DNA from: an uncultured Clostridia bacterium
GTDB taxonomy: Bacteria; Bacillota; Clostridia; UBA1212; UBA1255
DNA: 32,489 nt
Direction of reading: 5' to 3'
NCBI GenBank assembly: GCA_947625435.1
Contig: CANQOI010000027.1
Location: 1-32,489 of the forward strand
In this document: positions 1-32,489 of the stretch, in pieces
Position numbering within the stretch: position 1 is the first letter of the stretch
Layout of the letters: every line of letters starts with the position of its first letter
Made by a program: the position numbers and the translations under genes
The notes under the pieces: model-generated
What the model saw: the letters and a program-made list of their open reading frames with translations, nothing else
The model's database searches: none
Told to the model about the DNA's origin: nothing

Positions 1-161
1 TGCACAATCTAATGCAACAGCTTTCGTTTTTCAACAAGTTAACGCCATTTTTTAATGTCTGATACCAAAGTCAGGTAGCACATACATTTTTCGTTGTCAA
101 ACGAAATTACCGCCGCTGTGCCGGTTTGCACGCGGGCTCGCACGCGGGCGGCAAATTCCGT

Positions 162-189
162 TTGCATATTAAATATGTTTTGCTATAAT
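162..189 (+). promoter_or_regulatory. Promoter of the pyridoxal kinase gene
   Basis: TTGCAT (162-167), a 16-bp spacer and TATAAT (184-189), with an extended -10 TG at 181-182. It lies 37 bp upstream of the ATG at 227, which is preceded by AAGGAG. Just upstream (128-149) GCACGCGGGC occurs twice with a 12-bp period, a GC-rich patch in AT-rich surroundings. No gene is supported in 1-226; an 18-bp hairpin (89-106, 7-bp stem, 4-nt loop) has no U-tract. Confidence 0.7.
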
Positions 190-226
190 TACTCGATGTA
201 TTTTTACACACGGAAGGAGTCATACC

Positions 227-1063
227 ATGGACTATAAGAAAATACTCACAATACAGGATATATCGTGCGTCGGACAGTGCTCTCTGACTGTGGCGCTCCC
301 CATACTTTCGGCGGCCGCCTGCGAGACGTGCATACTGCCGTCTGCAGTTCTGTCGACACACACAGCCGGTTTCACAGGCTATACTTTCCGCGATCTCACT
401 GATGACATCCCCGCCGTTTCCGCCCATTGGAGCAAGGAAAACATCAGATTCGACGCAGTTTACACGGGCTACCTCGGGAGCACGCAGCAGATAGACTACG
501 TTAAAGATATAATCGATACGCTTCTCGTGTCCGGCGGTTTCAGCGCCGTTGATCCGGCCATGGCTGACGGCGGCAAGCTGTACCCGGCTTTCGACGCCGA
601 GTATGTGGATGCAATGAAGAAGCTGGCGTTTTCAGCCGACATCATACTGCCGAACATAACAGAGGCGTGTTTCCTCACGGGCAGCGAGTACCGCGAAACA
701 TACAATGAAGATTATATCAAGATGCTCATAGACAAGCTGACCGCAGCCGGTGCGCGCACTGTGATCCTCACAGGCGTCGGCTACAGGGAGGGCAAGACGG
801 GCGTCGTCGTTTCAGAGAGCGGCTCGTATTCGTATTACGAGCACCGTAAGATCGCCAAGGGCTGCCACGGCACGGGCGATGTGTATGCTTCCGCTTTCGT
901 GGGTGCTTATCTTAACGGTAAAACATCGTATGACGCCGCCAAGATCGCCGCAGACTATACTGTCCTTGCGATCGAGAACACACAGGGCGACGCCTCGCAC
1001 TGGTACGGTGTAAAATTCGAGACATGCCTTGCAGATTACATGCGCATGATAGGTATAATTTAA
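227..1063 (+). CDS. pdxY: Pyridoxal/pyridoxamine kinase (ribokinase superfamily)
   Basis: Predicted to phosphorylate pyridoxal, pyridoxamine or pyridoxine with ATP in the cytosol, as part of vitamin B6 salvage to PLP. The 278-residue length fits the family. Visible family signatures are GYLGS at about residues 81-85, DPAMAD at 109-114, LPNITEA at 141-147 (the ThiD/PdxK-type PN-EA segment) and CHGTGD at 213-218, whose aspartate is the expected catalytic base in the anion hole. The ATG at 227 is chosen because AAGGAG stands 7 bp upstream and a good promoter lies before it. The gene appears monocistronic; the next gene has its own promoter. A hydroxymethylpyrimidine kinase (ThiD) is the main alternative, but the N-terminal segment and the DPAMAD motif fit PdxY/PdxK better. 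The choice of symbol between pdxK and pdxY is not certain. Confidence 0.88.
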   Translation: MDYKKILTIQDISCVGQCSLTVALPILSAAACETCILPSAVLSTHTAGFTGYTFRDLTDDIPAVSAHWSKENIRFDAVYTGYLGSTQQIDYVKDIIDTLLVSGGFSAVDPAMADGGKLYPAFDAEYVDAMKKLAFSADIILPNITEACFLTGSEYRETYNEDYIKMLIDKLTAAGARTVILTGVGYREGKTGVVVSESGSYSYYEHRKIAKGCHGTGDVYASAFVGAYLNGKTSYDAAKIAADYTVLAIENTQGDASHWYGVKFETCLADYMRMIGII

Positions 1064-1088
1064 TCAGGACCGATATTTGCGGCGATGC

Positions 1089-1112
1089 GGCGGTCAGGCG
1101 CCCGGGCGCAAA
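1089..1112 (+). repeat. 24-bp direct repeat, left copy
   Basis: This 24-bp segment is repeated exactly at 2084-2107. Its core GCGCCCGGGCGC is a perfect 12-bp palindrome. The two copies bracket the toxin-antitoxin pair, in the same orientation and 995 bp apart. This copy lies between the kinase stop and the toxin-antitoxin promoter. Confidence 0.9.
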
Positions 1113-1119
1113 ATTTCTG

Positions 1120-1149
1120 TTGACCGGGACAAACTTTGTGTGCAATAAT
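1120..1149 (+). promoter_or_regulatory. Promoter of the toxin-antitoxin pair with possible operator
   Basis: TTGACC (1120-1125), an 18-bp spacer and AATAAT (1144-1149). The spacer contains the inverted repeat ACAAA-C-TTTGT (1129-1139), well placed for autorepression by the antitoxin or the complex. That role is inference. The predicted transcript start is about 15 bp before the GTG start codon at 1172. Confidence 0.5.
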
Positions 1150-1171
1150 ATCAGTAACGGAGGTGTTAATC

Positions 1172-1711
1172 GTGGCAGATGTATTCGATGTTGCCGACTT
1201 TTTTATTCAGCTCGCAAACCAAAGCGAAGATGATCAGATGACCAATTTAAAGCTGAACAAACTGCTTTATTATGCACAAGGCACATTTCTTGCCAGGACC
1301 GGCAAAAACCTATTTGACCGGAATATTGAGGCGTGGACACTCGGCCCCGTTGTGCCGGAAGTCTATCACAAATACAAAGTATGCGGTAAAAACCCGATTT
1401 CATCACCGGAACACGAAATAGATCGTTCCAGATTCAGTGATGAAGAGTTTGAAACGCTCCTTGACGTCATGCGGGAGTTCGGAAAGTACACCGGTTCAGC
1501 TTTAGTTTCTTTAACTCACATGCAGGGTGCTCCGTGGAGTAATGCGATCGCGTCGGGATGCACAACTTTAGACTCCGCAGACATTAAGGATTATTTTATA
1601 CAACACCCTGTTCCATACTTTAAAGATCAGATCAAAGCGCCGTTAGTTAATGTTCTTCCGTCAGAATGGTACGATCCAAATGAAGATGCAGAATGGGAGG
1701 CATACCTGTGA
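1172..1711 (+). CDS. Panacea-domain (DUF4065) protein, probable antitoxin
   Basis: A 179-residue protein of the Panacea/SocA-like family, known as a promiscuous antitoxin domain paired with many unrelated toxins. The family hallmark is clear near the N-terminus: LNKLLYYAQG followed by an EAWTLGPVVPEVY segment. The GTG at 1172 is chosen over an upstream in-frame TTG (1136) because GGAGGTG lies at 1159-1165, 6 bp before it, and the family normally starts close to the VADFFI-type helix. The stop overlaps the next gene's GTG in a GTGA arrangement, so the two should be translationally coupled. Antitoxin before toxin is the usual order. Codon usage looks more AT-rich than the preceding kinase, which hints at acquisition together with the bracketing repeat. 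Confidence 0.85.
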   Translation: MADVFDVADFFIQLANQSEDDQMTNLKLNKLLYYAQGTFLARTGKNLFDRNIEAWTLGPVVPEVYHKYKVCGKNPISSPEHEIDRSRFSDEEFETLLDVMREFGKYTGSALVSLTHMQGAPWSNAIASGCTTLDSADIKDYFIQHPVPYFKDQIKAPLVNVLPSEWYDPNEDAEWEAYL

Positions 1712-2010
1712 CTAAATGGGACATCTACATTGCAGAAGTGCCATTTGAGGACTTACCACAGCAATCAAAACTGCGCCCGGTTATCATTTTGGGCGAATCT
1801 GCGGTTTTAGTTGACTGTCTGAAGATGACCGGTCAGACGCCCCGCCGCGGGGAATATGTTTTGCAGAAATGGAAGGAAGCAGGATTGCATAAGCCGACAA
1901 CAGTTCGTATTTCAAAGCGTCTTGCACTGGAAAAATGTGCTTTAAGAAAGCGAATCGGTTCTTTACAACCTGTTGATATTCTTGAAATTCAAAAACTCTT
2001 ATCCCTGTAG
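1708..2010 (+). CDS. PemK/MazF-family toxin-like protein
   Basis: A 100-residue protein resembling short PemK/MazF-type endoribonucleases, which cut mRNA and halt growth unless bound by an antitoxin. The N-terminal WDIYIAEVPFED strand followed by KLRPVIIL matches the family's D-I-Y/V...K-x-RP-V-I-I core, and the later PTTVRISKRL and RRIGSL segments match its C-terminal half. The start is taken as the GTG at 1708, which overlaps the antitoxin stop by four bases and has GGGAGG at 1695-1700; an in-frame ATG at 1693 would add five residues but has no ribosome binding site. A strong terminator follows directly. Pairing of this toxin fold with a Panacea antitoxin is inferred from adjacency. Confidence 0.8.
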   Translation: MTKWDIYIAEVPFEDLPQQSKLRPVIILGESAVLVDCLKMTGQTPRRGEYVLQKWKEAGLHKPTTVRISKRLALEKCALRKRIGSLQPVDILEIQKLLSL

Positions 2011-2016
2011 AACTTA

Positions 2017-2045
2017 CCCGTCCATCCTTGTGATGGACGGGTTTT
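2017..2045 (+). terminator. Intrinsic terminator of the toxin-antitoxin operon
   Basis: A 10-bp perfect stem (2017-2026 with 2032-2041) with a 5-nt loop, followed by TTTT, seven bases after the toxin stop codon. The T-run is also the first half of a second hairpin (11-bp stem, 2042-2052 with 2062-2072), so the two structures compete for the same bases. Confidence 0.85.
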
Positions 2046-2083
2046 CGCTTAATCCGTACGTTTAAGCGAAAAACTGAGGGCAG

Positions 2084-2107
2084 GGCGGTCAGGCGCCCGG
2101 GCGCAAA
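2084..2107 (+). repeat. 24-bp direct repeat, right copy
   Basis: Exact second copy of the segment at 1089-1112, located after the toxin terminator. The sequences flanking the two copies differ, so the identity is confined to these 24 bp. Confidence 0.9.
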
Positions 2108-2117
2108 GAACGCACAA

Positions 2118-2195
2118 GTGCCGAGAGGCAATACGTTTTTGCTCTCTCGGCACGTTTGATCTGAGTCTAAGCCGTTTTACGGCAAAATGCCGTTT
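2118..2195. terminator. Hairpins between converging transcripts
   Basis: Two hairpins lie between the toxin gene and the end of the ABC operon. One has a 10-bp stem (2118-2127 with 2144-2153). The other, at 2179-2193, reads ACGGCA-AAA-TGCCGT followed by TTTT on the plus strand, a plus-strand terminator form. On the minus strand the larger hairpin could end the importer operon, although its U-tract is poor. Confidence 0.5.
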
Positions 2196-2220
2196 TTAAC
2201 AAATAATATAACTTAAAATA

Positions 2221-3333
2221 TTATAACTTATCCTTCCATTCGGCCATGTTGCCCTTGTAAAATACGTAAGGATCAAGAGCTATGACTCTCGTTCCGCCGT
2301 CATCGGCGGCAACGGTAGTATAAGTTTTACCGTTGAACTGGAACGAGCTGCCTATTTTACCGTCATATTCACCCTTCTGAGCTGCCAGAGAAGCGGCTGC
2401 GGCAACAGAACCGAGCTCGATAACGTCCCACAGCATCATGTAGGGGCAAACGAAATCGAAAGCATTGTCGGAGGGACTTAAAGGCATGAAGCCCTGCATC
2501 TCGCTGGGAAGTCCGAGGCCGGTAAGCTTGATATCCGTGTTCGCTGTCTTGAGGACCTGACCCGCAGCGGCCATACCTATCGTCGTAGGAGAAATTATAA
2601 CGTCAACGCTGTTTTCAGCCACAAAAGAGTTGGCCTGCGTGGTGCTCTCTGTAGGTTCATCGTTTCCGTATTTCTTGTCAAGAGCAGGATTAACCTTGCC
2701 CTGATATATGTCCTTCTTGAGCTCATCTTCCATTTTGGCTATCCAGTTGTTCTGAACAGGAGTATCTATGGAAGCAGACAGAACACCGAATTTTATCTCG
2801 TCGCCGCTGTAATCCGCAAGAGCTGTCTGTACGGCAGCTTCAAGATTTCCGTCCTCGGGATAGTCTATGCCGAGAGCAATGAGAGTAGCAGCCTGAATAA
2901 GTGCGCTGCCTATGGCCTCCGGCGAGCACTGATCAACGTGCGTAACGCGGTAATCGGGGGATGCAAGAGAGTCGGCGGATACGATCTTTATGCCCGCTTC
3001 CTGTGCTCTCTTGAAAACTTCCTCATAACCTACATCGCCGTTTGTGGATATAGTTATGGAAGCCACCTTCTGAGTTATGAGTGTGTCAAGCATTTCAACC
3101 TGAGCGGAAACCGTCGTTTCTGCAGGGCTCCTGAACACAGGCGTGCCGCCCGCTTCTTTAACAGTCTTTTCAAAGCCCTCGTACATAAGAGTTCCGAACG
3201 CATTACCTGTACTCTTGAACATGAAAACGTGAGCGCCCTCAACATTTTCATTCGAACTGCCGCCGCTGCAGGCGACAAGACATGTCATTGCCATAATCGC
3301 AGCCAATGCCAATGTCAAAATCTTCTTAAACAT
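2221..3333 (-). CDS. Sugar ABC transporter substrate-binding lipoprotein (rhamnose/AI-2 type)
   Basis: Periplasmic-binding-protein type 1 fold protein of 370 residues that should capture a sugar outside the membrane for the importer encoded just upstream. The N-terminus has a lysine-rich start, a hydrophobic stretch and a lipobox ending LVAC (cysteine at about 22), then a Gly/Ser/Asn linker, so it is a lipoprotein. Mature-domain features such as VSAQVEMLDTLITQKV and KRAQEAGIKIVSADS are typical of ribose/LsrB/RhaS-like binding proteins. It is the last gene of a four-gene operon, 38 bp after the second permease, with a GGAGG site before its ATG. The substrate cannot be fixed from sequence. The ATPase-permease-permease-binding-protein set matches rhamnose or autoinducer-2 importers, yet no rhamnose catabolism or Lsr kinase genes are nearby. 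Confidence 0.85.
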   Translation of the reverse strand: MFKKILTLALAAIMAMTCLVACSGGSSNENVEGAHVFMFKSTGNAFGTLMYEGFEKTVKEAGGTPVFRSPAETTVSAQVEMLDTLITQKVASITISTNGDVGYEEVFKRAQEAGIKIVSADSLASPDYRVTHVDQCSPEAIGSALIQAATLIALGIDYPEDGNLEAAVQTALADYSGDEIKFGVLSASIDTPVQNNWIAKMEDELKKDIYQGKVNPALDKKYGNDEPTESTTQANSFVAENSVDVIISPTTIGMAAAGQVLKTANTDIKLTGLGLPSEMQGFMPLSPSDNAFDFVCPYMMLWDVIELGSVAAAASLAAQKGEYDGKIGSSFQFNGKTYTTVAADDGGTRVIALDPYVFYKGNMAEWKDKL

Positions 3334-3371
3334 ATTTACACCTCCGTATTTTTTTGCTGAAAGACCACAGC

Positions 3372-4616
3372 TTAGACAACATTTTTTCTGCGGGCCTTAA
3401 GCTCATCCTTGGCTCGCTTTATATCATCACGGCATTTCTTCTTAGAAGCCGCGATATCCGCATTGTATTCATTTACCTTTGCCTTCCTTTCACCCTCCGT
3501 GAGCGATCTGTCGGCATAAACCTCGGCGATCCCGGCCTTCAGCTCCTGCTGCTCCTTAGCGCTCCTGCGGCTTATGGCCTCAATATTCTTATCGCCCATG
3601 AAAACGAATCTGAGCTTCAGACCGTCGAAAAATTCCTTGTTGAACATAGGTATCATGACGGCTATGAGCAGTATGATCCCCTGGAATATGATCTGAATAT
3701 TTGCGTGAACATTGAGAAGATCCAGCGTTTTGGTCATGAAGGCCATTATGAACACGGCTATTACGGGGCCGTATGCCTTGCCCTTGCCGCCGTTTGTGGA
3801 CACACCTCCGAGAACTGCGATCGCAATCGCCTTAAGCTCATATCCCGTTCCCATGCCCGAGCTTATTCCTTTGAGGCGTCCTGCGAACAAGATACCGGAA
3901 AGGGCAGCTGAAACGCCCATTACGGCAAAAACTATTATCTTGATCCTGACGACTCTGATGCCCGAATATTGTGCGACAGTGGAGCTGTTTCCTATAATGT
4001 AGAGCTCGCGTCCGAATTTCGTTTTATGGAGCACAACGGCAAATATCACCGCCACCGCCAGGAAGAAGAGCATTGAATAAGGTATCAGCCCTCCGAGATC
4101 GCCCCACGCGAGAGTCGAGAACCAATCCGGAAAATTCTTGAGAGTATTTTCACCCATCACTATCTCCGCAACGCCTCTGAACAGCATCGAAGTCGCTATA
4201 GTGACTATGACGGCGGGCATTCTGAATCTCGCCACAAGAACGCCGTTGAACACGCCGCACAGCCCGCCGGCCGCGATACCTGCTATAATGGCTACAGCGG
4301 CGGGCGCTCCCGCGTCGAGCAAAAGCCCCATCACCATGCAGCTCACTATCATTATGGCTCCCACGGACACATCAATATCGCCCAACATGAGCACAAATAT
4401 CATACCGAGTACCATTACAGATATATCCATGCCCGACCTTATGATGCTCTGTATCGTTCCGCTTTCAAAGTACAGATTGGGCCTCAGTATCACCAGCAGC
4501 AGATTTATGGCTGCCAAAATGTATACCAATATCATTTCCCAGCGTACAAGAAATCTCGAAAGCCTGAATTTCTCCTTAACTGCCAGATCTCGTGTCTGTA
4601 TTTCGGGAGTACTCAT
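3372..4616 (-). CDS. CUT2-type sugar ABC transporter permease with long C-terminal tail
   Basis: Integral membrane permease of the ribose/rhamnose/AI-2 (CUT2, BPD_transp_2) family, forming half of the membrane channel with the product of 4613-5611. The first 325 or so residues carry the usual hydrophobic helices and the family loop LGDIDVSVGAIM. Unusually, about 80-90 further residues follow the last helix. They are strongly charged and helical-looking (SAKEQQELKAG, ERKAKVNEYN, KRAKDELKARRK), giving 414 residues where about 330 is usual; this tail should lie in the cytoplasm. The ATG overlaps the preceding permease stop in an ATGA arrangement, so the two permeases are translationally coupled. 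Confidence 0.88.
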   Translation of the reverse strand: MSTPEIQTRDLAVKEKFRLSRFLVRWEMILVYILAAINLLLVILRPNLYFESGTIQSIIRSGMDISVMVLGMIFVLMLGDIDVSVGAIMIVSCMVMGLLLDAGAPAAVAIIAGIAAGGLCGVFNGVLVARFRMPAVIVTIATSMLFRGVAEIVMGENTLKNFPDWFSTLAWGDLGGLIPYSMLFFLAVAVIFAVVLHKTKFGRELYIIGNSSTVAQYSGIRVVRIKIIVFAVMGVSAALSGILFAGRLKGISSGMGTGYELKAIAIAVLGGVSTNGGKGKAYGPVIAVFIMAFMTKTLDLLNVHANIQIIFQGIILLIAVMIPMFNKEFFDGLKLRFVFMGDKNIEAISRRSAKEQQELKAGIAEVYADRSLTEGERKAKVNEYNADIAASKKKCRDDIKRAKDELKARRKNVV

Positions 4617-5611
4617 ATTCTATTCCCCCTCTCTCTTAACGCGCGCTTATCTGCAAGACTGCCGTTTGCGATATTTACTATGACTGCGACAATGATTATC
4701 GCACCCTGGAGCGCATCCTGCCAAACACTGTACCCCGGTATCATACTGAGGAGCGATGTGATAACGCTCATGAGTATGACTGCTATAACAACGCCGTCCA
4801 TCCTTCCGCGTCCTCCGGTTATGCTGACGCCGCCTAAAATGCATATCGCTATGGCTGTCATTTCGTATCCTTTTCCTATGTCGGAGCTCACGGTCAGGTA
4901 ATTTGCGGCGTACAGTGCGCCCGCAAGGCCGGCGCACGCACCGCAGAGTACGTATGCCAGTATTTTTACATTATCCTCTCTGATACCCGCGACCTTAGAG
5001 GATTCGCTGCTCGTGCCTATAGCGTAAAGGCGTCTGCCGGGCCTCGTATATCCCAGAAACAGTCCCGCTACTATGAAAAGGCCTACAGCCCAGAACACTA
5101 TGGCATCAAAGCCTAATATCTCCGTCTTTGCGTATGATGCAAAAGCCTCCGTGAACATATGAGGGAATCTCCACGCGCCTTGTGTGATGACAAACGCCAG
5201 ACCCCTGAAAACGTACATTGTGCCGAGGGTCACGATCATGGGCACGATCTTCATTTTACCTACAAGGAAGCCGTTTATAAGTCCGCAGGCGGCCCCTATC
5301 GCAATGCCCGCCAGTATGAGTACTATAGGCGGTATGGAATTGTTCATTATCATAAGTTCGGTAACGCTCACGCCGCTGACGGCAAGTATGGAGCCTATCG
5401 AAATGTCAATGCCGCCCGTTATGAGCACGAACATTATACCGACGGTCAATATCGCGAACACCGAATTGTTGGTGAGCGTTCTCGATATGTTTCCGAATGT
5501 GAAAAACGACTTGTTTATGAACAGCGCGGCTATGAGCAGCACTATGAGCGCTATCACAAGGCCGAATTCCTTATAGTTGAGTATCTTGCGTAAAATATTG
5601 TTCTTTTTCAT
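4613..5611 (-). CDS. CUT2-type sugar ABC transporter permease
   Basis: The other membrane subunit of the importer, 332 residues, with multiple hydrophobic helices. It carries the family hallmark GGIDISIGSILAVSG near residues 66-80 and a GKMKIVPMIVTLGTM segment that fits the cytoplasmic coupling region. Its start overlaps the ATPase stop by four bases (ATGA) and its own stop overlaps the next permease start the same way, so three genes form one coupled translation unit. Length and helix pattern are normal for the family, unlike its partner, which has a long charged tail. Confidence 0.9.
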   Translation of the reverse strand: MKKNNILRKILNYKEFGLVIALIVLLIAALFINKSFFTFGNISRTLTNNSVFAILTVGIMFVLITGGIDISIGSILAVSGVSVTELMIMNNSIPPIVLILAGIAIGAACGLINGFLVGKMKIVPMIVTLGTMYVFRGLAFVITQGAWRFPHMFTEAFASYAKTEILGFDAIVFWAVGLFIVAGLFLGYTRPGRRLYAIGTSSESSKVAGIREDNVKILAYVLCGACAGLAGALYAANYLTVSSDIGKGYEMTAIAICILGGVSITGGRGRMDGVVIAVILMSVITSLLSMIPGYSVWQDALQGAIIIVAVIVNIANGSLADKRALRERGNRI

Positions 5612-7122
5612 ACGGCGCTCCCTCCTTTTTCATCGGATTTTACGAGTGAAGCCGCCAATATCTTTTCCTGAGTGGCGTCTTCGATGTTGAAGCATCCCGC
5701 AACCCTGCCCGAACGCATAACGACTATCCTGTCGGCCATGCCGAGCACCTCCGGCATCTCGGACGATACCATTATCACGGCGTAACCGCTTGCGGTAAGC
5801 TCGTTTATTATCTCGTATATAGAGTTTTTGGCTCCCACATCGATACCCTTTGTGGGCTCGTCGAGTATGAGTACCTTAAGATCGCAGTTAAGGAGCTTTG
5901 CAAATACCACCTTCTGCTGATTTCCTCCGGAAAGAGACGACGGCGGGGCCGCTATGTCCTTCGCTTTCAGCTTGATCTTACGGCAGAGCTCTATCGCCTT
6001 TGCCATTTCATCCTTGACCGATATGAGCCCGCGCTTTACAAAATTGTTGATAACGGGCGCGGACACATTCTGGTATATAGGCAGCTCATACACGAGGCCC
6101 TGAAGCTGTCTGTCCTCGGGGAGCAGGCCTATGCCGTACCTCAGCGCATCCGCGGGCGAATTAATTTTGATCTCTTTTCCGTCGAGTAAGATCCTGCCCT
6201 TATCCGGCTTCATTATGCCGAATATCGTCTGGCACACCTCTGTTCTGCCCGCACCAACAAGTCCCGTGAGCGCGAGCACCTCTCCCGCTCTTACGTCGAA
6301 CGATATATCCTTAAAATATCCCTCCTTGTACAGTCCTTCGACGCGCAGTACCTCCTGCTTTATTTCGGATGTCTTTTCGGGATAAAGCTGGTTGAGTTCT
6401 CTTCCCACCATGGCCTCTATCAGCTTTGCATTCGATATCTCGTTCACATCCCAGCTTCCTATGTACTGCGAGTCTCTGAAAACGGTCACTCTGCCGGCTA
6501 CCCTGTACATATCTTCGAATTTATGCGTTATGAATATTATGGAAACGCCGTCGGCCTTCAGTCTGTCTACTATGCTGTAGAGCTCCTCGCATTCGTGCCT
6601 TGTAAGAGACGCCGTCGGCTCATCCATTATGAGTATACGCGCGTTCCTTGAGAGCGCTTTTGCTATTTCAACAAGCTGCTGCTGCGCGACGCTCAGTGTG
6701 CTCATGGGCTTTGTGACATCGATTTCCGGTGAAAGGGGCTCTATATACTTTCTGGCCTCCCGCCTCATGGCGCGCCAGTTGTATGTGCCCGCTTTTGTGA
6801 GTATTTCCTGTCCCATAAAAATGTTCTCGGCAACCGACAGATCGGGAAAAGACGTAACATGCTGATAAATAGCGGCTATACCGAGCTTCTGAGACTCGAC
6901 CGTATTTTTAAGTGTTATGCGCTTTCCCTCAAGTAATATCGTTCCGCTGTCAGGCTGGTGCACGCCGGTGATGACCTTTATAAAGGTAGATTTTCCGGCT
7001 CCGTTTTCACCCATGAGCGCGTGGACCTCGCCCCTTTTCAACCGGAACTGTACACCGCTCAGCGCTGTTACACCGCCGAATGTCTTTACGACATCATTCA
7101 ACTCGAGTATACAATCATTCAT
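5608..7122 (-). CDS. Sugar ABC transporter ATP-binding protein, double-domain (RbsA/RhaT type)
   Basis: ATPase that powers the sugar importer, 504 residues with two fused nucleotide-binding domains, as in RbsA, LsrA and RhaT. The first domain has Walker A GENGAGKST (about 38-46) and Walker B DEPTAS. The second has the degenerate P-loop GLVGAGRTE, signature SGGNQQKVVFAKLL and Walker B DEPTKG; a degenerate second P-loop is normal for this family. It is the first gene of the operon, with AGAGGTAGG before the ATG and a clear promoter at 7169-7197, divergent from an AraC-type regulator. Co-transcription with both permeases and the binding protein is strongly suggested by four-base overlaps. Confidence 0.92.
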   Translation of the reverse strand: MNDCILELNDVVKTFGGVTALSGVQFRLKRGEVHALMGENGAGKSTFIKVITGVHQPDSGTILLEGKRITLKNTVESQKLGIAAIYQHVTSFPDLSVAENIFMGQEILTKAGTYNWRAMRREARKYIEPLSPEIDVTKPMSTLSVAQQQLVEIAKALSRNARILIMDEPTASLTRHECEELYSIVDRLKADGVSIIFITHKFEDMYRVAGRVTVFRDSQYIGSWDVNEISNAKLIEAMVGRELNQLYPEKTSEIKQEVLRVEGLYKEGYFKDISFDVRAGEVLALTGLVGAGRTEVCQTIFGIMKPDKGRILLDGKEIKINSPADALRYGIGLLPEDRQLQGLVYELPIYQNVSAPVINNFVKRGLISVKDEMAKAIELCRKIKLKAKDIAAPPSSLSGGNQQKVVFAKLLNCDLKVLILDEPTKGIDVGAKNSIYEIINELTASGYAVIMVSSEMPEVLGMADRIVVMRSGRVAGCFNIEDATQEKILAASLVKSDEKGGSAV

Positions 7123-7168
7123 CTTGCCTACCTCTTGTCCTTAGATATTATTAACTGCTTATGAACGG

Positions 7169-7197
7169 ATTTTACAAATTTCCCGTTAACAATTCAA
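7169..7197 (-). promoter_or_regulatory. Promoter of the sugar importer operon
   Basis: On the minus strand TTGAAT (7197-7192), a 17-bp spacer and TAAAAT (7174-7169). The -35 box stands just next to the phased AraC-type half-sites at 7204-7243, the position of a class II activator. Confidence 0.65.
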
Positions 7198-7203
7198 TAA
7201 CAT

Positions 7204-7243
7204 AAATTGCTTTTGTATTTACAAAAATTGCTTTTTTGTATTG
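7204..7243. promoter_or_regulatory. Two AraC-type half-sites, 21 bp apart
   Basis: AAATTGCTTTTGTATT (7204-7219) and AAATTGCTTTTTTGTATT (7225-7242) are direct repeats whose starts are 21 bp apart, the spacing of araI1/araI2-type sites. The left copy is adjacent to the importer -35 box. The right copy overlaps the -35 of the regulator's own promoter. Activation of the importer and autorepression are inferred from this geometry. Confidence 0.65.
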
Positions 7244-7269
7244 CTATTTAAATTAATATCTGATATACT
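7241..7269 (+). promoter_or_regulatory. Promoter of the AraC-type regulator
   Basis: TTGCTA (7241-7246), a 17-bp spacer and TATACT (7264-7269). The -35 overlaps the right AraC-type half-site. The regulator ATG is at 7305, preceded by GAGGAA. Confidence 0.65.
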
Positions 7270-7304
7270 GTGTCAAAAGGTCGGAATAAATATGAGGAAA
7301 TGTT

Positions 7305-8186
7305 ATGATTTACGACAGGTGGTTGTCCGAAGTATCGTATACACAAAAAAAGGTGTCAGACATAACAAATGCGTCCAGGTTCCCTTTTTATGTAAAAGAA
7401 ACGGGTTTTCTCTGTGACGACTCCATAACCTTTGAAGAAAGCTGCGGCTCCGACTGGGTCATTCTCTATTCTCTTTCGGGCTCGGCAGCATTGTCATATA
7501 AAGGCGCCCGCGCGGATGTGCGCAGGGCGGATATAGCCCTTTTACCGCTTTCCGGCGCGGCTGAGTTCATAAATGGATCGGACGGAAAATGGGAATACTT
7601 ATTCGCTGTGTTCGGAGGGCGGCACACGGATATCTTGTCCGGCATCACAGGCAGCGCAGACAGCACAGACAGCGGTATCAATATATTTACAGTAGATCTC
7701 CCCGCGCTTATAATAGGAGCGTTCGTCCGGCTCCTGAAGCTCGACTACGACGACTCGGATCTGTCCGCCGTTAAGGCAAGCGCTCTTATAAATGTAATAA
7801 TCTCGGCTGTTTACGATATTTCCGCCAAGGCGCAGGATACTCCCACCGTATTTCCCGATCACTACATGCTGCAGGTCAATACGGCTGTCGATTATATAAG
7901 GAATAATTACGCCGGCGATTGCTCCGTGGATAAGATCTGCTCTTACGCCGGGTTCAGCAAATATCATTTCAGCCGCGTTTTTAAGGATGTAACGGGCGTC
8001 ACGATACACAGATTCGTGAACAGGCACAGAGTCAATAAAGCAATAGAGCTTCTTTCGGACACCGAGCTTACTGTATCCGATATAGGAACGGCTGTCGGTT
8101 TTAACGACGCGGAAACATTTTCGCGTGTTTTTAAATACATGACCGGCGGAACGCCGGGCTCTTACAGAGAACGGAGGAAGAATTGA
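7305..8186 (+). CDS. AraC-family transcriptional regulator
   Basis: A 293-residue regulator, most likely the sugar-responsive activator of the divergent importer. The N-terminal half is a cupin-like sensor region (VILYSLSGSAALSYKG, then a DIALLPLSGAAEF strand). The C-terminal 100 residues hold two helix-turn-helix motifs typical of AraC: the first around CSVDKICSYAGFSKYHFSRVF and the second around LTVSDIGTAVGFNDAETFSRVF. The ATG at 7305 follows GAGGAA. The stop is immediately followed by the ATG of the alanyl-tRNA editing gene, whose GGAGGA site lies inside this gene, so the two are probably co-transcribed. Target sites and promoter layout in 7169-7269 support local regulation; the ligand is unknown. 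Confidence 0.9.
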   Translation: MIYDRWLSEVSYTQKKVSDITNASRFPFYVKETGFLCDDSITFEESCGSDWVILYSLSGSAALSYKGARADVRRADIALLPLSGAAEFINGSDGKWEYLFAVFGGRHTDILSGITGSADSTDSGINIFTVDLPALIIGAFVRLLKLDYDDSDLSAVKASALINVIISAVYDISAKAQDTPTVFPDHYMLQVNTAVDYIRNNYAGDCSVDKICSYAGFSKYHFSRVFKDVTGVTIHRFVNRHRVNKAIELLSDTELTVSDIGTAVGFNDAETFSRVFKYMTGGTPGSYRERRKN

Positions 8187-9518
8187 ATGGCTACTGTTAA
8201 AATATATGAGACCGACGGTGAGTGCGGCGATTTCACCGCGGTCGTGCTCTCATGCGTAAAATGCAGCGGTGGTTACGAGCTGGTGCTCGACAGAACGGCT
8301 TTTTTCCCGGAGGGAGGCGGCCAGCGCTCCGACAGCGGCACGATAGACGCTCAGCCCGTGCTTGACGTGCGCACAAACGACGAAAGGGACACTGTGCGGC
8401 ACATAGTGCCGTCTGAGTTTTTACCGGGCACGCGCGTAAGGGGATGCGTCGACATGGTGAAACGTTTCTCCGACATGCAGAACCATACTGCGGAGCACAT
8501 ACTGTCGGGGACGGTCTTTTCTCTTTACGGCATGAACAATGTGGGATTTCACATGGGCACGGACTGCATTACTGTCGATTTTGACGGCGCGCTGGACGCT
8601 TCAATGCTCGAGGCCGCCGAAAAGCGCGCAAATGATATCATTTATTCGGATGTTCCTGTCAAAATATCGATCTACAAGAGCGTAGGCGATGTGCCCGTAA
8701 GCTACAGGAGCAAGAAGGAGATAACGGGCGCCGACATACGCATTGTGGAGATACCCGGCGCCGACATATGCGCCTGCTGCGCGCCGCACGTTTCAAGCAC
8801 CGGTAAAATAGGTCTTGTCAAGATACTCGGCTTTCAGAAATACAAGGGCGGCACGAGGGTTGAAATGCTCGCGGGCTCCCGGGCATTTCACGAGCTTTCG
8901 AAACGCTTTGATCAGGTCAGGTGCGTTTCGGCGCGCCTTTCGTCCAAGCCCGATGATCTTGAGGCGCGCTTCACGCAGCTTATGAATGAACTTGCCGCTC
9001 TCAAGACCGACAACGCCGATATCTTTGCGGAATACGCCGCGCTCCGCGCGGAGCAGGTGCTGGGCAGGGCGCAGCCTGATCGCAGCCTGGCGCAGCAGGA
9101 TCGCAGCCTGGCGCAGCAGGATCGCAGCCTGGCGCAAGCTGCCTGCTGCGGCGTTCTGCTTTTTGAATGTATTGAAAACAACGGGAATTTTGTGCGGCCC
9201 TGCACCGCCGCCGAAATGCGCGTTCTTGTGAACGCGCTCAAGGACAAAACAAGCGGCGTGTGCGCAGTCTTTACCCCTTCTGCCTGTAAAGCAGAAGTTT
9301 CCGGCGCCGCAAACGATGCCATAGGAACATACAGATTTGTGATAGGCTCGCAGAGCGAGAGCTTGCTCGCGGAGGCCGCCGCCGCGCTGCGCGCACAATG
9401 CTCCGCGTCCTGCGGCGGCCGCGGCAACCTTATACAAGGCTCGGTTGCCGCCCCAAAAGAAGCGATCGCGGAAGCGCTTTCACGTTTTACAGGGGAAGTC
9501 ATTCCACAGTCAGTGTGA
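8187..9518 (+). CDS. Alanyl-tRNA editing protein, AlaX type with DHHA1-like C-terminus
   Basis: Trans-editing enzyme predicted to hydrolyse mischarged Ser-tRNA(Ala) or Gly-tRNA(Ala). It resembles the editing part of alanyl-tRNA synthetase without the catalytic core. The N-terminal domain has FFPEGGGQ (39-46). The zinc site is visible as H100 and H104 in NHTAEHILSG, with C197 and H201 in CACCAPH. The C-terminal half, ending in ASCGGRGNLIQGS, is DHHA1-like. Between them, at about residues 298-319, a seven-residue unit DRSLAQQ is repeated, encoded by a 21-bp DNA tandem repeat; this is unusual for the family. The ATG follows the AraC stop directly, with GGAGGA upstream. The 3' end overlaps the convergent esterase gene by 20 bp. 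Confidence 0.88.
   Translation: MATVKIYETDGECGDFTAVVLSCVKCSGGYELVLDRTAFFPEGGGQRSDSGTIDAQPVLDVRTNDERDTVRHIVPSEFLPGTRVRGCVDMVKRFSDMQNHTAEHILSGTVFSLYGMNNVGFHMGTDCITVDFDGALDASMLEAAEKRANDIIYSDVPVKISIYKSVGDVPVSYRSKKEITGADIRIVEIPGADICACCAPHVSSTGKIGLVKILGFQKYKGGTRVEMLAGSRAFHELSKRFDQVRCVSARLSSKPDDLEARFTQLMNELAALKTDNADIFAEYAALRAEQVLGRAQPDRSLAQQDRSLAQQDRSLAQAACCGVLLFECIENNGNFVRPCTAAEMRVLVNALKDKTSGVCAVFTPSACKAEVSGAANDAIGTYRFVIGSQSESLLAEAAAALRAQCSASCGGRGNLIQGSVAAPKEAIAEALSRFTGEVIPQSV
9078..9140 (+). repeat. 21-bp tandem repeat inside the alanyl-tRNA editing gene
   Basis: Two exact 21-bp units (9078-9098, 9099-9119) and a third that matches for its first 17 bases (9120-9140). The unit begins GATCGCAGCCTGGCGCAG. 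Being a multiple of three it keeps the frame and encodes DRSLAQQ units, so copy number can vary without loss of the protein. Confidence 0.9.
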
Positions 9519-11178
9519 ACTGCTCCGCAGGATATGCTTTGTAAGCGCCGTCTGTCTTCTCGGCGTATTCCGGTATATTTGTCGCATTTTCATCGTATGT
9601 GCTGTATACGCACACGGAATCCGAACATTTTGTTATCTTATCTGCCAAAGAGCTGTAATTCTTGTATCCGTAGCGCACCGACACGGGATCTTCGACCTTA
9701 TCGCATGTGAGCGTCACTTCGTCTTCGGATACAAGAGCGGGAGTGGCGTCATAATATTTTCCGTCCGCGCCCGCCATTTCAAAGCCGGCAAGTCCGTCGA
9801 GCACAAGTCCAGCGCCCGTATTCTCAAATGTGATCTTTACAGCAGTGCCCGCCTCTGACGCCTCTCCGTCCGCCGGAGCTTTTTCCGCCCTGACGGCATA
9901 TGGCGCAGTCCAGAGACCCTCCGCATCGGTAAACTCCGCTATCACCGCATCAGCAAGGCGCGTGCCCACGGGCTGTTTTTCATACGGATGTATCCCGTCG
10001 TCATTAAGCGTATCGCCCTCTGCCTTGAATTCGGGATAAAGCCCCGTATCCACCGTCACGCAGTATGTATAATCCTCCGTAAGGAGCTTCGTTTTCTTAA
10101 CCTCTTCCCTGCACTGATAATACGAATCCTCATTTACGTATCTGGGAAGCTGCACGGCCGCCCACAGGAGCCCAGGATTGTCAAATTCTCTCCTCCACTC
10201 GGCGATGAGCGCGGCGAGCCTGTCGGAATATTTTACATAGTCTCCCTCGCCCTGATACCATACCACTCCCCTTACGGTCATTTTCTTTATGGGATTCACC
10301 TGTCCGTTGTACCACGAGCCGCCCACTACCCATTCCGATATGGGCGTGCCTCCCATGCATGCCGCCACGAGGCCCACGGGCACATCATTTCCCGTTATAT
10401 TTTTCAGAACGCTGCGCATCCTTCTTCCGAAGAAATAGCCCACGGCGCTCATTTCTTTTATGCTCTGACGGCTTATCTCTCTCCACTGCCTGCACGAATC
10501 GAGCCATTCAACGGGTGTTTTTGAACTCACGGGCCACACGAGCATTTCACGGAGCTTATCGTCATAGCACGTATCCATTATGTCCTCATACAGCATTTTG
10601 TCGGTGCTGCCGTCGTAGCACTGCCCCATCGCCCAGCCCATGTTCGACTGCCCGCCGAGAACGAATACTTCTCCGAAGAGCACGTTCGTGAGTGTGTATG
10701 TATATCCCTTTTCGTTTATGAATTCCACTGTGAAAGGCCCTCCGGGGTCCGGCCCCTCTATGAACAGCTCGAATTCACCGTTTTCTGTTTTACCGTAAAA
10801 TGTTCGCGAGTATCCTCCTCCGTCTTCCGTGACCCGCACGGCTATCTCTCCGTCCGCGGCAGCCCTGCCCCAAAGCCTTACTGCCATGTCCGCCTGCAGC
10901 ACGCAGCCGTCCGAAAAGAATACCGGCAGCTGAAATTCATCTTTTTTCTCTTCTGTTCTGTCCGGCAGTGAAAATCCTTCCGTTACCACTTCATCCATAT
11001 GTACATTATTTTCACGCATTATACTACCCCTCTCCGAGCCGGCACCCGTTCCGGCGTTTGCGCCCGCGTTTTCGCCTGTGCCTGAATTCTGCTGCCCCGC
11101 GCCGCCTTTGCCGCATCCCGCGAGTAAGATTCCCGCCGCCGCTGTCAGTGCGGCGATCGCGATGATAATTTTCTTCAT
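9499..11178 (-). CDS. Sialate O-acetylesterase-like lipoprotein (SGNH/SASA domain)
   Basis: Predicted extracellular esterase of 559 residues that removes acetyl groups from sialic acid or other acetylated glycans. The start is placed at the ATG at 11178, preceded by AAGGGTG; it gives a lipoprotein signal with lipobox LAGC, then a Gly/Asn-rich linker. An upstream in-frame start would add a non-signal-like 17 residues. Family signatures are FSDGCVLQ, GQSNMGW (nucleophile Ser block), GLVAACMGGTPISEW, VVWYQGEGD and DDGIHP (His of the triad). The domain order matches sialate O-acetylesterases of gut bacteria. A beta-rich C-terminal region follows. The gene is tail-to-tail with the alanyl-tRNA editing gene and overlaps it by 20 bp. 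It may be read from the promoter of the Rpn gene upstream. Confidence 0.85.
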   Translation of the reverse strand: MKKIIIAIAALTAAAGILLAGCGKGGAGQQNSGTGENAGANAGTGAGSERGSIMRENNVHMDEVVTEGFSLPDRTEEKKDEFQLPVFFSDGCVLQADMAVRLWGRAAADGEIAVRVTEDGGGYSRTFYGKTENGEFELFIEGPDPGGPFTVEFINEKGYTYTLTNVLFGEVFVLGGQSNMGWAMGQCYDGSTDKMLYEDIMDTCYDDKLREMLVWPVSSKTPVEWLDSCRQWREISRQSIKEMSAVGYFFGRRMRSVLKNITGNDVPVGLVAACMGGTPISEWVVGGSWYNGQVNPIKKMTVRGVVWYQGEGDYVKYSDRLAALIAEWRREFDNPGLLWAAVQLPRYVNEDSYYQCREEVKKTKLLTEDYTYCVTVDTGLYPEFKAEGDTLNDDGIHPYEKQPVGTRLADAVIAEFTDAEGLWTAPYAVRAEKAPADGEASEAGTAVKITFENTGAGLVLDGLAGFEMAGADGKYYDATPALVSEDEVTLTCDKVEDPVSVRYGYKNYSSLADKITKCSDSVCVYSTYDENATNIPEYAEKTDGAYKAYPAEQFTLTVE

Positions 11179-11221
11179 GATATCACCCTTCTGTTTTATG
11201 CATGCGCATAAATGCTTATGC

Positions 11222-11497
11222 TTACGCAAGCTGCTTTACCTTGGCCTCTATCTCTTTCAGTTCTTCGGGAGACAAAGCATGGACATATTTAGCTATCTTT
11301 TCTGTAGGAATGCCGTCTTTCAGCATTTCTTCTGCCGTCTGACGGGCGTTTTTCTTTTCGCCTCTCTTTTCTCCTCTTTTTTCTCCTCTCTTTTCGCCTC
11401 TTTTTTCGCCTACCTTTTCGCCTTCCTGCCTTGCTTCGCGCTTTTCGCTTATTATGTGCGTGGCAAGTATTTCTTCATAGCTGTATGATCCCATCAT
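11222..11497 (-). CDS. C-terminal piece of an Rpn/PD-(D/E)XK nuclease-family gene (probably split off)
   Basis: A 91-residue reading frame beginning MMGSYSYEEIL, then a charged run of GEKR units and a C-terminal helix rich in Glu/Lys. The GEKR run is encoded by six 12-bp units. In-frame codons upstream of its ATG, as far back as about 11527, encode ETEVSEIMM, which reads like the continuation of the Rpn family. It therefore looks like the detached tail of the gene at 11494-12099. The ATG is overlapped by that gene's stop and has CGGAGG 12 bases upstream, so it may still be translated. Confidence 0.55.
   Translation of the reverse strand: MMGSYSYEEILATHIISEKREARQEGEKVGEKRGEKRGEKRGEKRGEKKNARQTAEEMLKDGIPTEKIAKYVHALSPEELKEIEAKVKQLA
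11354..11425. repeat. Six 12-bp tandem units in the Rpn-family tail
   Basis: Six consecutive 12-bp units of the form CTTTTCGCCTCT (plus strand), slightly degenerate, encode repeated GEKR/GEKV/GEKK on the minus strand. The unit is in frame, so slippage would change tail length by four residues per unit. Confidence 0.85.
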
Positions 11498-12099
11498 GAT
11501 CTCCGATACCTCCGTTTCCTGCGCTCCCTGTCAAATATCTGTGCAAACAGTATATACTGATTTATTATATCCTCCGTGCCCCGTTCATATATCACCTTCG
11601 CCCGTACCTCGAATCCTATGTCATTCCCGTCAAAGAATTCCCGAGACAAAGACAATACATCCTGCTTGCTGCCCTTGTCGCCCGTATATATCACATACAG
11701 CTCGGGCCTCGGTATAGATACCTTCTTCGTGCTGAAAAGACTCTGCCTTGTATTGTGTATATATTCGCGGTAGCTCTGCGCAAGATACAGAAAAGCGCGT
11801 ATCAGTATGTTCACACTGAAGCTGCTCTGGCATTCCGCCATTATCATGAGCCTGTCGTCAACCGTGAATCCGAGGTCGTTGAAGATATTATTTACCAGCA
11901 CATTGTCAAGTGTTATATTGGTAAGAGATGCCTCCGTCGCCTCTTTGTCCTCGGGGTGGAGTGTCTGATAGAGCTGAAGCAGGTATTTTTTGTCGTGAAA
12001 CAGATTCGAAAATACGCTGTCCTTTACTGTGCGCTTTGCCGTTATCTCGCTCACAGTCCTCATTTCATCCGCATATTCGGATGCCCTATTATCATTCAT
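11494..12099 (-). CDS. Rpn-family recombination-promoting nuclease/putative transposase, N-terminal part
   Basis: A 201-residue protein matching the N-terminal two thirds of Rpn (PD-(D/E)XK nuclease) proteins. It has VKDSVFSNLFHDKKYLLQLY, then NDLGFTVDDRLMIMAECQSS, which carries the nuclease-type D...E-x-Q signature, and RPELYVIYTG. It ends abruptly in an arginine-rich run and a stop, where family members normally continue. The ATG at 12099 has GAGGTGA before it and a good promoter at 12133-12161. Frameshift or deletion near 11500-11535 separates it from the tail at 11222-11497, so the gene is probably a pseudogene or a split gene. Rpn proteins promote RecA-independent recombination. Confidence 0.75.
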   Translation of the reverse strand: MNDNRASEYADEMRTVSEITAKRTVKDSVFSNLFHDKKYLLQLYQTLHPEDKEATEASLTNITLDNVLVNNIFNDLGFTVDDRLMIMAECQSSFSVNILIRAFLYLAQSYREYIHNTRQSLFSTKKVSIPRPELYVIYTGDKGSKQDVLSLSREFFDGNDIGFEVRAKVIYERGTEDIINQYILFAQIFDRERRKRRYRRS

Positions 12100-12132
12100 T
12101 CTGTCACCTCGATTCCGTAAGTTCTTATTTTC

Positions 12133-12161
12133 ATTATACACGAAAACACAATGGCTTACAA
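12133..12161 (-). promoter_or_regulatory. Promoter of the Rpn-family gene
   Basis: On the minus strand TTGTAA (12161-12156), a 17-bp spacer and a consensus TATAAT (12138-12133), 34 bp upstream of the ATG. Confidence 0.7.
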
Positions 12162-12232
12162 ATTGTTTTCGCTGCATGCTCACAGACGGCACTTCATAGC
12201 AAAGACCCGTTCCGCTTCCGCTCCGCTTTGTA

Positions 12233-13573
12233 TCATTGTCCGGATCTTAGCCTGTAGCGCCTGTTTTTATTGGCTCCCTCTGAAATAACAACGCCCGATC
12301 TGACAAGCTCGGACATATAATCGCGCGTACGCGATCTCTTCAGATCTACAAAAGCGGCAATCTCCGATGTTTTGGCATAAGCACGGCACGACAAAAAATC
12401 GATTATCATTTCACGTTTATGTGCGCCCGTATCAGGCGCCCCGGCCGGTTTTATAAGAGCGCCGTCCGCATTTTCACGCATTTTTTTAACTGAAAATGCG
12501 AATGTAACGCGAAGCGGCCCAAAGCTCTCTGTTATGACAGGCTCTTCAAGGCCGTACATTTTGCAGGTCCTCACAATTTCGGGTATGCCGCCGCCCGACT
12601 GTTTTACGGCGTTTATTACATTGAACATTTTCATTATGAGCGCGTTTCTCGGGTCGGACACGCCTCCGCCGGCGGCGTCGCCCGGCATTATCCTGAATGC
12701 CCCGGGATTTGTAAACGTAAAATGTCCGCGTTTGTTTTCTATATTTATGCCGCCCGGCAGATTGTAATCCGCATTCACTATGCAGTTTGCCAAAGCCTCT
12801 CGGAGCGCGCTCCGCAGGCGGGCATTCCCGGTCAGCAAGCCACATGTGCGCACGTAAAAATCATACAGATTCTCGCACACTTCCCGGGAGTCCCTGCAGA
12901 GCGAAAAATATGCATATTGCTCCTTAATATGCGTCCACTTGCCGAACATGAGCAGCCCGGCGGCGGTCGGATATATTTTACCGTCATTGCCTCTGCCCGA
13001 CGCGCCGAGCCTGAACAGGAAATCACCGTCCGAAAGCTCGTGCCATGCGTGCGCCGGACGGCACTCCCTCATGCGCGCCCTGTACCTTTGCACGCACTCA
13101 CCGTCAAGCACGGACATGTCGGTTCCGTCAAGCACCGCCGTATCCTGCGTTTGCGCCGCGGCGTCCCTGAGCATAGCTTCCACATCGCAAGCTGTGCACA
13201 GGCGATCTTCGTCTGCGCTTCTGTAATACGTGCCCGTGTAGGGGTCCTTTCCCACATACACGGGCCTGTCTTTCCGCGCTGCGCGCGGCACGGTCACCGA
13301 GGCGCAGCTCTTGCCGCCTGCATCCGTGCCGCACACGGGACTGTCTGACAAAACCGGCAGAATATTTACGCTCACTGCCGATCCGTCGGAAGCAGCGCTC
13401 CTGACTCTGTCAATAAAGACCTGCATGCCCTCATGCGCGCCTGTCTTATTGCCTTCCGGATCTGCCGGCAGCAACACGCCGCCGTTCGTATTGGCAAAAG
13501 CAGAATACGTTTTCCATATGCTGTCAGGCAGCCCCTCGTGCGCAGACGCAGCCTCTTCCGCGTCGTTCATCAT
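12233..13573 (-). CDS. AlbA/Schlafen-type ATP-binding protein with C-terminal winged helix, shortened N-terminus
   Basis: A 446-residue member of the AlbA_2 / RecG-like ATP-binding protein group, usually annotated as a putative DNA-binding regulator. Visible parts are SAFANTNGGVLL (AlbA_2 core), REALANCIVNADYN plus NPGAFRI (HATPase-type N-box), and a C-terminal winged helix (TSEIAAFVDLKRSRTRDYM). The usual N-terminal ESxxxEFK strand is missing, so the AlbA domain is shortened. The ATG at 13573 overlaps the stop of the small peptide gene upstream (ATGA) and lacks its own ribosome binding site, implying coupling. An in-frame TTG at 13600 is less likely. As last gene of the peptide operon it could be a regulator or immunity factor; that is inference. 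Confidence 0.75.
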   Translation of the reverse strand: MMNDAEEAASAHEGLPDSIWKTYSAFANTNGGVLLPADPEGNKTGAHEGMQVFIDRVRSAASDGSAVSVNILPVLSDSPVCGTDAGGKSCASVTVPRAARKDRPVYVGKDPYTGTYYRSADEDRLCTACDVEAMLRDAAAQTQDTAVLDGTDMSVLDGECVQRYRARMRECRPAHAWHELSDGDFLFRLGASGRGNDGKIYPTAAGLLMFGKWTHIKEQYAYFSLCRDSREVCENLYDFYVRTCGLLTGNARLRSALREALANCIVNADYNLPGGINIENKRGHFTFTNPGAFRIMPGDAAGGGVSDPRNALIMKMFNVINAVKQSGGGIPEIVRTCKMYGLEEPVITESFGPLRVTFAFSVKKMRENADGALIKPAGAPDTGAHKREMIIDFLSCRAYAKTSEIAAFVDLKRSRTRDYMSELVRSGVVISEGANKNRRYRLRSGQ

Positions 13574-13716
13574 ATAATACGTGTCAAACGCGCAAGACAA
13601 CTGTGATTGGAGCAGGCGTTCAGCACCACGGCGTTATCCACCTCAGACTGAGACATTGACTGCATAAAAGGCTTATGCCAATCCTTCATTTTTGTTTCTT
13701 CCGATTTCTTATCCAT
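13570..13716 (-). CDS. Candidate RiPP precursor peptide B (48 residues)
   Basis: Too short for routine gene calling, but well supported. The ATG at 13716 has GGAGGT 8 bases upstream, its start overlaps the stop of the preceding gene by 8 bp, and its TGA overlaps the next ATG. Residues 10-16 read MKDWHKP, the same M-K-x-W-x-K-P with identical spacing as peptide A, and WHKPFM fits the YxxPxL leader motif bound by PqqD-like domains. An acidic/polar stretch follows, then NACSNHSC with cysteines at 35 and 40, and an eight-residue tail LARLTRII. Leader and core boundaries are inferred. The alternative is a misread N-terminus of the AlbA gene, but the frame is different and no AlbA N-terminal signature is present. 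Confidence 0.7.
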   Translation of the reverse strand: MDKKSEETKMKDWHKPFMQSMSQSEVDNAVVLNACSNHSCLARLTRII

Positions 13717-15025
13717 TGAACTTACCTCCGTAGATTTCGAGAGTCTTAATGAGACTCATAAACATTTCCTTGTTGATCGCATATCTGGAGCCCTGCTCCT
13801 TAAGTATGAGCTTCTGTGCGGCAAACTTTTTGATGAGCCTGTACACGGTCGTTTTACTCAGTTTCAGAGTTTCCGTTATCTCATCCACCGTACATGGACG
13901 TTCACGCAGAACATTCAGAACATCCAGGGCTTCCGAGTATGCAAAATACTTAAACTTATCCCCAATTCTGTTCACATCGGAGCTGTCTTCAAAAAGGTCC
14001 CTATAGCCGTATCCTATACATATGACAAAATTATTGTATTTGCCGTAGTACTCGGCATGTCCGGAACAAAAAGCAAGCGGTTCGATCGACACGGTCTGTC
14101 GGCCCGCGCCGCCTGTAGCTATTCTTCTGAAAACATAATTATCTGTGATGCCATCCAGCTTATGTCTGCTCTTGATCTCGGATATCATGCTATTCCGTTC
14201 TTTTTCAAAGTAAGGCCGCATGGACTCAAACTGCCCTTTGTATACTTCAAAATACGACGTGAGAAATTTCACAAGTTCCTTCTTAAGAGTAGATTTCTTC
14301 GGGTCGGCTATCTGATATGTTTCATACATATTTATTATATCCTTCCTCATCGAATCTGAATATTCCGCTCCGTTCATAAAGTAGTAAAATTTCCCCATAT
14401 CCGAGCAAACATATTCTGCCACATTGTGCGTCACAAGTGAATTAATGCTCGCGCATGAAACGATATGTGCGAAAATATCGCGGTCCGTAAGTGTATTGAT
14501 CCTGTCAAAAACATCATGCTCCGTGATATTCTGCGCCGCTATGACGTCATACAGAATACACGATGTAAGAGCATGCGATTCCGTCACTTTTGTGAAAAGA
14601 AGTCTGAGCACACCCCAGCTGCTGTAAACATAATCCCTCAACCTGCAGGATGCCTTCTCCAGAGCAACCTCAAGTTCTGTGCTACACTTGCGCAGGAAGC
14701 CCGTTGTTTTTAAATCCGCCAAAAGGTTCAGAAACAGCAGTGCATCCCTCACTTCCGGCACGCATTTCTTCACATAGAGCTCGTATGTGTGTTCGCCTAT
14801 ACTGCCGGTGTACACATAATCACCGGCCGGCTCGCCATCCGCTGCGGCGTCATTTACCCCGGGAGTGCCGATATTCTCCTCATTCTCAATATCAGCAGCA
14901 ATCGGCACAAACAAATCGTCCGAATCCAATCCATTTACAACCGAATTCAAACTGCTTTTGTGAAACGCCACGCCGTCATCTACATAACCAATGTTCTTAT
15001 CTTTTGTAAACTTCAGAATGTCCAT
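13709..15025 (-). CDS. ArsR-type winged-helix protein with large N-terminal domain (paralogue 2)
   Basis: A 438-residue protein with an unrecognised N-terminal part of about 330 residues and a C-terminal winged helix (ALDVLNVLRERPCTVDEITETLKLSKTTVYRLIKKF, shown here only in part: TVDEITETLKLSKTTVYRL). It shares layout and weak sequence pattern with the proteins at 15242-16057 and 17544-18656. The start is uncertain: AGGGAGG at 15037-15043 is only 2 bases from an ATG at 15034 and 11 from the one at 15025. It lies between the two small peptide genes and overlaps the start of peptide B by 8 bp. It may sense the peptide or control its operon. That is inference from position. Confidence 0.7.
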   Translation of the reverse strand: MDILKFTKDKNIGYVDDGVAFHKSSLNSVVNGLDSDDLFVPIAADIENEENIGTPGVNDAAADGEPAGDYVYTGSIGEHTYELYVKKCVPEVRDALLFLNLLADLKTTGFLRKCSTELEVALEKASCRLRDYVYSSWGVLRLLFTKVTESHALTSCILYDVIAAQNITEHDVFDRINTLTDRDIFAHIVSCASINSLVTHNVAEYVCSDMGKFYYFMNGAEYSDSMRKDIINMYETYQIADPKKSTLKKELVKFLTSYFEVYKGQFESMRPYFEKERNSMISEIKSRHKLDGITDNYVFRRIATGGAGRQTVSIEPLAFCSGHAEYYGKYNNFVICIGYGYRDLFEDSSDVNRIGDKFKYFAYSEALDVLNVLRERPCTVDEITETLKLSKTTVYRLIKKFAAQKLILKEQGSRYAINKEMFMSLIKTLEIYGGKFNG

Positions 15026-15093
15026 AATTGACATTGCCTCCCTTTCCGTAAAATCATTCCGGTGAAATCTCCGATATCCCACCCTGCCGTCAG

Positions 15094-15207
15094 TTAATAT
15101 CCCTCCTGACATATGTCCACAAAGCTCGAGCAGCCCGCGGCGGTTATTATGTCCTCAAGCTCGTCCCTGCCGATGTGCTCTATTTCCGGCTTCTTCCATT
15201 TCTTCAT
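15094..15207 (-). CDS. Candidate RiPP precursor peptide A (37 residues)
   Basis: A tiny gene with an ideal ribosome binding site, GGGAGG 8 bases before the ATG at 15207; an ATG at 15213 in the same frame is only 2 bases away from it. The product starts MKKWKKPEI, so W4-x-x-P7-x-I9 corresponds to the YxxPxL motif of RiPP leaders recognised by PqqD-like domains. A charged helix (RDELEDIITAA) then leads into GCSSFVDIC near the C-terminus, with cysteines at 26 and 33, followed by QEGY. It sits between two ArsR-protein genes in one operon, with a radical SAM/SPASM gene and a PqqD-like gene upstream. No known precursor family is recognised. The expected modification is a thioether at the cysteines, which is inference. 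Confidence 0.75.
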   Translation of the reverse strand: MKKWKKPEIEHIGRDELEDIITAAGCSSFVDICQEGY

Positions 15208-15241
15208 GCTCATATCCTCCCTTCATATATATTTATATATA

Positions 15242-16057
15242 TCAAAAAGGCGCGGAGGCCCCTCCGTTCAGCTCCTTCTGAATTTTGTACAGCCCGTCCG
15301 CGCATATCACCGTCTCATCCTCGCTATACACCCTATTATGTGTAAAGCATACCATTTCCGGCACATATATGTACTTTCTTCGCATATCTCCGAGCTCCGC
15401 CCTTGTATATTCGAAAATAAAAGGCAGCTCCTCACACGATCTGAGATGATCTCTCAGTATCCTGTAATAATAAATGTAAGCCTCGCCGTGCAAATCGTAC
15501 AAAGCCGAAACGGCGTCATATATTCTGGTAAAATATTTCACGAGCATGTCTCTGAACATGTCAAAATCAGTGAACATGAACGAAAGACCGAATTTTGCAT
15601 CGGGAGAGATATCCATAGAATTAAGATATTTCACGGGATCCAGCGCTGTCTCAAATATAAAGCTGTCTATGTCGGCGGCGTGCTCCGGAATATACGGCCT
15701 TATGAAATACATGAGTATCTCCGTTCTTATGCCGTCCATGTCTCCCGACTGTATGTAGCTTCTGAATTCGTCAAATGAATGAAGGCGGAATGCTCTGCTC
15801 CTGAAAACGAGCATCATGACTGTATAATTATAAATATTGTCAACGATATCCGGTATGTGGAAGAGAGGTGAAAGGGCATTGTCATATATGAGTGCGTTCT
15901 TGTATATAGATCTTATATCACTGCGTGACCCGGGCTTAAGCAGGCTAAGTTCTTCGTCCAGCATACTGTCTGCGTAAGGCTTGTGCGCCCTGTCCGTCAC
16001 ATTGAGCACGTCGAACAGTATGCTTCTTCGAATACTTGCAATAGCCCATGAAACCAT
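15242..16057 (-). CDS. Paralogue of the ArsR-type proteins lacking the winged helix (paralogue 1)
   Basis: A 271-residue protein of unknown function. A middle segment around YLNSMDISPDAKFGL and MLVKYFTRIYDAVSALY resembles the N-terminal domains of the proteins at 13709-15025 and 17544-18656, but it ends (GLYKIQKELNGGASAPF) just where the others enter their DNA-binding winged helix. It is the first gene of the peptide operon, downstream of a good promoter. GGGAGG lies 13 bases before the ATG, a rather long spacing. A short GC-rich inverted repeat (15253-15266) followed by five U residues overlaps its stop and could attenuate transcription into peptide A. Without a DNA-binding domain it may be a dominant-negative partner, a peptide receptor or an immunity protein; none is proven. 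Confidence 0.65.
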   Translation of the reverse strand: MVSWAIASIRRSILFDVLNVTDRAHKPYADSMLDEELSLLKPGSRSDIRSIYKNALIYDNALSPLFHIPDIVDNIYNYTVMMLVFRSRAFRLHSFDEFRSYIQSGDMDGIRTEILMYFIRPYIPEHAADIDSFIFETALDPVKYLNSMDISPDAKFGLSFMFTDFDMFRDMLVKYFTRIYDAVSALYDLHGEAYIYYYRILRDHLRSCEELPFIFEYTRAELGDMRRKYIYVPEMVCFTHNRVYSEDETVICADGLYKIQKELNGGASAPF

Positions 16058-16101
16058 ATGAAATTCACGCCTCCCTCACAGTTATTTTATGACATGCGCT
16101 A

Positions 16102-16130
16102 ATATTATCACAACAAAACGCACGAATCAA
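16102..16130 (-). promoter_or_regulatory. Promoter of the peptide operon
   Basis: On the minus strand TTGATT (16130-16125), a 17-bp spacer and TAATAT (16107-16102), 44 bp before the ATG at 16057. It gives the peptide block its own start separate from the enzyme block upstream. Confidence 0.55.
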
Positions 16131-16504
16131 TATATTTTATATTTCATTTATACATAATGTTTTTATTTATTTGGTATTTAACCGTTAATCAGCCCTTTTA
16201 TAGACTCATTTTGTTCGATATATCTCGCATATGATTTCTAAGAATTTATCTGATATGCCCGTATGATCCGGGTACGATTTTCGCATTATAAATTATGCAA
16301 CGTATGTCATGCTAAACAATTCCGCTTTTCGGTTACATCGGAATAACACACGGCACCGATCGGCCCGGCAATGCGCAGGGCTCACCATATATATTGCACC
16401 TTTATGCGTTCCGGCAACGACCATATATCCCGCAAAAGCGGATTTTCACACAAAATAATAGTGCAAAAATCTAAATTGTAAACATATAGTAAATAAAAAG
16501 AATG
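16131..16504. other. AT-rich gap between enzyme block and peptide block
   Basis: Mostly non-coding. It holds a bulged hairpin around 16425-16445 (ATCCCGC-AAAA-GCGGAT). On the minus strand there is a 31-codon frame (16388-16293) with AAAGGTG 8 bases before its ATG and three cysteines, but without the WxxP leader motif of peptides A and B. It is too weak to call as a gene. No clear terminator for the radical SAM gene was found. Confidence 0.5.
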
Positions 16505-17554
16505 CTAATTTTGACATAACTTGCATTCGTTTTTTATAAGCCTCATCGTACTCTGCCTCCTGAATTCGCATTCCCCGTCGCTTCCCGGCATATCGGAGCA
16601 TACAACATCAGCAATCGCGGGGCACCCGCGCCCGCACTTGTTGTGGAGCATACATTTTCCGCACCCGTATATGCCGCCGGCACTTTCCGAAAGGCGCCTC
16701 TCAAGGCGGGCGGAAAGCGCCGATATTTTACGTTCAATATCCTGCCAGTCGATATCGTGTATATTGCCCACGCTGTATCTGTCGTCGTAAAAGTTCTGAC
16801 ACGGCTGAAAAGACCCGCCGGACTTTATGCACGGCGTATAAACGGGCTCCGGCGGCATGAGGCCGCATATAGACGTGGGGAGCGGTATCGTAAGACCTTT
16901 TATTCCGTACTCGCGGTACATGTCGCGCACCTTAACAACGATCTTAGCCCTGTCAGCGACAGGCAGCTCCATTTCACCCCAGTTGGCGGCGGCATTCCCG
17001 TAGGGCACCGCGAAAGCGAACGCGGGACGGCCTCCCAACACGTCGTGCACAAAGCGGCCGTATTCTGAAACGTATTCCGCATTTTTTCTGTTTATGACCA
17101 TTTTGTACACAGGCTTGTTATAAAAGCGCCTCCCGCGCATATTGCTCATGACGCGTTCAAAATTGCCTTCGCCGCGCATGCTCGAATTCGCCGTCTCATT
17201 GGGCCCGTCCAGGCTCACCTGTACAAAGAAATGAGGATCGCGCTCCGCGAGCTCATAGAAAAGGGCGTTGTCCACAGTGCCGTTCGTAATAAAATTCACG
17301 GTCATATCCTTTTCCGAGCACAGGCGGGACAGGGCCCTCAATATATCATTTATCTCAGTGTGCAGGAGCGGCTCCCCGCCCGAAATGCTCACCGAATTTA
17401 CGTTGTACCTTTCTTCCGTATCGCGAATGAAACCCATCAGTACGTCTGCCTCAAGCTCTGTGCGGTGAGTGTTCAGACCCGATGAATTATAGCAGTCACG
17501 GCAGTTCAGATTGCACTTATTTGTTATCTCGATGTACGCACTCTTAAGCTTCAT
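16505..17554 (-). CDS. Radical SAM/SPASM peptide maturase-like enzyme
   Basis: A 349-residue radical SAM enzyme. CNLNCRDC (C14, C18, C21) is the CxxxCxxC motif that binds the catalytic 4Fe-4S cluster, and SISGGEPLLH is the SAM-binding GGEP segment. The C-terminus is a SPASM domain for auxiliary clusters: the exact CX2CX5CX3C pattern is at C298, C301, C307, C311, with further cysteines at 242, 252, 319 and 329. SPASM enzymes commonly modify ribosomal peptides, for example by making thioether (sactipeptide or ranthipeptide) links. It overlaps the ArsR-type gene by 11 bp and is the last gene of the enzyme block. The candidate substrates are peptides A and B. Anaerobic sulfatase-maturase or PqqE-like roles are alternatives. 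Confidence 0.87.
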   Translation of the reverse strand: MKLKSAYIEITNKCNLNCRDCYNSSGLNTHRTELEADVLMGFIRDTEERYNVNSVSISGGEPLLHTEINDILRALSRLCSEKDMTVNFITNGTVDNALFYELAERDPHFFVQVSLDGPNETANSSMRGEGNFERVMSNMRGRRFYNKPVYKMVINRKNAEYVSEYGRFVHDVLGGRPAFAFAVPYGNAAANWGEMELPVADRAKIVVKVRDMYREYGIKGLTIPLPTSICGLMPPEPVYTPCIKSGGSFQPCQNFYDDRYSVGNIHDIDWQDIERKISALSARLERRLSESAGGIYGCGKCMLHNKCGRGCPAIADVVCSDMPGSDGECEFRRQSTMRLIKNECKLCQN

Positions 17555-18656
17555 CGTCCTCTACAAATCTGCGCAGCATGTTCGACGCATATATAAACTG
17601 CTTTTTATTTATTCTGTAATACGTTCTCTTGCCTTCTATCCTCTTCAGAACGAATCCCGAATTGCCGAGTATCTCCATATGGTGAGTGAGGGACGACATG
17701 GGAACGCCCAATATCTTACTGAGCTCGCCGTTATAGCATTCCTTATCGTGAAGCACTTCTATTATCTGAGCGCGCGTGCTGTCCGTGAAGGCCTTGAATA
17801 TATCCCTTATCTTTTCTGTCCCGTCTGTCGCAGAATTTTCCTCGAACGCGGGCATATATCCCACGCCGAAGGTGTAATACGTGCTCCTCATCGTGTCTAT
17901 GCGCAGGATGCGGCACGGCGTGAACATGAGTACGGCCACTCTCGCCTCGCTCGTGGGAGGCGCGGACTGCTGCACTGATATCTGTGTGATGGCATTATTC
18001 CTCTTGCGCTCCGTCTCGTAGGCTTCCGCCGCGCTGTCCACCGTACCGTCAACTATATAATTCTCAAATTCCTCCTTAAGTGCGTCGTATTCCTCCTTAA
18101 GGAGCCCGTATTCGTGTGAAAATTCCCTGTACATGTTCACGATATACGTCTTAAGGTCCGATATCACATCGTCCGGGTTCTGCACAAATGACATTATCTC
18201 CCAGCGCGCGTCAGTGGTCGCGTTAAGGCCGTTCATGTAGCTCATGAACACGCTCCTGTTTTCTATTATATCCTCGTAAAATTTATCGTTGAAATTATTG
18301 TAAAGGTCGTTGAAACGCAGTGCGCCGTACATGAGCTTGCGCGCAGGCATATTCTCTATCGCCTTTACTATGTCTTCTCCCGAAGCGTACGTCTCGAGAT
18401 CCGGCCTGAAAAGCCAGTCGAAAAGGTTCATGTTCCTTTCCGGCTTTTTGACAAAGAACATACCGAGTCCCGAATTCCACCTCTTGTTTGCCAGCGACAG
18501 CCTGTAATATGCATCCGATATCTTCTCGTCCGGCGTGAAACCCTCGTTCGGGCATATGTCCTTGTACTTATCGGCCTCCTGCAGCGTACTCAGCAATGAG
18601 AAAAATTCGATCATCATATCGTTACGTTCTTCTAAAACATATACACACTTTGACAT
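17544..18656 (-). CDS. ArsR-type winged-helix protein with large N-terminal domain (paralogue 3)
   Basis: A 370-residue protein with about 280 residues of unrecognised N-terminal sequence and a clear ArsR-like winged helix at the C-terminus (FKAFTDSTRAQIIEVL, then GVPMSSLTHHMEIL and a YYRINKKQF wing). Its N-terminal MNGLNATTDARWEI and DLKTYIVNMYREF stretches echo the two paralogues in the neighbouring operon. The ATG at 18656 is chosen because AAGGAG lies 9 bases upstream, whereas the longer frame to 18698 has no site. It overlaps the radical SAM gene by 11 bp. A regulator of the peptide and enzyme operons is the natural guess. A ligand could be the mature peptide. Confidence 0.75.
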   Translation of the reverse strand: MSKCVYVLEERNDMMIEFFSLLSTLQEADKYKDICPNEGFTPDEKISDAYYRLSLANKRWNSGLGMFFVKKPERNMNLFDWLFRPDLETYASGEDIVKAIENMPARKLMYGALRFNDLYNNFNDKFYEDIIENRSVFMSYMNGLNATTDARWEIMSFVQNPDDVISDLKTYIVNMYREFSHEYGLLKEEYDALKEEFENYIVDGTVDSAAEAYETERKRNNAITQISVQQSAPPTSEARVAVLMFTPCRILRIDTMRSTYYTFGVGYMPAFEENSATDGTEKIRDIFKAFTDSTRAQIIEVLHDKECYNGELSKILGVPMSSLTHHMEILGNSGFVLKRIEGKRTYYRINKKQFIYASNMLRRFVEDDEA

Positions 18657-18715
18657 ACCGACAACTCCTTTATACATATTTTTTAGTACTCTATACATAG
18701 CTCTGTACCGTCATT

Positions 18716-20860
18716 CTAATATGTTTTCGAATTCAAGTCAAATACTATTTTCAAATTTTCGTCCTCATCATACGTGATTCTGTATACAGTTGACATTTCG
18801 CCGTTTTGAATGGCGAACAGTCTCCCCGAGATATACATATATTCATATTTTTTTATATGATCTTTTTCGGCAGTTTTGAACGATACCTTATATTCCGCTC
18901 CGCCGTTTTGCCCAAGCCGTATATTGTCCGTCTTTTCATGCATTTCGAGCCTGAGCCCCGTTTTATTTTCGCCCGAGCGTATTATGCCGCATATCATCCT
19001 TATGCGCTTCTCCCACGGAAGCTCGTCGTCTATATAAAGCGTTCCGGCGCGCACCGTGTTGTCATACGGCCTGCAATAAATGAGCAGGACCTCCGTGCAC
19101 CAGTCGCCGCGGCACCTGTACTTACGCCCGTTCATTCTGCGCAGGGTTATCATGAATTCATTCGATCCCGGCACGCTCACGCGCCCCGAAACCTCAACCT
19201 CCGTGCCCGTAAATCTCATTTCGGTGCTGCCGCATCCGCATTTGCATGCGAGCGTTTCCCCGCGCCTCAGTTCCTTATATTTCCCCGCTTGAAATTCCGC
19301 CTGTTTTACGCGCCACCTTCGCGACATATAATATGCGTCTCTCAGCTTTATGAGCGCGGCTCCGTTCATTTTCATTTTAAAAGGGCTCATAAGGCACGAC
19401 CTTACGTCTATGGGAAGCTCATACATCTTTTCGCATATGTCCTCTCTTTTCTTTATCATGTCGCGGAGATCCTCTATGCCTCCGAGAAAAGGGGCGGGAG
19501 CGAATATTTTACACGTGTAGTCGAGCGCGAGATACAGATAGAAGCTTATGTCGTACCGGTACGCCAGCTCTGAAATGTATTCTTTTGAAATTCCCGAAAG
19601 CTCCCGCGAGAGCAGCGCTATGTCGAGGTAATTCCTGAATTTGAGCTGCAAAAATATATTCGGATCTTCTTCATATGTCATATTCGCGCACCCGAAGTCA
19701 TCCGCGGCCGTCGTATACAGCTGGCACACGTATATATCGGCATCCGACATGGCGTAGAATTCATAGCCGTCCGCGTTCATCATGCGTCTTCTCGAAAGTA
19801 TCTCGTCCGTGTGATCTTCCGTTATGTAGAGTGCGGTGTGAAGCTCGCACGTGACGCTCGGGGCGCTCAGTGCCGTATACGGAGTAAGGTGCGTGGGATA
19901 TTCTGTGAGCGGTATTTCTTCCGTGTGGAGTCCCTGCGCGTCCTTCTGTGCAAATCCCAGCTCCAGCATTATACTGTGCGCCCTTTGTATGCTGCCGGGA
20001 TGTACGAGTATATCTATGTCGTCGCACTCTCTTAAAATATCGTTCTTATATGCTATGTGCGATATCGTGATCCCCTTGTATACGGCATATATTATGTTTT
20101 CCTTTTCAAAGGCGGCCGTTATCCTGCGGCTCCATTCCAGGCGCTGCCTTGCCGCCGCCAGATTGCGCGCCTTTGCGAGCTTGAACATTTTGTTGAATCT
20201 TCCGCACGCCTCCGAAAACATAGGCGATATGACATTCACCACTCTGTGATTTACGAGCATAGAGTAGAAGTCCCTCGTATACACAAAGCTCTCGTCGGGC
20301 GGCTGTATATCGCCCGTCACGTACTCCTTCGCCTTCTGCACCATATAATCCTGTGCTTTATAAACATATTCTTTGATGTCGTCGGGAGCCATGTCATATA
20401 TCTGTACATTACAGCTGCTGCTGTAGGCCGCATTCGGGTCCTGCGTGTCTGTGTAGATCTTGTTCACTTTTCGTGAATACTCCACTATTTTCATGTCGTG
20501 CTCCGAGGGCTCCCCGAATTTAAGCTGCTTTCCCCATTTGTTGAAAGCCTCCGTGACCTTCCCTATGCAGAATGCCTTTTCTATCAGCTCCGAAGCTACC
20601 GCATTATCGCCCTTTGTAACGTACACGGTCTCACCGTTTTCATCCTTCTCGGTGTCTATTATGCGGTGCACCAGCAGTCTCGCTTTACTGTCTATGCATA
20701 TGACTATGTCCCCTATGCTGTAGCCGTCTCTTATATCGAGGCGCACATTGTCGCCCGCCACAAGAAGAGGTATCATGCTGTAGCCTCCCACGGGCAGTAT
20801 GCCGCCCGAGCGTTTCAGCTTCATGAGAGTAAGTGTCTTAAGTAAGCTTCTGCTGTCCAT
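18716..20860 (-). CDS. S26-type peptidase / nucleotidyltransferase fusion with unknown C-terminal domain
   Basis: A 714-residue three-part protein. Residues 1-110 resemble S24/S26 signal-peptidase-like proteases: LPVGGYSMIPLL (Ser28), HRI (His65) and TKGDN (Asp85), the Ser-His-Asp set of the SipW/ER type, with no membrane helix. Residues about 190-500 match the NTP_transf_5 nucleotidyltransferases, with YKGITISHIAY and ECDDIDILVHP as the KG and DxD parts. The last 180 or so residues are beta-rich with a CKCGCG cysteine cluster and are unrecognised. Stand-alone relatives of the second domain occur in lasso peptide clusters. The protease could trim the leader, which is inference. The start at 20860 overlaps the kinase-like gene by 40 bp; an ATG at 20824 (ATGA overlap) is possible. 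Confidence 0.78.
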   Translation of the reverse strand: MDSRSLLKTLTLMKLKRSGGILPVGGYSMIPLLVAGDNVRLDIRDGYSIGDIVICIDSKARLLVHRIIDTEKDENGETVYVTKGDNAVASELIEKAFCIGKVTEAFNKWGKQLKFGEPSEHDMKIVEYSRKVNKIYTDTQDPNAAYSSSCNVQIYDMAPDDIKEYVYKAQDYMVQKAKEYVTGDIQPPDESFVYTRDFYSMLVNHRVVNVISPMFSEACGRFNKMFKLAKARNLAAARQRLEWSRRITAAFEKENIIYAVYKGITISHIAYKNDILRECDDIDILVHPGSIQRAHSIMLELGFAQKDAQGLHTEEIPLTEYPTHLTPYTALSAPSVTCELHTALYITEDHTDEILSRRRMMNADGYEFYAMSDADIYVCQLYTTAADDFGCANMTYEEDPNIFLQLKFRNYLDIALLSRELSGISKEYISELAYRYDISFYLYLALDYTCKIFAPAPFLGGIEDLRDMIKKREDICEKMYELPIDVRSCLMSPFKMKMNGAALIKLRDAYYMSRRWRVKQAEFQAGKYKELRRGETLACKCGCGSTEMRFTGTEVEVSGRVSVPGSNEFMITLRRMNGRKYRCRGDWCTEVLLIYCRPYDNTVRAGTLYIDDELPWEKRIRMICGIIRSGENKTGLRLEMHEKTDNIRLGQNGGAEYKVSFKTAEKDHIKKYEYMYISGRLFAIQNGEMSTVYRITYDEDENLKIVFDLNSKTY

Positions 20861-21750
20861 AGATCCGAATACTCCGTTTCATAAGTTTTCTCCGCTATAT
20901 GTGAAATGACCCTATAATATTCCATTATGCTCTCCGTTTCCCCGCATGCGTTTGCATCTGCTCCTCGCGCGGGAGTGAGCCTGCTCTTTATGAGCCGCGT
21001 GAAAGCGTCTCTTGTGCCGAGTCTGCGCAGATAGGGATCGTCGCTTCCGTATCCGTTTATAAAAACGGCGGCCGCCGTTTCGTACGTGCAGTCGTCCGTA
21101 CCCGTGACCTGATCCGCTTTTTCTTTTATGAGATACCTTTCGCATGCGCCGGAAAGCACACGCTCGGAACCGTTCAGGGCATTTTCCCCAAGCGTATCAC
21201 GGAGCACACGGGCGCCTCCCTCCCTCAGTAAAATGTCCTTATCTGCCGTCAATACACGCATATCCCGGCTTGAAATGTATATTTCATCGTCGGTGATCAG
21301 GTCGTACCCGCGCATATACATGAATGCGGCAAGCGTAGATTTGCCCGAATGCGTGGGCGCGAGCATGAGCACGGCTCTTCCGTTTTTCGCGACCGCCGCT
21401 CCGTGAAGCGATATAAGCCCTTCCTTAGGCTCGGCGGTAAGATACATGTGATTCTCCGTTATCTGTAAAATCTCCGCTGCGCTTCCTTCTTTAAGCTCGC
21501 AGCTCCGCACTGTCTTTTTCCGCGTATTTTCTTCTGCGGCGAAGCAGCACTGCACCGTGCCTGTCCCTTTAATGTAACGCACATACGGTATGCTTCCGGA
21601 TCCCGGTACCGATCCCGGTTCCGATTCCGGCTCCGACTCTGTCTGCTCGCACTTGTATACCGCGCCGTATGCCTCCAGCAGCGCGGCATCGTCCGATATG
21701 AGTGCGAAGTCATATTTCTGTCTTATGCGCCTATACAGCAGTGCTTTCAT
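20821..21750 (-). CDS. HPr-kinase-like P-loop ATPase of a peptide cluster
   Basis: A 309-residue protein with one P-loop, LAPTHSGKST (about 130-139), followed by LITDDEIYI (DD at 154-155), the core of the HPr kinase C-terminal-like family. Related proteins in lasso peptide clusters (PadeK type) phosphorylate a residue of the precursor; they are not the carbohydrate regulator HPrK. A low-complexity Ser/Glu/Pro/Gly stretch lies at residues 37-53. The start overlaps the PqqD-like gene by 20 bp, and the stop overlaps the peptidase/nucleotidyltransferase gene. Whether it modifies peptides A and B is unknown. Peptide A has serines at 27-28 and a C-terminal tyrosine as possible sites. Confidence 0.78.
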   Translation of the reverse strand: MKALLYRRIRQKYDFALISDDAALLEAYGAVYKCEQTESEPESEPGSVPGSGSIPYVRYIKGTGTVQCCFAAEENTRKKTVRSCELKEGSAAEILQITENHMYLTAEPKEGLISLHGAAVAKNGRAVLMLAPTHSGKSTLAAFMYMRGYDLITDDEIYISSRDMRVLTADKDILLREGGARVLRDTLGENALNGSERVLSGACERYLIKEKADQVTGTDDCTYETAAAVFINGYGSDDPYLRRLGTRDAFTRLIKSRLTPARGADANACGETESIMEYYRVISHIAEKTYETEYSDLWTAEAYLRHLLS

Positions 21751-22015
21751 TTTTTAAGAGTATATTGTTTGCCTCGGCTTCTCTGACAAAAGCAGCTACG
21801 TCCTTCTCGACCGTTTCTCTTTCCGCATCATACACTTCAAGAAGCCTGTTTATAACATCCTCAACTGTCATAGGTGTCCTGAACAGATTTATTATGTCAA
21901 GCGATATATCATCAAGTATATGAGTGTTTTCCGTTTCGGGATCATAGAGTACCGTGCCTTCGCCTTCTCCCAGAGGCATTTCCTGCATTTTTGTGTTAAA
22001 TATGTATTTATCCAT
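21731..22015 (-). CDS. PqqD-like RiPP recognition element protein
   Basis: A 94-residue protein of the PqqD family, a small winged-helix-like domain that binds leader peptides and presents them to modifying enzymes. The features seen are the DPETENTHILDDISLDIINLF segment (typical PqqD 'N-x-T-x-x-L-x..A-x-x-I' pattern, here with LDDISLDII) and the VEDVINRLLEVYDAE helix. It is the first gene of the enzyme block, with a moderate AGGAAAGAGAG site before the ATG. The leader motif WxxPx(I/M) in peptides A and B is what this domain would be expected to bind. No separate strong promoter was found in the short gap after the surface-protein terminator, so readthrough may drive the block. Confidence 0.85.
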   Translation of the reverse strand: MDKYIFNTKMQEMPLGEGEGTVLYDPETENTHILDDISLDIINLFRTPMTVEDVINRLLEVYDAERETVEKDVAAFVREAEANNILLKNESTAV

Positions 22016-22054
22016 TATACAACTTCTCTCTTTCCTTTAGCCCTCGCCTTATAT

Positions 22055-22092
22055 AAAAAGCAGCCCCGGGAAGTTGCTTCCGAAGGGCTGCT
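22055..22092 (-). terminator. Intrinsic terminator of the cohesin-domain surface protein
   Basis: On the minus strand AGCAGCCC and GGGCTGCT pair around an inner GGAAG/CTTCC stem, followed by a TTTTT run (plus-strand A-run 22055-22059). It lies 40 bp upstream of the PqqD-like gene. Between this and the stop at 22161 are several AACGAT/ATCGTT inverted repeats. Confidence 0.85.
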
Positions 22093-22160
22093 CTTGTCAT
22101 GCTCTGATCATGAATCGTTGATCACGTGTCGTTAATAACGATTGTTACAAACGATCGTTA

Positions 22161-25100
22161 TCACGATTCTGTTCTTTTTTTGTAGTATACAGCTACTACA
22201 GCTACAGCTGCTGCAAGAAGAACTGCAGCTGCTATCCACATTCCTACGTCACCTGTGGACGGATTACCCGGATTGCTCGGATTATCAGGATTGCTCGGAT
22301 TATCCGGTTTGTTCGGATCATCAGGCTGAGTAGGCTCACCCTCTGAAGGAAGCTTTGTGCCGGCCTTTGTCCTTGTATCCGTTGTTCCGCAGTTATGGTC
22401 GCATACGGCAGTCTCTGTTCCGTCGTTTTCTGTCGTTGCGTCATTGTTGTACACGTAGTTCGTGAATGAATGTCCGAGTGCAGGTATCTCTTCGGTATAC
22501 GTCTCATTGCATCTTGTGCACTTGAATGTCTTTGTTCCTGCTTCCGTACATGTTGCATCCTTTGTTACAGTGCCGTTGTCCCAGCTGTGTCCGAGTGCGT
22601 CAACGCTCTTTGTCTGCTTATGATCAGCATCATTGCCGCATACTCTCTCATCTGTTCCCGCTTCTGTACATGTAGGATCCTTTATGCGTTTCCACTCGCC
22701 CCATGCATGGTCCTTTGCGGGTATCGACTCTTTCTTTGTAGCTTTACATATGTCGCATGTGTATGTTATCTCGCCTGCTTCCTCACATGTAGCTGCCTTT
22801 GTCTCTACTCCGCCGTTCCACTCGTGAGCTCCGTAATAGGTTCTTCCGCAAACAGAGCATGTATGCTTATGCTCGTTATCGTCAGAATTCTCCCAAGGTC
22901 CGAAGTTGTGGTCGCACTCAATGTCTTTAATTCTCACATAGCCGTTATTTGCAGCTATATCATCTGTTATAACAGTGAATGCTCCGGTTTCGTTGTTGTA
23001 ACTCTGTACCTCTTTGATTGTTATGGTTATATCCGTATCGCCTATGGCTCTCGTATCATCAACGATCTTGAATGTAAGCTTCGTGAGAACGCCGCTCTCA
23101 GTACGGTTCTGTATAGCTGCCCATGTGTGCGGGTACGGATACTGCTTGATCGTCTGTCCGAGTGTCAGTGCTCCGAGGAGTCCCATATCTTCACATTTAA
23201 CAAGCTCGAGCTTGCTCTGATCCCAGTTGATTCTGAGGTTGAAGCCGCTCATTCCGGGGTTATTGAGAAGTGATATCTCTACTACCACTTCGGAACCGAT
23301 CGTGCCCTCTGTCGAGCTCACTTTAAACTGAGGCTCTTCGGGTCCCACCAGCTTCTTTATTTCAAATGGTACTTTCTCAGCGCCTGCAACAGGAGTATAT
23401 CCGTCGTTTGCAAGTATTATCGCATAGTACTTTCCGGGCTTGAGAGCTCCGTTTGCGTCGATCTCTCCGCTTCTTTCGGGATTGGTCTTTATGTTATCCT
23501 TGTCTGCGGGGATAGTTACGCTCGTATGATCCTTGAGATACCACCAATAGATGGACTTAGCTCTGCCGTTGTTCGGATCGGTCTCTTCGCCTTCTTTATA
23601 GATTCCTACCCAGTCGGCGTCACCGAACTTACCTGTAGCTGTAACAGTTACGTTATTTTCTCTGTCAACAGTTACGTTTAATTCAGGCTTTGCCGGCTCC
23701 TCGGGCTCCTCGGAAGCGTTATCATATGTGTCGCCCGCATCTTCGTATGTGGATGCCGTGCCTACTGTGAGCTTGGCAACCCAGAACAGCTCGTGCGTGC
23801 CGTCTTCGAATTCCGCATAAAGTCTCACTATCTGTGTTCCGTCGGTAACCGGTACGGGGATATCAAATCTCTGTCCGTATTCAGCGTTAAAGGTCTTTGC
23901 AGCAGCAACAACTCTGTCTTCGGTAGCTGTCATCCAAGCATCGGATGTGACCACCTTTCCTCCGCCTACGGAGTACGAGAACTTAACTACCTTAAGATCG
24001 GTCGCTACCCAGCCGCGGAATGTAACACTCTGATATCCTGCCGCAACTGTAGGAGTTTCTTGATTTTCCTTCTTCCCGCCTACGAGAATACCGCTTTCGT
24101 TATTGGGTCTTACTTCATCATAGCTTGTGTGGATCACATATTCTTCAGGCAGTGTGAAATCTACCTCAGGTCCCATCTGAGGTTCGGGAAGCTTTGTGAA
24201 TTTAATATTGTCGATAGCCATAGATTCAGCACGAGCACCAAATGCAAAAGATGACTGCGTGGAGATGAGAGCGTTCTGAACAGTCTCGAGAACTTCTCCG
24301 TTGGCGTCAGTTATCTTGGCATCAAGATAATATCTTTCATTGAACTTTAAACTCGGCGACATACCGGGATTGCTGTAAAGAACCTTCGCAAATGCAACGC
24401 CGTCACAGTAGAATGTAATCGTTCCATTATTGTCGTCGGTAAGTCTCCAAGTGTGAGTTACACCCGACACATAAAGTCCCGAGAACTCGTGGCCGATAGC
24501 CTGGAGCTGGCCGTCTGCGCCTACTGCCTTAACAAATATTTCTATCCTGTCCCCCGGTCTGAAAGAGAAGCCCACGCCGCTTTCTCCGGTCGTACTGTTC
24601 TGACTGTCAGGACGTACTGTATCATTTTCGTAATACGGATTTCTGTACTCTCCGCCAAATCTGTAACCGAAACCGAGGAAATTTGCACCGCTGCTTCCGT
24701 TTGTAAGATCAACAGAAATATCACTCGTGCCCTTCCATCTGTTATCATATTTAAGTTCAAGAAAAGCACCGGTCGCATATGCGTACTTATTGCCCGCCGC
24801 TGCATTTACTTCAAACGTTCCACCCGCTAACAGAGGAGTCCATTTCTGTCTGAACGGATTCGTTACCTGGCCGTCCGTCTTATACGGAGTGTTCAGGTTA
24901 AAACCTTCTTCTTCATTACTGAAATCATATGAATATTCGTCAATGGAATCCTTAGCGTTCGGAACCTTTTCTTCTCTTTCCGGAAGCGGAATTGATTCGA
25001 GTGTATACTCCTTTACATATTCCGCATCGTATTCGTTAACGTCGGCTGCCGACTTAAAGAATCCGATATACGCTATGCGGAACTCACCGGCAGGAACAGG

Positions 25101-25556
25101 AAACCGTATGGACTTTATTGTCTCACTTGCTACCAAAGGAGATTCCGTCGGAATATCATATGTCTCAAGATGCCATTCATTATCATGAACATAATTTGGT
25201 TGATCAATATAGCGTCCAGTTGTCGGCACAAAACCCGATACATTGGTACCTATATAAATATGAGCGCCGCCGGCATCTACATTCACTTCAGAACCTGCAT
25301 ATTTGATTGCCAAAGTGCCGTATGTTGTCGGACTGACATCATCAACATCGATACTTATCCATGTATCTCCGCCAGTGGCCGTTATGACTGCGTACGAGCC
25401 GTCTTCGGCATAATCTGCTGTCGAATCATTGCAATGAATGTCAGCTTCGCCCATTTTATACACGTGAGTGTCGTCAACTGCGGCGAATGCGGCAAATCCG
25501 GCAAAGCTCGTTACGATCATAGCAAAGACAACTAACAATGAAACGTACCTTTTCAT
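22161..25556 (-). CDS. Large sortase-type surface protein with cohesin-like domain
   Basis: A 1131-residue exported, wall-anchored protein. It has a signal peptide (MKRYVSLLVVFAMIV start, cut near AFA-AV), beta-rich carbohydrate-binding-like modules in the first 600 residues, and an Ig-like module at about 630-735 (DWVGIYKEG...LKPGKYY). A cohesin-like module follows at about 739-875 (VSSTEGTIGSEVVVEIS, LLNNPGMSGFNLRINWD). Next come about 150 residues of CxxC-bearing repeats (CSVCG, CDICK, CTRCN), a Pro/Asn/Asp-rich spacer and an NPSTG anchor with a hydrophobic helix and KKR tail. Cohesins bind dockerins in cellulosome-like assemblies. No dockerin is seen in the window. A GGAGG site and a TTGACT/TATAAT promoter lie upstream. 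Its ends are nearly identical to those of the protein at 27891-29888. Confidence 0.85.
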   Translation of the reverse strand: MKRYVSLLVVFAMIVTSFAGFAAFAAVDDTHVYKMGEADIHCNDSTADYAEDGSYAVITATGGDTWISIDVDDVSPTTYGTLAIKYAGSEVNVDAGGAHIYIGTNVSGFVPTTGRYIDQPNYVHDNEWHLETYDIPTESPLVASETIKSIRFPVPAGEFRIAYIGFFKSAADVNEYDAEYVKEYTLESIPLPEREEKVPNAKDSIDEYSYDFSNEEEGFNLNTPYKTDGQVTNPFRQKWTPLLAGGTFEVNAAAGNKYAYATGAFLELKYDNRWKGTSDISVDLTNGSSGANFLGFGYRFGGEYRNPYYENDTVRPDSQNSTTGESGVGFSFRPGDRIEIFVKAVGADGQLQAIGHEFSGLYVSGVTHTWRLTDDNNGTITFYCDGVAFAKVLYSNPGMSPSLKFNERYYLDAKITDANGEVLETVQNALISTQSSFAFGARAESMAIDNIKFTKLPEPQMGPEVDFTLPEEYVIHTSYDEVRPNNESGILVGGKKENQETPTVAAGYQSVTFRGWVATDLKVVKFSYSVGGGKVVTSDAWMTATEDRVVAAAKTFNAEYGQRFDIPVPVTDGTQIVRLYAEFEDGTHELFWVAKLTVGTASTYEDAGDTYDNASEEPEEPAKPELNVTVDRENNVTVTATGKFGDADWVGIYKEGEETDPNNGRAKSIYWWYLKDHTSVTIPADKDNIKTNPERSGEIDANGALKPGKYYAIILANDGYTPVAGAEKVPFEIKKLVGPEEPQFKVSSTEGTIGSEVVVEISLLNNPGMSGFNLRINWDQSKLELVKCEDMGLLGALTLGQTIKQYPYPHTWAAIQNRTESGVLTKLTFKIVDDTRAIGDTDITITIKEVQSYNNETGAFTVITDDIAANNGYVRIKDIECDHNFGPWENSDDNEHKHTCSVCGRTYYGAHEWNGGVETKAATCEEAGEITYTCDICKATKKESIPAKDHAWGEWKRIKDPTCTEAGTDERVCGNDADHKQTKSVDALGHSWDNGTVTKDATCTEAGTKTFKCTRCNETYTEEIPALGHSFTNYVYNNDATTENDGTETAVCDHNCGTTDTRTKAGTKLPSEGEPTQPDDPNKPDNPSNPDNPSNPGNPSTGDVGMWIAAAVLLAAAVAVVAVYYKKRTES

Positions 25557-25616
25557 AAAATTACCTCCATCAAATATTTATCATAATTTAATAATTTATG
25601 ATATTTAGTGAAAGCA

Positions 25617-25645
25617 ATTATATCAACAAATCATTTGTGAGTCAA
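25617..25645 (-). promoter_or_regulatory. Promoter of the cohesin-domain surface protein
   Basis: On the minus strand TTGACT (25645-25640), 17 bp, TATAAT (25622-25617), one base short of consensus at the -35. Downstream, in the leader, an imperfect palindrome (25580-25602, ATCATAA...TTATGAT) could form a hairpin in the mRNA. Confidence 0.85.
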
Positions 25646-25695
25646 CACCAAAACACAATATTAATATGTAAAATGTTGCCGTTTTTTTATATTCG

Positions 25696-27270
25696 TTAAC
25701 GGTCGAAAATATATTTACCTTTCCCGCTTCCTCCTACCGCCCGTATGATATGCAATTCGTTGTACATTCTTTTAATGTACGATGTTGCGGTCGGTTCGGA
25801 ACACCCCAGCACTTCCGCTATGCGGGAATTACCGAATACTCCGGAACCTATCTTCTCATATATCCGGATCAATCTGCGTTTTGTTCCGGAAGAATAGTGA
25901 GAATCCCTGATTATCTGCCTGATATTACTGGTTTCACCCTCGATCTGTGCATCATCATTGAATTCCGTATGATTCTTTATGGCAAAATACTCCTCATTCA
26001 CCGGGATCACAACGGAAGTAACATTATCCGTATTGTCAAAGATCTTATAGTACAAGGTCGGAGAACCGTTCTGTTCCAACGCCCGTTTTGCTTCCCCGAT
26101 ACCTGTTCCGAATGATTCAATGATGCCAAGAGCTTTAAACATATCCCTTATCTCAGGATTTTCAGTATCTCTTTCATTAAAAAAAGTCCTCTCATTCAGA
26201 TCCTGAATCTTTAACGGCGGCAACGGCTTATTATAATTGACTATATTGATCTGTCTGTCAGATATATATATCTGGATAGCTTTCCCGTTTTCATAGTTAT
26301 TATGAACGATCGCGTTTGCAACCAACTCCTCAACTGCGACATAAGGAAAATTATCGATCTTTCGGTTGCCCGCTTCTCCTTCTTTTCTTATAACGATCGT
26401 ATTCAGATAATTGTCATTAATGTAATTCACGATTGCATGATACTGTTTCCATATCGGCCCTTTGAAACATTTAGATTCCATTTTTCTCTTTGTACCGAAC
26501 ATATCTACGATCATTTCAACGTAAGAATATCCGATATATCTGTCCGGCATGTCTCCGAACATCAGAACGGCAAAATTTTTGATCTTTCTCTCGGCAGGAT
26601 CATTTTTATCCAACAGCCCAAGCGACCGGGCCATCTGCTTTTTATCGAGAGTATCCGTGATCTCCCTGTTACTCGTCCGTGAAAAGTATTCCCTGATATG
26701 ATCCGCATTCAGGTCGTCGATCACAGCGTTCGCATTTGTCAGCGAGGTAAAGTGGAAATTTGCGAATTTCCGCAACAGATCATATTCTTCGTCTACCCCG
26801 GCAAGTCTTGAATCTGATTCTATTCTCACATAACGCCCCGGTTTAAGGTTGATCCGCTTATTTTTTTCGGCCTTTTCGCTGACCATAAACGGTCCTCCGG
26901 TCTGGCGCTGTACCACTATCAGCAAATAGTTTCTGTCTTCAAAGCGGTTCATTATTATCTCAAACGCCACATTCGGATACAGATAAGATCTTAATGAATT
27001 GATCTCATTCTTACACTTTTCCAGTTTTCCTTCTTCTATACCCAATATCGGCAGCTTTGGTATCGCTTTATTATTTTCATCATTTACTTCATCAACGCCC
27101 AGAAAAATATACTGTACATCGTTATCATAGTAGTTATTTCCATACGCGCATATCGTTTTTAATATTTTTGCAAGCTGCGACACAGATGATTTATATTCGA
27201 TATACGAGCATTCACATGATAAACCCCTCAATATGTCATTGGCGTCCTTTTTTATTTTTTCATAATCCAT
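25696..27270 (-). CDS. AlbA/Schlafen-type ATP-binding protein with C-terminal winged helix
   Basis: A 524-residue protein of the AlbA_2 / RecG-like ATP-binding group. The N-terminus has the complete AlbA_2 pattern (ECSYIEYKSSVSQLAKIL, then the ICAYGNNYY and FLGVDEV strands). An HATPase-type region reads EELVANAIVHNNY with INIVNYNKPL and GTGIGEAKRAL. A winged helix (NSRIAEVLGCSEPTATSYIKRM) closes it. The ATG at 27270 is chosen because GGAAGGTG precedes it; the longer frame has no site. The DNA looks more AT-rich than its neighbours, suggesting later acquisition between the two surface-protein paralogues. The promoter overlaps three 21-bp-spaced repeats that are the likely binding site of this protein or another regulator. 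Its cellular role is unknown. Confidence 0.85.
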   Translation of the reverse strand: MDYEKIKKDANDILRGLSCECSYIEYKSSVSQLAKILKTICAYGNNYYDNDVQYIFLGVDEVNDENNKAIPKLPILGIEEGKLEKCKNEINSLRSYLYPNVAFEIIMNRFEDRNYLLIVVQRQTGGPFMVSEKAEKNKRINLKPGRYVRIESDSRLAGVDEEYDLLRKFANFHFTSLTNANAVIDDLNADHIREYFSRTSNREITDTLDKKQMARSLGLLDKNDPAERKIKNFAVLMFGDMPDRYIGYSYVEMIVDMFGTKRKMESKCFKGPIWKQYHAIVNYINDNYLNTIVIRKEGEAGNRKIDNFPYVAVEELVANAIVHNNYENGKAIQIYISDRQINIVNYNKPLPPLKIQDLNERTFFNERDTENPEIRDMFKALGIIESFGTGIGEAKRALEQNGSPTLYYKIFDNTDNVTSVVIPVNEEYFAIKNHTEFNDDAQIEGETSNIRQIIRDSHYSSGTKRRLIRIYEKIGSGVFGNSRIAEVLGCSEPTATSYIKRMYNELHIIRAVGGSGKGKYIFDR

Positions 27271-27295
27271 AGTTTCACCTTCCGAACCCAAGCAC

Positions 27296-27324
27296 ATTTT
27301 ACAGCAAACCAAAGTTTTTTGCAA
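27296..27324 (-). promoter_or_regulatory. Promoter of the AlbA-type gene, overlapped by an iteron
   Basis: On the minus strand TTGCAA (27324-27319), 17 bp, TAAAAT (27301-27296). The spacer contains iteron 1 (27305-27320), so a protein bound there would block polymerase. Confidence 0.65.
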
Positions 27325-27362
27325 CCAAACCCAAGATTTTTACGTGCAAACCAAAGTTTTTC
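27305..27362. repeat. Three 21-bp-spaced iterons upstream of the AlbA-type gene
   Basis: CAAACCAAAGTTTTTT (27305-27320), CAAACCCAAGATTTTT (27326-27341) and CAAACCAAAGTTTTTC (27347-27362). Starts are exactly 21 bp apart, about two helical turns, so all copies face the same side of the DNA. The first overlaps the promoter. They are read here as an operator array. Confidence 0.85.
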
Positions 27363-27819
27363 ACATGCCGGCCGGTCACGTGAAATAAAGTACTGTTATT
27401 TTGCGGAGCTGTCCTCCGTCCGGCTCAGTAACTTGATATGCTTTTTATAAAAAGCAATCCGATCTTCAAAAAATGTTCTGCGCCTTCCTGTTTCATGGCG
27501 GAGACATACTGTTTTTCATCAATCTGATGGCCGGATATCATACCTTCCGTATCCGGATTCGCGATTGGAGTCTACGCGGTATCGGTTATTCATGATGGCG
27601 CAGATACCCGGTATCGGCAATGGCCGTGGATGGGGAGATCACGTCAGAAAGAGCGGAAAGGATCTCTTTTTCATATACATAGAAAATTTCTTTGTTCGGA
27701 ATAGCGATATCGCATATGAAATTGCCGTCATGTCAAGACAGATGTCAAGATACATGTCAGGATACATGTCAAGATACGGAAGGCAAATGTCATTTTAACG
27801 GTATTAGGTCCGTCATACC
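27363..27819. other. Gene-poor spacer with palindromes and a weak frame
   Basis: No supported gene. It holds a perfect 18-bp palindrome TGCTTTTTATAAAAAGCA (27439-27456), a 7-bp-stem hairpin (CCGGATA/TATCCGG, 27531-27556) and a 12-bp tandem repeat at 27730-27777. A plus-strand frame (27565-27798, 77 codons) starts at TTG, has no ribosome binding site and resembles nothing recognised. It may be a gene remnant. Confidence 0.6.
27730..27777 (+). repeat. Four 12-bp tandem units
   Basis: Units ATGTCAAGACAG, ATGTCAAGATAC, ATGTCAGGATAC and ATGTCAAGATAC follow one another without gap. They lie between the AlbA-type promoter region and the terminator of the second surface protein. Confidence 0.85.
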
Positions 27820-27856
27820 AAAAAGCAGCCCTATGAACTTTCGTCCATAGGGCTGC
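27820..27856 (-). terminator. Intrinsic terminator of the second surface protein
   Basis: On the minus strand an 11-bp perfect stem (GCAGCCCTATG with its complement, 27825-27835 and 27846-27856) with a 10-nt loop and a TTTTT tail. A second hairpin (CGTAACGG-T-CCGTTACG, 27871-27887) lies between it and the stop codon. Confidence 0.9.
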
Positions 27857-27890
27857 GATTCGTCGCGCTTCGTAACGGTCCGTTACGGAT

Positions 27891-29888
27891 TTACGCTTCT
27901 GTTCTTTTCTTGTAATAAACAACCGCCAATGCCGCAGCTGCCGTGAGAAGTACTATGGCTGCCATCCATATTCCCATATCGCCTGTTGCGGGATTTTCGG
28001 GAGTGGTCGGATTATCGGGATTGCTCGGATTGTCGGGGTTGCTCGGCTCATCGGGCTCTGTAGGCTCTCCTTCCGCGGGAAGCTTTGTGCCGGCCTTTGT
28101 CCTTGTGTCCGTTGTTCCGCAGTTGTGATCGCACACGGCAGTCTCTGTTCCGTCGTTTTCTGTCGTTGCGTCATTGTTGTATACATAATTCGTGAAGGAA
28201 TGTCCGAGCGCCGCAACTTCTCTTGTCTCCTTGTGCTCAGGATCATTGCCGCATACTCTTTCATCTGTTCCCGCTTCCGTACATGTAGGATCCTTTGTAC
28301 GTTCCCATTCGCCCCATGCGTGGTTCTTTGCGGGTATCGTTTCGGTCTTGGTAGCATTACATGTCTCGCATGTGTATGTCTTCTCGCCGGCAGTATCGCA
28401 TGTAGCTGCCTTTGTCTCTGTGCCGCCGTTCCAATTGTGCGCTTCATAATACGTATTTCCGCATTTAGTGCATGTGTGCTGATGGCGGTTGTCGTCTGTC
28501 TTCTCCCAAGGTCCGAAGCTGTGATCGCATTCAACCGGTGCGGATTCTTTTGCTATGAACTTAATGCCTACTATGAGTATCTGCTGTCCGGCAGGATTCA
28601 GCGATGACAGCCATACCATGCCCTTATAATCTTTATCCGTAAGGTCTATGGTAGTAGTCCTTTCAACCTTATCCCAGTTTGCTCCGTCCGGATTCGTGAT
28701 CTCGGCATCAGTGATGTCGCCCTGCGCGATTATGTGCTCTGTGTTTCTGAACGTCTCGTTATATCCTACGTCGAGCGCATCGTCCATAAGTGCAAAAAGC
28801 GCTCCGGTGGGCATATCGTTATTCTTAGCTGTGAAGCCTTTATCGGTAGCATATGTTATCTCCGCAGCCTTGAATCCCGACAGGTCGAAAAGTCCCAGCT
28901 GAGCAAGGCTGTTGTTTGCGAACATTACCGATACAAGATCGGGATAGCCGTGAGGCGCGTAGCTCTGCGAAGCTCCCGCAATAGACGAAAGATCCACCGT
29001 GAAATCTCCGTTTGCTCCGTTCTCATAGTCATATGCGAGCACTTCAAACTTAACGGGCTCGCACTGCGGATCGTAATAGTCGTTACCGCCGAGTATTACC
29101 AGGAAGTATTTGCCGGCCTTAAGGGTATCAATGCCCTTGTTATATGTGATACAGCCCATGTCTCCCGGCTTGTCGCCCGTAACGGGGAGTCTCAGATTGT
29201 CGGGATCGAGTCCATCGGGATCATTGAACACCACATAGCCGGAGCCGTCTATATACGCATACTGCTCGGAAGGATTATCGGAGCCGTAAACCGGATCTCC
29301 GCCGTTATCCTTATATACGGCAAGCCAGTCGTTATTGGATGCCGCGGCATTGTTATATGCGACCTTTATAGCCTCGCCCTCGTAAAATCTGTCCTTGGCG
29401 AGCGTTATCTGCTTTGTCACGTCAGATACGAATACCGCAAGGAGCGTCTTGCTGCCGTCGGGCTGCTTTGCGTATATCCTGAGAGTCTGCGAAGCGCCGT
29501 TGTAAGAAGCCGCAAATGTCTCCGTGATGAACATAGAGAAGCGCGTGTGATATGTGGCTCCCTTTATCTGACCGTTTATGGCGTCCACCACACCGCTCTC
29601 CGCCGGCGTAAGAGTTATATTATTGTCCGGGCCGTCGTCTATGGTAAATACCATAGTGGTTTCCGCTTCAAATATGCCTCCGAACCATCCTCTGAGCTCG
29701 ATAGGCTGACCCTCATGGTACAGGAAGCTTACCGTCTGCACCTTATTTGCAAGCGCGTTAACCTTGCTTCCCGTCGGCGAATTGTCAAAATTTATTATAA
29801 AATCGCCGTTTTCGGCAGATGCCGCAAAGCCTGCAAAAGATGTTATGACCATTGCGAGTACTATGAGCAATGAAACATATCTCTTCAT
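27891..29888 (-). CDS. Sortase-type surface protein, paralogue of the cohesin-domain protein
   Basis: A 665-residue exported, wall-anchored protein. The signal peptide begins MKRYVSLLIVLAMVITSF. A DWLAVYK...LKAGKYFLVILGGNDYY Ig-like module and a carbohydrate-binding-like module (about 285-450) follow. Next come CxxC-bearing repeats (CTKCG, CETCN), a Pro/Asn/Asp-rich spacer, an NPATG anchor, a hydrophobic helix and a KKR tail. The signal peptide and the last 110 or so residues nearly match the protein at 22161-25556, while the middle differs and has no cohesin-like module. GGAGGT precedes the ATG, and a TTGACT/TAGAAT promoter lies just upstream. The two genes look like products of duplication with domain exchange. 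Likely roles are glycan binding or adhesion at the cell surface. Confidence 0.83.
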   Translation of the reverse strand: MKRYVSLLIVLAMVITSFAGFAASAENGDFIINFDNSPTGSKVNALANKVQTVSFLYHEGQPIELRGWFGGIFEAETTMVFTIDDGPDNNITLTPAESGVVDAINGQIKGATYHTRFSMFITETFAASYNGASQTLRIYAKQPDGSKTLLAVFVSDVTKQITLAKDRFYEGEAIKVAYNNAAASNNDWLAVYKDNGGDPVYGSDNPSEQYAYIDGSGYVVFNDPDGLDPDNLRLPVTGDKPGDMGCITYNKGIDTLKAGKYFLVILGGNDYYDPQCEPVKFEVLAYDYENGANGDFTVDLSSIAGASQSYAPHGYPDLVSVMFANNSLAQLGLFDLSGFKAAEITYATDKGFTAKNNDMPTGALFALMDDALDVGYNETFRNTEHIIAQGDITDAEITNPDGANWDKVERTTTIDLTDKDYKGMVWLSSLNPAGQQILIVGIKFIAKESAPVECDHSFGPWEKTDDNRHQHTCTKCGNTYYEAHNWNGGTETKAATCDTAGEKTYTCETCNATKTETIPAKNHAWGEWERTKDPTCTEAGTDERVCGNDPEHKETREVAALGHSFTNYVYNNDATTENDGTETAVCDHNCGTTDTRTKAGTKLPAEGEPTEPDEPSNPDNPSNPDNPTTPENPATGDMGIWMAAIVLLTAAAALAVVYYKKRTEA

Positions 29889-29919
29889 AATGTTACCTCC
29901 GTATAAAATTTATGTGTAC

Positions 29920-29948
29920 ATTCTATCAGCAACGCACCCGGCAGTCAA
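29920..29948 (-). promoter_or_regulatory. Promoter of the second surface protein
   Basis: On the minus strand TTGACT (29948-29943), 17 bp, TAGAAT (29925-29920), very like the promoter of the paralogous gene at 25617-25645. It lies just beyond the stop of the aminotransferase gene. Confidence 0.8.
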
Positions 29949-29957
29949 CACTGTTTT

Positions 29958-31154
29958 TCACGGATTTTTCCGTTTTTTTTCACGGATCTCTTCCATGAGG
30001 GACCTGAATGCCGGCGCCGAATCTCTGATCGTTTTCATGCTAACGCAGTAAGCGAGTCTGAAATATCCGGGATAGCCGAAGCTCGTGCCGCCCACCGCCA
30101 CGATATTGTGTTCAAGCGCCTTTTTGCAGAACTCAACGTCATCTTCGACAGGCGATCCGGGGAACAGGTAAAATGCTCCTTTCGGCAGCGTGCACTCGTA
30201 CCCGGCGTCAATGAGTATGCCGTAGAGTGCGTCGCGCCGCGCGCGGTAAGCGTCAAGTCCTGCGGCGTCGTCCATATGCCGCGCGGCTATCTCCTGGAAA
30301 ATTCCCGGAGCGTTCACGAATCCGAGCGTACGCGCGCAGTATATCATGGCGTCCATTAAAACATCCGCATTTTCTATGCGCGGATTGACTGCGGCGTAAC
30401 CTATCCTCTCCCCCGGCAGGGCCAGCGACTTGCTGAATGAATTCACTATTATCGAATTTTTGAATATGGCATCGGCGCAGGGCACGCGCACTCCGTCGTA
30501 AACTATCTTGGAATAAGGCTCGTCCGATACGACATATACCGTGTTTCCCGTTCTCTTTTCCGCGCTGTCAAGCGCATCCGCGAGCCTTCTCAGTACCTCC
30601 TCGGAATAAACGGCTCCGCTCGGGTTGTTGGGCGAGTTTATTATTATGGCCTTGGTCTTCCCGGTCACGGCCCTTTCGATCGCGGGCACATCCGGTTCAA
30701 ACGTGCCCGCCAGAGCAGGTACGGGAACTATCTTACCGCCGAAATTCGTAACATAAGGTCTGTATTCGCCGAAAAAAGGCGCTATGACTATAACTTCGTC
30801 GCCGGGATCGAGGAGCGCTTCCATGACTATGCAGAGTCCGGCGGCGGCTCCGGCCACCATGAGTATGCTGTCCTTGGTATAAGGCACGCCGCTCCCGGCG
30901 CAAAGCTGCTCCGCTATGCTGCTCCTGACATTTTCAAAGCCGGCGTTGGGCATGTATTTGTGTATCCCCGGCTTGCCCGCCAGCGCCCTTATGTCATCTA
31001 TGACCGTTTCGGGCGGCTCCGGGTCGGGATTTCCGAGAGCAAAATCGTATACGTTGTCCTCTCCGTATTTTGCTTTTAAGATATTTCCCTGTTCAAACAT
31101 GGCGCGTATCGCCGATCCGCCCGCAAGGCTTTTCACTATTCTCTCAGAAAACAT
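29958..31154 (-). CDS. PLP-dependent class I/II aminotransferase
   Basis: A 398-residue fold-type I aminotransferase (AspC/AlaT-like family), moving an amino group between an amino acid and a 2-oxo acid in the cytosol. Signatures are INSPNNPSG (172-180), DEPYSKIVYD (211-220), which holds the Asp that pairs with the cofactor ring nitrogen, and NSFSKSLALPGERIGY with K242 as the PLP-binding lysine. An Arg near the C-terminus for the substrate carboxylate (FRLAYC) is also present. The amino-acid substrate cannot be read from sequence. It follows rpe by 22 bp in the same direction and is probably co-transcribed with it; a GGCGG-type site lies before the ATG. A short CGGA-AAAA-TCCG hairpin overlaps its end. 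Confidence 0.9.
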   Translation of the reverse strand: MFSERIVKSLAGGSAIRAMFEQGNILKAKYGEDNVYDFALGNPDPEPPETVIDDIRALAGKPGIHKYMPNAGFENVRSSIAEQLCAGSGVPYTKDSILMVAGAAAGLCIVMEALLDPGDEVIVIAPFFGEYRPYVTNFGGKIVPVPALAGTFEPDVPAIERAVTGKTKAIIINSPNNPSGAVYSEEVLRRLADALDSAEKRTGNTVYVVSDEPYSKIVYDGVRVPCADAIFKNSIIVNSFSKSLALPGERIGYAAVNPRIENADVLMDAMIYCARTLGFVNAPGIFQEIAARHMDDAAGLDAYRARRDALYGILIDAGYECTLPKGAFYLFPGSPVEDDVEFCKKALEHNIVAVGGTSFGYPGYFRLAYCVSMKTIRDSAPAFRSLMEEIREKKRKNP

Positions 31155-31176
31155 TTTACCGCCGCCCCCGATCTGT

Positions 31177-31827
31177 TCACGATTTCAACGTCTGTATCAC
31201 CTTTTTGGGGTCGGCCGCTCCGAACACGGCGCTTCCCGCCACGAGCACATTGGCGCCCGCATTTACGACGTCCTTGTATGTCACGGTGTCAACGCCGCCG
31301 TCCACTTCTATGTCGAGGCCTTCAAGTCCCATTCCGTCCGCCATTTTACGAAGGTCGGCTATCTTGCGCGTCGTAGTCTTTATGTACGACTGCCCGCCGA
31401 AGCCGGGGTTTACCGACATGAGGAGCACCATGTCCGCATCCGGTAAAATGTATTCCAGCGTGTTTACGGGCGTCGCCGGGTTCAATGCGACGGCCGCCTT
31501 TATACCTCGTTTTTTTATCATCTGGAGTGTCCTGTGGAGATGAACGCACGCTTCCTGATGCACGGTTATTATGTCCGCTCCCGCGTCCGCGAACGCGTCT
31601 ATGTACTTGTCCGGATTTTCTATCATGAGATGCACGTCGAACGGCAGCTTTGTGACCTTGCGTATGCATTTCACTACCGGTATGCCGAATGATATGTTGG
31701 GCACGAAGTGTCCGTCCATCACATCTATATGCACAAGATCCGCTCCCGCTTCCTCTATCATATGTACGCCCTTGCCGAGCTCCGCAAAATCCGCCGAGAG
31801 TATCGACGGCGCTACCTGTATCTTCAT
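31177..31827 (-). CDS. rpe: Ribulose-phosphate 3-epimerase
   Basis: A 216-residue TIM-barrel enzyme interconverting D-ribulose 5-phosphate and D-xylulose 5-phosphate in the pentose phosphate pathway. It has the family markers [25 protein letters not shown] (metal-binding His and catalytic Asp), [26 protein letters not shown] and EVDGGV (second catalytic Asp), at normal positions and length. GGGAGG lies 10 bases before the ATG. It sits between rsgA and the aminotransferase in one direction; the rsgA-rpe pair is a familiar arrangement in Bacillota. Confidence 0.96.
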
Positions 31828-31845
31828 AATGTCATTTCCTCCCGT

Positions 31846-31869
31846 TATCTTATTATCTTATTATCTTAT
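31846..31869. repeat. Three perfect TATCTTAT octamers between rsgA and rpe
   Basis: TATCTTAT occurs three times head to tail (31846-31853, 31854-31861, 31862-31869) in the 70-bp AT-rich gap. The surrounding sequence continues in a similar degenerate pattern. Slippage here would change the distance between rsgA and the rpe ribosome binding site. Confidence 0.85.
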
Positions 31870-31897
31870 TGTTTCATTATCCTATTATTTTATCGTA

Positions 31898-32489
31898 TCA
31901 TTTATTCTGTCTGTACCTGTTTTTGTATTCTTCTTCCAGCTCTCTGTATATTTTTATATATCTCTCAAGACGGTCCGGATGCATTTTACCGGAACGGACC
32001 AGCTCCTGCGCAAAGCAGCCCGGCTCGCCCGTGTGGCTGCAATCCATGAACCGGCAGGCTTTTTTGTTATTATACATCTCCGGGTAGTAATCCTGCAAGC
32101 GTATCGGCTCTATCTCATCGGCGTCCAGCACGCTGAAGCCGGGTGAATCTATTATATATGCGGGGCTTTCGTCGCCGTCGCCGTCTGCGATCGTGAAAAG
32201 CTCCGAGTGCCTCGTCGTATGTTTTCCGCGCTTTGTCCTGTCGCTGAGCTCTCCCGTATCCATGAGCGCGCTCCCCGCCACGCTGTTTACGAATGTGGAT
32301 TTGCCCGCGCCCGACTGTCCGGCCACCACCGTTATGCAGCCGCGTATGCAGTCTGTCACCGGCTTAAAGCTCTCTCTGTCCGCCGCAGACGTCACAAAGC
32401 ATTTTACGGCGGGCGAATATTCGCTGTAAAGCCGGCGGGCGTTTTCCGGATCCTGATCCGATTTGCTTATCATGAGTATAAATTCAATA
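31898..32489 (-). CDS. rsgA: Ribosome small subunit-dependent GTPase A, C-terminal part (cut by window end)
   Basis: A circularly permuted GTPase that helps the last steps of 30S subunit maturation. The visible part starts in the G4 motif (ISKSD), continues with G1 GQSGAGKST, G2 GKHTTRHSELF and G3 DSPGF, the permuted G4-G1-G2-G3 order of this family. The C-terminal zinc knuckle CRFMDCSHTGEPGC is complete. The frame is open to the last base of the window, with residues IEFIL before the internal ATG at 32473; the N-terminal OB-fold domain lies outside. The gene leads the rsgA-rpe-aminotransferase run. Confidence 0.93.
   Translation of the reverse strand, partial: IEFILMISKSDQDPENARRLYSEYSPAVKCFVTSAADRESFKPVTDCIRGCITVVAGQSGAGKSTFVNSVAGSALMDTGELSDRTKRGKHTTRHSELFTIADGDGDESPAYIIDSPGFSVLDADEIEPIRLQDYYPEMYNNKKACRFMDCSHTGEPGCFAQELVRSGKMHPDRLERYIKIYRELEEEYKNRYRQNK

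What the first reader, a model, noticed from the sequence alone, without database searches (positions are those of the whole stretch)
12233..22015. Candidate undescribed RiPP system in two adjacent operons
Five enzyme-block genes (PqqD-like, HPr-kinase-like, S26 peptidase/nucleotidyltransferase fusion, ArsR-type, radical SAM/SPASM) lie upstream of a promoter-bearing block with two tiny cysteine-pair peptides. Seen directly: motifs, overlaps, order. Known: PqqD-like domains bind leaders, SPASM enzymes modify peptides, and HPrK-like and NTP_transf_5 proteins occur in lasso clusters. Inferred: they act together. The mix of radical SAM with lasso-type tailoring genes, without lasso cyclase or B2 protease, does not match a system I recognise.
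Basis: partly seen in the sequence, partly recalled or inferred. Interest (0 to 1): 0.88.

Follow-up and report, generated by a model that had tools for sequence, protein, structure and literature searches.

The report
Radical-SAM peptide system with paired regulators
These gut bacteria carry a gene set that appears to make small chemically modified peptides, each encoded directly next to its own regulator-like gene; it combines the tool kit of a recently described phosphorylated-peptide family with an extra radical enzyme, and may make signalling molecules.

Summary
On the minus strand lie PqqD-like (RRE), HprK-like kinase, S26 signal-peptidase/nucleotidyltransferase fusion, ArsR-type regulator and radical SAM/SPASM genes. 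A second operon follows, with its own promoter, encoding peptide A (15094-15213) and peptide B (13570-13716). The enzyme cassette occurs in all five genomes of the genus (one truncated), and both peptides in all four whose contigs reach them. Blind profile searches found further precursors in other families, including four unlinked loci in one genome; I collected 23 in all. In every one the leader Trp stands exactly 23 residues before an invariant Ser/Thr, where the core begins. 22 of 23 lie directly downstream of one regulator family, the other directly upstream. Within the order, precursors occur only in genomes with this radical SAM enzyme (7 of 9 versus 0 of 22).

The core (SpI-like leader peptidase, RRE, HprK kinase, NTP transferase, [Y/W]xxP leader, Ser near the core start) matches 'linear polyphosphorylated peptides' (LPP; Popov et al. 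2026). It differs by the radical SAM enzyme, Cys-containing cores, a different leader and the regulator-precursor pairs: a new variant of a known kind. Chemistry and function are inferred; a signalling role is plausible but unproven. The gene at 12233-13600 is not part of it.

The parts
21731..22015 (-). PqqD-like RRE protein (94 aa), predicted to bind the WxxP leader
   Evidence: Pfam PF05402 E 2e-13; present in all five genus genomes
20821..21750 (-). HprK-like kinase (309 aa), predicted to phosphorylate the core Ser/Thr
   Evidence: HprK_rel_A E 1.8e-12, below its curated cut-off; His, P-loop Lys and Asp-Asp conserved in all 13 homologues aligned
18716..20860 (-). S26 (archaeal/SipW-type signal peptidase I) fused to NTP_transf_5 (714 aa): predicted leader peptidase plus nucleotidyl/glycosyl-type tailoring enzyme
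   Evidence: TIGR02228 E 1.3e-9, below cut-off; PF14907 E 1.3e-24; Ser28, His65 and KGD invariant; nearest PDB sequence SEC11A
17544..18698 (-). ArsR-type regulator (384 aa): helical N-terminal domain plus winged HTH
   Evidence: HTH_5 E 1.6e-8; model pLDDT 79 with ArsR C-terminus; conserved in five genomes
16505..17554 (-). Radical SAM/SPASM maturase (349 aa)
   Evidence: PF04055 E 9.5e-18; CX3CX2C, CX9C ending in GX4C, CX2CX5CX3C and a final Cys seen directly; no NCBIfam equivalog reached its cut-off among the 25 shown
16102..16130 (-). Promoter of the second operon: TTGATT-17 bp-TAATAT
   Evidence: Sequence and its equivalents in G001-G003
15242..16057 (-). p271: paralogue of the regulator N-terminal domain without HTH; paired with peptide A
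   Evidence: hhalign against the regulator family E 6.8e-6, prob 85%; single-sequence HMM hit weak, E 0.0015; similar helix order in the model
15094..15213 (-). Peptide A precursor, MSMKKWKKPEIEHIGRDELEDIITAAG|CSSFVDICQEGY (| = proposed cleavage)
13709..15112 (-). p467: regulator-family protein with C-terminal winged HTH; paired with peptide B (its start may lie further downstream)
   Evidence: hhalign against the ArsR protein E 8e-11; regulator HMM
13570..13716 (-). Peptide B precursor, MDKKSEETKMKDWHKPFMQSMSQSEVDNAVVLNA|CSNHSCLARLTRII (| = proposed cleavage)

Best explanation
This is a RiPP system related to linear polyphosphorylated peptides (LPP), extended by a radical SAM/SPASM enzyme. 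The PqqD-like RRE grips the WxKP motif of the peptide A and B leaders and presents the region 23 residues downstream. There the HprK-like kinase phosphorylates the invariant Ser/Thr, the NTP_transf_5 domain may add a group to the phosphate, and the radical SAM enzyme modifies the core, probably using its Cys. The soluble S26 domain then removes the leader at [A/L/I/S/T]-x-[A/G]|[C/W/S]-[S/T], giving a core of about 12-25 residues. Each precursor is encoded with its own member of one regulator family (helical domain with or without an ArsR-type winged HTH), which most likely recognises the cognate precursor or product and controls its expression. Shown here: gene content, synteny, precursor family, fixed W-to-S/T register, pairing, co-occurrence, conserved catalytic residues. 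Shown by others for LPP: leader peptidase, RRE and kinase roles. Inferred: all chemistry in this system, the exact cleavage site (possibly off by one), the regulator's ligand.
For: Five-gene cassette in all five genomes of the genus (the radical SAM gene runs off the contig in G004), at 34-62% identity; both precursors in all four genomes whose contigs reach them. Precursor profiles searched without reference to other genes gave strong hits with a regulator-family gene directly upstream in 8 of 8 new cases: G016 x4, G022, G023, G003 B, G123 second. Order level: precursors in 7 of 9 radical SAM-positive and 0 of 22 negative genomes (hypergeometric 1.4e-5, ignoring shared ancestry). W to S/T distance exactly 23 in 23 of 23 precursors. 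Compact one-operon version regulator-precursor-PqqD-rSAM-HprK-S26 in G041. -1 residue Ala/Gly in all 18 precursors tabulated. HprK and S26 catalytic residues invariant. LPP experiments: LppS S29/H68/D93 needed for RRE-dependent cleavage; S3 phosphorylated by LppK (PMC13381572). PsmN adds hexose to phosphorylated Ser in pseudomycoidin (PMC9266682).
Against: No product, transcript or binding datum exists. The leader also resembles the double-glycine type (ELxxIxxG[A/G]) that C39 peptidases cut, though several members have Asn or Ser at -2. G022/G023 have Thr in place of Ser and no kinase directly beside the radical SAM gene; LppK did not phosphorylate an S3T variant. One G016 core and the L072, L074 and L076 cores have a single Cys, so the radical SAM target is unclear. 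p271 has no HTH, so 'regulator' cannot hold for it as such. Part of the precursor set was found by looking next to regulators, which inflates the 22/23 figure; only the eight blind cases are independent.
Confidence: 0.72

Rival explanations
1. A more specific reading of function: the peptides are signalling molecules and the paired proteins are their receptors. Mature peptide is exported and re-imported, or retained, binds the helical domain of its cognate ArsR-type protein and changes transcription, like Rgg/SHP but with an unrelated receptor and a modified pheromone.
For: One regulator-family gene per precursor, with precursor starts from -17 to +64 bp of the regulator's end. G016 has four unlinked regulator-precursor pairs served by one enzyme cassette; the pair loci hold no recurrent immunity or export genes. 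Rgg/SHP is a precedent for regulator-peptide adjacency linked to radical SAM peptides (PMC13361665).
Against: No exporter or importer tied to the system in the window; p271 lacks the HTH; the helical domain has no assigned fold; regulators could simply control precursor expression.
Confidence: 0.4
2. The products are antimicrobial peptides (bacteriocin-like) whose expression is controlled by the adjacent regulators; p271-like proteins may give self-protection.
For: Short Cys-containing cores with variable C-termini; radical SAM peptides of this general type are often antibacterial; nearest PDB sequence of the radical SAM is SkfB of the sporulation killing factor; in L072 two ABC transporter genes precede the regulator-precursor pair.
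Against: No dedicated exporter or immunity gene conserved with the cassette or the pairs; multiple unlinked pairs are unusual for a bacteriocin.
Confidence: 0.3
3. The two small ORFs are chance and the cassette modifies something else.
For: Small ORFs are common by chance in this window (157 of 30 aa or more overlap 9000-26000).
Against: Conserved in four genomes, homologous to each other, profile hits in other families at E 1e-6 to 1e-18, fixed 23-residue register, co-occurrence with the enzyme.
Confidence: 0.02

Closest known systems
Linear polyphosphorylated peptides (LPP), Paenibacillus alginolyticus lpp cluster (Popov et al., Nat Commun 2026, PMC13381572)
   Same: SpI-like archaeal/SipW-type leader peptidase, discrete RRE, HprK-like kinase, NTP transferase; [Y/W]xxP leader motif; invariant Ser near the core start; no lasso cyclase needed
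   Different: Radical SAM/SPASM enzyme conserved here (the term does not occur in the paper); WxKP leader without YxxPxVLxHQxIxFETxxS; W-to-Ser spacing 23, against 18 from LPP numbering; short Cys-containing cores; no MsbA-like transporter in the locus; peptidase fused to NTP transferase; precursor-regulator pairs, some unlinked to the enzymes; Clostridia, where the LPP work centred on Bacilli
Paeninodin-like lasso peptides with PadeK/PsmK kinase and PsmN
   Same: WxxP leader bound by a discrete RRE, HprK-like kinase, nucleotidyltransferase-type protein
   Different: No lasso cyclase or B2 peptidase; radical SAM enzyme present; conserved Ser at the core start, not the C-terminus
Streptococcal RaS-RiPPs with Rgg/SHP
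   Same: Radical SAM RiPP genes associated with a peptide-regulator pair
   Different: Regulator is ArsR-type, not RRNPP/TPR; here the paired peptide itself has the RRE leader and is the likely enzyme substrate
SynChlorMet cassette (ScmC/ScmD/ScmE, NCBIfam)
   Same: Combination of HprK-like, PqqD-like and radical SAM/SPASM proteins; ScmE is the best NCBIfam match of the radical SAM
   Different: All matches far below curated cut-offs; S26 peptidase and regulator-precursor pairs define the present system

Membership tests
LPP (linear polyphosphorylated peptides) | SpI-like archaeal-type signal peptidase with catalytic Ser/His/Asp | tested here: met
   TIGR02228 E 1.3e-9, though below cut-off; Ser, His and KGD invariant in 14 homologues; position-by-position match to LppS not tested
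LPP (linear polyphosphorylated peptides) | Discrete RRE, HprK-like kinase and NTP transferase in the same cluster | tested here: met
   here the NTP transferase is fused to the peptidase
LPP (linear polyphosphorylated peptides) | Precursor consensus YxxPxVLxHQxIxFETxxS | tested here: not met
   0 of 23 precursors have YxxP in the leader, FET or HQxI; 21 of 23 have WxxP
LPP (linear polyphosphorylated peptides) | MsbA-like transporter in the cluster | tested here: not met
   No Pfam hit to an ABC exporter among the eight proteins of 12233-22015
LPP (linear polyphosphorylated peptides) | Polyphosphorylated, otherwise linear product | not testable with these tools
   Needs expression and mass spectrometry; a radical SAM enzyme makes a further modification likely
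Lasso peptides | Asn-synthetase-like cyclase and transglutaminase-type B2 peptidase | tested here: not met
   Pfam scan of the cluster proteins shows neither
Radical SAM/SPASM peptide maturases | CX3CX2C motif plus SPASM-type auxiliary cluster cysteines | tested here: met
   PF04055; conserved Cys positions in the alignment; distant PDB relatives SkfB and 5wgg
Sacti-/ranthipeptides | Cys thioether to alpha, beta or gamma carbon | not testable with these tools
   Sequence cannot show the bond; no NCBIfam equivalog reached among those shown (PapB 70.9 bits against a cut-off of 340)
SynChlorMet cassette | ScmC, ScmD and ScmE equivalogs above cut-off | tested here: not met
   ScmE 89.1 against 400, ScmC 19.6 against 125, ScmD 22.7 against 100 bits
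Rgg/SHP (RRNPP) quorum sensing | TPR-type RRNPP regulator | tested here: inconclusive
   C-terminal HTH is ArsR-type by sequence and model; the helical domain alone was not searched

The most novel reading that the evidence does not exclude
A previously undescribed bacterial signalling system in which several ArsR-type receptors, scattered over the genome, are each encoded with their own peptide pheromone, and one shared RRE/kinase/radical SAM/signal-peptidase cassette matures all of these pheromones into phosphorylated, radical-modified peptides.
Probability: 0.33. Interest if true: 0.87.

Novelty: new variant of a known kind. Interest (0 to 1): 0.66.

Why it matters
It links two enzyme sets not seen together in the literature I could search: the LPP/lasso phosphorylation kit with a SipW-like leader peptidase, and a radical SAM/SPASM maturase. 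It gives a clear precursor family with a strict W-to-Ser/Thr ruler that makes kinase and peptidase sites directly testable. The regulator-precursor pairs, including unlinked ones, suggest a biological role in gene control for a class of peptides whose function is unknown (LPP authors state the role is unknown).

Tried and rejected
First candidates for the 'tiny peptides' in the gap between radical SAM and p271 (16293-16424, 43 aa; 16065-16130, 21 aa) have no counterpart in relatives and were dropped. The full S26-NTP fusion was found only in this genus among the genomes searched, so it is a poor anchor for distant relatives. A conserved element upstream of PqqD in three relatives is 6S RNA, a neighbour and not part of the system. 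PHROGs gave nothing useful. Structure search of p271 (mean pLDDT 66) gave no PDB match and the regulator list was filled by its HTH domain, so the helical domain's fold is open, not shown to be new. Pfam and NCBIfam have no family for the precursors. G020 has a divergent radical SAM cluster but no precursor hit; G004's contig ends inside the radical SAM gene. Close relatives of G041 and G123 gave no further precursors. Relationship to SynChlorMet considered and rejected on scores. One search was a malformed notebook entry and a malformed submission; neither carries results.

Full report
What was checked. The window is one whole 32,489-base contig of a 2.03 Mb genome. On the minus strand a five-gene block runs from 22015 to 16505: PqqD-like, HprK-like, a fusion of an S26 signal peptidase with an NTP_transf_5 nucleotidyltransferase, an ArsR-HTH protein and a radical SAM/SPASM protein. 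A second block follows with two proteins of 271 and 467 aa and two small ORFs: peptide A (39 aa, 15094-15213) and peptide B (48 aa, 13570-13716), both with GGAGG ribosome-binding sites. A promoter-like TTGATT-17-TAATAT stands at 16130-16102 and a similar pair occurs in the same place in three relatives.

Conservation in the genus. All five genomes of the genus carry PqqD-HprK-S26/NT-ArsR-radical SAM in this order (the radical SAM gene is cut by the contig end in G004), and in those whose contigs extend far enough p271 and p467 follow. Peptide A is present in four genomes (15 invariant positions). Peptide B is present in four too, one on a separate contig but still directly after p467. A and B are homologous (hhalign E 9e-12). 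The AlbA/RecG-like gene at 12233-13600 has no counterpart in the relatives and is excluded.

The proteins between the peptides. p467 is homologous to the ArsR protein over about 280 residues (E 8e-11). p271 aligns with the wider regulator family over 164 columns (E 6.8e-6, probability 85%), though the family HMM scores it weakly on its own (E 0.0015). I read it as a regulator-family protein that has lost, or never had, the HTH. AlphaFold models (pLDDT 66 and 79) show a similar order of helices followed by a small beta element; only the ArsR-type HTH of the regulator finds PDB matches.

A wider precursor family. Related clusters in other Clostridia and a second cluster in the same genome on contig 13 showed peptides with the same leader beside long ArsR-type genes. 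In G041 the whole set is one operon: regulator, precursor, PqqD, radical SAM, HprK, S26. A profile of these peptides was then searched without regard to neighbours in 391 genomes of the class and 31 of the order. New strong hits were one in G003, one in G123, one in G022, one in G023 and four in G016, on four contigs other than the one with its enzymes. All eight lie directly downstream of a regulator-family gene. In total 23 precursors were collected; 22 follow and one (G057) precedes such a gene. Because several were found by looking next to regulators, only the eight blind cases are independent support for the pairing.

Co-occurrence. In the order, the radical SAM profile (E <= 1e-30) hits 9 of 31 genomes. 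Precursors at E < 1e-5 occur in 7 of these 9 and in none of the other 22. The two exceptions are G004, whose contig ends inside the radical SAM gene, and G020, whose radical SAM is divergent. The hypergeometric probability is 1.4e-5; it ignores shared ancestry, since five of the nine are one genus. The system is rare: 9 of 391 genomes in the class sample carry the radical SAM family at E <= 1e-35.

Anatomy of the precursors. All 23 have a leader Trp (21 as WxxP) and a Ser or Thr exactly 23 residues after it. The residue before the [C/W/S]-[S/T] pair is Ala or Gly in all 18 tabulated and in the five later ones, with A, L, I, S or T mostly two further back, as signal peptidase I prefers (established knowledge). 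The S26 domain has no obvious N-terminal membrane helix and keeps the Ser and His of the archaeal/SipW type and the KGD motif. The HprK-like proteins keep the His, P-loop Lys and Asp-Asp found essential in lasso kinases. Cores carry two Cys in 18 cases, one in four and three in one, so the Cys pattern is looser than the Ser/Thr position.

Comparison with the known. The closest described family is LPP (PMC13381572): SpI-like leader peptidase, discrete RRE, HprK-like kinase, NTP transferase and MsbA-like transporter, with a YxxP leader. In LPP, LppS needs S29, H68 and D93 and the RRE for cleavage, and LppK phosphorylates Ser3 of the core. By analogy, the fixed Ser/Thr here is the most likely kinase site and the S26 domain the leader peptidase. 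PsmN, a nucleotidyltransferase-type enzyme, puts hexoses on phosphorylated Ser in pseudomycoidin (PMC9266682). The present system differs in the conserved radical SAM/SPASM enzyme, the leader sequence, the W-to-Ser spacing (23 against 18 from LPP numbering), the Cys-containing short cores, the absence of an exporter in the locus and the regulator pairing. It therefore shares a working principle with LPP but fails parts of the LPP definition. Library limits apply: only open-licence papers were searchable.

How it probably works. RRE binding of WxxP, phosphorylation at the fixed Ser/Thr, radical SAM modification of the core, removal of the leader by the S26 domain. These steps are inferred. A detail that fits but does not prove the kinase role: G022 and G023, sister genomes whose radical SAM cluster has no kinase directly beside it, are the only ones with Thr in place of Ser. 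The pairing of every precursor with its own regulator-family protein, with four unlinked pairs in G016, suggests that each protein recognises its own peptide. Signalling, self-regulated antimicrobial production, or a chaperone-like role of the helical domain all remain open; I rate signalling first, at about 0.4.

Noticed in passing
L018 (G000:C13), about 8448-15095: Second, related cluster in the same genome: regulator plus precursor (MKKQTGNKKEQTWSKPKVKTVSAQELKAKISAAACSVYYEEEPCLFNRR), HprK, S26-PqqD fusion, radical SAM, NTP_transf_5, an apparent acyl carrier protein and an apparent FkbH-like protein, suggesting acyl/glyceryl-type tailoring (last two named from sequence by eye).
   Followed up: partly
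L020, L021, L022, L060, L061: HprK - small PqqD-like protein - S26 (or S26-NTP_transf_5) cassettes without radical SAM and without a recognisable precursor nearby, in the same family of bacteria; possibly an LPP-like or cell-envelope system.
   Followed up: no
L072:14380-19297: Two ABC transporter genes directly upstream of a regulator-precursor pair on the same strand; a candidate exporter for this peptide family.
   Followed up: no
L014:10399-10592, L016:7108-7302, L017:1124-1325: 6S RNA lies next to the PqqD gene in three relatives, so the cassette sits at a fixed chromosomal neighbour there but not in the window genome.
   Followed up: yes
22161-25556 and 27891-29888: Two homologous large surface-type proteins (signal peptide, repeated HxC-rich modules, C-terminal membrane helix) flank the upstream side; 40-66% identical in parts.
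   Followed up: no
11222-12192: Two minus-strand ORFs that together resemble a transposase/nuclease-type (Rpn-like) gene, with a GEKR-type tandem repeat in the downstream ORF; possibly one gene split by a frameshift.
   Followed up: no
12233-13600 and 25696-27324: Two Schlafen AlbA/RecG-HATPase-like proteins flank the region; the first has its predicted TTG start inside peptide B.
   Followed up: no
L216:542-1409 (G057): In the one case with the precursor upstream of the regulator, the gene before it looks like a NusG/LoaP-type antiterminator (by eye), a class known to control biosynthetic clusters.
   Followed up: no

Follow-up and report, generated by a model that had tools for sequence, protein, structure and literature searches.

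Peptide A, encoded within the window (the whole stretch of 32,489 nucleotides that was analysed), is very likely an RRE-guided RiPP precursor, judging from its leader, its core and the genes around it. Its relatives share an unusual arrangement: nearly every precursor gene lies directly behind a gene of one regulator family, a near-obligatory pairing that the initial annotation of this DNA had missed. Our preferred reading, to which we give somewhat better than even chances, is that these genes encode private RiPP peptide–receptor pairs and constitute a new RRE-dependent RiPP family. The window holds two such pairs, R271 with peptide A and R467 with peptide B, together with a set of candidate maturation genes (Table 1).

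Table 1. Features of the window, with positions counted from its first letter
Feature	Position	Strand	Details
Peptide A precursor, 37 aa	15094..15207	minus	MKKWKKPEIEHIGRDELEDIITAAGCSSFVDICQEGY; ATG 15207, stop 15094
Ribosome-binding site of peptide A	15216..15221	minus	GGGAGG, 8 nt from ATG 15207
Predicted leader of peptide A	15207-15133	minus	residues 1-25
Predicted core of peptide A	15132-15097	minus	CSSFVDICQEGY, 12 residues
Peptide B precursor, 48 aa	13570..13716	minus	MDKKSEETKMKDWHKPFMQSMSQSEVDNAVVLNACSNHSCLARLTRII; ATG overlaps the R467 stop
R467	13709..15034	minus	lies between peptides A and B; regulator family, winged helix at the C terminus
R271	15242..16057	minus	regulator-family member without winged helix, directly upstream of peptide A
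Candidate promoter upstream of R271	16102..16130	minus	TTGATT-N17-TAATAT; same TTGATT-N17-TAATAT at that place in G003
Radical SAM/SPASM enzyme	16505..17554	minus	PF04055, 65.3 bits
R384	17544..18698	minus	full-length regulator: N-domain and ArsR-type winged helix, no peptide after it
S26/SipW-like peptidase domain fused to NTP_transf_5 nucleotidyltransferase domain	18716..20860	minus	PF14907, 87.6 bits
HprK-like kinase	20821..21750	minus	GKST P-loop plus a DD motif; scores with PF07475 and TIGR04352 below their cut-offs
PqqD-like protein, candidate leader-binding RRE	21731..22015	minus	PF05402, 50.9 bits (cut-off 23.4)

Peptide A is a conserved gene

The initial annotation had described a 37-residue frame with an ideal ribosome-binding site, a W4-x-x-P7-x-I9 motif in its leader and a C-terminal GCSSFVDIC, and we found each of these as described. 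An in-frame alternative start, ATG 15213, would extend the peptide by two residues (MS). Because a frame of 37 codons proves nothing alone, the weight rests on its orthologs and on their codon pattern. A six-frame scan of 146 genomes recovered orthologs in three other species of the genus (G003, G002 and G004; E 1e-11 to 2.5e-8; 46-62% identity) and more distant relatives from the same class in G041, G057 and G123. Codon differences between orthologs fall mostly in third positions, with 3, 7 and 16 differences at positions 1, 2 and 3 in one example. The pN/pS ratio was approximately 0.2-0.4 for peptide A and 0.1-0.3 for peptide B, values that are indicative only, since synonymous sites are near-saturated in most comparisons. 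For both peptides the leader is kept better than the core in ortholog comparisons (for peptide A, 17/25 versus 6/12 and 15/25 versus 3/12 residues). Rfam matched nothing within the window, and a tblastn search of plasmids with peptide A gave no match.

These patterns of conservation support the view that peptide A is a genuinely conserved, translated gene of a gut bacterium. Its short length is what would speak for a chance open reading frame, but that explanation has a negligible probability given that the frame is kept in four species of the genus at a low pN/pS, follows an ideal ribosome-binding site and belongs to a family found across Clostridia. Loss of the frame in relatives was one outcome that the initial annotation had said would count against it; the frame proved instead to be conserved under purifying selection.

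The precursor family

Peptide B is a second precursor of the peptide A family in the window, with its own ribosome-binding site and with orthologs in the same three species (G002, G003 and G004). We collected further precursors by profile searches and by examining the loci that surround related radical SAM genes. Across 26 aligned precursors, the leader W and P (W4 and P7 in peptide A) are invariant. The residue at position -1 to the predicted core is A in 22 precursors and G in 4, and at position -3 it is A in 16, L in 4, I in 3 and S, T or V in one each. Core position 2 is S in 24 and T in 2, and all 26 have a downstream Cys at core position 5 to 10. Standing outside this count are L194/L195, a tandem pair whose alignment is ambiguous at the core start, and the second tandem copy of L191. 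Predicted cores are 11-18 residues long, with one outlier of 25. Separately, we observed that the genome G411 carries two tandem precursor pairs (L191/L193 and L194/L195), their members approximately 135-145 nt apart, behind single regulator genes.

A ring-sized cysteine pair had been proposed for the C terminus of peptide A. The second Cys is kept throughout the family, but the first, at core position 1, is C in only 16 of the 26 precursors; the others have W, Y, R, K or S there. The pair is thus not supported as a defining ring; what relatives keep instead is Ser or Thr at core position 2 together with the second Cys. The proposal that peptide A is a precursor of RiPP type whose leader carries an RRE-type motif fared better: besides the invariant W and P and the purifying selection, there is a PqqD-like protein in the gene set, as there also is in G001-G004, G016 and G041, and a short precursor with a conserved leader, a more variable core and an RRE encoded in the same gene set is the organization that characterizes RRE-dependent RiPPs.

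The family is uncommon, with a member in 7 of 391 drawn Clostridia genomes (E 0.001). A phylum-wide search returned two weak matches, G421 and G718, neither of which lies beside a regulator-family gene by eye. Among Pfam and NCBIfam models we found none that describes the scanned precursors or the N-domains of the regulators.

Precursor genes are paired with regulator genes

Of 29 precursors with genomic context, 28 lie 3' of a gene of one regulator family and on the same strand, a count that includes loci fetched through their radical SAM gene (L066-L073), some of whose regulators were subsequently included in the profile. The gaps are mostly -8 to +41 nt. They reach +132 and +150 nt for second tandem copies, and -86 nt for the precursor on the organism's own contig C13, whose start falls inside the regulator frame. 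The one exception, G057, has the reverse order, with the precursor before a regulator that is broken by a stop or frameshift. The independent part of the pairing evidence consists of L071 and L072: a profile of the first 12 precursors alone picked both (E 7.6e-6 and 1.6e-8, respectively) among approximately 31,000 frames, and both lie directly behind regulator-family genes. Our literature search, which covered open-licence papers, found no description of this one-to-one pairing with regulator-family genes.

Distances among regulators and distances among precursors are correlated (Mantel r 0.65, 1 in 2001 permutations; 22 of 2304 with within-genome relabelling). Such co-divergence is also expected from linked inheritance and from the separate ortholog groups of A and B, and it is therefore weak evidence for recognition. 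Regulator homologs without an adjacent precursor exist as well (f56/g75, G193, G096, G136 and G318), so the N-domain need not bind peptides. Precursor-less homologs at L148, L149, L151 and L153 each lie directly behind a gene whose product has a KNFCEKD..IKELLLSKI-like tail, a context that possibly reflects another sensing role of the N-domain. Contig C20 of the organism (L161) carries, as a contig-end fragment, a truncated regulator that is a paralog of the one on C13; by eye, the three frames behind it contain no precursor-like frame.

The three regulator-family proteins of the window differ in architecture. R384, compared with peptide-paired regulators of other genomes, gave a strong profile–profile match. 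Its winged helix is of the ArsR type (PF01022, 34.7 bits versus a cut-off of 22; NF033788, 60.5 versus 55), and the corresponding C-terminal part of its predicted model aligned with 2oqg_C (VIA Z 14.8 over 94 residues, rmsd 1.6). The model of R384 has a mean pLDDT of 84.5, and that of the N-domain alone a pLDDT of 89.4 and a pTM of 0.88. The PDB yielded no significant match to the N-domain model (best Foldseek E 0.086; best VIA Z 3.4, rmsd 4.5, 122 residues aligned). The modelled N-domain is thus one for which no PDB match was detected, which does not in itself make its fold new. Nuclear-receptor ligand-binding domains head the VIA list (Z 3.4 or less), and we took this to reflect a common helical arrangement. 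R467 also matched the family closely (hhalign 98%, E 7.5e-14) and scored above the MarR_2 cut-off (29.1 bits versus 27). Its open frame from ATG 15112 encodes 467 residues, with 15034 or 15025 as the likelier start.

R271 gave a weaker match to peptide-paired regulators of other genomes than R384 and R467 did (90% probability, E 1.9e-6, 179 columns). It ends before the winged helix, and peptide A follows it in all four species of the genus in which it was found; in the window, the gap is 28 nt to ATG 15213 and 34 nt to ATG 15207. The strongest argument that the peptide goes with the N-domain, and not with DNA binding, is that R271 has kept peptide A although it has no winged helix. A search for an operator shared by the regions upstream of R271 and the PqqD-like gene found inverted repeats that differ between species and no 12-mer common to three regions.

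A candidate maturation gene set

The gene set of the window comprises the PqqD-like protein, the HprK-like kinase, the fusion of S26-like and NTP_transf_5 domains, R384 and the radical SAM/SPASM enzyme. The PqqD-like gene lies 6.5 kb upstream of peptide A on the same strand, where the initial annotation had placed it. All 12 kinase homologs retain the P-loop and DD motif, and all 13 S26-like domains retain the Ser of the SMxP motif and the His of the HR motif; the S26 domain of the window scores 38.1 bits with TIGR02228, below the curated cut-off of that family. In view of its fusion to PqqD in L066 and L069, the S26-like domain may well be the leader peptidase. The radical SAM enzyme has the CxxxCxxC motif (C14-x3-C18-x2-C21) and a SPASM pattern of the CX2CX5CX3CX(n)C type (C298-x2-C301-x5-C307-x3-C311-x17-C329). 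Within the best 25 models, no named radical SAM maturase (mycofactocin, ranthipeptide PapB, SynChlorMet and others) exceeded its equivalog cut-off, and a scan of viral contigs with the radical SAM protein found no match.

One maturation set serves several precursor–regulator pairs, sometimes from another contig. In G411, three regulator genes are accompanied by precursors, against a single radical SAM match. In G018 and G406 the precursor and the radical SAM gene are on different contigs, which makes maturation in trans likely, and maturation genes are present elsewhere in both genomes. G123 (86% complete) and G057 (72% complete) contain precursors, and no radical SAM homolog was detected in either. 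We found no exporter in the gene set of the window; an extracellular signal would need one.

Related sets vary in their neighbours. On contig C13 (L019 8503-17574), a second set of the same organism combines a regulator and its overlapping precursor with HprK-like, S26-PqqD, radical SAM and NTP_transf_5 genes, and also includes two divergent ABC exporters. FkbH-domain and phosphopantetheine-binding proteins are encoded beside the sets at L069 (9666-10898) and L072 (9258-10907), which hints at acyl or glyceryl modification of the product. Elsewhere in the window, two large proteins of surface type that resemble each other in signal region and C-terminal part are encoded upstream of the set (22161-25556 and 27891-29888), the former with a Cohesin match, and the product of 8187-9518 resembles an alanyl-tRNA editing (AlaX-type) protein and contains a short in-frame triple repeat, DRSLAQQ.

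Proposed mechanism

In our preferred reading, the W-x-x-P leader would be bound by the PqqD-like protein, as the motif and the gene linkage suggest; that an RRE binds the leader of peptide A is, we believe, highly probable. The S26/SipW-like Ser–His peptidase would cut after the small residue that precedes (C/W/Y/R/K/S)-(S/T) and release the core. Type I signal peptidases follow a -3/-1 rule for the residues of their substrates. The sequence at the predicted cut site agrees with this rule, and the A-x-A-like site before the core is consistent with an S26-type cut there, which we regard as plausible and reasonably probable. By analogy with paeninodin and pseudomycoidin, the HprK-like kinase would phosphorylate the invariant Ser/Thr at core position 2, a plausible step that we lean towards slightly, and the NTP_transf_5 domain may decorate the resulting phosphate. 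The target of the radical SAM/SPASM enzyme would be the conserved second Cys or a site close to it, and the enzyme possibly joins this Cys to a further residue. We infer these chemical steps from conserved motifs and from analogy. In a further variant, phosphorylation, elimination and Cys addition could join the core Ser/Thr to the Cys in a lanthionine-like link formed without a known Lan enzyme.

The most speculative step is the last. The mature peptide would bind the N-domain of the regulator encoded directly upstream, R271 for peptide A and R467 for peptide B, and R467 and R384, through their winged helices, would make transcription depend on the level of the peptide. R271, lacking a winged helix, would sequester the peptide or pair with paralogs. 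Given the gene pairing, whether the peptide is the ligand of its paired protein is, to us, an evenly balanced question. Only tentatively do we propose the full scheme, in which a private RiPP modified by a radical SAM enzyme and a kinase, a receptor with a previously undescribed N-domain and an ArsR-type winged helix, and a soluble, RRE-guided, signal-peptidase-like leader peptidase would together make up a new mode of peptide signalling.

If this is true, RiPP chemistry would be linked directly to intracellular peptide reception, and, as the receptor gene precedes each precursor gene, ligand and receptor could be cloned as a ready pair. It would also provide testable assignments for three poorly understood proteins (the HprK-like kinase, NTP_transf_5 and the soluble S26-like peptidase) and for a regulator N-domain to which our searches could relate no solved structure.

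Alternative explanations

Signalling stands about even with an ordinary alternative, a regulated secreted product. In its specific form, this alternative makes the peptide an antimicrobial RiPP or another natural product that is secreted, while the regulator autoregulates the operon and senses something else. Two ABC exporters beside the related sets on contig C13 and in L066 fit such a role, as do the regulator homologs without precursors, but it leaves unexplained why precursors that share one maturation set come each with a regulator-family gene of their own, why R271 keeps its peptide without a winged helix and why the main gene set of the genus is without an exporter. We consider this form somewhat unlikely. 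Tight coupling to the regulator would equally be expected of an unmodified small partner protein, an anti-repressor or co-repressor, with the RiPP enzymes acting on something else; pairs far from the radical SAM gene in G018 and G406, and in genomes where none was detected (G123 and G057), point the same way. Such a partner is nonetheless improbable: the invariant W-x-x-P leader, the conserved cut-like site and a core that varies except for its S/T and Cys are what one expects of a RiPP precursor, and G018 and G406 have their maturation genes elsewhere.

The initial annotation had compared the leader with the YxxPxL motif bound by lasso B1/PqqD-like domains, and the similarity of the motifs favours a lasso peptide, as does the occurrence of PqqD, HPr-kinase and nucleotidyltransferase genes alongside lasso clusters (PMC8498205, PMC7533575). 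Among the proteins encoded from PqqD to peptide B, none matched a B2 transglutaminase-like protease or C cyclase family, and the first core residue varies among W, R, K, Y, S and C, so that a lasso precursor is very improbable.

Comparison with known systems

By its architecture, peptide A is a RiPP precursor and not a lasso precursor, and the products of its neighbouring genes do not reach the cut-offs set for the named radical SAM and HPr-rel-A models. Lasso peptides offer a precedent, in which a core Ser is phosphorylated by a homolog of HPr kinase and glycosylated by a nucleotidyltransferase (PMC8498205). The window resembles such kinase/nucleotidyltransferase clusters (paeninodin, pseudomycoidin) in its aromatic-x-x-P leader, PqqD-type B1/RRE, HPr-kinase homolog and nucleotidyltransferase. 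Unlike them, it has no B2 or C match and encodes a radical SAM/SPASM enzyme and an S26-like peptidase instead; the conserved Ser of its family is at core position 2, not C-terminal, and the precursor follows a regulator-family gene. The streptococcal RaS-RiPPs under Rgg/SHP control are likewise radical SAM-modified RiPPs of Bacillota tied to peptide-responsive regulation; there, signal (SHP) and RiPP are separate peptides and Rgg is the receptor (PMC13361665, PMC8092268), whereas on our preferred reading the modified peptide would itself be paired with an ArsR-type winged-helix regulator that has another N-domain.

Mycofactocin and ranthipeptide maturases (TIGR03962, NF047865) similarly pair a radical SAM/SPASM enzyme with a short precursor, and the window enzyme scores below both cut-offs (85.9 versus 265 and 70.9 versus 340, respectively). 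The HPr-rel-A systems (TIGR04352, TIGR04353) share with the window an HprK-related kinase and a PqqD-like chaperone. The window proteins score under their cut-offs (TIGR04352, 47.0 versus 200; TIGR04353, 25.0 versus 35), and the S26-PqqD fusions of L066 and L069 pass TIGR04353 (42.4 and 37.2 versus 35); unlike HPr-rel-A, the window set adds a radical SAM enzyme, a regulator and a precursor. In RRNPP signalling (Rap-Phr, PlcR-PapR, Rgg-SHP), whose receptors bind peptides through a TPR-type domain, a small peptide gene lies beside a regulator gene. The window has the same adjacency, but its regulator combines an N-domain for which no significant PDB match was found with a winged helix of the ArsR type, and its precursor carries an RRE-type leader.
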